Assembly: GCA_016705685.1 (NCBI GenBank)
Contig: JADJLB010000010.1
Span: forward strand, 464,501 to 528,500
DNA from: Propionivibrio sp.
GTDB lineage: Bacteria > Pseudomonadota > Gammaproteobacteria > Burkholderiales > Rhodocyclaceae
Direction: 5' to 3'
DNA: 64,000 nucleotides
Made by a program: the position numbers and the translations under genes. Of the stretch, positions 1 through 64,000 are shown piece by piece. How positions within the stretch are numbered: the stretch's first letter is position 1; each line of letters opens with the position of its first letter. Below the pieces are notes generated by a model. The model was not told where the DNA came from, searched no databases, and worked only from the letters and a program-made list of their open reading frames with translations.

Positions 1-144
1 CGCTTGCCTGTCGACGATAATCGCGCCGTCGCAAATATCAGCGAGATGGCCGAGCAGCGACTCGGTCGCGACCTTGACCAGATGTTCGCCTTCGCTGGCA
101 ACCAGCGGTTTGGTAATGGATATTTCTGGCGAACGCGATGGCAT
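1..144 (-). CDS. PAS-domain regulator, N-terminus only (partial)
   Basis: The gene starts at 144 on the minus strand and runs off the left edge, so only 48 residues are visible. A purine-rich ribosome site (AAGGAAAGGAA) lies just before the ATG. The visible end, with HLADICDGAIIVDRQA, looks like the opening of a PAS sensor domain of the kind found at the front of sigma-54 activators or signalling kinases. The output domain is outside the window, so the class is inferred. The open frame continues upstream to about 418, so a longer protein cannot be excluded. Confidence 0.45.
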   Translation of the reverse strand, partial: MPSRSPEISITKPLVASEGEHLVKVATESLLGHLADICDGAIIVDRQA

Positions 145-605
145 GGTGCAAAGTTTCCTTTCCTTCTGTCGTATGTCAAGTGGAGTCGCCCACCTTGGCC
201 TTGTCTGCATGAGGATCCCGCGGCTCTTCGTCGGCCAAAAGCTCCGTTTCATGCTATCAGACCTTCCTGATGCTGCTCTCCAATCCAGTTCTCCAGAAAC
301 CGAACAGTCGATCTGTAGCCGAGAGTCGAGGCTACCCTTCTTGCTTTCGAATACCTCGATGATTAATCGCGAGTTCCGCACCGGCCGGTCCTCTCGCAGA
401 ATGCGCGTCTCCATCTGATCGCTCACTGAAGCATCCGGGTTGCGGGCAAGGCATCGGGAACGGTATGCACGAGGAGGAGCGTAGCCGATATTGCGAGGAC
501 AGACCAAGCCGGCAGGAAATTCACGAACTAGAGGTTCGCGGCTCTCGTGTGAACTGGATGCTCGGTCGATGTGCTGCTCAAACAAACAAGTACGTTGTCA
601 CAATT
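145..605. other. 461-base stretch with no recognisable gene
   Basis: This lies between the end of cimA and the start of the PAS regulator. On the minus strand an open frame from about 418 to 145 joins in frame to the regulator. Its peptide (beginning METRILREDRP) resembles no family I know and its composition is unconvincing. I see no clear hairpin with a T-run after cimA, no tRNA and no repeat. It probably holds the 3' end of the cimA transcript and the regulator's promoter. Confidence 0.4.
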
Positions 606-2189
606 TCACTTCGGACACTTGGCTTCTTCCAGTTTTAACAGCTTGTACTCGATGGAATCCACCAATGCTATCCAACTGGCTTCAATGATATCAGTGGAGA
701 CGCCGACTGTCGTCCACACGGCATCACCGTCGGTCGACTGCAGCAGAACGCGAACTTTGGCAGCAGTCGCATCCTTGCCGTTGATGACGCGCACCTTGTA
801 ATCCGTCAGGTGGACGTTTGAAAGTTCCGGGTAGAATTTGTCCAATGCCCTGCGCAAGGCACAATCAAGTGCATGAACCGGACCATCCCCTTCAGCAGCC
901 GTGATTTCATCCGTGCCATCCACTTTAACCTTGATGATGGCCGAAGAACCATACGCGCCATTGGTCGGCTGTTCGCCAATGATCTTGAAATGTTCGAGCT
1001 CAAAAAACGGTCGGTACTTGCCGAGTTGTTTACGTATGACAAGCTCAAACGTGCTTTCGGCACCCTCGAACTGATACCCCTCGTGTTCCATTTCCTTCAG
1101 GCGTTTGATGATGCTGTCGGTAACCGCATCGTCTTTGGAAATACTTGCATCCACTTCCCAAATCTTTTCGAGAATCATGCGTCGACCAGACACTTCACTC
1201 ATCAGAAATCGGCGCTGCCCACCCACCAGATCCGGGTCGATATGCTCAAAGGAATGGGCTGCCTTATTAACCCCGTCAATATGCATTCCGCCCTTATGGG
1301 CAAAAGCGCAGTTGCCGACAAAAGGGTCGCGTTCGTTCAGCGCAACGTTTGAAATTGCTGCAATGTGACGGGCTACACGGGTAATGTTCCGGTACTGGCC
1401 GTCCGGCAAACATTCGAATTCCCGTTTCACGCCGAGATTGGCGATGATTGTCGAAAGATTGGCATTGCCGCAACGTTCGCCAAACCCGATATATGTCCCC
1501 TGCACATGACGGGCTCCATTTTCAACTGCCATTACGCTGTTGGCCACCGCCATGCCGCAGTCATTGTGTGCGTGGATGCCTAATGGCACGGCGAACGAGG
1601 CCTCTACCGTCCGTACGATCTGAGCCACTTCGGAGGGAAAGGTTCCGCCATTGGTATCGCACAAGACCAGGGCATCGGCACCCCCCGCGACGGCAGCCCG
1701 CAGTGATTCAACGGCATATTCCGGGTTGTTCTTATAGCCATCGAAGAAATGTTCCGCATCGTATACCACTTCCTTGCCCCTGCCCTTGAAGAAGGCTACC
1801 GTGTCACTGATCATGTTCAGGTTTTCCTGCAGCGATGTGCGGATGATTTCAGTCACATGAAAATCCCAGCTTTTTCCGAATATGACGATGACCGGTGTAT
1901 CCGCCTGCAACAGGGACTGGACGTTGTCGTCGCTCTCCGCACTACAGTCGCGACGACGGGTGCTGCCAAAGGCAGCCAGTCTGGCGTGTTTCAGAACGAT
2001 GCCCTTTGCGCGCGCAAAAAACTCAAGATCCTTCGGATTCGATCCGGGATTGCCGGCCTCGATATAGTCCACGCCGTGATCATCGAGAAGTTCAAGGATT
2101 TTCAGTTTATCCTCCACCGAAAACGAAATTCCCTCGGCCTGGGCGCCATCGCGCAAAGTCGAATCCAATATCGATACCTTCATGCCCAT
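606..2189 (-). CDS. cimA: (R)-citramalate synthase, CimA/LeuA type
   Basis: Condenses acetyl-CoA with pyruvate to citramalate, the first step of a threonine-independent isoleucine route, in the cytoplasm. The 527-residue protein opens with the HMGL/LeuA signature LDSTLRDGAQ (residues 7-16). It carries the metal-binding HAHND motif near residue 210 and has a C-terminal LeuA-type regulatory domain from about 390 on. Length and motifs fit the CimA branch that is often annotated as a 2-isopropylmalate synthase relative. The chosen ATG follows AAGGA, with a second ATG two codons later. It lies downstream of rpoS on the same strand after a 176-base gap. Isopropylmalate or homocitrate synthase are less likely given the opening motif and overall length. 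Confidence 0.9.
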   Translation of the reverse strand: MGMKVSILDSTLRDGAQAEGISFSVEDKLKILELLDDHGVDYIEAGNPGSNPKDLEFFARAKGIVLKHARLAAFGSTRRRDCSAESDDNVQSLLQADTPVIVIFGKSWDFHVTEIIRTSLQENLNMISDTVAFFKGRGKEVVYDAEHFFDGYKNNPEYAVESLRAAVAGGADALVLCDTNGGTFPSEVAQIVRTVEASFAVPLGIHAHNDCGMAVANSVMAVENGARHVQGTYIGFGERCGNANLSTIIANLGVKREFECLPDGQYRNITRVARHIAAISNVALNERDPFVGNCAFAHKGGMHIDGVNKAAHSFEHIDPDLVGGQRRFLMSEVSGRRMILEKIWEVDASISKDDAVTDSIIKRLKEMEHEGYQFEGAESTFELVIRKQLGKYRPFFELEHFKIIGEQPTNGAYGSSAIIKVKVDGTDEITAAEGDGPVHALDCALRRALDKFYPELSNVHLTDYKVRVINGKDATAAKVRVLLQSTDGDAVWTTVGVSTDIIEASWIALVDSIEYKLLKLEEAKCPK

Positions 2190-2201
2190 TTCAACATCCT
2201 T

Positions 2202-2236
2202 GAATTTATGTATATCCGTCTGTCACCTGAATTCAA
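2202..2236 (-). promoter_or_regulatory. Possible sigma-70 promoter of cimA
   Basis: On the minus strand TTGAAT (2236-2231) and TATACA (2214-2209) are separated by 16 bases, which would start transcription near 2202, shortly before the cimA ribosome site. This is a visual match only; cimA could also be read from rpoS. Confidence 0.35.
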
Positions 2237-2365
2237 AATGGCGTAACGGCGGTTATTTTGTAACGTGAGCTACCCTGGGGTGTACTCAGGACTTTTTGTG
2301 AGGCCAATGCGCGCCAAATATCTTTGACAGCCAGTCGAAGCCACTTCGCTCTTGACAGACACGTT

Positions 2366-3328
2366 TTACAACAAGTTATCCCGTGTCATTCCTCCACGCT
2401 TTATGACACGACGAAGTTGATCAAGCGCTTCAATCTGGATTTGCCGTACACGCTCGCGGGTCAGGTTGAGGTCCGCGGCAACTTCCTCAAGCGTACTGAT
2501 TTCGCCCCCCCCCAAACCGTAGCGACGCTCAAGCACACGACGCTGTTTCTCAGGAAGATGCCCCACCCAATCATTCACCAGATTGCACACCTCATTGGCT
2601 TGTAGCATGCTTTCCGGGTTTCGCACGTTGTCGTCAGCGATGGCATCGGCTACGGTGTGGTTGGGATCGATTTCCAGTGGGGCGTCAAGCGAAGCAATAT
2701 GCTCGTTGAGTGCAAGCACCTTACGCACGTCTTCAACAGAGCGGTCGGTCAAATGGGCGATCTGATCCAGACGGACATCTTTGCCATTGGCCATTTCGAG
2801 GTGGCGAAGCGCGCGCAGCACCAACTTTATCTCTTTAACCACGTGAACCGGCAAGCGAATGGTGCGCGACTGGTTCATTATCGATCGTTCGATGCTCTGA
2901 CGAATCCACCAAGTGGCGTAAGTCGAGAAGCGGAATCCACGTTCGGGATCAAACTTTTCAATGGCGTGAATCAGGCCAAGATTGCCCTCTTCGATCAGGT
3001 CCAGCAGTGGCATGCCACGATTGAGGTAATGCTTGGCGATATTCACGACAAGGCGCAGGTTATGCTCGATCATCTTCTGCCGTGCATCAAACTCCCCCCG
3101 ATGCGCACGGCATGCCCAATCGAATTCCTCTTCAGGGGTGAATAGGGGCTTGGCGCCAATCTCGTTGAGGTAATGCTGGGTGACGTCGTTGAGCAGATCG
3201 ACTTCGGGTGCCGCAGGAAGAGAATCGTCTTCCGGTTCAGTCAGAAAGCGCTCGTCAACGGAACCCGCATCCTGCGGAATCTCGTCTTCAGCTAAGCCAG
3301 AATCGGCAACAGGCTTGCCAGGAATCAT
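2366..3328 (-). CDS. rpoS: RNA polymerase sigma factor RpoS
   Basis: Stationary-phase and general stress sigma factor. Of 320 residues, the conserved core begins at DVTQHYLNEIGA (region 1.2, about residue 48). Region 2 follows with DLIEEGNLGLIHAIEKF and YATWWIRQSIER, then region 3, then region 4 with the helix-turn-helix TRERVRQIQIEAL near the C-terminus. The sequence matches RpoS rather than RpoD or RpoH in length and in its short N-terminus. Its ATG overlaps the nlpD stop by one base (TAATG), so translation is probably coupled. In enterobacteria a major rpoS promoter lies inside nlpD; the same gene order here makes that plausible. Confidence 0.97.
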   Translation of the reverse strand: MIPGKPVADSGLAEDEIPQDAGSVDERFLTEPEDDSLPAAPEVDLLNDVTQHYLNEIGAKPLFTPEEEFDWACRAHRGEFDARQKMIEHNLRLVVNIAKHYLNRGMPLLDLIEEGNLGLIHAIEKFDPERGFRFSTYATWWIRQSIERSIMNQSRTIRLPVHVVKEIKLVLRALRHLEMANGKDVRLDQIAHLTDRSVEDVRKVLALNEHIASLDAPLEIDPNHTVADAIADDNVRNPESMLQANEVCNLVNDWVGHLPEKQRRVLERRYGLGGGEISTLEEVAADLNLTRERVRQIQIEALDQLRRVIKRGGMTRDNLL

Positions 3329-4254
3329 TATCGATGCGGAAGAAACTTGATCGGGTCAAGCGGCTTGCCCTTACTCCGAATTTCGAAGTGCAACTTGACC
3401 TGATCCGTGTCGGTATTGCCCATCTCGGCGATTTTCTGACCTTGAGTAACCATCTGGCCCTCCTTGACCAAAATCGACCGGTTATGACCATACACCGAGA
3501 CGTACGTTTTGTTGTGTTTGACGATCACGAGTTTCCCATAGCCCCGCAGAAAATTGGCGATAATGACCTTGCCATCTCCGGACGCAATCACCGGGTCGCC
3601 TGCATTGCCTGCGATATCGATCCCTTTGTTAGCCCCTTCGCTGAAGGTGCCGATAATCTTGCCGTTCGCTGGCCAGACCCAGGATATCTCATCAGCTGCC
3701 AGAGCAGCCTCGGCGGGCTTGACTTCAGGTTTTGCTTCCGGCGGCGTCTGAGCGACAATCGCTTCGGCCGGCTTGGTTTGGTTCTGATTTTGCGCTTGTG
3801 CAAGTGCCTGATCCGAGTAGGGTACTTTTCCGGCCTGCGGCTCCCGCTTCAACGATTCACTATTGCTATCTCGACGTTGGCTATCGGCCGACGTTTCACC
3901 GCCGATGGGCATGGAAACGACCACGTCGGAAGTTACCGGCACAGCCGAAGCCACAGAAGAATTCGCCGTCTGCGGTTTAATCTTCAGTACTTTTCCAACC
4001 TGAACGCTGTTCGGGTTGACGATGCCGTTCATGGCGATCAACTCGCGCGGATCCATGCCGTGTTCACGCGCAATGCTATACAGCGTGTCACCACTCTTGA
4101 CTACGTAGCTGTCTTTCGCCAACGAACCGGGCGACGCCTGACCGCCTCGCTCGAACACTGGCGCTGGAGATCGGCTGGCACATCCAGCCAGAACAAGCAG
4201 AGCGACGAGGACAATGGTCCGACTTGGCTTTTCGAAAGCACGCAAATTCTTCAT
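3328..4254 (-). CDS. nlpD: NlpD-like lipoprotein with LysM and degenerate M23 domain
   Basis: A 308-residue envelope lipoprotein with a lipobox ending at Cys25 (VLAGC), one LysM peptidoglycan-binding domain (about 48-92), a low-complexity Q/A/P/K-rich linker, and a C-terminal LytM/M23 fold (about 205-300). The zinc ligands of active M23 enzymes are replaced: the first His is Asn (NKGIDIA) and the HxH motif reads KLHFE. It should therefore be a non-catalytic activator, as E. coli NlpD is for amidase AmiC in cell separation. Its start overlaps the pcm stop by four bases (ATGA). It belongs to the surE-pcm-nlpD-rpoS operon. Confidence 0.93.
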   Translation of the reverse strand: MKNLRAFEKPSRTIVLVALLVLAGCASRSPAPVFERGGQASPGSLAKDSYVVKSGDTLYSIAREHGMDPRELIAMNGIVNPNSVQVGKVLKIKPQTANSSVASAVPVTSDVVVSMPIGGETSADSQRRDSNSESLKREPQAGKVPYSDQALAQAQNQNQTKPAEAIVAQTPPEAKPEVKPAEAALAADEISWVWPANGKIIGTFSEGANKGIDIAGNAGDPVIASGDGKVIIANFLRGYGKLVIVKHNKTYVSVYGHNRSILVKEGQMVTQGQKIAEMGNTDTDQVKLHFEIRSKGKPLDPIKFLPHR

Positions 4255-4907
4255 TCAAGTCCTGAGAGAAGTGGTACGAAACGAACGCCATCCAGAGGGG
4301 TTTCAATGTAACCCTCGGCACGGCGTTCAACAAGAAGAAGGTACTGTTCTCCCTGACCCACCGGTATCACCATTCTGCCACCAAGTGCGAGTTGCTGCAA
4401 AAGCGCCTGCGGAACACACGAGGCTGCCGCAGCAACAATGATGGTATCGAACGGGGCCGCTTCGGGAAGGCCGAATTGCCCATCGGCATATTTCAGTCGG
4501 ACCCTGAATTCTTGAATCGCACGCAAATTGAGTTTGGCCTTGGCCAACAACGGCTCAATTCGCTCGACGGCATAAACCTCCTTCGTCAATTGCGCCAGAA
4601 CGGCGGCCTGGTAACCACAGCCCGCTCCAACCTCCAGGGTTTTTCCCAATTCACGTCCTTCGCGCAGAACTTCAATCATCCTGGCCACGATAAAAGGCTG
4701 CGAGATCGTTTGTGAAAAACCAAGCGGCAACGCCGTATCTTCGTAGGCACGCGATGCCAGCGCCTCCTCGACGAATAGGTGACGCGGAACTGCCGCCAGC
4801 GCGGACAATACCCGTTCGTCACGAATCCCCTTTTCACGGAGCCGTGCGATCATTCGTGCGCGGGTCCGTTGTGATGTCATGCCGCTACCGGAATGCGTCT
4901 GGGTCAT
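4251..4907 (-). CDS. pcm: Protein-L-isoaspartate O-methyltransferase
   Basis: Repairs isomerised Asp/Asn residues in aged proteins by SAM-dependent methylation in the cytosol. The 218-residue protein shows the family's N-terminal region ([11 protein letters not shown], then GFSQTISQP) and SAM motif [10 protein letters not shown] at about residue 98. The first nine residues before [10 protein letters not shown] may be an extension, and a later ATG is a possible start. Four-base overlaps with surE upstream and nlpD downstream indicate translational coupling in a stationary-phase survival operon. Confidence 0.96.
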
Positions 4908-5647
4908 TGTGCCAGCCAGCTCCGAATCAGCGGAAGTTGCGCGTTGTGCGTCAGGTCAATCTGCAATGGTGTGATCGAAACCTGGTGCTTGCTGACGGCC
5001 AAGAAATCTGTGCCCTCCCCGGCATCCTGAGCTTCACCGGCAGCGCCAACCCAATAAACCGTCTCGTTGCGCGGCGTCACCGTGCGCACTACCGCTTCGG
5101 CCTTGTGACGCTTGCCCAACCGTGTAACGACCCGGCCTTGCAATTGCGCGTAAGGCACGTCCGGCACATTGACATTGAGCAACAGGGGTTCGCGCATCTC
5201 CTGGCGCAAGATCATCTGTACCAGATCCAGCGCAACGCGTGCCGCCGTATCGAAATGCTCTCCGCCCTTATTGCATAACGAAACGGCCAACGACGGGACC
5301 CCAAGGAGGTAGCCCTCAGTGGCTGCCGCGACGGTTCCCGAGTAGATCGTGTCATCGCCCATGTTGGCGCCGTCGTTGATTCCCGAAACAACCATGTCCG
5401 GCAGTGTGTCAAGCATGCCGGTAACGGCCAGATGCACGCAATCGGTAGGCGTTCCATTGACATGATAAAAACCATTGGCCGAACGCTTGAGGGAAAGCGG
5501 GCGGTCAAGCGTCAAGGAATTGCTGGCGCCGCTACGGTCGCGTTCCGGCGCGACAACGGTGATGTCGGCCAACACCGACAAGGCTTGCGCTAGACTTTCG
5601 ATCCCCGGCGAAAAATAGCCATCGTCGTTACTCAGCAAGATTCGCAT
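4904..5647 (-). CDS. surE: 5'/3'-nucleotidase SurE
   Basis: Metal-dependent nucleoside monophosphate phosphatase of the survival operon. The 247 residues begin with the signature NDDG at positions 7-10 (metal-binding Asp8/Asp9). A conserved Ser region ([10 protein letters not shown]) and the [12 protein letters not shown] motif that completes the metal site follow. It is the first gene of the block surE-pcm-nlpD-rpoS. A strong intrinsic terminator ends only about 33 bases before its ATG, so either an independent small RNA lies upstream or surE is controlled by attenuation. Confidence 0.97.
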
Positions 5648-5679
5648 ATCAACCCAAACAACAGTTGGACAGAAGAAAC

Positions 5680-5701
5680 AAAAAAACCGGCAAATTGCCG
5701 G
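5680..5701 (-). terminator. Rho-independent terminator just upstream of surE
   Basis: On the minus strand a near-perfect hairpin CCGGCAATTTGCCGG (5701-5687) is followed directly by seven T (5686-5680). It ends about 33 bases before the surE start and no protein gene precedes it. It must therefore terminate a non-coding RNA or act as an attenuator in the surE leader. Confidence 0.85.
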
Positions 5702-5780
5702 CTTCCGGATAATGGGAGTAGCGCCCCTATCTGACGACGTCTAGCGTTTCCCACCTGAAACCAAGTCGCCACCAATCAGT
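5680..5780 (-). ncRNA. Candidate ~100-nt small RNA or surE leader
   Basis: A perfect -10 box TATAAT lies at 5791-5786 on the minus strand, though with a poor -35, and predicts a start near 5780. The transcript would end at the terminator at 5680. Inside, GTTTC-AGGTGG-GAAAC forms a short hairpin and a second one can form around GGGG...CTCCC. No open frame is present. Part of it (GGTGGCGACTTGGTTTC) recalls the 5' end of tmRNA, but the length and 3' end do not fit. It also lacks the GGAAGGAAGCAGC motif of 4.5S RNA. I cannot assign it to a known family. Confidence 0.5.
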
Positions 5781-6047
5781 GCTAAATTATACGGGTATTC
5801 GCCTTCAAGTGTGATAGCAGACAGGAATACACTGTGCCGGACAAGGCCCGAAAGAAGCCATTATTGCGTTTTCATACTTAAGCGATGGAACCGGCTCCTG
5901 GAAACGCTGTCTCTTGAAGGGTCAACTTCATTTTAATTGTGCCGTCAGCGCCCTGACCTTGAATTTCTCCTCTGGCAAGCCAGCCGTTCGGTCGAAAATC
6001 ATGGTGTTCGGCCACTCACGCCTTATCACGTACTTCCGGAGAGCCCT
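5781..6047. other. Divergent intergenic region between the surE leader and bfr
   Basis: Holds the putative leader promoter (TATAAT at 5791-5786, minus) and presumably the promoter of the bacterioferritin genes on the plus strand. I see no convincing -35/-10 pair or Fur-box-like palindrome for the latter. The ribosome site CCGGAGAG lies before the ATG at 6048. Confidence 0.4.
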
Positions 6048-6533
6048 ATGAAGAGCGACAAGAAAATCATCGATATCCTGAATGGCCTACTGGCCGGGGA
6101 ATTGACCGCCATCGACCAATATCTGATCCATGGCGAAATGTACGCGGACATGGGCTTCACGCGCCTGTCGGAAAAGGCCCTGCACGAATCCAACCACGAA
6201 CTGCAGCATGCCCGGGCTCTGATCCAGCGCATACTTTTCCTGGAAGGCACTCCCAACCTGGCCAAGCGTGAAGCGCTGAAGATCGGGAAAACGGTTCCGG
6301 CCATGCTTGAGGCCGATCTTTCGGTCGAATACAAGGTTGTCGGCGAATTGAAGAAAGCCATGGCCGCCTGTGAAAAAGCGCAAGACTACGTAACGCGCGA
6401 TATGCTGGCCATTCAACTTGAAGACACCGAGATGGACCACGCCTACTATCTCGAAAAGCAGATTCGGCAAATCGAACTGGTCGGTCTGCAAAACTATCAA
6501 CAGAGCCAAATGGGCACCGGAAATCCGGCATAA
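6048..6533 (+). CDS. bfr: Bacterioferritin, ferroxidase-type subunit
   Basis: Iron-storage ferritin of 161 residues. I chose the ATG at 6048 (after CCGGAGAG) because it gives the usual MKSDKKIID start; a longer frame begins at 5937. The di-iron ferroxidase ligands are all visible: Glu18, Glu51, His54, Glu94, Glu128 and His131. The haem ligand Met52 is replaced by Leu. This is the reverse of the neighbouring gene, so the two probably form a mixed 24-mer, as in Neisseria and Magnetospirillum two-subunit bacterioferritins. It is co-transcribed with the second subunit 12 bases later. Confidence 0.94.
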   Translation: MKSDKKIIDILNGLLAGELTAIDQYLIHGEMYADMGFTRLSEKALHESNHELQHARALIQRILFLEGTPNLAKREALKIGKTVPAMLEADLSVEYKVVGELKKAMAACEKAQDYVTRDMLAIQLEDTEMDHAYYLEKQIRQIELVGLQNYQQSQMGTGNPA

Positions 6534-6545
6534 AGAGATGCGACG

Positions 6546-7028
6546 ATGAAAAGCGATAAACGAATCATAGACACCCTGAACAAGGTGCTGAAAAACGAAT
6601 TGACGTCGATCAATCAATATTTTTTGCATGCCCGCATGTTTCGCCACTGGGGCCTGGAAAAGCTTAACGACTACCAGTATGAGCAGTCCATTCGTGTCAT
6701 GAAGGAAGCGGACAAGCTGATTGATCGCGTTCTATTCCTTGAAGGCCTGCCCAACTTGCAGAATCTTGGCAAACTACTGATTGGCGAAAACGTCGTCGAA
6801 TGTCTGCAGTGCGATCTCAAATACGAGCGCGAGATCCAGCACCCGCAGCTGATCGAAAGCATCGCGCTGTGTGAGGCTCTGCAGGATTACGTCAGTCGCG
6901 ACCTCCTGGAAGACCTGCTGGAGCACTGCGAGGAAGCCGTCGACTGGCTGGAGACGCAGCACAGCCTGATCAGGGACATCACGCTACCGAACTATCTGCA
7001 GGCGCACATCGAGCCGGGTGGCGACTGA
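6546..7028 (+). CDS. bfr: Bacterioferritin, haem-binding subunit without ferroxidase site
   Basis: A 160-residue paralogue of the upstream bacterioferritin. The haem-axial Met52 is kept (RVMKEAD), but ferroxidase ligands are lost: Glu51 is Val, His54 is Glu, and the C-terminal ExxH is replaced by CEEAVDWLE. Glu18 and Glu94 remain. It should supply haem sites for electron transfer and iron release in a shell shared with the catalytic subunit. The start ATG follows AGAGATGCGACG 12 bases after the upstream stop. Confidence 0.93.
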   Translation: MKSDKRIIDTLNKVLKNELTSINQYFLHARMFRHWGLEKLNDYQYEQSIRVMKEADKLIDRVLFLEGLPNLQNLGKLLIGENVVECLQCDLKYEREIQHPQLIESIALCEALQDYVSRDLLEDLLEHCEEAVDWLETQHSLIRDITLPNYLQAHIEPGGD

Positions 7029-7093
7029 TAAGACCCGTACGACATCACCGCATCGTCCGCCACACTAACCTCTTGGCCATTGGAGATTGACCC

Positions 7094-7333
7094 GTGTACG
7101 TCTGCGTCTGCATGGCCGTTACCGACCGCCAGATTCATGCCGCCGCGCAGGAAGGCGCACGCTCGCTGAAAGATTTGCGGCGGCTGCTTGGCGTGACCAG
7201 TGAATGCGGCCATTGCGCCACGTATGCACGGCAGTGCCTGCAAGAAGCCAATGAGGCACTGCGTGAATCGCCGCGTGACGCGGGTCTCGAACCCAGACTC
7301 AAAACGACCAAGGCCCGCCGGCAGACGGCTTGA
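7094..7333 (+). CDS. bfd: Bacterioferritin-associated ferredoxin-like protein
   Basis: A 79-residue [2Fe-2S] protein starting at GTG (7094). Cys4, Cys6, Cys38 and Cys41 give the C-x-C-x31-C-x2-C pattern of the BFD-like domain. Bfd reduces the haem of bacterioferritin to release stored iron, which matches its place after the two subunits. The C-terminal ~20 residues (LKTTKARRQTA) are a basic tail beyond the domain. It is probably part of the same transcript. Confidence 0.9.
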   Translation: MYVCVCMAVTDRQIHAAAQEGARSLKDLRRLLGVTSECGHCATYARQCLQEANEALRESPRDAGLEPRLKTTKARRQTA

Positions 7334-7406
7334 GGCTATCCAAACCGAAGTGGGGCGCCAGTCCACGACGCATCGCGTTGAGCGATGGGGACGAACGGCC
7401 GCCTGA

Positions 7407-8705
7407 TCAACTCCTGGTGAACAACGCAATCGATTCAACGTGCGAGGTGTTGGGGAACATATTGATCACACCGGCGCCTCGCAGTCGGTACCCCTGCCGG
7501 CCAACAAGAATCGTCGCATCGCGCGCCAGCGTCGCCGGGTTGCATGAAACATAAACGATTTGGCCGGGCCCGTTCTCACCGATGGCGCTCACCAGCGCCG
7601 CCGCCCCTTCGCGAGGCGGGTCGATCAGCATCCTGTCGAAGTGCCCCAATGCGCCTAGCGTTTCCGGGGTGGCCGAAAAGAGATCGGCCACAGCATACTC
7701 GACCTGCCGTTCCAGGCCGTTTGCCACGGCATTCTCCGCAGCTCGGCGGACCAGATCGGCACTTCCCTCGACGCCCAGGACATAGGCCCCGGAGCGCCCC
7801 AAGGGCAGACTGAAGTTCCCCAGGCCACAGAACATATCGGCAATCCGCTCGCCCGGTTGCGGGTCGAGCAAGGCCAGCGCGCGACGGACCAGAACCCGAT
7901 TGATGCCATGATTGACTTGCGTAAACTCAGTGGGCGAGAAGCAGTGCTCGATGTCGAAGTCCGGCAAGCAGTAGGAAAGCTGCGGACCCTCCAGCGGGTA
8001 GAAGCGATACGCGCTGGCCGGTCCTTTTGGTTGCAAATAGAACACGACCTTGTGCCGATCGGCAAACGCCCGCAGTAGAACTTCGTCAGCCGTGGTGAGC
8101 GGCGCAAGAATCCGCAGCACCAGCGCGGTCATCGACTCGCCTACGGCCACCTCGATCTGCGGCATGGCATGCTTGATCGACAACGCGAAAACCAGCTCGC
8201 GCAAGGGCAGCAACAGCGCAGAGACATGCGGCGGCAGTACCTCGCACTGGCGCATGTCGGCCACAAAGCTGCTCTTGCGCTCATGAAAGCCGATCAGCAC
8301 GCCGCCTTTTTTCACCACCAGCCGCGCCGACAGCCGCGCCCGCTGACGATACCCCCACGGCATGCCGTGTATCGGTGGATAGAGCAGCTCGGCCTTTACC
8401 CGACCGAGATGCCACAGATTGGTTTCGAGCACGCGCTGTTTGGCGGCAAGCTGCGCGGCGGAGTCGAGATGCTGCATGCTGCAACCGCCGCAAACGCCGA
8501 AATGGGGACATCTCGGCTCGATGCGATCCGATGAGGCCTTCACAAGGCGTACAATGCGCGCCACTTCAAAGCTCGGCTTCTTGCGAAAGCTGACATATTC
8601 AACCCGCTCGCCAGGCAAGGCGCCTTCGACAAAAATCGTCTTGCCATCGAGCCGCGTTATTCCGCGTCCCTCGTGGTCCAGCGATTCAATCGTTCCGGTC
8701 GGCAT
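7407..8705 (-). CDS. rlmD: 23S rRNA (uracil(1939)-C(5))-methyltransferase
   Basis: Methylates U1939 of 23S rRNA using SAM. Start chosen at 8705 ([15 protein letters not shown]), the usual TRAM-domain opening; the frame continues 54 codons upstream without family sequence. Of 432 residues, the order is TRAM (1-60), an iron-sulphur cysteine set ([10 protein letters not shown] plus a later Cys), and a Rossmann domain with [13 protein letters not shown] and DPPREGA. The catalytic [10 protein letters not shown] follows. The neighbouring mnmD is also an RNA methyltransferase. Confidence 0.95.
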
Positions 8706-8748
8706 CAAGACATTCCAGTAAAAAACGCGCCATTTTAGCCGTCTACGG

Positions 8749-9489
8749 CTATCCGTTGGGCTTCCCGTTCCACATAACGGGCATTGCCTGACAATCGTAA
8801 CGGCCCACCAGCATTTGCCGCTTGCTGGCGAAACCGGGGCGCTTTTCCACGACGAAATTCGCCGCACTCAGCGCACGGCGGACCGTCCCGGCAACCGACC
8901 AAGTGGCCAGCGTGGCGCCGGGCACGGCCAGGCGCGCCAAGGAACGGCACAACGCCCCGGACCACATTTCCGGGTTCTTGGCGGGTGAGAAACCATCCAG
9001 ATAAAATGCATCCACCGGCATTTCAAACTCAGGCAAGAGCTGCAGGGCATCGCCAAAACCGAGCGTGAGAATGATCCGCCGTTGAGCCAGTTCCAATCGA
9101 TGCACGCCTGGCGACAGCACGGGCCATTGATTTCTCAACGCTTCAGCTATCCGCCCAAACTCGGGCCATGCGGCATGGGCACGCGCCAGATCGCCGATGC
9201 GCAACGGGTACTTTTCAAACGAAACGAAATGCAGCTCGACACAGCGTTGATCGTCGTTCAGCCATTCCAGCCAGGTCGCCAGAAGATTGAGGCCAAGGCC
9301 GAACCCGGTTTCAAGAATGACGAATCGCTTCCTGCCGCGCCACCGTGCTGGCAGGTCATTGCCGCCAAGAAAAACGTGACGAGCCTGCGCATGCCCTCCG
9401 TCAGCGGAGTGGTAAACCTCGGAAAATTGCTCCGAGCAAGGTGTCCCCTCGGCGTTAAAAACCAGATGGGCAGGTTCGAGAGCGATCAA
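8749..9489 (-). CDS. mnmD: tRNA mnm5s2U methyltransferase domain protein (MnmD)
   Basis: SAM-dependent methyltransferase that converts 5-aminomethyl-2-thiouridine to the methylaminomethyl form at tRNA position 34. The 246 residues match only the N-terminal half of the bifunctional MnmC: SAM motif [14 protein letters not shown] near residue 60 and [17 protein letters not shown] near residue 160. The FAD-dependent oxidase half is missing and no frame resembling it follows. It is therefore a stand-alone MnmD; a separate oxidase might be elsewhere. It lies between rlmD and the HupK-like gene on the same strand. Confidence 0.88.
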
Positions 9490-9571
9490 AATGGCGGCTT
9501 GAACATCAAGGGTGACAGGGAATTTCGAGAGTGCTCGATTGCAGGTGCGGATGAGCCGGCAACATCTTCGC

Positions 9572-10540
9572 TCACGCCATGATCAACTCCCAGCGCACAC
9601 AGGGGTCGAGCGCTGCCACGGCGTGCGCGGCATAGCTGCGCAGCTCGTCATCATCCGAATGGCATTTCCCGACGAGCCAGCCCGGCAGCGCCCCCTGAGG
9701 ATGAAAATTCCATTCGGTTGGCGCCACGATGCGGTAATCAGCGATCCGGTCATTTTCAAGAACGACTTCGTGCATCAACAGGCCACGGGCCGTCTCCACC
9801 AATGCCCGGCCAATGCCCGGCGCCACTGTCGCGGCACTGGCCGTACCGCCTGCACCCACGTTTAGCCGGCCGGTTGCCCAGAGTTCAAGTTCGGCCAGGC
9901 GCGCCAGCCAACGCTCGGCGAAAGCGCCGCCAACCGGGGTAGCCTGACTCCCTCGCCGGGCGTAAGCGCCTGTTTCGGCAGCCTGCCCGTGCCATGTCGG
10001 CGCGCCCCCCATTTCAGCGCCGAGCTGCTCCCAAACGGCAAGTGACGCCCGTGCCGAATGCACACAAAGCAGCGCTGGCTCTCCAGCTAAGGGCTGTTCC
10101 AGTGCCTCGACCATCACCAACAGACGATTGACCTCCGGGTTTGCGAGCAACTCCAGCAATCCCTCGCCCTGGTCTTTGTCAACCCGCTGGACGGCGACCA
10201 AGAACTCGTTTCGCAGCGGCGGCAGAGCAAACAAGACCGGAAGATCCAGCAGGCAACGCCAGAGATGTTCGCGCATTGCTTCGTTAACGATTTCCGGCAC
10301 CAGAATTGGCGCCGATTCCGCGCCGCGTGCCGCCGCTACGGCCAGACGGGCGGCCGTTCCCTGCGCCCGACCACACAAGGCGAAGACCGATGGCAGTAGC
10401 GACACCACCGCATCGGCCTGTCGCCCCTTGAGCAACTGGGCCACCTGGGGCCGTTGACAGCGTACTTGCGCTGCAACCACCCTGCGGTTGGCGCTTTGCA
10501 AGCGCAGGTACACGCACCCGGTGTCGATACCGGCGTTCAT
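9572..10540 (-). CDS. hupK: HupK-like protein (NiFe-hydrogenase large-subunit relative)
   Basis: A 322-residue protein whose C-terminus ([14 protein letters not shown], then AAVAALDPC-type ending at [12 protein letters not shown]) follows the pattern of NiFe-hydrogenase large subunits. The final nickel-binding Cys motif is incomplete. The N-terminal cluster motif is reduced to LCGRAQGTA. This is the pattern of HupK, a hydrogenase maturation factor thought to act as a scaffold for the metal centre. It stands 69 bases after a HupT-like kinase but no hydrogenase structural genes are visible, so either they lie elsewhere or this is a leftover. The assignment is by motif reading only. Confidence 0.65.
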
Positions 10541-10608
10541 CGCACAGAAAAGACGCAGGGGATTTTGTGCTTATCGGCCCGCGACCCGGAGCATGCATGC
10601 TGCATGGC

Positions 10609-11985
10609 TCAGCCCGTCGCCAGAGGCAGACTCAGACGAAACAATCCACCGCCCGAGGGATGATTTTCAACGGTCAGCGTGCCACCGTGGCGCTCGACGA
10701 TGCCGTAGCTGATGGCCAGGCCCAGCCCGGTTCCACGACCGACCGGTTTGGTCGAAAAGAACGGTTCGAAAAGCTTGCCCAGGTTGGCGGTGGGAATCCC
10801 GGGTCCGTTATCGTGAAACTCGATCACGGCCTCGCCATCCAGCGCTCGCCCTGAAATCTCCAGACTCCGTTCCGGCACGCCTTCGGTCGCATCGGCGGCG
10901 TTCTGAACCAGATTCATCACGACTTGCTGCAACTGGCCCGACGAACCAAGCGTACGCAGCGTGCCGTCGAAACGAATCTCAACTAAAAACTGATTGGCGA
11001 TGCCTTTTTGCACCCAGTTAACCGCGCGTTCGATGATTTCATGGAGGTCGCATTCCTGTCGCTCGTCACGGTCAGTAGCCGAGAAACGTTTGAGCGCGTC
11101 GACGATGTCGCGGGTGCGTTCGGCGCCCTCGAGCGTACCGTCGATCAGCGAAGGCAAGTCTTTCAACATGCGGTCGATCCGCAATTCCTCGCGCAGGGCA
11201 GAGCACTCCTCGCGAGTGGCTCCTCCGTGAATCGCGGACATGTAGCGTCCGAAACGCTCAGCATATCGCTTCAGGGCGATGGCGTTGCCATAGACGAAAC
11301 TGATCGGGTTATTCAGTTCGTGCGCCACCCCGGCCACCAGCCGTCCGAGCGATGCCATCTTCTCCGAATGAATCAATTGATGCTTGGTTGTCTTGAGATC
11401 TTCGTGGGCTTTGCGCAAGGCCTGATAGGCACGCTTCAGTTCGCCGACGGGGCGCCCGGTAATGACCAGGCCAAGCAGCTTCCCAACGCCGCTGTAGCGG
11501 GGCGTGCAGTTGAGCGAAACCGGGATGGCACCACCATTGGCAGCCTTCAACAGAAATTCGCCATCGGCAACACTTTGCCCGATTTGCTCAACCAGCAAAC
11601 GACCGGCGTTTTGTCGCGAATCGTCGTCGGCGAAAAGGTCGAATATCGGTCGGCCGTGCAATAGCTGCTCATCGACACCGAGCAATGACGCCAGCGCCAG
11701 GTTCACACTTTCGATCAAACCAGCGCGATTACAAACGATCAACAGATCGGACATCGACGTCAGCACCGAGGAAATGAACTGCTGCGAGTCCTCCAGTGCG
11801 GCGTTCTTTTCTTCCAGACTAACTTCGTACTGCAGGAGGTCGTTATAAACCTCATCCATCTTGCGGATCACATCCAGCCAGATACCATCCTCGGCCGCCG
11901 CGGCAGACGCGGCTGCCAGCAGTTCGACGGTCTGCCTGGTGGTTTCATTGTCCCCGCTGGGAGAAAGTGCTGGCCGGGTTTTCAC
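10609..11985 (-). CDS. hupT: PAS-domain histidine kinase, HupT/HoxJ-like
   Basis: A soluble sensor kinase of 458 residues with no membrane segment. I chose the GTG at 11985 after AGGCGGA; a TTG-initiated frame reaches 12045. An N-terminal coiled segment is followed by PAS (about 70-190) and the phosphorylation box [15 protein letters not shown]. The ATPase boxes are [15 protein letters not shown] and [11 protein letters not shown]. The H-box wording and length match HupT/HoxJ, which with a hydrogen-sensing hydrogenase control uptake-hydrogenase genes through HupR/HoxA. The adjacent HupK-like gene supports this. No response regulator is adjacent. The broader call (NtrB-type PAS kinase) is certain; the hydrogenase role is inferred. 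Confidence 0.75.
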
Positions 11986-12115
11986 TGATCCGCCTATTTC
12001 GCAAACATGAGTCGATTTTTTAATGCATAAAATCGAAGAGTGCAATAGCCAGGATGAGCGACGGACATCAGAAGGGTGCCCACGGACTTGCTTCCATACA
12101 AAGACTGTAAGGCAG

Positions 12116-13294
12116 TTACAACAACCTTATCCACGGATTTTGTTGAGTTGTTCCGTAGCGCTTGATGAATTCTCGTGTTTCTTCCGTCAAAAGGCCCCAA
12201 CCGTGAATTTGTTCGCCTATGGTGCCACCTAAGTCGTTTAATTCAAGAATCATCGGTCCCCGGTCGGTCAGCGCAAAATCCCAATGATGAATCTTCATGA
12301 GTGGAAATACGGCCCCAGCGCGACGGCAAATATCGAGAATCCGGTCCCAACCGGGAAGTCTGAAACCTGTCAGGGATTGGCCAGAGTAGGGATGTGTCGT
12401 TATGACTTGGGTATTGGGCCAGAAGCCGCTTAACACTCTGTTGATTTCCCCATTTGTCAGTTCAACATCCGCGAGAAGGTTGCCATATTTTCCCATACTG
12501 AAGTTGTCCACTTGATTCGGTGGAACCGCAATTTTCCAAAGTGCGCGTATGGGTTTGACGCCGTCCGGACCGTTAAGACAGACTACCCGGACACCGCACA
12601 CCGCAGGCCAGTTGGTCAGGGCTTGAATTTCCGCGGCGGAAGTGAGTGCTTCCTGGAACAGGAAGCCGCATTCAGGCCTATGGTACCGACGGTCGATGGT
12701 CTCGTCCAAACGGCTCAGGAAGCTTTCGATCGAAACGGTCTTTCCATTCGGCAAAGCGAGGGTATCCGAAGAAGCGTCGTACGCTGCGAGATAGGCCGTT
12801 CCATACGCTTGTTGCGAATATGCTGGCTTGCTAAACAACGGATAAATCGACGGATCGCGAAGATAAGTTGCGACTTCCGACTTGCTTTTCAGGTGGATGC
12901 CCAGAGTGTCGGAGATTCGCCCGGAAGGGTGATAACAGGCACGAATAGGTGCAACGGGTAGCCCAGCAGAGGTGGCGAGCACGGTAAACACGCACTTGTC
13001 CCATGCCGGAAGAACGGCAGACCTCGGGTTGAGGACTAAGCTGAATTGCTCCTGCAGTCGCCACCCGAGGTAATCCGGAGCGCCACGCCCCAACTGATAA
13101 TCGTCGTCATAAAGCTTGCACCAGTAGTAATCCGAAATTCCGCATTGTCCGCCGTATTTCCGTAGCGCACGTATTTCCTGTAACTGGTCGCGCCAACTCT
13201 TACCAGTTTGTGCTCTTGCCAGCGATGCACACTCGGTGAAATCCTTAAACTGGCTTTTCAGTCTGCCCACGCGGCTTGCTAATTGGTTTTGCAT
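12116..13294 (-). CDS. Sugar-transfer-associated ATP-grasp protein, copy A
   Basis: A 392-residue protein of the ATP-grasp fold, type found beside sugar-transfer genes (ATPgrasp_ST). The C-terminal core holds GVRVVCLN, a Lys/Trp segment ALWKIAVPP, NFSMGKYGN, and the metal/ATP motif HWDFALTDRGPMILELN, in which the Asp and the E-x-N pattern are kept. ATP-grasp enzymes activate a carboxylate as acyl phosphate and join it to an amine or thiol. The substrate is unknown. It is transcribed away from a paralogue at 13620 across a shared 325-base region. It lacks the Mur/Pth features of the following cluster. Confidence 0.8.
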   Translation of the reverse strand: MQNQLASRVGRLKSQFKDFTECASLARAQTGKSWRDQLQEIRALRKYGGQCGISDYYWCKLYDDDYQLGRGAPDYLGWRLQEQFSLVLNPRSAVLPAWDKCVFTVLATSAGLPVAPIRACYHPSGRISDTLGIHLKSKSEVATYLRDPSIYPLFSKPAYSQQAYGTAYLAAYDASSDTLALPNGKTVSIESFLSRLDETIDRRYHRPECGFLFQEALTSAAEIQALTNWPAVCGVRVVCLNGPDGVKPIRALWKIAVPPNQVDNFSMGKYGNLLADVELTNGEINRVLSGFWPNTQVITTHPYSGQSLTGFRLPGWDRILDICRRAGAVFPLMKIHHWDFALTDRGPMILELNDLGGTIGEQIHGWGLLTEETREFIKRYGTTQQNPWIRLL

Positions 13295-13619
13295 CGTCGT
13301 CGTCGCCCGAGTTATCTAATCAAGTGAATCGCACCATGTTATGGGCAGCTTTTTGGTCAGGAACAACAAGCAAAACATAAGGGCCCAACCATTCTCACAA
13401 AGAGTGCACTTGTAATAGTCAAATGTAGTCCAATTGAACTACAAAGATGTTCCGAACATATCCCCGATTCTTTCCAACGCCGCTTACAATGCGCGCTTTG
13501 GCAAATCTCGAAAAGAAACATACTGCGCAGACGAACAGTAAAACCCTTATGTCCAGCGAGATGCTAAAGTATTGTTTCGGTAAATACCTTGCGATTTGTC
13601 ACACATTTCGGAGTTTTTT
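13295..13619. other. 325-base divergent region between two ATP-grasp genes
   Basis: AT-rich compared with its surroundings, without a convincing protein frame. It should hold back-to-back promoters for the two ATP-grasp genes; I see no clean sigma-70 pair or palindromic operator. The plus-side gene has a usable ribosome site CGGAG before its ATG at 13620. The low G+C may reflect recent acquisition of the flanking block. Confidence 0.4.
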
Positions 13620-14732
13620 ATGGGTTCTCTGTTAGAGAGTATTCGGGCAGCACGGGCGGCAGGGGGAAAGCCGGCATTGCTGCAACTCTTGGAGATATTG
13701 AAACTTCGTTTGCGTCAATCGCCGATAGGTATCGGTGAGTATTTTGAGTACGGGATCTGGCATGCTTCCATAACTCCCGACATGCGCGACGAGTTTATCG
13801 GCTGGAGACAGAGCGGTGATCTGGATCGGAAGCTCAACGATGTTGAATGTCGCGTGCTGGCTGAAGACAAACTGCTCAACTACATGATTCTGTGCTCCAA
13901 AGGCTTTCCGATACCTACGCCGATAGCGACTTATTGCACAAACGGACGTCAGATTGGAGACGAGAAGGCGCTCCGGACGCATGACGAGGTGCGCTCATTT
14001 CTGAAGGACGAGGTCTACCCGTTTTATGTCAAGCCGATATCTGCCGGCTATGGTCATGGCGTACTCGGGGTGACCGCGCGAGAAGATGAATCCTTTAGGC
14101 TCTTCGATGGCCGTCGAATCGGGTTGGACGAGTTCATGGCGCCCTTTTCCTTTTCACCATACAAAGGAATGTTGTTTCAGAAGCCGCTGACCTCGCATCC
14201 TGACATCGCTGAAGTGACGGGCACAGAGGCGGTCAGTTGCGTTCGCTTCATCTGCTTGGTCACTTCCGCAGGACCCGTTATCCATACTGCGTTCTGGAAA
14301 ATCACCACAGGCCGCAACATGCTCGACAATTTCTCACACGGAGACTACGGCAATTGTCTGGGTGCAATCAACATTGGAAATGGGACCATCGTGCGCGTCA
14401 TCTCCCGCATGGGACCTGGTGGTCAGATCGAACGTCACCCGACAACGCAAAAGCCTTTGCTCGGTCTGGCTTTGCCGGACTGGGACCTTGCCGTAGATAT
14501 GGTGTGCTCCGCCAGCAGACAGTTTCCGGGCCTTCGCTTGCAGAACTGGGACGTTGCGTTGTGCCCGGAAGGTCCGGTACTCCTGGAACTTAACACCGAA
14601 TCTGAACTCGCCATCCCGCAAGCGATTTCCGGACATGGTCTGAAGGACCTGCGGTTACGTGAAATCCTCGCCGATATCGAGCAGACTAGAGCGGCCTATC
14701 GCGCAGCAGTCGCGCAGCGCAACCTGAACTAA
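13620..14732 (+). CDS. Sugar-transfer-associated ATP-grasp protein, copy B
   Basis: A 370-residue paralogue of the divergent gene. The start at ATG 13620 (after CGGAG) is preferred over a TTG at 13596. The conserved core reads SCVRFICLV, AFWKITTGRNMLDNFSHGDYGN and NWDVALCPEGPVLLELN, matching copy A motif for motif. It is a predicted carboxylate-amine (or similar) ligase of unknown substrate. The gene is followed after three bases by the first of four Mur ligase-hydrolase fusions, so it almost certainly shares an operon and a pathway with them. No signal peptide or membrane segment is seen. Confidence 0.82.
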   Translation: MGSLLESIRAARAAGGKPALLQLLEILKLRLRQSPIGIGEYFEYGIWHASITPDMRDEFIGWRQSGDLDRKLNDVECRVLAEDKLLNYMILCSKGFPIPTPIATYCTNGRQIGDEKALRTHDEVRSFLKDEVYPFYVKPISAGYGHGVLGVTAREDESFRLFDGRRIGLDEFMAPFSFSPYKGMLFQKPLTSHPDIAEVTGTEAVSCVRFICLVTSAGPVIHTAFWKITTGRNMLDNFSHGDYGNCLGAINIGNGTIVRVISRMGPGGQIERHPTTQKPLLGLALPDWDLAVDMVCSASRQFPGLRLQNWDVALCPEGPVLLELNTESELAIPQAISGHGLKDLRLREILADIEQTRAAYRAAVAQRNLN

Positions 14733-14735
14733 GCG

Positions 14736-16643
14736 ATGGCGTTCTTGTTACCCTCCAAGCGCATTCGTGCCGCCCTGGCGTGGCGGGTTCGCCGGGTATT
14801 TGGCGATCAAAGCGTCGATCGCCTTTGCGTCACTTGCGCCAAAAACTGGCGCCCGCTCCTCAAGAAACCGGTTTTCATCGGCATTTGCGGTAGCGCCGGC
14901 AAGACAACGACCAAGGAACTCCTGTTGGGCGTTCTATCGCACACGCGCCGGGGCACTGCCAATCCGGCATCGCTCAACGCCCCTCCCGAAATCGCCAAGA
15001 CAATCCTGCGTGTTCGCCGAAATCACGATTTTTGCGTGACTGAACTGAGCGAGGACAAGCCCGGCGTGCTGGACGTACCCCTGGCCCTGTTAGAGCCGGA
15101 TATCGGCATCGTCACCATCGTCGGAGACGACCATTCGAGCAAGGATTACCCGCGCGAAGCCATCGCCACTGAAATAAGCAAGCTTATTGCTGCCCTCCCG
15201 GCCACCGGCACCGCCGTACTCAATGCCGACGACCCGCTGGTCCTGGCCATGGCCGAGCACAGCGTTGCCCGGGTCATCACTTACGGTGTATCGCCCCAGG
15301 CCGAGCTACGCGCCGAAAACATTACCTCAGTGTGGCCGGAGCGTTTGCAGATGACCCTGATACGCGGCACGGAGCGTGTGAGACTGCACACCCGCTTGTG
15401 CGGAACACACTGGCTCCCGGCGGTGCTCAGCGCCGTGGGTGGCGGACTGGCTGCTGGTCTGACCCTGACCGAATGTGCCGAAGGCCTGGCGACCGTTGAA
15501 CCGTTCGACGGCCGCATGCAGCCAGTGACGACGACCGATGGCGTGAGTTTCATCCGCGATGACTTCAAAGCACCCCTATGGACGGTCGATGCCTGTTTCA
15601 AATTCATGCAAGAAGCTCAGGCTAAACGAAAGATTATCGTCATCGGCGAGTTGTCGGACACCGGCTCCAGAAAAGAGTCTGGTTACGTGAGAACCGCTGG
15701 TTCTGCCCAGGAGATTGCAGACATTACAATTTTTGTAGGCCCGTGGGCATCCAGCGTTTTCAAAGCACGCAAGACCAGCGGACTACACAAATTGCTTGCA
15801 TTCAATCATGTTCTGGATGCGGCCAATTATCTTAACTCAATCGTCGGCGAGGGTGATTTGGTGTTGCTCAAAGGCAATGCGAAGAACGACCATCTGCTGC
15901 GCATTATTCTGGCGCGGAGCGAGAAAATTGCCTGCTGGCGCGACGACTGCGCACGGGATTCTTTTTGTAACGAATGCCCGCATCGCAACAAGCCTTCCGG
16001 TTCGCCGGCATGCGCAGTCGACGCATCGCCTGGAGTTCCCGAGCCACGAGAAATACCACTCTGGCTGCGCCCCATCGAATCGGGCGAACAGGTGATCGTC
16101 GGCCTGGGCAACCCCGACGAGAAATATGCCGGGACGCCGCATAATGTCGGCTACGAGTTCGTCGACCATCTGCTTGCTTCTGCAGCATTGAACTGGGATG
16201 AGACCCCCGAAGCCCGAATCGCGCGCGGGGCGTTCCAAGGTCATCAAGTATGCCTGGTCAAGATCAGAATGCCGATGAATCTGATCGGCGGTGGTCTGAA
16301 GCGACTGGCCGAACAAATGGACTTTTCACCTGAACAATGCATTCTCATCTACGACGATCTGGACTTGCCCGTAGGCACCGTACGCAGTCGCCTGAAAGGC
16401 AGCGCGGGAGGTCATCGTGGCGTCGCATCGATCCTGGAGGCCTTCCAGACCGACGCCATACGGCGAATAAAAATCGGGGTGGGCCAGACGGGCGTAAAGC
16501 TTGACGTTGTTAATTACGTTCTTTCCCCTTTTGACGTAGCGAGTCGTAAGTCCGTTGACTTGGCAATCTCGTTGGCCAAAACACATGTGCTGGATATTGT
16601 CGAACGCCCCAATACAGTGAAAGGTTCGTCGCGGAAAACGTAA
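14736..16643 (+). CDS. MurF-like ligase fused to peptidyl-tRNA hydrolase-like domain, copy 1
   Basis: A 635-residue two-domain protein. A short basic N-terminal helix (1-45) replaces the UDP-substrate domain of MurF. The Mur ligase core follows with P-loop GSAGKTTTK (52-60), catalytic-Glu region TELSEDKPG, His motif DDHSSKDYPRE, NADD, and the C-terminal Mur domain (GRMQPVTT, RDDFKAPLWTVDACF). A linker has four Cys (400, 405, 411, 414; C-x4-C-x5-C-x2-C). The Pth-like domain (about 453-625) keeps GLGNP, the catalytic His (TPHNVGYE), MNLIGGG and YDDLDLP, but has GGHRG where Pth usually has GGHNG. The Lys that is carbamylated in Mur ligases appears replaced (ATEISK). Starts three bases after the ATP-grasp gene. 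Substrate unknown. Confidence 0.85.
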   Translation: MAFLLPSKRIRAALAWRVRRVFGDQSVDRLCVTCAKNWRPLLKKPVFIGICGSAGKTTTKELLLGVLSHTRRGTANPASLNAPPEIAKTILRVRRNHDFCVTELSEDKPGVLDVPLALLEPDIGIVTIVGDDHSSKDYPREAIATEISKLIAALPATGTAVLNADDPLVLAMAEHSVARVITYGVSPQAELRAENITSVWPERLQMTLIRGTERVRLHTRLCGTHWLPAVLSAVGGGLAAGLTLTECAEGLATVEPFDGRMQPVTTTDGVSFIRDDFKAPLWTVDACFKFMQEAQAKRKIIVIGELSDTGSRKESGYVRTAGSAQEIADITIFVGPWASSVFKARKTSGLHKLLAFNHVLDAANYLNSIVGEGDLVLLKGNAKNDHLLRIILARSEKIACWRDDCARDSFCNECPHRNKPSGSPACAVDASPGVPEPREIPLWLRPIESGEQVIVGLGNPDEKYAGTPHNVGYEFVDHLLASAALNWDETPEARIARGAFQGHQVCLVKIRMPMNLIGGGLKRLAEQMDFSPEQCILIYDDLDLPVGTVRSRLKGSAGGHRGVASILEAFQTDAIRRIKIGVGQTGVKLDVVNYVLSPFDVASRKSVDLAISLAKTHVLDIVERPNTVKGSSRKT

Positions 16644-16653
16644 GGCCGACACC

Positions 16654-18603
16654 ATGCGGGTAACATTGAGCACGAGTATTCGTCGTTTTCGGAGAGCTCT
16701 TGCGTGGCGCCTGCACAGGCTGCTCGGCGACCGCATCATCTACGGCACGCTGCTTGCGAGCGCCAGGCTCTGGCGCCGGATGCTAAAGAAACCGGTGTTC
16801 ATTGGCGTCACGGGTAGCGCCGGCAAGACCATGGCGAAAGAACTCGTGCTGGGAATACTCACGCACAAGGGGAAAGGCGTTGGAAACTTTTCGTCCTACA
16901 ACAACATCGAAGAAATCGCCAAGCCCATGCTGCGGTTGCGTCCAACGCACGGCTTCTTCGTCACCGAGCTAACCGGGGACAAGCCCTATGCCATGGACAA
17001 GTCGCTTGCCCTGGTTCAGCCCAGCATCGGCATCGTCACCGTGGTGCGCGACGATCATTCGAGCAAGGACTACCCGCGTGAGGCCATCGCCAAGGAAAAA
17101 GGCAAGCTCATCGCTTCGCTCCCGGCCACCGGCACCGCTGTCCTCAATGCCGATGACGAACTGGTTCTCGCCATGGCGGCCAAGTCCACCGCCAAGGTCA
17201 TCACCTATGGCCTTTCTCCCAAAGCAGAACTTCGCGCCGAAAACATCAGCTCGGTGTGGCCGGATCGTTTGCAGATGACCCTGGTGCGCGGCTCGGAGCG
17301 CGTAGAACTCCGCACTCAGTTGTGCGGAACGCACTGGGTTCCTTCCGTGCTGGGCGCCATTGGCGGTGGACTCGCTGCCGGCATGACCTTGGTCGAATGC
17401 GCCACGGGCGTCGCCCGTGTTCCCCCCTTTGACGGACGCATGCAAGCGGTGACAACGCCGGATGGGGTGACGTTCATCCGTGATGACTACAAAGCGCCTT
17501 TGTGGACGGTCGACGCGTGCTTCGAATTCATGAAGTCGGCGCGAGCCAAGCGGAAAATCATCGTCATCGGCGAATTGCAAGATATTGGCTCGCAGAAAGG
17601 AGCGCAATTCGCCAAAACCGCGATCCTTGCTCAGAAAATTGCGGACATAACTATTTTTGTAGGCCCGTGGGCTTCCAGCGTACTGAAGACGCGCAGGCCG
17701 GGAGTGGGCGATGCTTTACGAACCTTCAGCCACGTCCGGGATGCCACCGAGTTCATTAATTCCATTTCCCGTGAAGGCGATCTGATCTTGCTCAAGGGAG
17801 CCAACAAACAAGACCACCTATTGCGCATCATCCTTGCCCGGAACGGAGATGTGGCCTGCTGGCGGGACGACTGCAATCGATATTCATTCTGCAATGAGTG
17901 CCCTGATCGGAATAAGCCTTCCGGCTTGCCGATATTGACGGCCAGTGCAACAGTATCGGGCGCAACGGCTCAGGCGCCACCATCGGGTCTGAGCCCGGTG
18001 GAGGGCGACGGACAGGTGATTGTCGGCCTTGGCAACCCAGAGCCACACTACACCGGCACGCCGCACAACGTCGGTTACGAGGCGGCGGATCGACTCGCTG
18101 CCTCCTGGGGACTTAAATGGGACAAGAACCCCGAAGTCTGGTTCGCTCGCGGTTCGGTTAACGGTCAAGCGGTATGTCTGCTCAAGATGAGATTGGCCAT
18201 GAACCTCACCGGCCCAGGATTGAAGCAGCTATCGGAAACGATGCGCTTTAGCCCCGAACAATGCATTCTTGTCTTCGACGATCTTGATATGCCACTTGGT
18301 TCCGTACGATCCCGAATGAACGGCGGTGCGGGCGGGCATCGCGGCGTTGCTTCGATTCTGGAGGCATTTCAAACAGATGCCATAAGACGGGTCAAGATCG
18401 GCGTCGGCCAAACGGGGATAAAGATAGATCGCGCCGCTTACGTCGTGAAGGCATTTGATGCCCTGAGTCAAGCGGCCATAAATCAGTCGCTACTGACTGC
18501 TATTGCGCACGTAGGAAGATTCGTAGAGCACTCAAACGTTTCAAAGCGGAAATCACCAAGCGCATCGACTAAGAAACAGAAACATGCATTCCCTCCCCTA
18601 TAG
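16654..18603 (+). CDS. MurF-like ligase fused to peptidyl-tRNA hydrolase-like domain, copy 2
   Basis: The longest copy (649 residues), with the same order: basic N-terminal helix, P-loop (GSAGKTMAK, last Thr pair altered), DDHSSKDYPRE, and a Lys-rich AKEKGKL that keeps the lysine expected to be carbamylated in Mur ligases. The NADD motif, Mur C-domain, linker with CWRDDC...CNEC, and Pth-like domain (GLGNPEPHYTGTPHNVGYE, MNLTGPG, FDDLDMP, GGHRG) complete it. A Lys/Ser-rich tail extends the C-terminus. Its last 20 bases overlap the next copy. About 430 bp (17041-17470) is almost identical to copy 3, suggesting gene conversion. It is distinct from housekeeping murF because the UDP-binding domain is absent. 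Confidence 0.85.
   Translation: MRVTLSTSIRRFRRALAWRLHRLLGDRIIYGTLLASARLWRRMLKKPVFIGVTGSAGKTMAKELVLGILTHKGKGVGNFSSYNNIEEIAKPMLRLRPTHGFFVTELTGDKPYAMDKSLALVQPSIGIVTVVRDDHSSKDYPREAIAKEKGKLIASLPATGTAVLNADDELVLAMAAKSTAKVITYGLSPKAELRAENISSVWPDRLQMTLVRGSERVELRTQLCGTHWVPSVLGAIGGGLAAGMTLVECATGVARVPPFDGRMQAVTTPDGVTFIRDDYKAPLWTVDACFEFMKSARAKRKIIVIGELQDIGSQKGAQFAKTAILAQKIADITIFVGPWASSVLKTRRPGVGDALRTFSHVRDATEFINSISREGDLILLKGANKQDHLLRIILARNGDVACWRDDCNRYSFCNECPDRNKPSGLPILTASATVSGATAQAPPSGLSPVEGDGQVIVGLGNPEPHYTGTPHNVGYEAADRLAASWGLKWDKNPEVWFARGSVNGQAVCLLKMRLAMNLTGPGLKQLSETMRFSPEQCILVFDDLDMPLGSVRSRMNGGAGGHRGVASILEAFQTDAIRRVKIGVGQTGIKIDRAAYVVKAFDALSQAAINQSLLTAIAHVGRFVEHSNVSKRKSPSASTKKQKHAFPPL
17041..17470 (+). 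repeat. Near-identical block shared with copy 3 (partner at 18971-19400)
   Basis: By eye, 17041-17415 and 18971-19345 are identical (375 bases). A single difference follows at 17416, another at 17454, and then divergence resumes after about 17470. Flanking parts of the two genes differ much more, including at silent sites. The block codes for the central Mur ligase domain from the DDHSSKDYPRE motif to the start of the C-terminal domain. Confidence 0.9.
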
Positions 18604-20479
18604 AACTTTCATTCGCGTGCGTAATGCCATTGGCTGGCGTCTTCGCCGGGTTTTCGGAGATCATGGGGTCGACGCCGCGATGATTGCCTGTGCCAAGTGT
18701 TGGCGGCCCCTGCTGAAGAAACCGCTGTTCATTGGCGTTACCGGAAGCGCCGGGAAAACTACGACCAAAGAGCTCTTGCTGGGGATGCTTGCGCACAAGG
18801 GTCACGCGGTTGGCAACGATGGTTCCTACAGCAATATCGACAAGCAGGCCGAGGCATTGCTGCGACTCGCTCCGAACCACAGCTTTTTTGTAACCGAGCT
18901 CTCCGGTCACCGACCCGGTGAAATGGACGAGAACCTGCCGTTGGTGCGGCCGACCATCGGCATCGTCACTGTGGTGCGCGACGATCATTCGAGCAAGGAC
19001 TACCCGCGTGAGGCCATCGCCAAGGAAAAAGGCAAGCTCATCGCTTCGCTCCCGGCCACCGGCACCGCTGTCCTCAATGCCGATGACGAACTGGTTCTCG
19101 CCATGGCGGCCAAGTCCACCGCCAAGGTCATCACCTATGGCCTTTCTCCCAAAGCAGAACTTCGCGCCGAAAACATCAGCTCGGTGTGGCCGGATCGTTT
19201 GCAGATGACCCTGGTGCGCGGCTCGGAGCGCGTAGAACTCCGCACTCAGTTGTGCGGAACGCACTGGGTTCCTTCCGTGCTGGGCGCCATTGGCGGTGGA
19301 CTCGCTGCCGGCATGACCTTGGTCGAATGCGCCACGGGCGTCGCCAGTGTTCCCCCCTTTGACGGACGCATGCAAGCGGTGACGACGCCGGATGGGGTGA
19401 CATTCATCAGAGATGATTTCAAAGCACCCCTGTGGACGCTCGATACGTGCTTCGAATTCATGAAGTCGGCGCAAGCCAAGCGGAAAATCATCGTCTTTGG
19501 TGAGATTTCAGACGCCGGCCACAAAAAAGGGGCGAAGTACGCGAAAACCGCACGCCTGGCCCAGAACATTGCCGATGTGACGGTTTTCGTTGGCACATGG
19601 GCGTCCAGTGCACTGAAGGCGCGGAAGCCTGGTGAGGAAGACAAATTGCGCGCGTTCAGCCATGCCCGCGATGCGACTGAGTACATCAAGTCAATCACAC
19701 GCGAGGGCGATCTGATTCTGCTCAAAGGAACAAACAGACAAGACCATCTGCAACGTATCCTCTTGGCGCAAAGTGGCAAAGTTGCCTGCTGGCGCCAGGA
19801 CTGCAACAGGGTTTCATTCTGCAACGAGTGCCCCGACCTGAACACGCCGTCCGGCGCACCGCTCTTGCTGCAGCAGCAGAACAGCGAAGCCCCAACGCCC
19901 GAAGCGCCGCCATCTAGCCCGCAAGTATCCGAACCTGACCTACAGGTGGTTGTCGGTCTTGGCAACCCAGAAACGAAGTATGCCAATACGCCACATAACG
20001 TCGGCTATGAGGTGGTGGACCAACTGGCGGCCTCGTTGAAACTGAATTGGGACGCGACACCCGAAGCCTGGATTGCACGCGGATCATCGAAGGGGCGTGC
20101 TGTTTGTCTGATCAAGATCAGAATGCCCATGAATGGAATCGGCACTGGGCTGAAGCAGTTTTCGGAAAGCATGACCTGCAGCCCCGAAGACTATGTTCTG
20201 GTTTACGACGATCTCGACCTGCCGCTCGGCGCCGTGAAGACCCGATTACGCGGCGGTGCCGGAGGGCATCGTGGCGTCGCCTCGATCCTGGAGGCGTTTC
20301 AAACCGACGACATAAGACGGGTCAAGATCGGTGTGGGCAAAGCGGGAGAAGAACTTGATCGCGTCAGCTATGTTCTGACGGCTTTTGATGCGGAATGCCG
20401 CAGCGCCATTGACCTGTCGATTTTGACTGCCGAGGCGCGCGTAGTCGAACTGTTGGAACGCCAGCCCAAAAGAGAGTGA
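18584..20479 (+). CDS. MurF-like ligase fused to peptidyl-tRNA hydrolase-like domain, copy 3
   Basis: A 631-residue member of the tandem family. It begins inside the end of copy 2 (20-base overlap), which suggests translational coupling. P-loop GSAGKTTTK, TELSGHRPGEMD in place of the usual SEDKPG, DDHSSKDYPRE, AKEKGKL lysine and NADDELV are followed by the Mur C-domain. The linker is CWRQDC...CNECPDLN, then a Pro/Glu/Ala-rich spacer, then the Pth-like domain (GLGNPETKYANTPHNVGYE, MNGIGTG, YDDLDLP, GGHRG). The central 430 bp is shared with copy 2. Function as for the other copies: predicted ATP-dependent amide ligase joined to an ester-hydrolase fold, substrate unknown. Confidence 0.85.
   Translation: MHSLPYRTFIRVRNAIGWRLRRVFGDHGVDAAMIACAKCWRPLLKKPLFIGVTGSAGKTTTKELLLGMLAHKGHAVGNDGSYSNIDKQAEALLRLAPNHSFFVTELSGHRPGEMDENLPLVRPTIGIVTVVRDDHSSKDYPREAIAKEKGKLIASLPATGTAVLNADDELVLAMAAKSTAKVITYGLSPKAELRAENISSVWPDRLQMTLVRGSERVELRTQLCGTHWVPSVLGAIGGGLAAGMTLVECATGVASVPPFDGRMQAVTTPDGVTFIRDDFKAPLWTLDTCFEFMKSAQAKRKIIVFGEISDAGHKKGAKYAKTARLAQNIADVTVFVGTWASSALKARKPGEEDKLRAFSHARDATEYIKSITREGDLILLKGTNRQDHLQRILLAQSGKVACWRQDCNRVSFCNECPDLNTPSGAPLLLQQQNSEAPTPEAPPSSPQVSEPDLQVVVGLGNPETKYANTPHNVGYEVVDQLAASLKLNWDATPEAWIARGSSKGRAVCLIKIRMPMNGIGTGLKQFSESMTCSPEDYVLVYDDLDLPLGAVKTRLRGGAGGHRGVASILEAFQTDDIRRVKIGVGKAGEELDRVSYVLTAFDAECRSAIDLSILTAEARVVELLERQPKRE
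18971..19400 (+). repeat. Near-identical block shared with copy 2 (partner at 17041-17470)
   Basis: Second member of the pair, displaced by exactly 1930 bases from the first. Both lie in the same frame and position in their genes, as expected for gene conversion or a recent partial duplication rather than an inserted element. No terminal inverted repeats flank it. Confidence 0.9.
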
Positions 20480-20486
20480 CGAAATA

Positions 20487-22382
20487 ATGCGTATGACTTC
20501 GTTTGACATTCTCACCCGCTTGTCCGGGGCGCTGCTGTGGCGCATTCGCAAGCTGGTGGGCGACGATCTGGTTGATCGGGCCATGCTCAAAATTGCTCCG
20601 TACTGGCGCCCCTTCCTCAAAAAGCCGATATTCATCGGGGTTACTGGCAGTGTCGGCAAGACCACGACCAAGGAGCTATTGCTTGGCATGCTGGGCCGCA
20701 ACGGTCGTGGTGTGGGCACGGTCGGTTCGTTGAATAATATCGATGCGTCGGCACAGGCGATACTGCGCCTTCGTCCGAGTGATACTTTCTTCGCCGCAGA
20801 ATTGAGTGAAGACAAGCCGGGGGTGTTGGACGAACAACTCGCCCTGCTGCAACCGGATGTTGGCATTGTCACCATCGTGGGCTACGACCATTGGAGCGCT
20901 TACGATTCCCGCGAAGCCATCGCCGCCGAAATGGGTAAACTGGTCGCGGCGCTCCCGGCCACCGGCACCGCCGTGCTCAATGCCGACGATGAATTGGTTT
21001 TGACCATGGCTACCCACTGTGCCGCAAGGATCATCACTTACGGCGTATCGCCCCAGGCCGAACTGCGGGCCGAAAACATCGGTTCCATGTGGCCTGAGCG
21101 TTTGCAGATGACTCTGGTGCGCGGTACGGAACAGGTTTCATTACAAACCCAGCTGTGTGGTACGCACTGGATACCGTCAGTGCTCGGAGCCGTCGGCGGC
21201 GGACTGGCCGCCGGCCTGTCGCTTGAGGCGTGTGTCGCAGGAATCGCCAGCGTGGCGCCTTTTGTCGGCCGCATGCAACCGGTGACGACGACTGATGGCG
21301 TGACCTTTATCCGCGATGACTTCAAGGCTCCTTTATGGACAGTTGACGCCTGTTTCGAATTCTTGAAGACAGCGCGGGCCGAGCGGAAAATACTGGTCAT
21401 CGGTTCCCTTTCCGACTGCGGTGCCGGAGCACCGGAAAAATACATCAAGGTCGCCAAGCAAGCGCAGGAAATTGCCGACTTAACAATATTCGTCGGCCCT
21501 TGGGCATCGCAAGTTCTAAAGGCTCGCAAGTCCGGAACGCAAGATGTATTGCGCGCGTTCCGGAATGTCCGCAATGCCGCCGAGTACCTGAATTCGATCA
21601 CTCGCGAGGGCGACCTGGTGGTACTCAAAGGCACCAACAAACAGGACCATTTGCTGCGCGTCATCTTGGCGCGTACCGGGGATATCGCCTGCTGGCGTGA
21701 TGATTGCGGGCGCATGGCCTTCTGTAACGAATGCGCTGATCGAAGCAAGCCTTCCGGCTTGCCCGCATTTGTCGTCGGTGCCCCGGCTGAAGTTCGCGAA
21801 CCACGAGAAACACCACTCTGCCTGCGCCCCATCGAATCGGGCGAACAGGTAATCGTCGGCCTGGGCAACTCCGACGCGAAATATGCCGGGACGCCGCATA
21901 ACGCTGGCTACGAGCTCGTCGACCATCTGCTTGTTTCCGCAGGATTGAACTGGGATGAGACTCCCGAAGCCTGGATCGCGCGCGGGATACTTCAAGGTCA
22001 TCGAGTGTGCCTCGTCAAGATCAGAATGGCGATGAACCTGATTGGTGGCGGTCTGAAACGGCTGGCTGAACAGATGGCGATTGAGCCTGAACAATGCATT
22101 CTCATCTACGACGATCTCGACATGCCATTGGGTTCCATTCGCAGCCGTCTGAGCGGTGGCGCGGGTGGTCATCGTGGCGTCGCGTCAATCCTCGAGGCCT
22201 TCCAGACCGATGCCTTCCGTAGGGTGAAGGTCGGTGTCGATCAAGAGGGGGCAAAGCTCAATCGCGTTGACTATGTCCTGACACCGCTTTCCGCAGTCAG
22301 CCGCGATGTCGTCGACCAGGCGATGCAGACCGCAGAAGCGCATGTCCTCAAATTGCTTGCCGCTCAGAAAAAAACCTCTTGA
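20487..22382 (+). CDS. MurF-like ligase fused to peptidyl-tRNA hydrolase-like domain, copy 4
   Basis: The last of four, 631 residues, starting seven bases after copy 3. The P-loop is GSVGKTTTK. The His motif differs (YDHWSAYDSREA instead of DDHSSKDYPREA). The Lys position reads AAEMGK, so the carbamylated lysine seems absent, as in copy 1. The linker is CWRDDC...CNECADRS. The Pth-like domain (GLGNSDAKYAGTPHNAGYE, MNLIGGG, YDDLDMP, GGHRG) has Ser for the Pro after the conserved Asn. Linker and hydrolase part resemble copy 1 more closely (about nine bases in ten identical) than the rest of the gene does. It ends facing the XrtA-associated hydrolase gene. Confidence 0.85.
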   Translation: MRMTSFDILTRLSGALLWRIRKLVGDDLVDRAMLKIAPYWRPFLKKPIFIGVTGSVGKTTTKELLLGMLGRNGRGVGTVGSLNNIDASAQAILRLRPSDTFFAAELSEDKPGVLDEQLALLQPDVGIVTIVGYDHWSAYDSREAIAAEMGKLVAALPATGTAVLNADDELVLTMATHCAARIITYGVSPQAELRAENIGSMWPERLQMTLVRGTEQVSLQTQLCGTHWIPSVLGAVGGGLAAGLSLEACVAGIASVAPFVGRMQPVTTTDGVTFIRDDFKAPLWTVDACFEFLKTARAERKILVIGSLSDCGAGAPEKYIKVAKQAQEIADLTIFVGPWASQVLKARKSGTQDVLRAFRNVRNAAEYLNSITREGDLVVLKGTNKQDHLLRVILARTGDIACWRDDCGRMAFCNECADRSKPSGLPAFVVGAPAEVREPRETPLCLRPIESGEQVIVGLGNSDAKYAGTPHNAGYELVDHLLVSAGLNWDETPEAWIARGILQGHRVCLVKIRMAMNLIGGGLKRLAEQMAIEPEQCILIYDDLDMPLGSIRSRLSGGAGGHRGVASILEAFQTDAFRRVKVGVDQEGAKLNRVDYVLTPLSAVSRDVVDQAMQTAEAHVLKLLAAQKKTS

Positions 22383-22520
22383 CCCAGCAAGTATGGCTGC
22401 ATGACCACACCCACACCAATAACCCGCCTTCGTGCCATGGCCATGAACAGGGCTAATTGCATGTTCCCCCGCAAGATGCCTTGCGCCACGCCCAATGGCG
22501 CGGTCTCCTGCGGTAACGGA

Positions 22521-23375
22521 TCAGCGCTCCAGTGATGCCAGCCAGTCGAGCGTGGCATCCTCGACTTTCAAACGCAGTGCTTGTGCCGAGAAGGTATGGT
22601 CGGCATCGGGTGGCTCGACTCGGCTGATTCGGTCTGTGTCTAGGAGACCCGCCCACGCGGCGTTTGCACCCGCATATTCGAGAAACTCCTTGGCCGTGTA
22701 ATCCTCCCCGCTCAGTATCAGCAGCACTCGGCCAGAAAATTGCCTCAACCCTTCGGCCATACGATCCTGAAAAGAACGAATTTCGCCTTCCGCGTGATCG
22801 CTTGTACCACGGGCTTTGAGTGCGCTGGTCACCAAGCCACGAACCGATTGGAACAACGACAGCTTTCCGCTCAGCAATTTGATCCAGAACTCCCGTTGCA
22901 GCAAGCGCTGGCCATAGTAGTGTTTGATATGCGTCTGCGCCAGACTGGCCTCGGAACGGACCCAGGGGTTGAGCAATACGAGTCCGGCGATCCGCGAATC
23001 CCTGGTAGCCTGCACGTACAGCAGCGCACTCGATGCGGCGTCGCACAAGCCCCACAGCACGACGCGCCGAATCGTCGGACATGAACTCTGGAACGTATCA
23101 AGCGCCGCGCCGATATCGTCGGTAACTTCCTCGAAATTGCGCATCGCGCCATCGCTGTCGCCCATCCCTCGATAGTCGAATCGCATGGTCGGATAGCCCT
23201 CAGCCGCCAATCGGCGCGTCAGCAGTAGAAACTGGCGATGACTACCCACGCGGTACTGCGGGCCACCAACGACAATCAACACGCCACAGTCGATCGGCGT
23301 ATCCGGTGTGGCAACGATGCCCAGCAGCTGCTCGCCACCGACCGGAAAAACCACGGCCTGCTCGGCGTAATTCAT
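22521..23375 (-). CDS. XrtA-associated alpha/beta hydrolase 1
   Basis: A 284-residue alpha/beta hydrolase of the exosortase A-associated type 1 family. The start ATG at 23375 overlaps the upstream stop (ATGA), which is preferred over a longer frame to 23429. Visible are VVGGPQYRVGSHRQF, FDYRGMGDSDG and GLCDAASSAL, where Cys sits at the position of the usual nucleophile Ser, followed by Asp/His regions towards the C-terminus (DADHTFS). The substrate is unknown; such genes co-occur with an acyl carrier protein and acyl-CoA ligase in XrtA loci, as here. It faces the Mur-Pth cluster tail to tail. Confidence 0.88.
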   Translation of the reverse strand: MNYAEQAVVFPVGGEQLLGIVATPDTPIDCGVLIVVGGPQYRVGSHRQFLLLTRRLAAEGYPTMRFDYRGMGDSDGAMRNFEEVTDDIGAALDTFQSSCPTIRRVVLWGLCDAASSALLYVQATRDSRIAGLVLLNPWVRSEASLAQTHIKHYYGQRLLQREFWIKLLSGKLSLFQSVRGLVTSALKARGTSDHAEGEIRSFQDRMAEGLRQFSGRVLLILSGEDYTAKEFLEYAGANAAWAGLLDTDRISRVEPPDADHTFSAQALRLKVEDATLDWLASLER

Positions 23376-24217
23376 TGTACGGGCACTTCTGTCATAGCCG
23401 CGAGACTGGCCTCGAGCAGCGCCGGGCACTCGGAAATTTCGGCGGTTTGCCAGAACGCCGGGCCACCAACCGCTTGGCCTCGTGCGCTACGCCCCGCCGC
23501 CTGCCACTTCTCAAGCCGTATGCTGGCCAGTGGCGACAGGCTTGCTTCAGCATCCTGCCTGGCCGACAACTCAAGCCATTCGATCCTTACGGTTTGACCG
23601 GCCGGCAATAGCTCCGCCTGCTCCAGACCGCTGGCCAAAGCCGGCGATAGGCGGTAACCGGCAATCTCGACTGGTTGACCTTGCGCCAATTGCCCGCGAA
23701 GACGCTCCATCAACCCCTTGGCGTCGCCACCCTGCATTTCGCCGGCCAGTTTCAAGCGCAGAAACTGCTGCAGAAACTGCTTGCCCGAAACAACCGGCTG
23801 CCACAGCAATAAATTACTTGGCCGGTCGATCCGGGCAGCCGCAGCGCTGGCCAGCAAACCACCGACACGCAGCCCCCAAATCCAGAGTTCGGCAGTGCTA
23901 CGCTGCTGCAACCAATGGCAGGCCAGGCACACGTCTTCAACCCAGCGCTCCCAACTGGCATCGCCAAAGTCGCCCGAGCTGTCGCCACAGCCTTGCAGGT
24001 CGATCTGCAGCACGCCATAACCCACTGCGGCCAGCGCCCTTGCCTGGAGGGCCACCATCCGCCTCGACTTGTTCATCTCCTCGGCAAACGGATGAACATA
24101 CACGACCGCGCCGCGCCAGTCGGATTGCGTTTCGGGCTGATAAAACAGGCAAAAACGCCGGCCCGATTTATCTTTTGCATCCGATGCGACAGGCAAAAAG
24201 AAGGCGTCAAGGGTCAT
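23372..24217 (-). CDS. XrtA-associated alpha/beta hydrolase 2
   Basis: A 281-residue alpha/beta hydrolase of the exosortase A-associated type 2 family. The opening MTLDAFFLP, the segment YVHPFAEEMNKSRRM and DLQGCGDSSGDFGD are characteristic. The usual nucleophile elbow reads WGLRVGGLL, without Ser or Cys at the expected place, so it may be non-catalytic. It is translated just before hydrolase 1 and starts 12 bases after the acyl carrier protein. The three genes form one minus-strand operon. Confidence 0.87.
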   Translation of the reverse strand: MTLDAFFLPVASDAKDKSGRRFCLFYQPETQSDWRGAVVYVHPFAEEMNKSRRMVALQARALAAVGYGVLQIDLQGCGDSSGDFGDASWERWVEDVCLACHWLQQRSTAELWIWGLRVGGLLASAAAARIDRPSNLLLWQPVVSGKQFLQQFLRLKLAGEMQGGDAKGLMERLRGQLAQGQPVEIAGYRLSPALASGLEQAELLPAGQTVRIEWLELSARQDAEASLSPLASIRLEKWQAAGRSARGQAVGGPAFWQTAEISECPALLEASLAAMTEVPVQ

Positions 24218-24229
24218 GAGGCGCTCGGT

Positions 24230-24481
24230 TCAGGCCGCCAGTTTGCCTTCGACAAAGCCCACCAGGGTTCCCACCGTGGCAAAAACGGCACCGTCGATTT
24301 CATCGTCATCAACCATGAAGCCAAACCGCTCTTCCAATGTCGTGATCAGCGCGACCACGGCCATCGAATCCAGCTCGGGAATCGCGCCCAGCAACGGCGT
24401 TTCAAGGGTAAATCCCGCTGACCGGCCTTTAAGGCTCAATATCTCATCGAGTATCGACAACACCGATTGTTTTATATCCAC
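24230..24481 (-). CDS. Acyl carrier protein, XrtA-associated
   Basis: An 83-residue ACP with the phosphopantetheine attachment Ser in ELDSMAVV (about residue 39). Such ACPs in XrtA loci probably carry an acyl group for the polysaccharide or its lipid carrier; a role with the divergent acyl-CoA ligase and the two hydrolases is inferred. It is the first gene of a minus-strand operon. The start is preceded by AGGAGG, a perfect ribosome site. Confidence 0.93.
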   Translation of the reverse strand: MDIKQSVLSILDEILSLKGRSAGFTLETPLLGAIPELDSMAVVALITTLEERFGFMVDDDEIDGAVFATVGTLVGFVEGKLAA

Positions 24482-24696
24482 ATAACCTCCTCGCTTTCGC
24501 TCGTATCCTGCCGTCCAAATTTCAGGCCACGATTATACTGGCAGAATCCCGGCGAAATGACGCAACACCCGATCGGCATGGATCGACAGCACGATTCTAA
24601 ATATCCTGAATACGCCGACAACGGAATAAATTCACAGTGCACCGGCACACTATTCGCTAAAATTGCCAACTGTTCCGAACCGCCAATGCCCAACCA
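24482..24696. promoter_or_regulatory. Divergent control region between ACP and acyl-CoA ligase genes
   Basis: A 215-base region from which the ACP-hydrolase operon (minus) and the ligase-decarboxylase operon (plus) both start. The minus side has AGGAGG next to the ACP start. I cannot point to a single convincing sigma-70 or sigma-54 promoter by eye. Confidence 0.4.
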
Positions 24697-26298
24697 ATGA
24701 CCGATTCCTTTCTCCTCCACGACCTGATCACTCGATCGACCGAGATCAACCCGCAGGCCATTGCACTGACCTACGGCAAGCAGTCGATAACATACGGTGA
24801 ACTGTGTGGTTCGATCGAAGGCTTCGTCAGCGGCATGCGCGAACTCGACCTGCAGCGTGGCGAACGAATCGCCATTTACCTTGAAAAACGTTTTGAGACG
24901 GTCATCGCCAGCTTTGGCGCGACAGCGGCCGGCTGCGTATTCGTTCCGCTTAACCCCTTGCTCAAACCCGATCAGGTCGCCTACATCATGCGCGACTGCA
25001 ATGTGCGCGCGCTGATCACCTCGAATGAGCGCCTGCCGCTGCTAACCCCGGTCATGGAGGCCTGCCACGATTTGCGCCATGTCCTGTTGGTCAATGCCGA
25101 AACGCTGCCGTCGAGCGGTAGCCCGGTCTCCTATTTGCGCTGGGACGACTTGCTGAAATCACCTTTGCGTACCGGCCATCGAGTGATTGACACCGACATG
25201 GCCGCCATCCTCTACACCTCGGGCAGTACCGGCAAACCCAAGGGCGTGGTGCTATCGCACCGCAACATGGTCGCCGGCGCGAAAAGCGTGGCGAGCTACC
25301 TGGGAAATACGGCCGATGACACCCTGCTGGCCGCCCTCCCCCTGTCTTTCGACGCCGGCTTCAGCCAACTGACTACGGCCTTCCATTGCGGCGCACGCGT
25401 TGTGCTGCTCAACTATTTGCTGCCCCGCGATGTGCTCAAGGCACTGGAGCGCGAAAAGGTTACCGGACTGACCGCCGTTCCACCGCTTTACATCCAGCTC
25501 ACGCAACTGGAATGGCCAGCCGGCATCACCGAACATCTGCGCTACTTCGCCAATACCGGCGGACGCATGCCGCGTGAGACGCTGGCCGCACTGCGCTCGC
25601 GTCTACCCAAGACAAAGCCGTATCTGATGTACGGCTTGACTGAAGCTTTCCGCTCGACCTACCTGCCTCCGGGTGAAGTGGACCGCCGGCCGGACTCGAT
25701 CGGCAAAGCCATCCCAAATGCCGAAATTCTTGTCCTGCGCGACGACGGTTCGCCGTGCGCACCCAATGAGCCGGGCGAACTGGTGCATCGCGGCGCACTG
25801 GTTGGTATGGGCTACTGGAACGATCACGAAAAGACCGCCGAGCGCTACAAGCCGCTGCCGAGCGGCACGCCGGGCCGCGAAGCCGGATTGGTGCTGCCGG
25901 AACTGGCCGTTTTTTCAGGCGACACGGTGCGCCAGGACGAAGAGGGGTTCCTCTACTTCATCGGACGCCGCGACGAGATGATGAAGACATCAGGCTACCG
26001 GGTCAGCCCGACCGAGGTCGAGGAAGTGATATATGCCACCCGACTGGTCGGTGAATGCGTCGCCTTCGGTGTCGATCACGACCAGCTCGGCCAGGCGATC
26101 CAGGTCATCGCCACGCCCGCTCGCGAAGGCGGCGATTTCGATACGACCGAATTGCTTGCCGAATGCCGCCGACTGATGCCGGCCTATATGGTGCCGGCGC
26201 ACATCGATGTACGGGAGGGGCCGTTGCCACGCAACCCGAACGGCAAAATTGACCGCAAGGCCTTATCCACCGAATGGAACGAGCGTCAGCGCGCTTGA
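24697..26298 (+). CDS. Acyl-CoA ligase (AMP-forming), XrtA-associated
   Basis: A 533-residue ANL-superfamily adenylating enzyme. The AMP-binding core motif YTSGSTGKPKGVVLSH is near residue 173. YGLTEAF lies near 312 and the hinge IGRRDEMMKTSGYRVS near 422; the catalytic Lys is in NPNGKIDRK at the C-terminus. It likely activates a carboxylic acid for loading on the adjacent carrier protein. It matches the exosortase A-associated ligase family, which is followed by the PLP decarboxylase in known loci, as here. Confidence 0.92.
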   Translation: MTDSFLLHDLITRSTEINPQAIALTYGKQSITYGELCGSIEGFVSGMRELDLQRGERIAIYLEKRFETVIASFGATAAGCVFVPLNPLLKPDQVAYIMRDCNVRALITSNERLPLLTPVMEACHDLRHVLLVNAETLPSSGSPVSYLRWDDLLKSPLRTGHRVIDTDMAAILYTSGSTGKPKGVVLSHRNMVAGAKSVASYLGNTADDTLLAALPLSFDAGFSQLTTAFHCGARVVLLNYLLPRDVLKALEREKVTGLTAVPPLYIQLTQLEWPAGITEHLRYFANTGGRMPRETLAALRSRLPKTKPYLMYGLTEAFRSTYLPPGEVDRRPDSIGKAIPNAEILVLRDDGSPCAPNEPGELVHRGALVGMGYWNDHEKTAERYKPLPSGTPGREAGLVLPELAVFSGDTVRQDEEGFLYFIGRRDEMMKTSGYRVSPTEVEEVIYATRLVGECVAFGVDHDQLGQAIQVIATPAREGGDFDTTELLAECRRLMPAYMVPAHIDVREGPLPRNPNGKIDRKALSTEWNERQRA

Positions 26299-26324
26299 TG
26301 CGCGCTTGCCCCAAGGAACCGCCC

Positions 26325-27569
26325 ATGTCAGCCAGCGACCGCCAAAGCCCGACGCATGCACCGATGACCCAGTTTTCCGTGATCGACGGCGAGCTGGTCG
26401 TTGGCGGCATTCCCCTCACCCGCCTCGCCGCACGTGTCGGGAAGACGCCGTTTTACGCCTACGACCGGCAGTCGCTGGCCCAGCGCGTTGCCCGACTGCG
26501 GGCAGCCCTCCCTAAATCCATCAAGTTGCACTATGCGATGAAGGCCAACCCGATGCCGGCCCTGGTGTGCCATATGGCCGGACTGGTTGACGGTATCGAC
26601 GTGGCCTCCGGCGGTGAGCTCAAGATTGCGCTCGACAGCGGGGCCAATGTACATGACATCAGCTTTGCCGGTCCCGGAAAGAATCGCGACGAACTGCAGC
26701 AGGCTGTTGCCGCCGGCATTTTGATCAATATCGAGTCCTTCCGCGAAGTGGCCGAACTCGCGAGAATCCGCGAAGAATCCGGATTCCTCGGTCGTGTTGC
26801 CGTACGCGTCAATCCCGATTTCGAACTGAAAAGTTCGGGCATGAAGATGGGCGGCGGTCCCAAGCAGTTCGGTGTCGACGCCGAACAAGTGCCCGAACTG
26901 CTGGCTGAAATCGGCCGCGCCGGGTTGACGTTCGAAGGCTTTCATCTGTTTGCCGGCTCGCAAAACCTGAAACCCGAAGCCATCGTCGAAGCGCAGTGCA
27001 AGAGCTTTGAGCTGGCGCTTCGATTGGCACAATCCGCGCCCTCGCCGGTGCGTTTTCTGAATCTAGGCGGCGGCTTTGGCATCCCCTACTTTCCCGGCGA
27101 AGCACACCTCGATCTGGCGCCGATTGGCGCCAATCTTGCCACCCTCACCGAACGCGCACAGCGCGAACTTCCCGGAGCCGAATTGGTCATCGAGCTGGGG
27201 CGTTATCTGGTCGGCGAAGCCGGTATTTATGTGGCGCGCGTGGTCGACCGGAAAATTTCACGCGGACAAATCTTTCTCGTAACCAATGGCGGCTTGCACC
27301 ACCACCTCTCGGCCTCCGGAAATTTTGGCCAGGTGATCCGCAAGAACTACCCTGTGGTCATCGGGAATAGAATGAATGCGGCACTGCAAGAAAGCGCTTC
27401 GGTAGTCGGTGTGCTATGCACTCCGCTGGACCTGTTGGCCGACCGGATGGAACTGGCCGCAGCGCAACCCGGCGATCTGGTCGTCATCTACCAATCCGGC
27501 GCCTACGGGTTCACCGCGAGCCCGCAAGCCTTTCTCGGCCATCCGGCGTGTATCGAGGTTCTGGTATGA
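26325..27569 (+). CDS. PLP-dependent decarboxylase, XrtA-associated
   Basis: A 414-residue fold-type III decarboxylase related to diaminopimelate and ornithine decarboxylases. Start at ATG 26325 after AAGGAACC; the frame extends upstream into the ligase gene. The PLP lysine is in HYAMKANPMPAL (about residue 69). The phosphate-binding Gly-rich region is NLGGGFGIP, and the C-terminal YQSGAYGFTASP completes the active site. It belongs to the exosortase A-associated decarboxylase family; the amino acid decarboxylated is unknown. The product amine could be a precursor for EPS decoration. It overlaps the ligase operon closely. Confidence 0.92.
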   Translation: MSASDRQSPTHAPMTQFSVIDGELVVGGIPLTRLAARVGKTPFYAYDRQSLAQRVARLRAALPKSIKLHYAMKANPMPALVCHMAGLVDGIDVASGGELKIALDSGANVHDISFAGPGKNRDELQQAVAAGILINIESFREVAELARIREESGFLGRVAVRVNPDFELKSSGMKMGGGPKQFGVDAEQVPELLAEIGRAGLTFEGFHLFAGSQNLKPEAIVEAQCKSFELALRLAQSAPSPVRFLNLGGGFGIPYFPGEAHLDLAPIGANLATLTERAQRELPGAELVIELGRYLVGEAGIYVARVVDRKISRGQIFLVTNGGLHHHLSASGNFGQVIRKNYPVVIGNRMNAALQESASVVGVLCTPLDLLADRMELAAAQPGDLVVIYQSGAYGFTASPQAFLGHPACIEVLV

Positions 27570-27599
27570 ACCCGCCGTCAGCATTCTGAACGGCCAGCC

Positions 27600-28808
27600 T
27601 TGGAATTGGAGCTTGCTCGATTCGACCCTGAACCTTGCGGTTTCCCGAGACCGCGGCTATCCCCTTTGCCCAACCAGCCCGATATTTCAATATTTCGCGG
27701 GTCGCGGCCCGGAAGTTCGCTGCCCATCGACATCGGCAACTTCCGTCACTTCACACGTGGCCGATATGCCTTGGGCGAGGCCTATAGGCTCGCCGGCGTC
27801 AATCGCGATGGTGCACTACTCGCCCCGGCTTACCATTGTGTCACGATGCTTGACCCGGCCATGGCGCTCGGTGCTGACATTGTGCTCTACCCCCTGCAGC
27901 CCGATCTGTCACCGGTTCTGAACAAACTCGATGAACTGCTGGCAGCGTATGGCAAGCCGGTCAAGGCCTTTCTGGCCACGCACTATTTTGGCTTGGCAAA
28001 GAACTTCAGCCATCTGAAGAAATGGTGCGACAGGCATGACATCGTACTCATCGAGGATTGCTCGCATACGTTGTTTACCGAAGCCTTTCAAGCAGCCGGG
28101 ACGGGCATCTATGGACGCTTCGTCGCGTCCAGCCCATATAAATTTTTTGCTTGCGAAGATGGCGGTTTGCTTTATTCGCCAGATGCCGTACTTCTCGATA
28201 CGGTGAAGACCAGGCCAGCCGGTGTGGTGGAAGAGCTTCGCGGCATCAAGCGAGTCATCGAGAAATGCCGCTCAAATGGTCCAACTGCCTCCGATAGTGA
28301 ACTGATCGACGCGAGACTTGCCGAACTGAATGTAAAACCGCTGATCGAAGGCAACAATCGGATTACGGCGTATGACCACCCTTCGTCCCTTTATACCGCA
28401 GAGGAATCCGGGTTAAGCTCGCTGATGGGTTCGCGATGCATTGTCCGTCTATCTTCACTAACAGAAAATATGAAGCGCCGGCGGAATAACTACCAGCGCT
28501 GGGCCAAGGCCGTGGCGGAACTGCCGAATTGCCACGCATTGTTTCCCGAGCTGCCCGAATACTGTTTCCCGTACATGTTCCCGCTACACATCAAGCACGC
28601 TAAGCCGCACTTTTACTGGTTGAAGCAATTGGGAACTCCGGTCTGGCGCTGGGACGAAATGGTCATTTCAGGCTGCCCCATTGCGCAGGACTATCGACTT
28701 CATCTGCTGCACCTGGCGTGTCATCAATCACTGACGGATCTACAGCTCGACTGGATGATCACCGTGTTGCAAAAAACGCTCCGTTCGCCTTGGCAAGGAG
28801 TGAAGTAA
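27600..28808 (+). CDS. DegT/DnrJ/EryC1-like aminotransferase
   Basis: A 402-residue protein resembling sugar aminotransferases of the DegT family: APAYHC, FLATHYFGLAKN, then LIEDCSHT with the Asp-x-x-His motif, and SPYKFFACEDGGLL, whose Lys is the expected PLP anchor. Its start is uncertain: the frame opens with TTG at 27600 and no ATG occurs in the first 80 codons. It stops on the ATG of the next gene (TAATG), so it is coupled to the triple-GNAT protein. A role in making an amino-sugar or aminated precursor is inferred. Confidence 0.78.
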   Translation: MELELARFDPEPCGFPRPRLSPLPNQPDISIFRGSRPGSSLPIDIGNFRHFTRGRYALGEAYRLAGVNRDGALLAPAYHCVTMLDPAMALGADIVLYPLQPDLSPVLNKLDELLAAYGKPVKAFLATHYFGLAKNFSHLKKWCDRHDIVLIEDCSHTLFTEAFQAAGTGIYGRFVASSPYKFFACEDGGLLYSPDAVLLDTVKTRPAGVVEELRGIKRVIEKCRSNGPTASDSELIDARLAELNVKPLIEGNNRITAYDHPSSLYTAEESGLSSLMGSRCIVRLSSLTENMKRRRNNYQRWAKAVAELPNCHALFPELPEYCFPYMFPLHIKHAKPHFYWLKQLGTPVWRWDEMVISGCPIAQDYRLHLLHLACHQSLTDLQLDWMITVLQKTLRSPWQGVK

Positions 28809-31800
28809 TGGCTTGGGAGTTCCATCCAGCGAAAGCAGCGTTCCTGAAGTTTGCAGAAGACTGGGATCGCCTGAACGCTAAGCTTTACCACGGCCACCCC
28901 TATAGCGATAGTCGCTTCGTCGGCCCGCTGCTCGACCATTTCGCCAATGGAAAAGAACAACTTTGCATCCATCGAACTGATGGCGTCGTTTCCGGCGCTT
29001 TGATCCTGCAAGCCGATGGATTAGGGCGCTGGTCTTCCTTTCGTCCATCACAAAGGCAGGCTATCGTCCTGCTGCTTGATGATGTTCGTGTATTGGAAAC
29101 CCTGCTCAGATCGCTTCCCGGTATCGCCTGGTCGCTTGAACTCTACGCCATCGACCCGCGTTTTTCGCCCGATTTTGCCGACCTTGATTTGGTCAAGATC
29201 TTTTCTCCCCAAGCGCTCACGATCGGCATCCATCCACACGCTGGTTTTTCGGATTACTGGGACAAGCGCTCGAAAAACCTCAGAGCCAATGTGCGTCGCT
29301 ATCTCAACCGTGCAGAAAAGGAAATCGAAACGCCATCACTGAAACGGTTTGATGACCATTCCGAGATGGCCGCCGGAGTGGAACGTTTTGGCGCGCTTGA
29401 GATGGCCGGATGGAAAGGCAAATTAGGCACAGCAATCTCCCTTGCTAACACGCAGGGCGCGTTTTATTCCGAAGTGCTGGCCCGCTTTGCCTTATCGGGT
29501 CAGGCCGCGGTCTACGAGTTGTACGTCGGTGAGCGACTGGCCGCTTCGCGCCTGGTGATTAGCAACAATCAAATGCTCATTATTCTCAAGACGACGTACG
29601 ATGAATCACTAGCTCGCTTCGCGCCCGGCCGGATTCAGCTTTATCGCATCATTCAGGAGCAGATGACGGAACAGCCCGAGAAAACCATTGAGTTTTATAC
29701 GAACGCCACGCGTGATCAGATCGAGTGGTCAAGCTTCCGCTGCGTCATTCAGAACGTTCACCTCATCAGAAACGATTCTTGTGCGGCCGCCTACTCGGTG
29801 CTCAAAGTATTACTCCGTCGTCTGCGCAGTGCGGGCTCGCGCAGGAATGCGACCGATACGATGGTCGGGGATCCCGTCGAAGTCAAAGCCTATGCACGAA
29901 TTGAAGATTTTTCCAGCGAGCAATACGATCTTGGGGAATTCGCTGCCAAAGACAATATCGAAACGTCGATCGACTGGTTTGACCTTTTGCAAAAACAAGT
30001 CTACCCGGACGATCCGGGCGTACGGTACTACTTCGTTACTGAAGACAAGCGCCCTTTAATCATTCTTCCGCTAAGGCTATCAACTCAAGGAAGCACGAAG
30101 ACTGTCGAATCACTCGGCAACTATTACACTTCGCTCTATTCACCGTTACTGAGCAAGGATGGCGACCTGCAGGCCATCCGGCACTTGCTTGCCGCCGCCA
30201 CGTGTGACCACCAAGGCGCCCATGTCATGCGCTTTGCACCGATGGATAAGGAATCTCCGGCCTATTCGACATTGTCGAACGAGCTGCGCGCCATCGGCTG
30301 GATACCATTCAGATATTTTTGCTTCGGCAACTGGTATCTGAAGGTGGACAGCAACTGGGAAGGCTATCTGAAAAAGCGCAGCGCCAACCTGAGGAGCAGC
30401 ATCAAACGCAGAAGCAAGGAATTCTCCCAGGCCGGCGGCACATTGGAACTCGTGTCATCACCGGTCGATATTGAAAACGCCATTGCCGATTTTCAGGAAG
30501 TGTACTCGGCAAGCTGGAAAATTCCTGAGCCGTATTCAGGCTTTGTCCCTTCGCTGATCCGTAGGCTTTGTGCCATCGGCATGCTTCGGCTCGGCATTGC
30601 CCGTCTGGAAGGGAAGCCTATAGCCGCCCAGCTTTGGATTGTCGGCCAGGACAAAGCGAGTATTTACAAGGTGGCCTATCACAAAGAGTTTGCCTCGTAC
30701 TCGCCTGGAACGGTGCTGACCAGTTACCTGCTGCAATACGTCATCGAACAGGATCACGTCAAGGAAGTCGATTTCTTGATCGGTGACGACGAATACAAAC
30801 CGTTCTGGATGAGCAATCGGCGGGAGCGTTGGGGAATTGTCGCTTACAACCCACGCACCCTGATGGGCTTGGCATGGTTCATGCGAGAAACAATGGGCCG
30901 GATTGCCAAATTAGCTGGGCGGCAACTCAAAATCACTGTCAGCAAGTCACGCGTTATTGGCTCGACCTGCTCCAGGGTTTTTACTGAGCGGCGAATCAAA
31001 CATTTTTGCTTCACAAGACCCCAACGAGACCATGTCATGCACTGGACCCTGCACCCTGTTGCGCAATTTCCCGAATATGCCGATCAGTGGGACACGCTGG
31101 TTCGCTCGCGACCGGGAACCCCATTTCTGGAATCAGGGTTCCTGCAACCCAGTTTGGAATTCTTTGGCACAGGAAATGAGCAACTGTGTTTGCTCCATTG
31201 TAACGGCCGGCTTCGTGCTGCTGCCATCATGCAACGGGGCCGCAAGGGAAACTGGCAAACCTTTCAGCCTTCTCAGCTTCCCCTCGGCGCATGGATTTCA
31301 GACGGAAAAGTTGATTTGAAGCTGGCCTTGAATGAACTCATGCGCCAACTTCCCGGCTGGCCCTTCGGTATCGGGGCCAGCCAACTCGATTCGCGATTTC
31401 AAACCCGGCCCGACGATGACGCTGAGCTACGAACCCAGGACTACATTCAAACAGCCTGGGTGGATATCGAAGGCAGTTTTGAAACGTATTGGGACTCACG
31501 TGGCAAGAACATCAAACAAAATACACGCAAGCAAAGGACCCGATTGCAAGCGGATGGCGTCGCAATGCGATTGGAATGCCTTGTTGCTCCCGAAGATGTC
31601 CGGCAGGCGATCGTTGATTATGGCCGGCTAGAAAAAGCCGGCTGGAAAGCGCCTGCCGGGACGGCTATCGAACCTGACAACGCACAAGGTCATTTCTATC
31701 GGAAAATGCTCGAAAACTTCTGCGCCTTGGGGCAATGCCGGATCTACCGCTACCTCTTCGACGACAAAGTTGTGGCGATGGATCTGTGCATTCATGATGA

Positions 31801-32089
31801 CACTTCTATCGTTATCTTGAAAACGGCTTACGACGAGACTTACAAGTCGATCTCTCCGTCCACTTTGATGCGTCAGGATGAATTCAAGCACCTGTTTGAT
31901 GAGCATAAGTTCAAACGCATCGAGTTTTATGGCAAAGTCATGGAGTGGCACACGCGCTGGACAATTCAAAGCCGCTCCATTTACCATGTTACAGCCTACC
32001 GCTGGGCCTGGTTAAGACAACTGCACAAGCGCCTGTCTGCCCCGTCGCCGCTTCCTGCGCAGGAAGCGGCGACTACGACCCAGATCTGA
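28808..32089 (+). CDS. Triple-domain GNAT/FemAB-like acyltransferase (1093 aa)
   Basis: An unusually long protein with three tandem copies of the FemAB/BioF2-like GNAT fold. Domains 1 (about 1-345) and 3 (about 745-1085) are closest to each other; compare YWDKRSKNLRANVRR with YWDSRGKNIKQNTRK, and GWKGKLGTAISLANTQG with GWKAPAGTAIEPDNAQG. Domain 2 (about 365-720) is more diverged. FemAB-type enzymes transfer amino acids from aminoacyl-tRNA to peptidoglycan; relatives in XrtA loci probably acylate EPS precursors. The start ATG at 28808 overlaps the upstream stop (TAATG). The linker before domain 3 (about residues 715-745) is atypical, so an artefactual fusion of two or three genes is possible. 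Confidence 0.8.
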   Translation: MAWEFHPAKAAFLKFAEDWDRLNAKLYHGHPYSDSRFVGPLLDHFANGKEQLCIHRTDGVVSGALILQADGLGRWSSFRPSQRQAIVLLLDDVRVLETLLRSLPGIAWSLELYAIDPRFSPDFADLDLVKIFSPQALTIGIHPHAGFSDYWDKRSKNLRANVRRYLNRAEKEIETPSLKRFDDHSEMAAGVERFGALEMAGWKGKLGTAISLANTQGAFYSEVLARFALSGQAAVYELYVGERLAASRLVISNNQMLIILKTTYDESLARFAPGRIQLYRIIQEQMTEQPEKTIEFYTNATRDQIEWSSFRCVIQNVHLIRNDSCAAAYSVLKVLLRRLRSAGSRRNATDTMVGDPVEVKAYARIEDFSSEQYDLGEFAAKDNIETSIDWFDLLQKQVYPDDPGVRYYFVTEDKRPLIILPLRLSTQGSTKTVESLGNYYTSLYSPLLSKDGDLQAIRHLLAAATCDHQGAHVMRFAPMDKESPAYSTLSNELRAIGWIPFRYFCFGNWYLKVDSNWEGYLKKRSANLRSSIKRRSKEFSQAGGTLELVSSPVDIENAIADFQEVYSASWKIPEPYSGFVPSLIRRLCAIGMLRLGIARLEGKPIAAQLWIVGQDKASIYKVAYHKEFASYSPGTVLTSYLLQYVIEQDHVKEVDFLIGDDEYKPFWMSNRRERWGIVAYNPRTLMGLAWFMRETMGRIAKLAGRQLKITVSKSRVIGSTCSRVFTERRIKHFCFTRPQRDHVMHWTLHPVAQFPEYADQWDTLVRSRPGTPFLESGFLQPSLEFFGTGNEQLCLLHCNGRLRAAAIMQRGRKGNWQTFQPSQLPLGAWISDGKVDLKLALNELMRQLPGWPFGIGASQLDSRFQTRPDDDAELRTQDYIQTAWVDIEGSFETYWDSRGKNIKQNTRKQRTRLQADGVAMRLECLVAPEDVRQAIVDYGRLEKAGWKAPAGTAIEPDNAQGHFYRKMLENFCALGQCRIYRYLFDDKVVAMDLCIHDDTSIVILKTAYDETYKSISPSTLMRQDEFKHLFDEHKFKRIEFYGKVMEWHTRWTIQSRSIYHVTAYRWAWLRQLHKRLSAPSPLPAQEAATTTQI

Positions 32090-32149
32090 CACTCACATGT
32101 TTTCGTTCATCATTTCCTTTCCCGTCATCGGCCCATACGTGGAGCGATT

Positions 32150-33385
32150 ATGAAACGTCTATTAATGATCGCTTACCATTTCCCCCCATTGGCTGGCAGC
32201 AGCGGGATCCAACGCACCTTGCGCTTTGTACAGCATTTACCAAAATTCAACTGGGAGCCTATCGTTCTGACAGCCGACCCACGCGCCTATGAGCGGACCA
32301 GTGATGATCTCATGGCCGACATACCCAAAGGGGTGGTTGTGCGCAGAGCCTTTGCGCTCGACACGGCACGCCAGCTGTCCATTGCCGGCCGTTATATCGG
32401 CGCGATGGCTCGGCCTGATCGCTGGGTCAGCTGGAAGATCGCGGCTGTCCGCGAAGGCGTGCGGATGATCCGGGAATTCAAGCCGCAGGCTATCTGGTCA
32501 AGCTACCCGATTGCCACCGCACACCTGATTGGCGCCGAGTTACAGAAGCGAAGCGGACTGCCTTGGATTGCCGACTTTCGGGACCCGATGGTGCAGGAAG
32601 GTTATCCACCCGATCCGCTGGTCAGGAAGAGTTACCAGGCGATCGAAGAAAGGGCATTGGCGACCGCCCGCTACAGCACCTTTACCACGCCAAGTGCAGC
32701 AAGGACGTACCAACTACGCTATCCAGGCAATGCGGACAGGGTGGTAGTACTTGAAAACGGCTATGACGAAGAAACCTTTTCTTCAGCTCAAAACAATGTC
32801 ACACAGAATCGGAAAATCCACCCCGGCGCCGTAACATTGCTGCACAGTGGCATCGTGTATCCGGAGGAGCGTGATCCAAGCGAACTGTTTGCAGCCCTAG
32901 GCCATTTGAAGGAATCTGGAAGAATTATTCCCGGTACATTTAAAATTCGCTTCCGGGCGTCGGTGCATGACGATTTGTTATGCGCACTTGCCGATAAATT
33001 CAAGGTTGCTGAGTTTATCGATTGCCAACCGCCCATACCTTATCGCGAGGCGCTGATGGAGATGCTCAATGCAGATGGTCTTTTGGTCATGCAGGCATCC
33101 AACTGCAACGAGCAAATTCCAGCCAAAATTTACGAGTACTTGAGGGCGAGACGCCCCATTCTCGCTTTGACCGATCCAGCAGGTGATACAGCGGTTACAC
33201 TTCGTTGCGCGGGTGTTAACGACATTGCCCGTCTCGATTCACGCTCGGAAATCTCCGAGGCCTTGCCTCGATTTATCGAAGCGATTGTTCAATCAAAGGT
33301 CATAATGCCACATGCCGAGATTGTCGAACAAGCCTCTCGCGAAGGGCGAACCGAGCAATTGGCCAGACTTCTCGAATCAGCATAG
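32150..33385 (+). CDS. Glycosyltransferase, GT4-like
   Basis: A 411-residue GT-B glycosyltransferase, family 4-like. It opens with MKRLLMIAYHFPPLAGSSG, the nucleotide-sugar transferase start, followed by DFRDPMVQEGY, ENGYDEETF and LLHSGIVYPEERDP. The C-terminal donor-site region is EQIPAKIYEYLRARRPILAL. It should add a sugar to the EPS repeat unit at the inner membrane. Donor and acceptor are unknown. It lies after the triple-GNAT gene and before the Wzy-like gene on the same strand. Confidence 0.88.
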   Translation: MKRLLMIAYHFPPLAGSSGIQRTLRFVQHLPKFNWEPIVLTADPRAYERTSDDLMADIPKGVVVRRAFALDTARQLSIAGRYIGAMARPDRWVSWKIAAVREGVRMIREFKPQAIWSSYPIATAHLIGAELQKRSGLPWIADFRDPMVQEGYPPDPLVRKSYQAIEERALATARYSTFTTPSAARTYQLRYPGNADRVVVLENGYDEETFSSAQNNVTQNRKIHPGAVTLLHSGIVYPEERDPSELFAALGHLKESGRIIPGTFKIRFRASVHDDLLCALADKFKVAEFIDCQPPIPYREALMEMLNADGLLVMQASNCNEQIPAKIYEYLRARRPILALTDPAGDTAVTLRCAGVNDIARLDSRSEISEALPRFIEAIVQSKVIMPHAEIVEQASREGRTEQLARLLESA

Positions 33386-33453
33386 CTTGGCTCATGTGGG
33401 CGCTGTATGCGGCGTGAACCGTTGTTTTCAAAGCTGTCTTTAATGAACGGAAA

Positions 33454-35910
33454 ATGTTGAGCCGATCCATCAATCTCCTGATGACACTTGTTGCGCTGAC
33501 CTTGTGTGCTTTCCTGGTCGCGCATTATCCTCTTGGACCGTTCATCCCGGCCGTTGGCTTGCTCTCCTATGCACTTGTGGTGTTTTATCGGCCGAGCATT
33601 TTTCTGATCATCATTCCAGCGCTCATTCCGCTTATCGGATTCGCGCCCTGGACTGGATGGATCAGTTTTGAGGAACTTGATTTACTGGTCCTTGCTACAG
33701 CGGCAGGTGCATACGCCAGATACGCTTTCGATGGAAAGCGGCAGGGCGGCCAGCGTACATCGTCGTTATTGATCGTTCTGTCAGTCCTGATGTCCGCATC
33801 GATTCTGATCTCGATGGCCCGTGGCTTCGCCGATGCCGGCGGTTTTGTATTTGGATGGTTTCAGGGTTATGACGGCTCGATGAACAGCATACGAATCGGA
33901 AAGAGTTTCTTCCTGGCGCTGCTGCTGCTTCCCCTGCTGATACGACAGCAATATAGCGCTGAGCAAAGTACTTCCCGTAAGTTGGCTCTGGGCATTGCGC
34001 TGGGTTTGTGTGCCGCGTCACTTGCGGCGCTATGGGAACGCTTGGCCTATACTGATCTCCTGAATTTTTCCAGTGACTACCGATCAACGGCATTGTTTTG
34101 GGAAATGCACGTCGGGGGTGCTGCACTCGATGGTTGGCTATTGCTTACCTTCCCGTTTTCAATTTGGGCACTGCGCCATTCCAGAAATGCTTTACAGTAT
34201 GCATGTTCAATACTTCTGATAGGGCTGGCCGCCTATGCTTCGCTGACTACTTTTTCCCGGGGGGTTTATCTTGCTCTCGTTGTTTCCCTGCCATTGCTAG
34301 CCTGGCAAACACGCAGGCGTTTTGACTCCGCTCAAGCTGCTCCGGAAACACCGGCCTGGGGATTCTTTCGCTGGATGTTTGCGCTTGTTTTTCTGGGCTC
34401 GCTCGCTGGTCTGGTCTTCCCCGCAGGAGGTTATCGCGGGCTTATCGCCATGTTGGGTCTCCTTGCCGTTTCGTTATCAATGCCGCCGACGCTGCGAAAA
34501 ATGTCGCTTGGGAATTTTGCAACCGGCGGTTCAGTTGGCCTGTTCATCGGGATGGCAGTGGTTCTATCGGCGAACTTACTACCCAAGGGCCCGTACGTTC
34601 TCTATTCACTCCTCTTGTTCCTGACCCTATTAACGCTGTATTGGCCAGGAATGCAGAATGTGCAGAATCGCTCGTCCGTCTGTTTGGCCAGCTTCTGTTG
34701 CCTGTTGTTGAGCGCAGCAGACGTCACTTATTTTTGGGGTGGCACCGAGGCCCTGTGGGGCATGAGTCTGGCACTGACTATGCTCATCCTGTTACTGGCA
34801 TGGGCAACGTTTACCAGGCATCCGCTATGGCCAGATCAACTTCGCTGGCAAGGCAACTTGATGGTTGTTGCCGTTGCTGCCAGTTTGCGTCGTTGCCGTA
34901 TTTGTTGGCGGCGGCTACATGACGGACAGGTTTTCGACAACCGGCAAGGATTTCGGTGGTCGCTTGTCGCATTGGAGACAAACCATCAGCATGCTCAAAA
35001 CACCTTGGGATATGGTGTTTGGCAAAGGCCTTGGTCGATTTCCTGCCAACTACTATTTTGATATCCCGACGGGCGAATTCCCGGGCAGCTATCGAGTCAC
35101 AACTGAAAACGGCAATTCATTCTTGTCGCTCGTCGCACCACGACATCCGATGAGCTTTGGAGACATCCTGCGGATGTCACAGCGCTTGAGTTTTGATGCT
35201 CATGGCCCATTTGTTCTCGATTTCAAGATCAAGACCAAGGCTACTGTTGAAATTCATGCGGAGGTTTGTGAGAAGCATCTGTTGTATTCCGGAAGTTGTG
35301 CCATCGGAAACGTGGCTATCAAAGCCACGCATGGCGAATGGCAATCCGAACATTTGCGTCTTGATGGCCCGTTGTTGGGAACCGGCCCTGGTACGCTCCG
35401 CGCTTCAAAACGTTTTCACTAGGAATCGGGAACCAAAGCGGCGCTGCCGAAGTCGACGATTTGCTGCTGAGTTCTACGGGGAGCCCTAATTTGCTGGCTA
35501 ACAACGACTTCTCCAACGAAATGCAGCATTGGTTTTTTAGCAGTGACCATGACCACATGCCTTGGCATGCCAAGAATCTGCTGGTGAATATCTTGTTCGA
35601 TCAGGGAACCACAGGCTTGGTTCTTTTCCTGCTGCTGACAAGCTGTGCGCTATGGCGTCTGAATCTCGGGAAAGCAAGACTTCACGAGTTCTCCCCCTAC
35701 TTGAACGCTGCAATCATAGGTTTTCTTGCCGTTGGCCTGTTCGACAGCCTCACGGACGTACCTAGATTGGCATTTCTCTACTACCTGCTGATCCTATATG
35801 CCTTATCGCTCGGCGCCTCCTTTCGAAAGATTAGTGGCAAGCCATCAAAAAGCCGGAAACCGGGTGATGCTTCAAAAGCCGTCGAACCGCTACAATCCTT
35901 GAAGAAGTAA
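33454..35910 (+). pseudogene. O-antigen ligase/Wzy-like polymerase with two frame changes
   Basis: A large multi-spanning membrane protein of the O-antigen polymerase/ligase type (LFLIIIPALIPLIGF, SWPGF-like hydrophobic stretches throughout). The reading frame moves by +1 near 34865-34890 and back by -1 near 35395-35405. The continuous product would have about 818 residues: N-terminal membrane half, a soluble insert of about 100 residues containing DFKIKTKATVEIHAEVCEK, and a C-terminal membrane region (NILFDQGTTGLVLFLLL). The soluble insert looks like a beta-sandwich, carbohydrate-binding-like segment. Both shifts lie in the region of many frame changes, so they may be sequence errors rather than real lesions. 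Confidence 0.72.
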
Positions 35911-35920
35911 ACTAAAACGC

Positions 35921-36690
35921 ATGCCTTCCGACCTGACATCCTACCGATCGAGTTTAGCTGAACAGCAACGTATTGCAGACTTGTTCGCACTTCTTCCCGC
36001 CAGTGGCTGCAACGCACTCGACATAGGGGCCCGCGATGGCTACCTCTCAAGAATGCTTGCCGAGCGATTCGACCGGGTCGTTGCCCTTGATCTCGAGAAG
36101 CCCGATATCGAGCATCCTAAAATCGTTCCGATGCAAGGCAATATTGCAGACTCAAAGTTTTCGGACAATCAATTCGACGCAGTCCTCTGCGCCGAAGTCC
36201 TGGAACATATTCCCCCACATCTCTTGACCCGGTCCTGCCACGAAATAGCTCGGATTGCTCGGAACAAGGTTGTAATCGGCGTTCCTTATCGCCAGGATCT
36301 CCGTTGTGGTCGTACCACCTGCGCCAACTGCGGGAAAACGAATCCTCCTTGGGGCCACGTCAATAGTTTCGACGAAAACCGGCTCAGGATGCTTTTTCCG
36401 GCGCTGATCTTGGAAAAATGACATTTGTCGGATTTTGCTGCGAAGGGACAAACAGCATTTCCACGGCACTGCTTGACTATGCGGGTAACCCGTACGGCAC
36501 ATGGCAACAGGACGAGCCATGTATCCACTGTGGCGGGCCGATAGGCTCACCCAAAGCGCGGAATCCCTTCCAGCGCATTTCTACCCGAGTTGCATTTCTG
36601 ATCAACCGCTTCCAGGGTCTTACGATCAAGCCGCATGGCAATTGGATCCATGTGCTGTTTGCGAAGCCTTCAGCAACGACAACCTACTGA
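35921..36690 (+). pseudogene. SAM-dependent methyltransferase, class I, one frame change
   Basis: Methyltransferase-11-type protein: ALDIGARDGYLSRML motif near residue 31, FDAVLCAEVLEHIPP near residue 85. The frame ends at 36421 in a run of five A (36414-36418), and the missing C-terminus (KMTFVGFCCEGTNSIS...) continues in the next frame to 36690. One more A would restore a protein of about 256 residues. It contains two pairs of Cys (CANCGK and CIHCGG) suggestive of a zinc site. Substrate unknown; EPS sugar or a lipid-linked intermediate is plausible. Confidence 0.75.
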
Positions 36691-36701
36691 AACTCAAACT
36701 C

Positions 36702-38398
36702 ATGACCTCCAAATCGCCCATTGTCCGAAATGCGGAACTCGACGAACCGCTTTGTTCGGGACGGTACAAATTCAACGATATTCAGCTTCAGCAATTGAAT
36801 AGCGAGCAAGGTGGGATTGCCGCTTGGACCGAAGCATTCAGGCGATCGAAAGTCGCGGCCCCAAATGGCGTAGCGGGCGATTTCGCGGTTGCATTGTTCA
36901 GTCCAAAGTCCCGTTCATTGCCGTTGACCGCTTCGCCATCAATAGCCTGTGCTATCAAATCGTGGATGGCCGTCTCCGAGTCGCGGAACGCGCCGACGAT
37001 CTTGCAGCAGCCGATGCCAAACTCGACCCACAGGCACTCTACGATTATCTCTACTTCCATGATCCCGGCACCACGTACGGTCTTCAAAGGCATTTACCGT
37101 CTCCCGGCTGGTCACTATGCGCTGTTCGAGAACGGGAAATTGACCGTTGCGCCTTGGTGGACACCTCATTTTGAGGAAGACCGCCGAGTACCTGTACCTG
37201 AGCTCAAGGCGGAGTTCCGCCAAATCCTGCGCGATTCGGTGACCGATCAGCTCGATGGTCAAACGACGGGCTGTTTTCTCAGCGGCGGCACCGATAGTTC
37301 AACCGTAGCAGGCCTGCTCCGTGAGGTCACAGGGCAGCCCGCCAAGGCTTTTTCCATCGGCTTCGAGGCGGCAGGTTACGACGAGATGGAATACGCACGC
37401 ATTGCGGCCCGCCACTTCGGTGCTGAACACCATGAGTACTACGTCACGCCGAACGACCTTGTGCGCAGCATCCCCGATGTGGCGGCATCCTACGACCAGC
37501 CATTCGGCAATTCATCCGTCGTTCCAGCCTACTATTGCGCCAAGGCAGCCCGCGAGGCAGGTGTTACGCGCATCCTCGCCGGCGATGGCGGCGACGAGCT
37601 TTTCGGCGGCAACACCCGTTACGCCAAACAGCGGGTCTTCAATGCCTATGACAATATACCGGGCAGCCTGCGGCGAGGAGTTCTTGAGCCTCTACTTATT
37701 GGAAATACCTTAGCGGGAAGAATTCCAGGGATCAAGAAGGCAGTCAGCTACGTCGAACAGGCCCGCATTCCCATGCCTGACCGGATGCAGATGTATAACC
37801 TGCTTGGCCGCATTGGCCTTGCTGAGGTGCTTACTTCCGAGTTTCTCGCCCAGGTCAACCGGACGACACGCTGCGGCAACAGCGGGAAACCTACCAATCG
37901 GGAGACGGTCGCGCGCTGGTCAACCGCATGCTCTGGTACGACTGGAAATACACCTTGGCCGACAACGACCTGCCCAAAGTCGTCGGCGCCAACAGGCTGG
38001 CTGGTATTCCTGTCGGTTTCCCACTTCTGGACGACCGCCTGGTCGATTTCTCACTGCGCTTGAATCCTGAGCTCAAACTCAAAGGGCTGACCTTGCGCTG
38101 GTTCTTCAAGGGAGGCCCTGAAAGACTTTTGCCTCCGCAAATCATTACCAAGAAGAAACACGGTTTCGGTCTTCCATTCGGTGTTTGGGCTGTAGAGCAT
38201 GCTGGGCTGCGAACTCTGGCCATGGAATCACTCGACTCGCTTCGTTGTCGGGGAATTGTCAGATCCGATTTCCTTGACCGGCTGGTCAAGGAGTATCTTC
38301 CGCAACACCCGGGTTATTACGGAGAACTGGTCTGGATTTTGATGATGCTGGCACAGTGGCTTCTGGCTCGAGGCCCAGCAAAGAAAGCGTCGATATAG
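36702..38398 (+). pseudogene. Asparagine-synthase-like protein with three frame changes
   Basis: The ATP pyrophosphatase domain is clear: SGGTDSSTVAG loop, FGAEHHEYYVT, LAGDGGDELFGGN. The N-terminal part resembles the glutaminase fold (YKFNDIQLQ, DFAVALF) but lacks the catalytic Cys right after Met, so it may use ammonia or another donor. Frame changes are near 36895-36907 (-1), 37060-37070 (+1) and 37857 (-1, in a run that reads CC where CCC would restore the frame). Restored, it would have about 565 residues. Such proteins in EPS loci are predicted to amidate a carboxyl group. It differs from the complete XrtA-associated amidotransferase at 48928. Confidence 0.75.
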
Positions 38399-38479
38399 AA
38401 GTCAATATGATCTTGTGCCAGTAATGGGTCAACCTGGCCCGTCTCAATTCAGCAGCCTCAATCAGGAAACAATACCTTC

Positions 38480-39904
38480 GTGTCGACCAGAAAAGCACTT
38501 GCCTTGTCCTTCTTGGACCGTTATTCGGGACTTGTTCTGCATACCGCCTCGTCCATGGTGGTGGCAGGTTATTGTCCCCCTCGGAGATTGAGTCTCGGTC
38601 ACCATGGTGCTTCTGGGCTTTGTAGCCACGTTCTGCGACCTGGGCGCCGGGCAGTATCTGGTTCAGCAAAAGGAATTGACTGAAGAACGCATCAGGGCCA
38701 CCTGGAGCGTGCAGCTTGGACTGGGCCTCTTCATCGCCTTGCTTATTCTTGCGGCGGCCATACCTACGGCCTCGTTTTACAACGAGCCTAGAATGCTCGA
38801 TATCATGCTGGTGCTCGCTTTGAATTTCGCGATTACACCTTTTCTGGCCTTTCCTATGCTTGGCTGGCACGTGACATGCGTTTCGGCAAGATTGCGGTCA
38901 TCCGCTTTGTCGGTTCGGTTGTTCATGCCGCCTCTTCAATCGGTTTGGCCTGGTCAGGCCACGGACCGGTCAGCCTTGGCGTGGCAAACGCGTTGACAAC
39001 GCTCTCCGGCATCCTGGCAGTGTGGCTATTGGCGCGTCCAATAGGCATTGGCGACCGACATTGAAAGGGATTACGGAGGTAGTGTCGTTTGGCGGAAAGC
39101 TGACCTTGAATTCGCTCATGAACACGCTTGCCATAGGCGCACCTGAACTCTTTCTCGGCAAAATCCAAACGATGACAGCAGCCGGTCAATTCAGTCGTTC
39201 TCTTGGTTTGGTGAGCATGTTTCAACGTCTGATCATGGACGCGGTGAATGCCGTGGCTTTGCCGTATTTCGCCAAGCAATTCCGTGAATCTAAAGACTAC
39301 GCTGCTTCATTCATCGTGGCCATGGAACTGGTAACGGGTTTGGGCTGGTCTTTCTTTGCCGGAATCTGTGTTCTTGCTTATCCAGCAATTCATATCCTTT
39401 ACGGCGATCAATGGGGCGATGCGGTCAACCCAACCCTGATGGCTCGCCATTGCCTACGCAATCGGTGTTCCTTCTTCGGTATGCTACACACCTTTGATAG
39501 CCATTGGCGCAGCAACGGATTCACTGAAAATCACGGTTGTGTCGACTTTGCTGTTCTTGGCGGCTACTTTTGTCGGTGCTACCCTGGACCTTGTAACCTT
39601 GAGTCAACTATTGGTGATTGCTGCATTCATTGTTGCTATTCTCTGGCTTCGATTGGCATCAAAACGCATCGGCTTTCCCGTTAAGGCGCTCTTTCACTGC
39701 TGGCTGAAAAGCATGTTGTTGGCGATCGGCGCAATAGGCGTTCCAATGGCCACCATGATGCAAATGGGATGGAACTCACCGGACATACTGACGACGACGT
39801 GCATTTCGGTCCCGGGTGGAGTTCTCGGGTTTCTTCTCTCGGCCTATGTGACGAAGCATCAGGTCTGGAACGAGATCAGCAAGGTGGTTCGAAAACAGCG
39901 TTGA
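38480..39904 (+). pseudogene. Wzx-like polysaccharide flippase with several frame changes
   Basis: A membrane transporter of the MOP/Wzx type, recognised by DLGAGQYLVQQKELTEE and the following hydrophobic segments. It starts at GTG 38480, but the frame changes near 38575, 38865, 39055 and 39445, giving a restored length of about 475 residues. Around 38575 more than one base seems missing. It should move undecaprenyl-linked repeat units across the inner membrane. The defects are of the same one-base kind seen in neighbouring genes. Confidence 0.7.
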
Positions 39905-40165
39905 CGTTGAGCGGCTGATTGGCAAGTGAATGGACAACAGAAACATCGAATATCGACAGTTGGAAGAGACCAAACTCCCGGTGATCGTTTTTCTATCGCT
40001 AACAGGCTCATCGATGTCAAACGTCAACTGACTAGCTTCACGCTATTCGTTGCCACACACTATAGGCAAACAGTACAAGCGATCGCGCTTATAAATCACG
40101 ACCAATCGGTTGGAACAACCAAGTTTTGAGTAACGGATTTCAGCCCGATCCGTTGAAGGCCTCTA
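39905..40165. other. 261-base gap between flippase and FkbM gene
   Basis: No convincing gene, tRNA or terminator. It contains a run of moderately AT-rich sequence and a short imperfect inverted repeat around 40135-40155 (CGGAT...ATCCG). The FkbM gene starts at its end. Confidence 0.35.
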
Positions 40166-40998
40166 ATGAATAACTTCAAGAAGATTCCGAACTACTTGCG
40201 AGAATTCGGTGTTGTGTCTGGCTTGAAAATCTTTTCTGCAGTGGAATTGGCAAAGCCCGTGTCTTCGGAGCGCAGGATCAAGCTATCGATACCCGGTTAT
40301 AGCAATAGCATCTTTCTGCGCGACAATCTGGCTGATTGTTCAACCTTCTGGCAATGCTTGGTCCAGCGACAGTATGACACGCGTCGTTTTCCGCATCACG
40401 CCCGCTTGATGGATCGCTACGAAGAAAGTATCCGCCAAGGTCAAATACCTTTGATTGTCGATTGCGGCGGAAACATTGGAATGGCTGCACTGTGGTTTGC
40501 CAAACAGTTCCCCCGGTCGAAGATTATCTCGATTGAACCAGACGAAAATAATCTTGAATTGTTACAACTGAATACTCAGGCATTCAGTGACAGAATCACG
40601 ATCATCCACGGCGGAATTTGGAACAAGCACGGAGCACTTAAGATCATTAACCCCGATTCAGGCTCTGCGGCATTTCGCGTGGAATTTCAGGAGTCGCAGG
40701 ATTCAGGCTCAATTCCGGCTTATACGATGGATGATCTATGCAATCTTGGTGGTGACAAGGATCCTTTGATCGTAAAAACTCGATATCGAAGGTGCTCAGG
40801 CACAGCTTTTTCAAGCAATACAGATTGGGTCGATCGGTCAACGCTGATTACCTTGGAGCTTGACGACTGGCTACTCCCTTGGCAGGGCACTAGCCGCAAT
40901 TTCTTTCCTGTCTCTCCAAGTACAAATTTGATTACCTGCTTGGGGAGAAAGCATCTTCTGCTTCAGGGACGTTTCTTGAAGCACTCTGTCCGCCTTGA
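40166..40998 (+). pseudogene. FkbM-family methyltransferase with frame changes
   Basis: SAM-dependent methyltransferase of the FkbM type: VDCGGNIGMAALWFAKQFP (about residue 94) and ISIEPDENNLELLQ. Near 40770 the frame changes so that the family motif read as KIDIEGAQAQLFQ is lost. It returns near 40812 and changes again near 40905, with a natural end at TGA 40996-40998. Restored length is about 277 residues. It is the last plus-strand gene before the strand switch at about 41 kb. Probable sugar O-methylation of the polysaccharide; substrate unknown. Confidence 0.7.
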
Positions 40999-41030
40999 AC
41001 AAACCTTCAAATACAGGTACTGGGCGGTCC

Positions 41031-41976
41031 TCATTTTCTCAAGGCTTTCGCCAGAGCTGCATCAGACAGCGGCAAATCGGTTTGGAGTCCGGTCCCAGGG
41101 AGTAAAGCGCGGCAGATGGAAAACGTCTGAACGGGTACTGGCAAATTTGGGTTCCGTCGAAACCGCGGCGACAAAACCAGCCTGCGAACCATCTCTCCGT
41201 GGCGGGCTGAACAATCACGCGACGGTACGCCATTGGGGTATGCAAAAACGTTCACCGATTCACCGAGTATGGATTCGAGTTCCAACTTGCCAGCCTCAAT
41301 CTCCGCGTAGGCCTTCCCGTCCTCCATGAGTTCAAGAATCGGATGTGTGTGCGTGTGGGCACCAATCTCCGCACCAGCCACGCGCAATTTCTTGAGTTGG
41401 GCGCGAGTCATCATCAACGGCTTATGCTCTGTGATGGCTCCTCGACGACCAATTTCGGTAGCTACTGCTGAGCGACGATCGTGATCGAAATATTTCAGTT
41501 GTCCAAGTACCGCCTCGTAGCACCTTACCCGTGAAGCCGTGTCAGTGAGAGCGTGATACCCCAAGTTAAACTCTTGCAGATCCAACACCCCATCAGGGCA
41601 TTGCGAACTGTCTCGATAACCTCATCATTCCACATGCGCCCCCATCAAGAAATGACGTCGCTATAAAAAGGTGGAAGGAATGCCGAAGCGCTCAAGAATC
41701 GCCAGGCCACCTCAAGATTGTCAGCATAACCGTCGTCAAAAGTAATTACGGCCGCTGCGGCCGGCAATGTACTCGCCTCTTAGGTGCTCTACAGCGTCTC
41801 CGAGTGAGCACATTGAAGGTTTTCGCAATGAAGCGGGCCATCCAATGAAATTGTTCCGCAGACGGTTCAAACGGCAGGATTGGGTCAGCTTTCGCCAGGA
41901 CACGGTGAAAGATAAAGATGCTGAGTCTGGCCGACGTGCCCGACGGCGAAAGGGTACGAAATATTGGAGAAAGCAT
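41031..41976 (-). pseudogene. Polysaccharide deacetylase, heavily frame-disrupted
   Basis: NodB-type deacetylase: FHRVLAKADPILPFEPS at the N-terminus, the metal-binding VITFDDGYADNLEVAWRF, a later SFLMGGRMWNDEVIE, GAHTHTHPIL with the His pair, and FAYPNGV. These segments lie in different frames, with at least five frame changes across 945 bases, so as printed it cannot make a full protein. If the changes are sequence errors, it is a normal deacetylase removing N-acetyl groups from the EPS or a lipid-linked sugar. It differs from the intact XrtA deacetylase at 55941. Confidence 0.68.
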
Positions 41977-42002
41977 CGAATCAGACCCGACAACCCTTCA
42001 CA

Positions 42003-42909
42003 TCACCTCAAAGCCGAAAAAGTTTCCCGAGCGACACGGGCATAACGATCCGTATCGAAACGGACATACCCGATAAAGTGTAAGAATACGGTACCTGGCT
42101 GCTCACGGCCCGGATGGCAATACTTCGGGTGTGGAAGCACACAGGCTTGCGGTGAATTTGAAACCATGAAATTGGAGGCGAACTGCTCAGTTCCCCAGGC
42201 ACTCCATTTGTCTGCGAGTGCCACTTCCATCGCCTGGCTGAACTCTCGCAACCTAGCACGGCTAAAGCTACCTGGAGCAAAGCCCGAAAACCCAGCGCAC
42301 CCACGGACATAACGTGACGATTGGGCGCTGGGAGTCGATCCAGATTCGCTTCGGCGAGTATTTGTACGTGTTCCCCGCTATCGGCGTGCTTTCGCCCAAT
42401 GGGACGCTTCATCACTGCTGACAAAATCCTGGCCATCCTCGGTCGCCAATACAAATGAACTCGATTCACCAATCGCATTTTTCACTTCGGCCATCTCAGC
42501 CAAGACCACTGTGTCAGCATCCAACTGAACAACATAATCATTTTGCACATACTCGGAAATCGCTATCAACCGTTCCCAGCATCCTCCCTGCGGCATTCCG
42601 GGCTCACGGAAATCAACCGCTTTAGCAAATTCAATGCCATGGACATGAGATCTGATCAGCGATTGGTCTGCTTCAGTAATACTAGGATCAGAGACAACGA
42701 TAATTCGCTGTGGGTGAAGAAAACGACAGAATGACTTTATTGCCAAAGATAGGATTCAACATCCCGATGATGCACCATGGAAAGCACGGCAAACCGGTCG
42801 CTGCCGGTAACAACAGGCTTAGTGACGAGCACGTGTTGAAGTGCCTTCCCGAAACGGCGTCGATTGATCGCTGTTCGGACTTTGTTGATAAGAGATCAAT
42901 CGTCGGCAT
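42003..42909 (-). pseudogene. Glycosyltransferase-like protein (DxD motif), frame-disrupted
   Basis: A GT-A-like protein pieced from three frames: a start near 42909, then DRFAVLSMVHHRDVESY, IKSFCRFLHPQRIIVVSD, CWERLIAISEYVQNDY with QLDADTVVL (the nucleotide-sugar metal motif), and a C-terminal part containing GTEQFASNFM and FLHFIGYVRFDTDRYA. Frame changes lie near 42750, 42415 and 42300. Family uncertain; the DxD and surroundings suggest sugar transfer. Boundaries are approximate. Confidence 0.55.
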
Positions 42910-42946
42910 ATTGATTCAACAAACTCCATCAAATAGAAACATAACC

Positions 42947-43678
42947 TTATTCCTTCCACTTACCCGCACGCATCAAGCGGTTTCGCAAACCTGGCAATGG
43001 GTAACCAAGCTGGTAGGCGTGCTTGGCCGCCTCAACAGACTTGTCATATTCCTTCAGCTCAAAATAGGCAAAGGATGCGTGAACGTGAACGCTCATCGTT
43101 TCTTCATCAAGAGATTCGATCTTTTCCAGTTGAGCATTGGCTTCGGCCACTTTGCCGCGCCGCGCATAGTAGTAGTAGCCGTAGAGCGCCCTGACCAGAG
43201 CGTCATCTGGCGCAAAACGAACGGCTCGCTGGAAAAAGCAATGTATCCGTAGCAGGCTGGACGGGAGGTTTTCGGTCTTATACCGAAAACCCATATCTTC
43301 CATGGCAGCCAAAGCTCTTGGGTGATTAGGAAACGCCCAGAGGGTGTAGCCAAAACCGGCGGCAGGAGGAAGTTCGATCATTTTCCGGGAAGATTTCTTC
43401 TGACCTTTCAGGTAAGCCTCATATTCGAGGGAGAAGTGAGCTCCTTCAACGAGTGCCCTGTCGTCTGGTCCGGCCCTGCGATAATCGAAGGGGCCATATT
43501 TGTTTGGGATCCACAGCGGGCGACAGTCCGTTTCATAGAGTTCCTCGGCTGGCCAGCGCGTTGCCCAATCGGGATAGCTGCCCTGATTGAGGGCCGCACT
43601 CGCACCATCTGCGAAGACAAAGACAAAAAACAAGAAACAAAGACGCAACGCTTTGCAAACGATTGGTCTTCGCTTCAT
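42947..43678 (-). CDS. Secreted TPR-like protein of the EPS locus
   Basis: A 243-residue protein. I chose the ATG at 43678 because it gives a signal peptide (MKRRPIVCKALRLCFLFFVF, followed by ASA); the frame runs on upstream to 43879. The C-terminal half has tetratricopeptide-like helices (ALVRALYGYYYYARRGKVAEANAQ, then HASFAYFELKEYDKS). It is intact, unlike its neighbours. Similar TPR proteins accompany the O-glycosylation ligase in exosortase loci and may bind the polymer or ligase in the periplasm. Exact role unknown. Confidence 0.7.
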   Translation of the reverse strand: MKRRPIVCKALRLCFLFFVFVFADGASAALNQGSYPDWATRWPAEELYETDCRPLWIPNKYGPFDYRRAGPDDRALVEGAHFSLEYEAYLKGQKKSSRKMIELPPAAGFGYTLWAFPNHPRALAAMEDMGFRYKTENLPSSLLRIHCFFQRAVRFAPDDALVRALYGYYYYARRGKVAEANAQLEKIESLDEETMSVHVHASFAYFELKEYDKSVEAAKHAYQLGYPLPGLRNRLMRAGKWKE

Positions 43679-43737
43679 TGAGAACCTGAAATGGAACAAC
43701 TGTATATTCCCGCTTGACGTTTGCACACTGGGTTGGG

Positions 43738-45067
43738 TCATCTTACAGATCTTTCTGAAATCGAAAGCTCGACGTTTGGTTGCACGCTCGTGGGGTCTTT
43801 GGTGCTCTTCCCTGGAATGGATTCGATCCAATCTTGACCTTGAGAACGGAAATTCAAAATCCAGCGCTTGGTTAGACAAACAATAACCAGAATATTATAG
43901 GGCAAGTCGAAGTATGCCAGACTCAGGAAAGCCCCACCGACGGCATAACCTACCAGCGCGACCTGACACATGGCGCCGAGATTCTTGCACCAAAGCGACT
44001 CCGGTTCTTTTCCTCCATTCTGAATTAGCCAGTTACTCGTGCGCCAGACTGACCACCACATCCCCATGAACAGGAATAATCCGATGAAGCCGTGCTCGCC
44101 AAGCACCTGAAAGTAAATGCTGTGCGCGGCATGGATGTCAGTTGGATTGGGCGCATAAAGAGCAAAAATGTCCGCCGTATACATGTCGAAGCCTGCACCG
44201 GTAATCATATGGGTAGCCACATTGTAGGCTACCCACCAGGCATTATACGCCCCATCGCCGAACTATCTTCCTCGTAAGTATTTATGGTTTCCATCCGGTT
44301 CGACCACTGGTCAGGCATGAAGGCAATCAATGCCACGCCGACAACCAGCATGATCACTCCGGAAACAAGCTTCTTTGGACTCTTCAACCAAAGAAAGATC
44401 GTCATGGCAGCAATGGCCAATAACGCTCCCCGCGACTGGCTACCCAAGGCGGCGGCAGCAGTAAGCAACATCGCGACCGAAAACCCGTGACGCACCCACA
44501 ATCTTGTTGACTCCAACTGCAAATAGCGCATAAGTGGAATGACAACGATCAGGGCCAAGGCCAACTCATTGTTTCCACCGATAAACCCGCCGGGTCCCCA
44601 AACGCGATAAACGCCGCCATGCAGAAGTGTAAAGATTCCTCCCTTGATACCGAAGAAACCGAGAGAGCAAGCCACTACCCAGACAAAGATTTCAATATGA
44701 CGTCGGGTTCTCAATAGCATCAAAGCGACCAGAATCATCACATCGATTTTCAGCACTTTGGAAAGCATTTCAACGCTACCATCGACGTTGTATGAGTATG
44801 GAAAAGTGATGCATATCCAGGCCACGAACAACAAGAGCCATATAGCCGGCGGTTCCGAAAATGGGCTTTGCCTTTCCTTGCTAACATTCCAATCATCGTG
44901 GCGATGGCGACAATTGCCGCAACTGGAAAAGTTTGTGCAAATCCGTAAGCCAAGGAATGCGGGTTCATCAGACTCACCCAGGTCCACAGCATGACGCCGA
45001 ACCATGGTCGCCTTAAGGCATAAAGGCTACCAGCCAATACTATTCCGACGACCAGAATATCACGCAC
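43738..45067 (-). pseudogene. O-glycosylation ligase, XrtA-associated type, two frame changes
   Basis: A membrane protein of the O-antigen ligase superfamily, matching the putative O-glycosylation ligase of exosortase A loci: MRDILVVGIVLAG, NPHSLAYGFAQTFP, GVYRVWGPGGFIGGNNELAL, SQSRGALLA. The start is GTG 45067 after GGAGA. The frame changes near 44875-44885 and near 44245 (missing base in an A run before AATGCCTGG), splitting it into three pieces. Restored length is about 443 residues. It would transfer a glycan in the periplasm. Confidence 0.78.
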
Positions 45068-45138
45068 TGTCTATTCTCCGTTTTCGTCAAACGCATTTCA
45101 TATCATTGCCTATCACATCAAGCGGTATGGGGTTTCGC

Positions 45139-46493
45139 TTAAGTCGGCATAACCAGGCTCTGAACATAGCGAAACTTGCCAGATTTCTCGCGTGGGATAT
45201 CCTCAACCCTGAGGACGCACACCTCAACGCTTTGCCCGAGCCGGGCCTTGATCCCTTTGCTGATTATCGCTTCGACCTCTGGGCCACAATCAATTCCCGG
45301 AACAATCTGGACGACGACCCGCTCCAGAGTCTCCTGGACGACTTTGAAAGAAGCAATGCCCGGTATGTCGCGAATCGGGTAAACCACCGCTAGTCCGTGC
45401 ATGATTGTGCCATCGGTAGCGATAATGAAATCGGTGGTTCGTCCCTGAATTTCTTGCAAGACTGGCAATCCTCGACCGCAGGCGCATACCTTTTCGGACT
45501 GAATGGCAACGTCGCCGGTGCGGTAGCGAATGAAGGGGAACTCACTGGTAGCCAGATGAGTGACGACTACCTCACCGGCGGTGCCATGGGGAACTGCATT
45601 ACCTTCCTGGTCAACCAGTTCGACGATGATATCTTCCGCCGTCAGATGCATGCTGCCTGGGGGCATTGGTGAGCGATGAAACCGGCATCTCGGCCACCGT
45701 AGCCGTTGGCTACCGGGCAACCAAATACACGAGTGATGTCGTCGCGCTGATGATCGTATAACCGTTCGGAGGTTACGAAGGCCACGCGGATGCCAAGATC
45801 GCTCATTCGCTGGCCCCGTTTTTCGGCGTGGCGTGCTATCAGTGAAATGGATGATGGATAACCAAACAACATAGCCGGCCGGGTGCGACGAATGGTGTCG
45901 ATAAAGCCATCGAGTTTGGATTCGCTCATTTCGAATGCGGGCAAGAGCTGTGTCCTCAGCAGACGATCGCGAAACTGTCGGATGCGGTCTTGCGATGTGA
46001 GCTCGATGGGGCTACCCCACACAACGATTTCAGGATCGCCGATATCGACGTTCCACCAGCGTGTGGCGCGCCATTTGGCCGCCACATCGTGGCTTACCCG
46101 TTCATTTCCGATAAAGAATATAAGTGGCTCTCCGGACGAACCGCCGGTATTGAAACGCGCCAGTCGCTCCGCCTTCTCAGATTTGAGTTGTTCCAGATTG
46201 TTTCGAATGATCGGCTTCGTGAGAAATGGAAGGCGTTTGAGATCGTTCAATGAATTGATTTCAGAGGCGCGAATTCCGAGGCTGGCGAAGAGCTCACGAT
46301 AATAGGGAACGTTCTTCTCGGCCTTGTCCAGAAGACAGAACAATCTTTCCAGTTGGAACGCTTCAAGACGATCACGCGGCCACCATTGAGACTCCTCCAT
46401 TTGCTTGCGTATGCTTACCGTGCTGTGATGCTTGAAATGCTCATGAATTGGAAAGATAAAGCCAGCAACCAGTTTTGTGTATAGATCACTCAT
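45139..46493 (-). pseudogene. CapK/PaaK-like adenylating enzyme, one frame change
   Basis: Phenylacetate-CoA ligase-like protein (CapK family) of polysaccharide loci: NTGGSSGEPLIFF is the phosphate-binding loop, then YPSSISLIARHAE, YGGRDAGFIAHQCP and YRTGDVAI. Start at ATG 46493, overlapping the upstream glycosyltransferase end. The frame breaks near 45675 in a run of five C, where six would restore it (HQCPPGSM). Restored length is about 451 residues. The role may be acyl activation for EPS decoration. A single-base sequence error is a likely explanation. Confidence 0.8.
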
Positions 46494-47703
46494 GCTGCCC
46501 CTCTGGCCCTTGCGCAATAAGAAGAAAGTGCTGACAAAGCCGCGTTACCCGCTCATCCCATGAATTCTTTTCAGCGTAACTGCGGATATATGCTCGATCC
46601 CACGAACGAATGAAGGAATCCTTGATTGCCTTGGCTAGAGCTTCCGAATCGCCAAAAGGAACAACTGTCCCGAGACTAGCTTCGCAGACAACCTCCTGGT
46701 TTCCACCTACAGCGGTAGTGACGACCGGCAAACCGCATGCCATGGCCTCCAGGAAAACGTTAGCCCAACCTTCGTTACTGGTCGCCAAAACGAACACGTC
46801 GGCAGCCGAAAGAATCGACGGGAGTTCATCTGAAGCTATCGAGCCCAGAAACCTGACACATCCCTCAAGATTGAGGCGTTTGACTTGGTTTTCCAGTTCC
46901 ACTCTGTTGTTTCCCTCGGTACTGCCCCCTCCAATGATCAGAAAGATCAGGTCGGGAAACTGTTGCCTCAACTTCGGCAGCAATTCAATGACGCGATGAA
47001 AACCCTTCCTGGGTACCAAGCCTCCAACCGATACAAGTACTTTGCTCTCCCTCGAGAGACACAGTGCAGTTCGACATGCGGTTCGGTCCCGAACAGAAAA
47101 TCGAATGGCATCAACGCCATTGCCAACGACTTCGATCTTGTCTGGTGGCGCACCGTGTGAAATAACCAATGTACGCAGCGATTCGGATACCGAAAATACC
47201 TGAGCAGCCTGCTTGATCGCTTGCAGGAGTTTCTTGCCCAGCCGGGCATCATGAATATGGCGCGTTTCGGTACCGCGCAGCGTGATCGTAAACGGCACTT
47301 CAAGCCAGCGGCTCAATAGACTTGCAGCATAGCCATCGGGATAGGCAAAGTGGGCATCGATAATGTCCAGCCGTCCTTCATGTTTTAATCTGCGCATATG
47401 AGAAAACGCACCCAGTGCCATCATCAACCCGTCGAATGTCTTAAGCAAACTGGGTATGGAAAGAAAGCGGGGATACCAAACATCAATCCCAGATTGCCGT
47501 TCATAGGTCGGCGCGCCTGGGCGGAAATGCGGCTTGATGCGGCGAAGCATATCCTGGAACGGAAACCAGGGGGTTGGTGCAACCACTGAAATGGGGAAAT
47601 GCCTGCCCACGCGAAACATGCGCTCGCGAACAAACAGTCCGGCACCTGGCTGCACCTGGCTGGGAAAGAGGCTGGAAAAGACGACGATATGAGGATCTAC
47701 CAT
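46486..47703 (-). CDS. Glycosyltransferase, GT4 family
   Basis: A 405-residue intact GT-B enzyme: FSSLFPSQVQPGAGLFVRER opens the acceptor domain, DAHFAYPDGYAAS and TLRGTE follow, then LVSVGGLVPRKGF and the donor-site motif TSNEGWANVFLEAMACGLPVV. It should extend the EPS repeat unit. It is placed between the CapK-like gene and the Daro_2409-type transferase, all on the minus strand with short overlaps. Sugar unknown. Confidence 0.9.
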   Translation of the reverse strand: MVDPHIVVFSSLFPSQVQPGAGLFVRERMFRVGRHFPISVVAPTPWFPFQDMLRRIKPHFRPGAPTYERQSGIDVWYPRFLSIPSLLKTFDGLMMALGAFSHMRRLKHEGRLDIIDAHFAYPDGYAASLLSRWLEVPFTITLRGTETRHIHDARLGKKLLQAIKQAAQVFSVSESLRTLVISHGAPPDKIEVVGNGVDAIRFSVRDRTACRTALCLSRESKVLVSVGGLVPRKGFHRVIELLPKLRQQFPDLIFLIIGGGSTEGNNRVELENQVKRLNLEGCVRFLGSIASDELPSILSAADVFVLATSNEGWANVFLEAMACGLPVVTTAVGGNQEVVCEASLGTVVPFGDSEALAKAIKDSFIRSWDRAYIRSYAEKNSWDERVTRLCQHFLLIAQGPEGQHE

Positions 47704-47713
47704 GTCGTCCGCG

Positions 47714-48931
47714 CTAAGCGTTCATTCCGCTCAAACGAGCATACGGACTGCGGTAGTTGGCGATGCTGTTCGGCCAATTGCGGACAGATTCGACAAAATG
47801 ACGGCCGTTGGCTTTCAATAGCGGCCAGCGTTGGCTGTCATCGAGCAGATCGAGCAATGCTTGCGTCAGCGATTCCCGATCCCCGGCCTTGAAAAGAATG
47901 CCTGTCTTGTTGTGCTCGATGAGTTCCTTGTGCCCGCCGACGTCGGATGCAACAAAAAGCTGCCCTTGCGCCATGGCTTCGAGGGGTTTGAGCGGCGTTA
48001 CAAGTTCGGTTAACCGCATGGTATGGCGCGGGTACGCCAGAATGTTAATCAGGTCGTAGTAACGGCTGACTTCCTTATGCGGAACGCGCCCAGTGAAGAT
48101 GACATGGTCCGTTAACCCAAGTTGCGCGGCTTGCTGGCGCAAGAAGGATTCTTGCGGGCCTCCACCCACCAGCAAAATTCTCACATCGGGTCGCTGCCTG
48201 ATCAACGCTGGAAGTGCTGCGAGAAGAAGATCAAGGCCTTCGTAGGCATAAAAGGAACCAATGAAGCCGATAACGGTTTTCCCCATCAGACCCCATTTCG
48301 TTTGGAGATCGGGATCAGGCGGGCTGGCCAGATTGAAGGAAGACACATCGACGGCATTCGGTATGACCGTAACTTTGCGGTCAGGGATTCCTCGGGCCAC
48401 CAGGTCGGAACGCAAGCCCTCACAGATGGTGAAGACGTGGTCGACCTGACGGATTGCTCGCGTTTCAAGCCTTCGGGTCGCTCGGTAGCGCAAACTGCCT
48501 TCAGTCGTCGAACCATGGTCTACCGCCGCATCTTCCCAGAAAGCGCGAATTTCGTAGACCACTGGCAAGCCGAGTTTACGGGCTACCTTGATGGCCGGAA
48601 AGGCGTTGAGAACGGGTGAGTGTGCATGGATGATATCGGGGCTTACCTCGCGAGCAACTTCTTCCAGACGTGTTTCGAGATGCTTCATCAGCAGCAGTTC
48701 CTTGCCGATGGGCAGTTTGGCAAGTGTTCCACTCGCCACGGGTGTGCGGTAGAAGCGCATGCCATCAACATCATCAAACGGCGCGGAACTTTCGCCTTGT
48801 TTAGGTGAGGTGATATGGAAAGTTTCCCAACCCAAGGCACGCTGCTCGCGCAGAATCGACAAGGTACGGAAAGTGTAGCCGCTATGCAGCGGGATGGAGT
48901 GATCCAGCACGTGAAGAATACGCAGGCTCAT
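47714..48931 (-). CDS. XrtA-associated glycosyltransferase, Daro_2409 family
   Basis: A 405-residue GT4-type glycosyltransferase whose opening (MSLRILHVLDHSIPLHSGY, then FRTLSILREQRALGW) is typical of the exosortase A-associated family named after Dechloromonas Daro_2409. A DIIHAHSPVLNA motif and the donor-binding SVTPLKPLEAMA-like region (TPLKPLEAMAQG) follow. The start overlaps the amidotransferase stop by four bases. It works on the EPS repeat unit in the cytoplasm. Confidence 0.92.
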   Translation of the reverse strand: MSLRILHVLDHSIPLHSGYTFRTLSILREQRALGWETFHITSPKQGESSAPFDDVDGMRFYRTPVASGTLAKLPIGKELLLMKHLETRLEEVAREVSPDIIHAHSPVLNAFPAIKVARKLGLPVVYEIRAFWEDAAVDHGSTTEGSLRYRATRRLETRAIRQVDHVFTICEGLRSDLVARGIPDRKVTVIPNAVDVSSFNLASPPDPDLQTKWGLMGKTVIGFIGSFYAYEGLDLLLAALPALIRQRPDVRILLVGGGPQESFLRQQAAQLGLTDHVIFTGRVPHKEVSRYYDLINILAYPRHTMRLTELVTPLKPLEAMAQGQLFVASDVGGHKELIEHNKTGILFKAGDRESLTQALLDLLDDSQRWPLLKANGRHFVESVRNWPNSIANYRSPYARLSGMNA

Positions 48932-50886
48932 GACAGCCCTGCCGACGGCGAAATTCCTGGTGTGCCCGACAGGTTGGTCTGGGCAATCGGCGACTCATCC
49001 AGCACGGTGCGCAGAAAGGCTTCAAACATCAGCAGGGTCCACAACGGGGCGCTGTAATCTCGCATTCCGGATTGGTGCGCGTCAACCAGATGCTGCAGAT
49101 AGTCACGATTGAACCAGCCAGTGGCCGCCAGCCGTGGGCCAAGAACGGCCTGACGTACTCGTTCCTTGAGCGGGCCACGAAACCAGCGGGCCAGCGGTAC
49201 TGAAAAACCCATTTTCGGACGATAGAGGATATCCTGCGAAAGCAACGGCTCCATCGCTTTCTTGAGCAGATACTTGCCCTCCTGCCCGCGTACCTTGAGT
49301 GAAGATGGCAGCGTGGCCAGCCATTCAACCAGTTTGTGATCCATCAAAGGCTCTCGAACTTCGAGTGAGTGTGCCATGCTGGCCCGATCCACCTTGGTGT
49401 TGATGTCACCCACCAGATAGGTCTTGAGATCGAGATACTGGATCAGGGCCAAAGGGTCGTCGGTATCTGCGCGTTCGGCATGATGCCGGAAAACTTCCTG
49501 GGCGTCGTAACCGGCGATTTCGTTCTTGAATTTTTCGCTGAATAGTTGCGACCGCATCGGATCCCGCAAGATCGAGACCGAATGAAAGTATGCTTCGACC
49601 GAACTGCGCGCCATTCCTTCAAACGTGGTCTTGGCGCGGAACATACGCGGTGCCCAATCGGCCTTGGGGTATACACGACCCAGGAGCCTGAAGATCGGCC
49701 GGCGAATGGCGCTTGGCAATGATGAGCGCATGCGCTCCTCCATCAAGTGCAAGCGATAGCGGCGATAGCCGCCGAAGGTTTCATCACCCCCATCGCCAGA
49801 CAGTGCCACGGTCACATGCTTGCGCGCCAGCTGGCAAACACGATAGGTCGGAATGGCCGAGCTATCCGCATAGGGCTCGTCATAAAGTCGAGCCAGCGTG
49901 TCGATCAGATCGAAATCATCGCTTTCAACCATTTCAATATGATGATTGGTGCGATAGCGCTCGGCAACGGTTCGGGCAAACTCGGCCTCGTTAAAAGCCG
50001 GATCTGCAAATGCGATCGAGCACGTATTCACCGGCTCATTGGAAAGCCCTGCCATCAGTGCTACCACAGCACTTGAATCGACCCCTCCGGACAGAAAGGC
50101 GCCAAGCGGCACTTCGGAAATCATGCGCAGGCGGATCGATTCGCTGAGCTTTTCATTCAGTTGCGAGCAAGCGTCAACCACGCCAATTGGATCGTTCAAT
50201 TTGAAGCGTACATCCCAGTACTCTCTGGGCTCACCGGCTGGCTGGCCACGACGAAGTGTCAGTGTGTGTGCTGGCGGGAGCTTTTTGGCCTGGCGGAAAA
50301 TCGTACGCGGCTCAGCCACGTAGCCAAGCGCAAAATATTCCTCTACCGCCAGTGGATCTATGTCACGCGCCAGTCCGCCATGCGCCAACAAAGATTTCAA
50401 TTCAGAGCCAAACAGAAATATGCCATCGGAAAGCTGCGCGTAGTACAGTGGCTTCACACCCAGCCGGTCACGCGCCAGAAACAAGGTTTCACTATTGCGA
50501 TCCCATAAGGCAAAGGCGAACATGCCGCGGAATCGTTCCACACATTGCTCTCCCCATGCTTCCCAGGCGTGAACGATGACCTCGGTATCGCTGCGCGTAT
50601 GAAACACGTGCCCCAACTGCTGTAATTCAGGAATCAATTCCTGGTAGTTGTAGATTTCGCCATTGAAGACAACACAAACGCTCTGATCTTCGTTGTAGAG
50701 GGGCTGTTGGCCAGTCGACAAATCGATAATCGAAAGGCGTCGGTGGCCCAAGCCAATTCCGGGCTCTGTATGCAAACCACCTTCGTCGGGCCCGCGATGA
50801 TGCTGTGCCTCATTCATGCGCATCAACACCGCCCGACTAATGTCTCGTTTGCCACGCGTATCGTATATTCCGGTTATGCCGCACAT
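48928..50886 (-). CDS. XrtA-associated amidotransferase (asparagine-synthase type)
   Basis: A 652-residue glutamine-dependent amidotransferase. Cys2 starts the glutaminase domain (MCGITGIYDT), with HRGPDEGG and NGEIYNY. The synthetase domain has the PP-loop SGGVDSSAVVAL and LSGDGGDETFGGYRRY. It matches the exosortase A-associated amidotransferase 1 family, thought to amidate a uronic acid or another carboxyl on the EPS. It is complete and intact, unlike the asparagine-synthase-like gene at 36702. It lies between two XrtA glycosyltransferases. Confidence 0.94.
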   Translation of the reverse strand: MCGITGIYDTRGKRDISRAVLMRMNEAQHHRGPDEGGLHTEPGIGLGHRRLSIIDLSTGQQPLYNEDQSVCVVFNGEIYNYQELIPELQQLGHVFHTRSDTEVIVHAWEAWGEQCVERFRGMFAFALWDRNSETLFLARDRLGVKPLYYAQLSDGIFLFGSELKSLLAHGGLARDIDPLAVEEYFALGYVAEPRTIFRQAKKLPPAHTLTLRRGQPAGEPREYWDVRFKLNDPIGVVDACSQLNEKLSESIRLRMISEVPLGAFLSGGVDSSAVVALMAGLSNEPVNTCSIAFADPAFNEAEFARTVAERYRTNHHIEMVESDDFDLIDTLARLYDEPYADSSAIPTYRVCQLARKHVTVALSGDGGDETFGGYRRYRLHLMEERMRSSLPSAIRRPIFRLLGRVYPKADWAPRMFRAKTTFEGMARSSVEAYFHSVSILRDPMRSQLFSEKFKNEIAGYDAQEVFRHHAERADTDDPLALIQYLDLKTYLVGDINTKVDRASMAHSLEVREPLMDHKLVEWLATLPSSLKVRGQEGKYLLKKAMEPLLSQDILYRPKMGFSVPLARWFRGPLKERVRQAVLGPRLAATGWFNRDYLQHLVDAHQSGMRDYSAPLWTLLMFEAFLRTVLDESPIAQTNLSGTPGISPSAGLS

Positions 50887-50907
50887 GTTCTTCGTTCGCT
50901 GTTATCG

Positions 50908-52059
50908 TCAAATTCTATTCAGCAAATGGTCGTACAGCCCTTGGTACTGCTGCACCATCGCTGCCATGCTGTATTGCCGCTCAACTGCAGCACGCCCTTC
51001 CTGCCCCGCGCTTCGCGCCATGGCATGATCGTTTGCGTAGCTAACAATCTTCTGCGCCATGGCTTCAACGTCACCTGCCGAAACGAGAACGCCACTTCGT
51101 CCGGTATCGACTAACTCGCTGTTTCCACCAACGTCGGTCGCGATGACGGGCAGGCCGCTGGCCATCGCCTCAAGTATCGTATTCGATACGCCCTCAGCCA
51201 AAGAGGGCAATACAAAACAATCCAGCCCACGCAGAATTTCCGGGACATCGTTACGCTCGCCCGGCAACCACGCCAGTTGGGCACATCCGGCTTCTTCAAG
51301 CAAGGTCTGCGATTGTGCCCGTAGCGGTCCATCCCCAATCATCACCAGTCGCAGGCTGTCCTTCAACTCAGGCGCGATTACCAGGGCACGAATAAAGGCC
51401 CGGGCCAGCGTGGTCTGATCCTTCACTGTCTGCATGCGGCCCACGGTTCCAACCAGCCAGTATTCCGGACCAGAAAAAGGGCAGCCGAGAATCGGCTGGC
51501 GTGTTCCTGCCGGCTGGAATCGTTGTGCATCGACGCCATTGTAAATCTGTAGCACTTTGCTCTGAGCTATACCCACTCTGGAGGTCAGATAGTGTTCGAG
51601 ATCACGCGACAAGGCTATGTAATAAGTCACGAACGGCCGATATAATCGACGCGCCCACTGATATTTCTTGCTCAAACCATGCAGGTCGCCGACATCCCGG
51701 CCATGCTCACCATGAATCCGCACCGGCACACCGGCCGCCCAGGCCGGTATGACCGCCTCGAGTGCTCCAAGGTTTCGACTGTGCACAATTGACGCCTTTA
51801 GCGTACGAAACAGCTTGAACATTTTCGGATATATCCACAAGGCATGACCCGGGGGCTTTTCCAGCGCAATGAACTGCACATCGTCTCGAATGATTCGTCT
51901 ACGAAAGTCAGTAATGTCAGTCAGAGAAACGACAGCGTGGCGATACCCATCGCGAGGCATGTGGTTAATCAGATTGACGATGCCATTCTCCAGACCACCG
52001 ACATCGAAACGGTACATGACATGGACAACCAATGGGCGTGGATCGTTGCCCACCTTCAC
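50908..52059 (-). CDS. Sugar transferase, PEP-CTERM/EpsH1 associated (stp2 type)
   Basis: A 383-residue GT4 glycosyltransferase. VVHVMYRFDVGGLENGIVN, HSRNLGALEAV, RIHGEHGRDV and the donor motif SLAEGVSNTILEAMASGLPV match the sugar-transferase family that accompanies exosortase A. Its start overlaps the exosortase stop by four bases, so the two are coupled. It adds a sugar to the lipid-linked repeat unit; the donor is unknown. Confidence 0.93.
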   Translation of the reverse strand: MKVGNDPRPLVVHVMYRFDVGGLENGIVNLINHMPRDGYRHAVVSLTDITDFRRRIIRDDVQFIALEKPPGHALWIYPKMFKLFRTLKASIVHSRNLGALEAVIPAWAAGVPVRIHGEHGRDVGDLHGLSKKYQWARRLYRPFVTYYIALSRDLEHYLTSRVGIAQSKVLQIYNGVDAQRFQPAGTRQPILGCPFSGPEYWLVGTVGRMQTVKDQTTLARAFIRALVIAPELKDSLRLVMIGDGPLRAQSQTLLEEAGCAQLAWLPGERNDVPEILRGLDCFVLPSLAEGVSNTILEAMASGLPVIATDVGGNSELVDTGRSGVLVSAGDVEAMAQKIVSYANDHAMARSAGQEGRAAVERQYSMAAMVQQYQGLYDHLLNRI

Positions 52060-53627
52060 CTAATCTCCCTGGTCCGATCAAGAACGCTCTCGATTTCTGG
52101 CGCGGCCAACCCAATGAAAGCATCCATCAATGCTTCCCCATCACCCGCTTCTCCTTTGGGAGTGTAAAGGAAGATTACGGCTGAATCGTCTCCGTATCCC
52201 AAAAGGCGTGACCATGCAATATAGGCTTTCGCTATGTAATCACTGGCGGTTAGATGACCATTGACCCAGTACCATTGCCAGACCACGAGGCGCGTTGAAT
52301 CTGCTGACCGTAGCTCGGCAGTACGTACGGTAATCGACTGCTGGTTGAAAGTAATTTTGCGCGTGCCATCGCCGACCTTTGCCCACACGGGATCGGCGCT
52401 TCTCACCGTCACGTTGCCGGAGGTGACCATTTTGTGGTTGTCGTCCTGATTGCGGTAGTAAGCCAGATACACACCCAACTCTCGGCCCGCTGAGCCAAAG
52501 GTGTAGTACTGATCAGCGGAAGCGTTCTCGAAGTGAGGACTCCAAGCGGTAAACTTGACAGGAGAGGCAGGCCAACCAGGAACCAAACCCATCGCATCAA
52601 GCTGGTTAAGCGGGGGCGTCACACTCCCTTCGATTTTCCACTCCGCAAGCGGCCAGATTGACGTGATCACCATCGTCGCGAGCGCCAAAATGAAAGGTGA
52701 CGAATGGGCGCGGGCTACGACTGGTGATTCTGTGGCCGAACGGCCCTGCGGTGGTGGAAGCTCGTCTTCACGCCAACGAGAACCAATCACGAACATGGTC
52801 ATGATCACAATGCCGAAAAAAAGCCAGCCATAGATCAAATGGTCCACTCCAACAGCAAGCTTGTTCCCGGAAAGATGACCGATCATGACAATCAAATAGG
52901 CTCGCATCCAGTTGGCGATCACCGGAACAACCAAAGCAACACCAAAGAAAATAAGTCGGCGTTTGAACGAGCGATAACTTAGGTAGGCAAAAAGTGAGCC
53001 TACGGTCAAAGAGGCAATGATGTAACGAACGCCACTGCAAGCTTCGACCACTGACCAGCTACCCGAAGGTATAACGAAGTGCAGACCTTCGCGAAACACC
53101 GGGATACCGCTGAGTCTTAAGCCAAGCACGGTAAAATTGGCGGTCCACTCCATCAACTGCGGCAAGGCAAATTCGCCAAAAGGCACGGCCCAATACAGAA
53201 AAGCTAGCGGGAAAGTAATATGTCGGGCCACAGGCAAGCCGAGAAAGGCAATTACGGCCAGAATCAGCATCGTTGTTAAGGCAAACTGAGAGAGCACACC
53301 GACCGTAGCCAGTTCGCCCAACAACCAGACAAAGCCGGTACCGACCAATACAAAAAGGATCCAGTAATTGGGTCTTGGGGCTAATGGAGCGAGTTGGTCG
53401 CGAATTCTCCAGATCAGCCAAATCGTGATTGGCAGCACCAGAAAACCGTGGGTGAAAGTTTCAGAGCGAACCCAAATGCCAACCATGGCCATTGCTGTTT
53501 CGCGATACAACACGAGAATCGTGAGCAGCGTAAAGAACAGCACCGGCAGTACTGATCGCCACTTGCGAGCAACCATGTCAATAGCCGCTGGATTCGCTGT
53601 GGGTTGATGTTGACCAGACTCATTCAT
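52056..53627 (-). CDS. xrtA: Exosortase A fused to an EpsI domain
   Basis: A 523-residue inner-membrane protein. The N-terminal ~290 residues, with about eight hydrophobic segments, carry the exosortase catalytic triad: Cys in VVEACSGVRYI, Arg in NWMRAYLIV, His in VDHLIYGW. A cytoplasmic/periplasmic linker and one further hydrophobic segment follow. The C-terminal ~210 residues form an EpsI-type domain (FTAWSPHFENA, VWQWYWVNG). Exosortase A cleaves PEP-CTERM sorting signals and attaches the proteins to an unknown envelope anchor. Fusion with EpsI is the usual form in XrtA loci. No PEP-CTERM substrate is visible in this window. Confidence 0.95.
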   Translation of the reverse strand: MNESGQHQPTANPAAIDMVARKWRSVLPVLFFTLLTILVLYRETAMAMVGIWVRSETFTHGFLVLPITIWLIWRIRDQLAPLAPRPNYWILFVLVGTGFVWLLGELATVGVLSQFALTTMLILAVIAFLGLPVARHITFPLAFLYWAVPFGEFALPQLMEWTANFTVLGLRLSGIPVFREGLHFVIPSGSWSVVEACSGVRYIIASLTVGSLFAYLSYRSFKRRLIFFGVALVVPVIANWMRAYLIVMIGHLSGNKLAVGVDHLIYGWLFFGIVIMTMFVIGSRWREDELPPPQGRSATESPVVARAHSSPFILALATMVITSIWPLAEWKIEGSVTPPLNQLDAMGLVPGWPASPVKFTAWSPHFENASADQYYTFGSAGRELGVYLAYYRNQDDNHKMVTSGNVTVRSADPVWAKVGDGTRKITFNQQSITVRTAELRSADSTRLVVWQWYWVNGHLTASDYIAKAYIAWSRLLGYGDDSAVIFLYTPKGEAGDGEALMDAFIGLAAPEIESVLDRTREIR

Positions 53628-53640
53628 AGCAATAGTTGCG

Positions 53641-54848
53641 TCAAATCAATTTACCTGGGTCATCAAGATAGCGATCAATGCCCGAAAGATGGGCTTCCCA
53701 ACTGTAACGCGCCACCACTCGATCGCGCGCAGCCTTGCCCATCACTTTGGCGTAATCGGGATTTTGGAGTAGCGATTCGATTTGTCTCACATAGTCTTCG
53801 ACGGTTCCCGCTGTCAGGAAATCCCTTTCAGGAACAGCGTCAACCGCTCCCGCACACTCTTGCGAAGCAACAACCGCCAAACCCATGGCCATCGCCTCCA
53901 GCACTTTGTTCTGGATACCGCGTGCAAGACGCAAGGGAGCGACTACGACCGTTGCATGCTGCAAATACGGCCGAACATCGTCCACAGTGCCGGTTACAAC
54001 GACCTGCTCGTTTGCCAAAGCTTGAACGGCTGGAGTCGGACTCCGGCCGACAATGTAGAAACGTAGCTCCGGTCTATGCTTCTGCAATTTCGGTAGAATT
54101 TCGGCAGCAAACCAGCTCACGGCGTCGATATTAGGCCAGTAATCCATGGCACCCGTGAACACCAGTGCGCGCTCATCGGCAGCAAATGGAGAAATCATGG
54201 TGTGTTCTGGCGAGAAGAACTCTGCGTCTACGCCATTGCACATCGCCTCGACGCGCGCTTTGCATTCCGGCGCACTGCGACAGAAAAGTTCTGTTTCATT
54301 CTCTGTGACAAAAAACGAGTGCGTCGCCCGTTGCGCAACCAAGCGTTCAAAAGCCAACAATCGCTCGCCTTCCCGCCGGTAAAGCCAGGACATTGGCCAG
54401 CGGTGGTTGGGCGCATACTGGTCCACTTGGCCGAGTCGACATCGACAAAATCAACCAGGGTGCTCAACTGCGGATACCCCCGAACATATTGCGCCATGGC
54501 CGAAGAAAATATGACGGATGCTTTGATGTTCTGTTGTTGTATTGTTTCTTCCACCCAGGTTAGTAGACCGGAATTGCGGTAGTACGGCAATGTCAGCGCT
54601 TCGTTGCTGAGCAAGCCGCTGAGGCTGCGCAGCTTGGCCACCCGGGGTGACAGCCTGGCAATATGCAGATCAGCGCAATAGGGACGCAACGCGTCACGGT
54701 AAACCTCATCCTGTGGGTCGTCTATGAACGTACCCAGGAATACTCGATGTTTGGTTGCCAGATGCTTGAGCAAATGGAAAGAGCGCACCTTGTCACCTTT
54801 GTTTGGCGGATAAGGTAGTCGATGTACAAGATAGAGCAGGTTAGCCAC
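53641..54848 (-). pseudogene. Sugar transferase, PEP-CTERM/EpsH1 associated (stp1 type), one frame change
   Basis: GT4-type transferase that begins LLYLVHRLPYPPNKGDKVRS, the signature of the exosortase-linked sugar transferase 1 family. It continues with FVDVDSAKW, after which the frame changes at about 54420 (tggacc where tgggacc would give KWDQYAPNH). The second piece has CNGVDAEFF, FTGAMDYWPNIDA and ARGIQNKVLEAMAMGLAV. One base in a G run restores about 403 residues, so a sequence error is likely. It lies between FemAB and XrtA genes. Confidence 0.85.
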
Positions 54849-54855
54849 GTCTGTA

Positions 54856-55944
54856 TCAGCCTAGATTGCGCACAATGAAGGGTCCCAGCCAGTTGGCGAT
54901 ACTGATCGGCATCCGGCGCCAGGCGGCAATAAGCAGCCGGTACTTGGCGTTCGCGGGATTGTTCTGGGGAATGGTATCGCGCCGATAGAGGCAGTATTCG
55001 TAAAACAGGGGTTGAGGTTCAAATCCCCAATTCTTCTTGAACGAATAGGAGCCGGTACCCTGCTTGCTCCGCCCATAGTCAAATATCCTGATTCCACGCT
55101 CACAGGCTCGCCGCATCAGCTCCCAGTATTTGAAATCATTGGCGGCCTGATCGCGTGCCGTCAAATCATCCCCCGCGTAGTAAGGTAGCACCTCATCCCG
55201 GAAATAAAAGCTTAGAACACTGCTCAACGGCCGCCCGCCTGCGTCTACGGCCGTAAGCACTTCGCAGTCCTTGCCGAACTCCTTCAACAGTGCTTCAAAA
55301 TATCGCCTCGGCATTGCCGGGGTTCCATGGCGATGGACATTGTCGGCATATAGCGAAAAAAAACGATCGACCGTCTCATCAATCTCGCTACGCAAGCCGT
55401 TCTTAATCCCTTTGCGAACCATGGCCCGTTGTTTACGCGGGATAGCCAACATATTGGCTTCAACTTCAGGTTTCAACTCCTTGCGAAAACTGACATAGAG
55501 GTTCTGCGTCGGCCAATCAGGGTGGCGTTGTTCGATGTTGCGAAGTTCAAGTTGATCGACGCCGAGTTCCCTGGCGATAGCCTGCGCTTCATCCTCCAGG
55601 CGCTTAACCGCTTCAGGGGTGTTGGCTGCAATTCCGCCATAGACTGCAAAAGGGAGGGAAACGAGCGATTTGCCAAAAAGAAAGCTGTTGACATGGCCAA
55701 GTGGCAAAACTCCCTCGATAACCTTATCCCTTTCGGCATAAAGAAAATACGTCTGATGGTTGAAGACCTCGCCAACAATTTTCTGCCAACCGGCTTTATG
55801 GAAAAAAGTGGCGTTCGAGCAGTTGGAAACGAACGCATCCCATCGCCCGATCTGTTCTCTATCGTCAGACTCAAGTCGCCTTACGACCAACTTGGACGAC
55901 GTGATCGGCACCTCTCGAACTTCCTCGTCGGCCATTGTCATCAC
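54856..55944 (-). CDS. FemAB-family XrtA-associated protein
   Basis: A 362-residue GNAT-fold protein of the FemAB type associated with XrtA/PEP-CTERM loci: FFHKAGWQKIVGEVF, LPLGHVNSFLFGKSLVSLPF, RKQRAMVRKGIKNGL, FDYGRSKQGTGSYSFKKNWGF. FemAB enzymes use aminoacyl-tRNA to add amino acids; whether this one does so to the EPS is unproven. Its start overlaps the deacetylase stop by four bases, so the two are coupled. Confidence 0.93.
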   Translation of the reverse strand: MMTMADEEVREVPITSSKLVVRRLESDDREQIGRWDAFVSNCSNATFFHKAGWQKIVGEVFNHQTYFLYAERDKVIEGVLPLGHVNSFLFGKSLVSLPFAVYGGIAANTPEAVKRLEDEAQAIARELGVDQLELRNIEQRHPDWPTQNLYVSFRKELKPEVEANMLAIPRKQRAMVRKGIKNGLRSEIDETVDRFFSLYADNVHRHGTPAMPRRYFEALLKEFGKDCEVLTAVDAGGRPLSSVLSFYFRDEVLPYYAGDDLTARDQAANDFKYWELMRRACERGIRIFDYGRSKQGTGSYSFKKNWGFEPQPLFYEYCLYRRDTIPQNNPANAKYRLLIAAWRRMPISIANWLGPFIVRNLG

Positions 55945-56840
55945 TTCACCTCAGGCGTTGGCCTGGTCGTCGTATCGCGGCTACGGGTGAGGAATATCTC
56001 ATCCATCCGCCCCCAGCTGAAGTCCGCTAACAGCCGTTGAAGGCGCCCTTCTGTTTTATGTAGATTGACATAGTGGCGGAAACGGGTCTTGATGTTAATC
56101 CCTTCAACTCGTGGTTGTTCGGCATCGATTTCCCACGGGTGAAAATAGAAAACAGCCGCCTCGTGATCATGTCGGTTGACATGTTGCAAGAGCCAGCGTG
56201 ACAGGGCATAGGGCATCAGGCGAAAGTACCCGCCACCACTCGCCGGCCAGTTGCGGTCGAAAAACCTTGCCGTGGTTACCGGCACTTCGAGCAGGCCAGT
56301 GCGCACCTGGTGGGCAAAGCGCGGTGCATCCGGCATGCCATAGTGATCATGACGAATCGGATAGATGCTCGAACTGTAGCGATAACCGGCACGCTCGAGG
56401 CAATCAAAAGCCCATAGATTGCTTTCATTGATTGAAAAACTGGGCGCTCGATAGCCCTTCACTTCGCGACCCGACAGATCCTCCAGCAGTTTTTTTGCCG
56501 ATTCAATGTCTGAAAAGAAATCGGCTTCAGTCAGGTCACTCGCACGTTGATGACCATAACCGTGACTTGCCAGTTCGTGACCGCAATCGCCAATGCGCCT
56601 GACAAGGTGTGGGTAACGTTCAGCTATCCAGCCAAGCGTAAAAAAAGTAGCTTTCGTTTCGCTGACATCGAGCATTTGAAGAATACGTTCCACATTCTTC
56701 TCGACGCGGCAATCACGAATTTCCCATTGATCGCGCGGGATGTAAGGGGCTAACGCAGAAACCTGAAAATAGTCTTCGACGTCAATGGTCAGGGCATTTT
56801 TGATAGAACTGCCTAGCATCCCGATGCCCTTACCGGTCAT
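55941..56840 (-). CDS. XrtA-associated polysaccharide deacetylase
   Basis: NodB-type deacetylase beginning ALTIDVEDYFQVSALAP, the signature of the PEP-CTERM/XrtA-associated family. The zinc-site residues are visible in TIDVEDYF, HELASHGYGHQ and the RAPSFS motif. I chose the ATG at 56840, which overlaps the wecB stop (ATGA); starts at 56819 or 56873 are possible. It probably de-N-acetylates the EPS amino sugars made from the product of WecB next door. Confidence 0.92.
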   Translation of the reverse strand: MTGKGIGMLGSSIKNALTIDVEDYFQVSALAPYIPRDQWEIRDCRVEKNVERILQMLDVSETKATFFTLGWIAERYPHLVRRIGDCGHELASHGYGHQRASDLTEADFFSDIESAKKLLEDLSGREVKGYRAPSFSINESNLWAFDCLERAGYRYSSSIYPIRHDHYGMPDAPRFAHQVRTGLLEVPVTTARFFDRNWPASGGGYFRLMPYALSRWLLQHVNRHDHEAAVFYFHPWEIDAEQPRVEGINIKTRFRHYVNLHKTEGRLQRLLADFSWGRMDEIFLTRSRDTTTRPTPEVK

Positions 56841-58006
56841 TTCAATGTGCGACGATGACGACCTATAAGCCACAGCGACAAATCGGCGGCAATTCGTTCA
56901 GCCGCCTTCCCATCCCAGAATTCCGGAATACGCCCGCATTTTCCGCCACCGCCCAAAACTTCATCTACCCCACTCAATATGGTGCCTCGGTCGCTACCCA
57001 CCATGGTATTGGTTCCGTGCTCTACGGTAATCGGACGTTCGGTATTCTCACGTATTGTTAAGCAGGGTATGCCGAGTGCCGTTGTCTCTTCCTGCAAACC
57101 ACCGGAATCCGTGAGCACGAGCCTTGCACCGGACATCAGCCCCAACATTTCAAGGTAGCCCTGTGGCGGCAGGAGAACGATACGTTTGCTGTTCACCAGA
57201 TCGTGCAACGCGAATCGCTCTATATTTGCTCGCGTGCGCGGGTGAAGCGCAAAAATCAGTGGTATTTTTTCGGATACTTCGCGCAAGACGGAAAGCAAGG
57301 GTTGCAATGTCCCGATCTGATCGACATTCGACGGACGATGCAACGTTACCACAGCAAATTCTTGCGAATCTTTCAAGAACGCCGCATCGACACCGGCCTC
57401 GGACAAGGTTTTGGCGGGAGAGTGCGCAAACTCACGATTGGACAGCAATGAGTCAATCATCACATTGCCAACAAAGCGCACACGCTCCGCACTTATACCC
57501 TCACGCAGCAAATTGTCCAGAGCGCTTCGTTCGGTCGTATAGAGCAAATCGGCAATCTGATCGGTCAAGACGCGATTGATTTCCTCTGGCATGCCCCTAT
57601 CGTAACTACGCAAACCGGCTTCGACGTGAACAACGGGCACTCCTCTCTTCACGCTAACCAAGGTGCATGCCAAGGTTGAATTGACATCGCCAACGACCAG
57701 TACGCAAGAAGGCTTGTAGGTTTCAAGAACGGGCTCAAAGCGGCGCATCACATCAGCGGTCTGCACAGCATGCGTCCCCGATCCGACTTCCAGGTTGATA
57801 TCGGGGTGCGGCAATCGAAGATCGACGAACAGGCGGTCGTTCATGTCTTTGTCGTAATGCTGACCGGTATGCACGAGTACCGTCGGCAAAGCAGGTTGAT
57901 GCGCGGCAAAAGCACGCAAGATTGGCGCCATCTTCATGAAATTCGGTCGAGCACCGACGACACACACGACTGGCCCAAGATCAGTTGGCCACAGTTCTGG
58001 ATTCAA
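56837..58006 (-). CDS. wecB: UDP-N-acetylglucosamine 2-epimerase (non-hydrolysing)
   Basis: A 389-residue GT-B-fold epimerase that interconverts UDP-GlcNAc and UDP-ManNAc. The opening VVGARPNFMKMAPI, the UDP-binding HTGQHYDKDM, GDVNSTLA, HVEAGLRSYDRGMPEEINR and the late DSGGLQEET are all family motifs. It supplies ManNAc-type donors for the EPS. It overlaps by four bases the XrtA ATPase upstream and the deacetylase downstream, so it is part of the main operon. Confidence 0.96.
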   Translation of the reverse strand: MNPELWPTDLGPVVCVVGARPNFMKMAPILRAFAAHQPALPTVLVHTGQHYDKDMNDRLFVDLRLPHPDINLEVGSGTHAVQTADVMRRFEPVLETYKPSCVLVVGDVNSTLACTLVSVKRGVPVVHVEAGLRSYDRGMPEEINRVLTDQIADLLYTTERSALDNLLREGISAERVRFVGNVMIDSLLSNREFAHSPAKTLSEAGVDAAFLKDSQEFAVVTLHRPSNVDQIGTLQPLLSVLREVSEKIPLIFALHPRTRANIERFALHDLVNSKRIVLLPPQGYLEMLGLMSGARLVLTDSGGLQEETTALGIPCLTIRENTERPITVEHGTNTMVGSDRGTILSGVDEVLGGGGKCGRIPEFWDGKAAERIAADLSLWLIGRHRRTLK

Positions 58007-59115
58007 GTTTGATCTTCCTTTTCTGATTGCTGCATACGGATAGCATTTACTAGCTGCTGTAGCAGTGTCAGCGTTGCCGCGCTACTGCGTTCGATACGTA
58101 TCATGCTACGTTCAAGACGCACGATTCTCTGATCGTTCAAGCCATTTTTCAGGTCGGTGATTGCCCGTGTCGTTTCGTCGGCAGCGCTTGCTGCCAGCTC
58201 AAGCCTGGAAAGATCAATATCCAGAATCGAGCTGTCGGTCAATCGCGCTCCTGAACCATTCGGCCCTGTGACACCGCTTTCCTTGCCAAAATACGACGGC
58301 GCAATGGTTTCATCGCTAATTTCCTTGGCCACTTCTTCGACATCAGCCAGATTGAATTCTCGCTTTCCGGCCAAGAATCCGGACAGCAGGAGGCGATCGC
58401 ATAACGCATTGATACGGCGAGGAATACCGCCGCTGGTCCTGAAAATTGCCGCATACGCATCACTGTCGAACAATGGCGCACTTGTACAGCCAGCACATTT
58501 GAGTCGATGCTCTATATAGGCCTGAGTTTCATCCTGAGCCATCGGCCCAATATGACAGGCAGCAATAACGCGCTGCCGTAACTGTTGCATATGCGGGCTT
58601 TGCATGATGCCGCGAAATTCCGGCTGACCGATCAGGAAGCTTTGCAGCAGCGCGTGCGTTTCGAATTGAAAGTTTGAAAGCATCCGCAATTCTTCGACCG
58701 CGCGCGGTGTCAGATTTTGCGCTTCATCCACGATGAGCAGGCAACGCTTTCCTTGCCGGGTCACATCGACCAGAAAGGCTTCAAGCGCCAGCAGTACATC
58801 GGACTTGCCGGAGTTCTTGGTAGCAACGCCGAAGGCAGCAGCCACCATGCGCAATGTATCTTCGGCGTCCAGTTGAGTACTGACAAGCTGAGCCGCAACC
58901 ACCTTTGCCGAATCGAGCTTGCTGAGCAAACCCCGGACAATGGTTGTCTTCCCGGCACCAACCTCACCCGTAACTACGATAAAACCTTCATTCTGGTGCA
59001 AGCCATATTCGAGGTAAGCCGTGGCGCGCCGATGTTGCTTGCTGCCAAAGTAAAACGTGGGATCAGGATTAAGCTGAAAAGGCTTGCTGGTCAAGCCATA
59101 AAAAGATTCGTACAT
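58003..59115 (-). CDS. XrtA-associated ExeA-like ATPase
   Basis: A 370-residue AAA ATPase of the general-secretion ExeA type: MYESFYGLTSKPFQLNPDP, Walker A GEVGAGKTT (about residue 52), Walker B LLIVDEAQN (about residue 130), sensor region RRINALCDRLLL. A C-terminal stretch (about 290-365) is coiled-coil-like. The family is a regular member of XrtA loci and probably helps the assembly of the export or exosortase complex. It starts ten bases after the outer-membrane protein gene. Confidence 0.93.
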   Translation of the reverse strand: MYESFYGLTSKPFQLNPDPTFYFGSKQHRRATAYLEYGLHQNEGFIVVTGEVGAGKTTIVRGLLSKLDSAKVVAAQLVSTQLDAEDTLRMVAAAFGVATKNSGKSDVLLALEAFLVDVTRQGKRCLLIVDEAQNLTPRAVEELRMLSNFQFETHALLQSFLIGQPEFRGIMQSPHMQQLRQRVIAACHIGPMAQDETQAYIEHRLKCAGCTSAPLFDSDAYAAIFRTSGGIPRRINALCDRLLLSGFLAGKREFNLADVEEVAKEISDETIAPSYFGKESGVTGPNGSGARLTDSSILDIDLSRLELAASAADETTRAITDLKNGLNDQRIVRLERSMIRIERSSAATLTLLQQLVNAIRMQQSEKEDQT

Positions 59116-59124
59116 GATGGCGGG

Positions 59125-60663
59125 CTAAAACTGGTGGGACAGCACGCCCGTCACTGCATTCTCGGTATAACTCGTTGTACCTTCAGTGATCACGTGGCGC
59201 GCACCGAGGCCAGCATTCGTGTGCGGTCCGAGCTTTGTCGTAAAATTGAGATTCATCATTTTCTGGATTGTTTCAAGCGAAGTTGCTCCTCCGCTTCCTG
59301 TGCTGGTCATTCGGGAAAATGTTCCCGTCAGCGATGACAAAGGCGTCAATTTATGCGACCAGTTGATGCTGCCACCGCGTTGGCGAATATTTGAGGCTTG
59401 TGAAAAATCTTCATTGACCAAGAAACCTGTTCCAGTTCCTTGCGAGAGTGCTTGGGATTCAGTCTGCGTGGCGGCAAAGGTCACCGTATTTCTGATTCCT
59501 ACCACGGCAAATGAGAATTCACGACGATGTTGCAGCGATACTCCAGACGTCAGGAATCCCCCGGGGACCGGGTTGGTTGGTGATATCGGGCCGAGCAGAG
59601 CGCTTATGCAGGCGGCGCGTTCTGCCGCAGTTGAGCTCGGAGGAAGAATTGACAAACAGATACTTGAGGCCAAGTCAAAGAAAGTGCCAAGACCAACCGA
59701 CGACTGCTGGTTTGTCTGCGCAGAGACATCCTTGCTTTCAACGTATTTCCACGCTGTGCCGGCTGTACGATGCGTGAAACTGTAGTTGTTGCTTTTCCCG
59801 AAAAATCGATCTTCCCTGCTTACTGATACTTGCGTACGATCGGTAGGCGCCCAGTCGAGACCAACACCTTTTGTCGAATGCGATTCCTTGTTCACCGTGA
59901 GGTAATCATTCGCCTCTCGCCCTCCTATCAGGGAAACCTGGATTGCGGGTGTAACCTTGTAGGAAAGCACGCCACGCAAGCGGTCTGCCTCATTGCTACG
60001 CCCGTTGCCGAACTTGACTTTCTGGCTGCTAGCATCTAGAGACCAACCGAGACTTGCCAATGCGGTCACTCCTTTAAGCGACGCGACCAATTCATTGGTG
60101 TCCGAGTCGAACCCCGAGTTGGACTTCGAGCTTGTGCTACTCAGGTTATAGCGCAATTGATAATCCGCCAGACTACCGAAAGAACCTCGAAAATAAGGCG
60201 AAATGCGATAGGTCGAGGTTTCCGTCGTGTTGTTGTTAGCGTTGGTATTGACCGTCGTCGAAGTCGCTCCACCAAAAGCTGAAATACTCTGTTGTGATAT
60301 GACGCCACTGGCCTCGATAAAAAACCAGTTTTCAAGCGCCTCCAGAGTCCCAAATGCATTCAATGCATTCTGCGTGTTATTGCGTGAAGAATCCTGCGCA
60401 TAAATCAAATTATGCAATTGATAGTCAAAACGCAGTTTGGAGCGACCGCCGGAACCTTCGATACGAATACCCGGGTTGATATCGGAAATCAGGTCGCTTT
60501 TACTTGTGGTGTTCAAGGCGACGTTGTCTGTTGCGGTTTCATTGACGGCAATTGTCGGCGTGATCTTCCAATCTCCGGCTAAGGCCTCACATGCGACGAG
60601 AACCAAGAGCAGCCCGAGAAATACCGGCCCACGAACTGGCAATCCGGGTTTGAGATCAGTTGC
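59125..60663 (-). CDS. PEP-CTERM system outer-membrane beta-barrel (TIGR03016-like)
   Basis: A 512-residue protein with a signal peptide (about 30 residues, hydrophobic LGLLLVLVACEALA) and a beta-barrel-like body of alternating strands. It ends in a typical C-terminal aromatic residue (GVLSHQF). This pattern matches the outer-membrane protein seen in XrtA loci, likely the export pore partner. I chose the last ATG of a repeat (60663); four earlier in-frame ATG lie in the YTATGG repeat to 60690. Its start overlaps the end of the tyrosine-kinase gene. Confidence 0.85.
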   Translation of the reverse strand, partial: ATDLKPGLPVRGPVFLGLLLVLVACEALAGDWKITPTIAVNETATDNVALNTTSKSDLISDINPGIRIEGSGGRSKLRFDYQLHNLIYAQDSSRNNTQNALNAFGTLEALENWFFIEASGVISQQSISAFGGATSTTVNTNANNNTTETSTYRISPYFRGSFGSLADYQLRYNLSSTSSKSNSGFDSDTNELVASLKGVTALASLGWSLDASSQKVKFGNGRSNEADRLRGVLSYKVTPAIQVSLIGGREANDYLTVNKESHSTKGVGLDWAPTDRTQVSVSREDRFFGKSNNYSFTHRTAGTAWKYVESKDVSAQTNQQSSVGLGTFFDLASSICLSILPPSSTAAERAACISALLGPISPTNPVPGGFLTSGVSLQHRREFSFAVVGIRNTVTFAATQTESQALSQGTGTGFLVNEDFSQASNIRQRGGSINWSHKLTPLSSLTGTFSRMTSTGSGGATSLETIQKMMNLNFTTKLGPHTNAGLGARHVITEGTTSYTENAVTGVLSHQF

Positions 60664-61582
60664 CATAACCATAGCCATAACCATAGCCATAGCTGTCCTT
60701 GGCAGACGCAGTGGCCTGATTAAGCAACATTAACTTTACCGGACAGGATTCAAGTGTAGCAAGCGCATGTTTGACATCGGCATATGTAGTGCCTTCCGCC
60801 TTAACAACCATGACGACTTGGCCCATCAAAGACGCAAGGGTTCTAGCCTCGGTTGTCACCAGAAGCGGCGGAGAATCGAATATGATGATCCGGTCCGAAT
60901 ATCTATTTGCCATATCTTCAAGGAGAGTCGCCATCGCATCGCTGGCCAGTAGCTCAGTCGCACGCGGGTGAGGGGTACCGCTGGGAAGAATAGTCAGCTT
61001 CTCAACGTTGGTACGCAACAAGACTTGCGGCAGATCAATCGAATCATCAACCAGCACGTCCATCAATCCACGCGCCGGAGGTAACCCCAGCACCTTCAGC
61101 AAATTAGGCCGCGCAACGTCAGCGTCTACCAGCATTACTGTGTTATCCAACTCCATGGCAATGCTCATGGCAAGATTGGCGGCAGTAAAGGTCTTGCCTT
61201 CACCTGGCAGGGCACTGGTAATCATGATCAGATTGCCGTTACTAATTGGCGTAGCGCTTCTGCCCATTGCGTTGTCAATCAACGGTCGTTTGATCACACG
61301 ATATTCATCTGCATGCGCTGAGCGCGGTGCGTCAGGGCGCAAAATTCCTGCCGCAGACAACACTTGAAGATCAAGTTCTATCCGACGTGACAAAGACATT
61401 TCCGGCGACTGAAGAACTTCTCCGCGATTTGAATCCGTCGGTGTTTTCTCCTGACGCGCTTGATGAACCTGTGGCTTTTCTGCAATCGGTTCGGAAACCT
61501 TCTCTACCGATGGCTGAGGCACATCAACCCCGGCCTGACGCAATTGTTCCAACCGCTGTGCCGCTTGCTCAATGAGGCTCAT
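60656..61582 (-). CDS. XrtA-associated tyrosine autokinase
   Basis: A 308-residue bacterial tyrosine kinase (BY-kinase), cytosolic domain type. Walker A SALPGEGKT (about residue 124), Walker A' MLVDADVARP and Walker B IIFDSPP are clear. The C-terminus is a Tyr-Gly tail, GYGYGYGYGN, which should be the autophosphorylation cluster. It pairs with the separate chain-length protein upstream, and phosphorylation controls polymer length. Its last codons are the YTATGG repeat that also supplies the start of the next gene. Confidence 0.95.
   Translation of the reverse strand: MSLIEQAAQRLEQLRQAGVDVPQPSVEKVSEPIAEKPQVHQARQEKTPTDSNRGEVLQSPEMSLSRRIELDLQVLSAAGILRPDAPRSAHADEYRVIKRPLIDNAMGRSATPISNGNLIMITSALPGEGKTFTAANLAMSIAMELDNTVMLVDADVARPNLLKVLGLPPARGLMDVLVDDSIDLPQVLLRTNVEKLTILPSGTPHPRATELLASDAMATLLEDMANRYSDRIIIFDSPPLLVTTEARTLASLMGQVVMVVKAEGTTYADVKHALATLESCPVKLMLLNQATASAKDSYGYGYGYGYGN
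60664..60693 (-). repeat. Five YTATGG hexamers spanning the kinase tail and the next start
   Basis: On the minus strand the sequence is five copies of C/T-TATGG, read as Gly-Tyr in the kinase frame and as Met-Ala/Val in the frame of the outer-membrane gene. A change in copy number would lengthen or shorten both the phosphorylation tail and the downstream N-terminus without breaking either frame, because the unit has six bases. Confidence 0.85.
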
Positions 61583-61591
61583 CGTTCTTCC

Positions 61592-63154
61592 TCAAGCCGT
61601 TCGGATTGTAAAGATAAACAGCAAAGCTATCCCTGCGCCATAGGCACCAACGAGCGAAGCACAAGCAGCAATAAAGCGCCTGAAATCCTTCCTATTCTTC
61701 AGCTTCGTTGCTTCGTCTATATGCCTGGAAACAATCCCGAGCAATGGCAATCCGGTGGCCTCCCGCAAATCGCGGGCGACAAAGAACACTGGCCGAATCT
61801 GACTCGCGGCAAAGGGCACAAATAGGCCAACCGCCAGCGATAACACCAATGCCAAAGGCATTAGAAGCAATCGATTGGGAGACACGGGGCGCGGCGAAAC
61901 ACGTGGCGGATCGATCAAGCGAAAATCGACCCCTCCCGCGCTAGCATCCATTTCCCCAGACATCGTTGCTGATTCCCGACGCGCCACTAGGCTTTCGTAG
62001 TTCTTCTTGTTAATGTCATAATCCCGGTTAAGCTGTGCGTATTCGGCCTCAATCTGGGGGACCATCTTTACTGAGGCCTTTAAATGATCGTAACGCGACT
62101 GGTACTCGGCAACCCGAACACGTAAGGAGGCAACGGCGGCCTCACTCTCTGCCAGAGACACTTTTAGCTGTTGATACACTGGATTATTATTTACCAGAGA
62201 CGCCGGACTGTTAGGAGACGCCTTTTTGCGAGCCGTAATTTCAGCTCGCTTCTGCTCTTCCAGTTCCTTGATCATGCGTCGAGTACCAAGCACGTCTGGA
62301 TGTTGCTCAGTAAATCTCTGCAGCAAACCATCCAGATTGTGTTTCATGGTGTCGATGCGGCCGTCGATTTCGGGAATGGAAATACCAGCGGTCGATTCCG
62401 GCGTATCTGGCAGCAGAACCGGATCTTCCCCGACGATCTGGCGTTTGAGCGCATCGCGTGCATTCTCGGCTTCCCGCAACTCAAGCTTGGATTTCTCAAG
62501 AACGGCACTGACTTCGCCAATTCGCCCAAAGTAATCCTTGCCATCGGAACCTTGCTGCAAGGAAAGGTTCTTCAGTTTGAATTCCTTCAGTCGGTTTTCT
62601 GCCTCCTCCAGTTTGTTTTGGTACACCTGAATCTGGTCGTCTATGAATTTCTTGGCGGAATCCGTGTCCTTGCGCTTGTCGCCAAGGCTAGACTCTACGA
62701 ATATGGATGCCAGCGACTGAACCACCCGTTTTGCCCGCTCAGGGTCCTGATCGTCATAGGCAAGCGTATACAGGTTGTCACGCGATGTACTCTTGATGGT
62801 GAGCGTTTTCATCAAGGAGTCGATCATGGCATCCTGTGCCGGTTTGGATTTGACATTGAGATCCAGATCAGCCATGCGGACCAGTTTTTCCACGTTGGGT
62901 CGGCTGATCAGAGTCCGGCTTAGAATCATGATCTGCTGGTCGAGATTCGGTTCAATCGCCAAACCCGACATCAACGGTTTGAGTATGGACTGGGTGTCCA
63001 CGTAAATACGCGCCGAGGCCTCATATTTATCCGGAATACGGAGAATCACGACGACGGCAATCACACCAACGGCCCAAGCAACAACCAGCCCGAGCCAGCG
63101 ATGCTTCCACATTCCTCGCAGAATAGTCGTCGCTTGTCGGATTATTTCATCCAT
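61592..63154 (-). CDS. XrtA-associated polysaccharide chain-length determinant
   Basis: A 520-residue Wzz/PCP-2-like inner-membrane protein. A membrane segment at about 20-40 (WLGLVVAWAVGVIAVVVIL) is followed by a Wzz domain (YVDTQSILKPLM) and a long coiled-coil periplasmic region (about 170-240 and 310-390). Membrane segments lie near 430-450 and at the C-terminus. It has no fused kinase; the separate tyrosine kinase downstream fits the XrtA arrangement. It sets chain length and links to the exporter. Confidence 0.95.
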   Translation of the reverse strand: MDEIIRQATTILRGMWKHRWLGLVVAWAVGVIAVVVILRIPDKYEASARIYVDTQSILKPLMSGLAIEPNLDQQIMILSRTLISRPNVEKLVRMADLDLNVKSKPAQDAMIDSLMKTLTIKSTSRDNLYTLAYDDQDPERAKRVVQSLASIFVESSLGDKRKDTDSAKKFIDDQIQVYQNKLEEAENRLKEFKLKNLSLQQGSDGKDYFGRIGEVSAVLEKSKLELREAENARDALKRQIVGEDPVLLPDTPESTAGISIPEIDGRIDTMKHNLDGLLQRFTEQHPDVLGTRRMIKELEEQKRAEITARKKASPNSPASLVNNNPVYQQLKVSLAESEAAVASLRVRVAEYQSRYDHLKASVKMVPQIEAEYAQLNRDYDINKKNYESLVARRESATMSGEMDASAGGVDFRLIDPPRVSPRPVSPNRLLLMPLALVLSLAVGLFVPFAASQIRPVFFVARDLREATGLPLLGIVSRHIDEATKLKNRKDFRRFIAACASLVGAYGAGIALLFIFTIRTA

Positions 63155-63230
63155 GGATCATGTTTTCGCTAGTGATTTTTAAACACACTGGCTACGATCC
63201 ATATCGTCGCCAGTAAAATTGAAGAGCCAA

Positions 63231-63860
63231 TCAGAACCAACTGCGCGGGATGATCAATACATCGCCCGGCTTCATTTCGACATTGGCCGACACATCACCG
63301 CGCTTTATCAGATCGTTTACGCGAACACTGAATTGTTTGTTGCTTTCGGCGGTTCGTAGCAGGGTGGTTCCATTGCCATCAGCAAACTCGGTGATTCCGC
63401 CAACAGCGATCATGACGTCAAGCAGTGTCATTTGCTGTTTATAAGGTAGCGTTTGCGGCTTTGCCGCTTCTCCCACGACGCGTATTTGTTCACTATATGG
63501 CCCGACAAAGGCGGTGACTATGACGGTAACAACCGGGTCTCGTATGAATTTGCCAAGCGCCTCCTCGATATCTCGAGCCAGTTTCGTCGAGTCCTTCCCT
63601 ATCGCCGGCAAATCCTCAACCAGAGGCGCTGTAATCTTGCCATCGGGCCGCACCGGAACGGTCATCGAAAGCTCTGGGTTTCGCCAAACCACGATATTCA
63701 CCATATCGCCTGGCCCGATGATGTAATTGTAGTCAGGCGATGAAGCAGAATATGGCGCGGGGGGGTTGCTTGATGCACAACCGATAGCCACAGCGCCAAG
63801 CGTCCCGATGACCATCCAACGAAACGCGACGCCTAAGGCGTTATACAGGCTGACAAACAT
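63231..63860 (-). CDS. XrtA-associated polysaccharide export lipoprotein
   Basis: A 209-residue Wza-like outer-membrane export lipoprotein. The lipobox ends at Cys28 (AVAIGC). The polysaccharide export domain (YIIGPGDMVNIVVW, about 45-130) and one SLBB domain (IRVVGEAAKPQTLPYK, about 130-205) follow. It is the first gene of the main minus-strand XrtA operon, with a strong ribosome site AAAGGAG before the ATG. Confidence 0.96.
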   Translation of the reverse strand: MFVSLYNALGVAFRWMVIGTLGAVAIGCASSNPPAPYSASSPDYNYIIGPGDMVNIVVWRNPELSMTVPVRPDGKITAPLVEDLPAIGKDSTKLARDIEEALGKFIRDPVVTVIVTAFVGPYSEQIRVVGEAAKPQTLPYKQQMTLLDVMIAVGGITEFADGNGTTLLRTAESNKQFSVRVNDLIKRGDVSANVEMKPGDVLIIPRSWF

Positions 63861-64000
63861 ACCATTCTCCTTTAATCGGCAACTGTCCTATGGAACGCGG
63901 GAAACTCGTCAGGCGTAATACTAACGGAAATAACCCAACTTTAATCAATTTGTCCAACACAATCCCGTCGGAGAATAATGTATTGTTGTTAGTAACATAC
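63861..64000 (-). promoter_or_regulatory. Upstream region of the XrtA operon
   Basis: AT-rich region that should hold the promoter of the EPS operon; the ribosome site AAAGGAGAATGGT directly precedes the ATG. TTGGAC and TTATTT separated by 18 bases (around 63925-63955) are a weak sigma-70 candidate. I see no sigma-54 GG-N10-GC element, although XrtA loci are often controlled by the PrsK/PrsR system with sigma-54. The region is cut by the window edge. Confidence 0.35.

Follow-up and report, generated by a model that had tools for sequence, protein, structure and literature searches.

What might a bacterium make with four consecutive genes that each join a Mur ligase to a peptidyl-tRNA hydrolase (Pth) domain? 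Such an array lies in the window analysed here, a stretch of 64,000 nucleotides of Propionivibrio sp. DNA (contig JADJLB010000010.1). The initial annotation knew of no described system with this fusion, and in the papers that we searched no published description of a Mur ligase-Pth fusion was found either.

The array and its surroundings

The four annotated tandem fusions of about 630 residues (w1 to w4) were recovered in full (Table 1). All four ORFs start with ATG, contain zero internal stops and are spaced by +10, -20 and +7 nt. Each one matches the Pfam models Mur_ligase_M (84.6-100.5 bits, cut-off 24), Mur_ligase_C (44.8-52.5 bits, cut-off 28.4) and Pept_tRNA_hydro (136.3-146.2 bits, cut-off 27). 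The E-values exclude a chance origin of the architecture, and so does, for w4, a dN/dS near 0.11 in each domain relative to its orthologue in genome G022. The surroundings, described earlier as ATP-grasp genes and an XrtA EPS locus, were likewise confirmed by two ATPgrasp_ST genes, by an exosortase A well above its cut-off and by the exosortase-associated hydrolases 1 and 2. The GNAT protein further downstream appears to resemble FemAB. No tRNA genes were found in the window.

Table 1. Features of the fusion array and its neighbourhood (positions in the window).
Feature	Position	Strand	Remarks
Second ATPgrasp_ST protein	12116..13294	-	86.8 bits; divergent
ATP-grasp ligase (PF14397 ATPgrasp_ST)	13596..14732	+	127 bits; ends 3 nt before w1
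w1 Mur-Pth fusion	14736..16643	+	635 aa; Mur_M/Mur_C aa 50-381; Pth aa 453-623
Cys4 motif of w1, CxxxxC-x5-CxxC	15933..15977	+	
w2 Mur-Pth fusion	16654..18603	+	649 aa; Mur aa 52-383; Pth aa 455-626
Stretch of 375 nt in w2, identical in w3	17041..17415	+	catalytic middle domain
Cys4 motif of w2	17857..17901	+	
w3 Mur-Pth fusion	18584..20479	+	631 aa; Mur aa 52-383; Pth aa 455-625
Stretch of 375 nt in w3, identical in w2	18971..19345	+	catalytic middle domain
Cys4 motif of w3	19787..19831	+	
w4 Mur-Pth fusion	20487..22382	+	631 aa; Mur aa 52-383; Pth aa 455-625
Cys4 motif of w4	21690..21734	+	
Hydrolase 1, exosortase A system-associated (TIGR03100)	22521..23429	-	next to array
Hydrolase 2, exosortase A system-associated (TIGR03101)	23372..24217	-	next to array
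AMP-forming acyl-CoA ligase, exosortase A system-associated (TIGR03098)	24697..26298	+	780 bits
PLP-dependent decarboxylase, exosortase A system-associated (TIGR03099)	26274..27569	+	639 bits
1123-aa protein	28718..32089	+	three GNAT (Acetyltransf_6) stretches
Exosortase A (XrtA) with EpsI domain	52056..53627	-	341 bits, cut-off 208

The two halves of the fusion

The Mur half is related to MurF (UDP-MurNAc-tripeptide:D-Ala-D-Ala ligase), with which it shares the middle and C-terminal domains, the P-loop, the catalytic Glu/His and NxDD. The murF model TIGR01143 scores 171.8-182.2 bits against w1-w4, below its cut-off of 288.6, and its alignments begin at model position 58-63 of 418; the N-terminal domain of MurF is therefore absent. 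When the w3 Mur half was modelled with AlphaFold (pLDDT 88.7, pTM 0.88), a single helix (aa 6-43) stood in its place, so that the missing UDP-substrate domain reported in the annotation was borne out. The top nine fold matches of this model were MurF chains. A full-length model of w3, predicted from 5 sequences, reached a pLDDT of 65.3 and a pTM of 0.44, with the linker (aa 384-450) below a pLDDT of 50, and was kept out of the fold comparison. The P-loop residues G, G, K and T as well as E105, H135, N165, D167, D168, R262, D277 and K381 are retained in all window copies, as they are in 38/38 MurF-like proteins (38 of 79 other loci). Unlike MurF, the Mur half carries 'DDFKAPLWT' in place of 'D-YNANP' (extended, 'D-YNANPxS'), and therefore MurF substrates should not be assumed. 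The substrate-side motif D-x-Y-N-(A/S)-x-P was not found in w1-w4, and alignment column 280, an N in all 38 MurF-like rows, is K in the four window copies and in L008. The genome has its own housekeeping MurF, encoded elsewhere, apart from the array.

The position aligned with the carbamylated lysine of Mur ligases is Lys149 in w2 and w3, Ile147 in w1 and Met in w4; it is Lys in 37 of the 38 MurF-like rows and is not Lys in 7/12 fused proteins. Only two of nine fusions from multi-copy genomes keep the lysine, compared with 13/13 single-copy fusion, reversed-fusion and stand-alone rows, the two tandem genes of G789 being counted as stand-alone (Fisher p = 0.0002, for rows that share ancestry and a grouping picked after the data were seen). 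We do not take the missing lysine to prove that a ligase is inactive, because in another set two of nine housekeeping MurF rows carry H or N there; loss of ligase activity in the lysine-less copies is for this reason regarded as probable.

Behind the Mur_C domain follows a Cys4 motif whose four cysteines are aligned in 22/22 family rows and which probably binds Zn. This motif was absent from the earlier description of the array. MurT-GatD also combines a Mur fold with Cys4, located within MurT, whereas the Cys4 of the fusions comes after the C domain; a MurT chain ranked 47th in the fold search with the w3 Mur-half model.

The Pth half is matched over nearly the full length of TIGR00447 (124-135 bits in w1-w4, cut-off 100). 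N10, H20, N68 and D93 are retained in 13/13 fused Pth domains, and N10, H20 and D93 are reported to be crucial (PMC4929431). Fused domains differ from Pth1 (TIGR00447/PF01195) in being attached to a ligase and in two exchanges, N114 to R or K and, in 12/13, R19 to P. Against 39 ordinary Pth, made up of the 30 loci with the highest scores in 60 own-phylum genomes and 9 others, these two exchanges seemed diagnostic. However, among 25 rows from other phyla (29 of 30 searched genomes had a match, and 4 loci yielded no extractable row) R/K occurs at 114 in five and P at 19 in six. The exchanges were consequently dropped as proof of a new specificity; with R/K in 5/25 of these rows, N114R/K is no sign of one.

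Relatives, domain order and genomic context

In the sampled genomes the fusions are rare, and stand-alone Cys4 Mur ligases occur in more genomes than fusions do. Fusions were detected in six genomes (G000, G022, G216, G802, G846 and G766), with copy numbers from one, as in G216 and G802, to at least four. The protein of G766 (G766r) has the reversed order, with Pth at aa 10-194 and Mur behind it at aa 261-597. In the Mur tree, fusions and stand-alone ligases form a clade that parts from MurF at 100/100 support. Since the domain order differs and G766r pairs with the stand-alone ligase of G567 (97/95), the Mur and Pth domains were probably joined twice, in opposite orders. The stand-alone ligase of G141 pairs with the fused G802 protein (100/99); therefore, either Pth loss occurred in that lineage or forward joining happened repeatedly. 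In the Pth tree, from which 8 near-copies were removed, the 12 forward-fusion domains form one clade (99/98) with no adjoining donor. A separate origin of the forward and reversed Pth domains is unsupported, as a single clade of both was not rejected by the AU test (p 0.48). Genomes G141, G351, G567 and G789 have a stand-alone ligase without a second Pth, and the ligase can therefore do without it.

The Mur clade with Cys4 and without UDP domain is found in Pseudomonadota, with Gemmobacter aquarius and a Gammaproteobacteria MAG as named members, and in the phylum of a Terriglobia MAG. The Gemmobacter protein, WP_108437331.1 (stand-alone 'Mur ligase family protein'), shares with the fusions the missing N domain, the Mur core and the Cys4 tail, and its gene is surrounded by a glycosyltransferase cluster; it differs in having no Pth domain and in its long branch in the Mur tree. 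An ATPgrasp_ST gene adjoins the Mur gene in five genomes (G000, G022, G216, G141 and G1333, the last belonging to the phylum of a Terriglobia MAG). The G567 ligase gene is immediately preceded by an asparagine-synthase gene and has a polysaccharide pyruvyl transferase at a distance of about 8 kb; an asparagine-synthase gene also precedes one of the G351 copies. Cyanophycin synthetase also pairs ATP-grasp with a Mur-type ligase, but in one chain rather than in adjacent genes and with no Pth, and its NCBIfam models gave the fusions 34-56 bits (cut-offs 850-877).

Linkage of the fusion to XrtA loci held in part. XrtA genes adjoin it in three of the six fusion genomes (G000, G022 and G216), TIGR03098 being close by in each. 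In the main text of Haft et al. (2006; PMC1569441) on XrtA/PEP-CTERM EPS loci, a term search found no mention of Mur ligase, peptidyl-tRNA or ATP-grasp. In G802 TIGR03098 lies on another contig than the fusion; in G766 it scored below cut-off, and in G846, where the fusion contigs are short (3.7 and 6.9 kb) and context is hardly visible, it had no match at E 1e-50. By ORF reading rather than family scans, no polysaccharide or ATP-grasp genes were recognised near the G802 fusion, the stand-alone genes of G789 and G1451 or those of genus g205, and HldE-like and WaaA-like (LPS) ORFs of G766 lie more than 5 kb off, with other genes between. Searches of mobile elements gave no relatives among 99 pattern matches in viral contigs, and none of 29 phage records (E 1e-10) or 13 plasmid records (E 1e-20) reached 80% query coverage.

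A putative ligase-esterase system

Both domains are also joined in a small number of further bacteria, in one of them the other way round, which suggests that they work together in one reaction, possibly on surface polymers. We tentatively favour an amide ligase that, aided by an ATP-grasp partner, would act on the precursor of a surface polymer, combined with a Pth-like esterase that would release or proofread an aminoacyl or peptidyl ester. The front half would be a MurF-derived, ATP-dependent amide ligase with a long helix first, no UDP-nucleotide-binding domain and Cys4 last. Together with the neighbouring ATP-grasp protein it would most likely link a carboxylate through an amide bond to an amino acid, peptide or amino sugar on a precursor of a cell-surface polymer. 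The rear half, predicted to be a Pth-fold esterase with intact catalytic residues, would most likely cleave an aminoacyl or peptidyl ester of a tRNA or tRNA-like carrier, supplying or proofreading the ligation. Copies w2 and w3 look like competent ligases, and w1 and w4, which keep the Pth site and lack the Mur lysine, probably serve as partners.

It is rather unlikely that the fusions are genuine peptidyl-tRNA hydrolases for stalled or drop-off peptidyl-tRNA, with a Mur half that modifies the freed peptide or serves as a regulatory NTPase. The TIGR00447 scores, the intact catalytic residues, the occurrence of the deviating residues in Pth of other phyla and the Arg or Lys at positions 103/105/132 in 12/13 fused domains would fit this role, as would the presence, at about 2.4 kb from the fusion of G802, of an ORF that reads as ArfB-like. 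However, a separate, higher-scoring Pth is present in all six fusion genomes, including that of the window, the fusion is rare and patchy, and the window copies are located in an EPS locus.

Non-catalytic scaffolds that bind RNA or a complex are an unlikely explanation as well. The solved relatives matched include the Mur-like PAP11 of the plastid RNA polymerase and the Pth-like splicing factor CRS2, and the absent lysine in more than half of the fused proteins points in the same direction. Against this stand the Pth catalytic residues conserved throughout, the P-loop and other ATP-site residues intact in the window copies, and the lysine of every single-copy fusion, reversed-fusion or stand-alone row.

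The four copies are, judged by their sequences, paralogues of one expansion (w2, w3 and w4 share 63, 63 and 68% protein identity with w1), and the identical tract of w2 and w3 likely stems from gene conversion. Together with the variable copy number this would suit a recent amplification without distinct roles, by dosage or array drift. We consider this improbable, since w4 and its orthologue G022d show a dN/dS of 0.108 (Mur) and 0.117 (Pth), with a range of 0.108-0.125 in the comparison, and their orthology is retained across species; both w4 domains are under purifying selection. The four-step arrangement recalling MurC-D-E-F, in which each paralogue would add a different residue, was not borne out and is very improbable: adjoining divergent copies in two congeneric genomes and the clear orthology of w4 and G022d speak for it, but MurC, MurD, MurE and MurF are separate families, w2 and w3 are identical over 375 nt in the catalytic domain, w1 and w4 lack the lysine, and G216 and G802 have a single copy.

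It is tempting to speculate on a release-and-ligate reaction, in which the Pth half would free an N-blocked aminoacyl or peptidyl carboxylate from tRNA and the Mur half would activate this same carboxylate with ATP and couple it to an amine of a polysaccharide or protein. Although a long shot, it is worth testing because of the two domain orders and the active sites kept in the Pth half and in lysine-bearing Mur halves.

In summary, the array marks a clade of MurF-derived ligases, with Cys4 and without UDP domain, to which Pth-like domains were joined, probably twice and in opposite orders. It makes testable whether the substrates of a ligase of the Mur type and of a hydrolase of tRNA esters are linked, which, if true, would tie tRNA or aminoacyl esters to the decoration of surface polymers. 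Release-and-ligate, if true, would carry peptides from tRNA to a polymer by a route other than FemABX or Mur/NRPS chemistry.

Architecture and setting of the array

The initial annotation described four consecutive fusions of a Mur ligase with a peptidyl-tRNA-hydrolase-like (Pth) domain. This was borne out, as Mur_ligase_M, Mur_ligase_C and Pth matched each of the four proteins (w1-w4) above the Pfam gathering scores. Each also carries a Cys4 motif (CxxxxC-x5-CxxC in w1) after the Mur C domain. Against the NCBIfam models, w1-w4 exceeded the pth cut-off and missed that of murF by far; the N-terminal MurF domain was absent from the match, in agreement with the claim that the UDP-substrate domain is missing. 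When the Mur half of w3 was modelled (43 sequences, pLDDT 88.7, pTM 0.88), a single long helix (6-43) was predicted in place of this domain, and the top nine matches of a fold search with this model were MurF chains (from Acinetobacter, Pseudomonas (PaMurF), E. coli and Thermotoga). The genome carrying the array, G000 (3.46 Mb, 97% complete), separately encodes an ordinary Pth (211 bits) and a MurF placed inside the MurF clade.

The four genes lie head-to-tail with intergenic spacings of +10, -20 and +7 nt. The ORF preceding w1 encodes an ATP-grasp ligase (PF14397, ATPgrasp_ST) and ends 3 nt before it. Because of these short distances, the ATP-grasp gene and w1-w4 likely form one operon. The array is located within the exosortase A (XrtA) EPS region, and thus the setting first reported, beside ATP-grasp and XrtA genes, holds. 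XrtA-associated hydrolases 1 and 2 follow 3' of the array on the minus strand, and beyond them an XrtA-associated acyl-CoA ligase, a PLP decarboxylase and a protein of 1123 aa that contains three GNAT stretches. Farther on come the genes for exosortase A, FemAB, deacetylase, ATPase, tyrosine kinase and chain length. No tRNA genes were detected within the 64-kb window. The two overlapping stp1 frames cover profile positions 1-143 and 142-396, which is a frameshift in the gene or in the assembly; the TIGR03097 ORF matches only positions 62-276 of 408 and is possibly truncated.

Coordinates of the array, other window features and loci in other genomes
Feature	Sequence	Position	Strand	Length
w1, first ORF of array	window	within 14736-22382	+	635 aa
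w2, second ORF of array	window	within 14736-22382	+	649 aa
w3, third ORF of array	window	within 14736-22382	+	631 aa
w4, fourth ORF of array	window	within 14736-22382	+	631 aa
Identical tract, w2 = w3	window	17041-17415 = 18971-19345		375 nt
TIGR03097, putative O-glycosylation ligase	window	44229-45005	-	258 aa
stp1 XrtA glycosyltransferase (TIGR03087)	window	53641-54848	-	
ArfB-like peptidyl-tRNA hydrolase ORF (by reading)	L202 (G802)	6434-6925	-	
Tandem Mur-Cys4 ligases without Pth	L204 (G789)	9025-11699		
Stand-alone Mur-Cys4 ligase and ATPgrasp_ST gene	L266 (G1333)	9859-12411		

Distribution and origins of the fusion

The genome samples searched overlap one another. Among 59 genomes (own and 58 relatives), the full-length model found the fusion only in G000 and in G022 of the same genus, where the same neighbourhood, ATP-grasp gene included, is broken across two contigs with three complete copies and fragments of at least one more at contig ends. 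In 399 genomes of the order it matched G000 and G216. A Mur-only model matched 12 of 369 genomes of the class (E 1e-55); of the 11 others, which were inspected, Pth was present only in G802 and, in reversed order, in G766 (Pth aa 10-194, Mur aa 261-597). Two fusions occur in the Gammaproteobacteria MAG HKST-UBA184 (L008, genome G846). All six fusion genomes additionally encode a single ordinary Pth, which scores higher. Of the 398 genomes of the phylum, 28 were matched by the Mur-only model: four of genus g205 at family level (frames of 443-451 aa), and 23 further ones scoring as ordinary MurF does, graded by match level alone. Within the phylum to which G850 belongs (its title names a Terriglobia MAG), 189/297 genomes matched; the five strongest have frames of 428-474 aa, in which the fusion would not fit.

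In a 26-row Mur tree, 18 family members were split from eight MurF with 100/100 support. Stand-alone members, which lack Pth, include G141, G351, G567, G789 (two in tandem, no EPS neighbours recognised), the four g205 genomes and Gemmobacter aquarius, whose plasmid gene, annotated 'Mur ligase family protein', lies within a glycosyltransferase cluster. The Cys4 cysteines aligned in 22/22 family rows, with the second-to-third spacing one residue longer in G351. Alignment column 280 is Asn in 38/38 MurF-like rows versus Lys in the window copies. Loci L174, L176 and L177 encode MurF-like proteins (530-537 aa) whose N-terminal region, judged by reading, is hydrophobic and apparently spans the membrane; they may form a further MurF-derived group.

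The G766 Mur half pairs with stand-alone G567 (97/95), apart from the forward fusions. Together with the reversed order, this indicates from sequence that the joining most likely occurred at least twice. The picture from the Pth trees is less sharp: the 12 forward Pth domains form a single clade (99/98) and the reversed domain sits apart on a long branch, but forward and reversed Pth as one clade were not rejected (p-AU 0.48). Fused G802 groups with stand-alone G141 (100/99); therefore, either Pth was lost in G141 or forward fusions have more than one origin. The Gemmobacter protein and G351a form long branches whose placement is uncertain.

An ATPgrasp_ST gene adjoins the Mur gene in G000, G022, G216, G141 and G1333 (from the Terriglobia MAG's phylum; 57 nt on). 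An asparagine-synthase gene sits immediately upstream of the Mur gene in G567 and shortly before one of the G351 copies. Reading ORFs by eye, no neighbour of either type was recognised in G802, G789, G1451 or g205; G846 contigs are too short to judge. LPS-like ORFs (by reading) lie more than 5 kb away in G766, and in G802 the ArfB-like ORF is about 2.4 kb away from the fusion. The XrtA ligase TIGR03098 was above cut-off in 5/10 genomes tested, and in three of the six fusion genomes it lies near the fusion.

Active-site residues and copy history

A carbamylated lysine is needed in MurD, MurE and MurF. For MurE it is described in an excerpt of PMC3829189, and its position would correspond, by alignment, to a Mur-half column occupied by K in w2 and w3, I in w1 and M in w4. 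K is present in 13/13 single-copy fusion, reversed fusion and stand-alone rows and in just 2/9 fused rows of multi-copy genomes; H or N in 2/9 housekeeping MurF rows warns against over-reading. In the Pth domain, N10, H20, N68 and D93 are retained in 13/13 fused domains; N10, H20 and D93 are crucial according to an excerpt of PMC4929431. Position 114 is R/K in 13/13 fused domains versus N in 39/39 ordinary Pth (own phylum and other family genomes), and R/K also in 5/25 Pth from other phyla.

Despite the absent lysine, w4 is not decaying, since dN/dS against its G022 orthologue is 0.108 (Mur) and 0.117 (Pth), at dS of 0.88 and 0.74. Eight further pairs gave dN/dS of 0.08-0.32 at dS of 0.45-2.9, the topmost dS being saturated and weaker proof. 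Outside their identical tract, w2 and w3 share mostly about 57-75% identity, and 82-91% in the bordering windows, as expected from gene conversion; the tract might also be an assembly fault.

Proposed function

The initial annotation knew of no described system with this fusion. Full-text searches of open-licence PMC papers likewise found no paper combining a Mur ligase with peptidyl-tRNA hydrolase, or Mur ligase, ATP-grasp and exosortase; for a Pth domain fused to a ligase they gave one paper, which was unrelated. The nearest precedent found is the prediction that Mur ligases share operons with cyclodipeptide synthases (PMC2922099, in excerpt). The Mur-Pth architecture appears new, its component parts known.

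In general, Mur ligases use ATP to activate a carboxylate and form an amide, and Pth cleaves an ester, leaving a carboxylate. Most likely, the Mur half and the ATP-grasp ligase would form amide bonds on a surface-polymer precursor, and the Pth half would release or proofread an aminoacyl or peptidyl ester; here we infer the substrates, the surface polymer and zinc. Potentially, w2 and w3 are the ligases and w1 and w4 partners with a live esterase. It is tempting to speculate, more boldly, on a release-and-ligate route, in which the Pth half would free a carboxylate and the Mur half ligate that same carboxylate. The strongest hint of a link between the two activities is that the same two domains have been fused in both orders.
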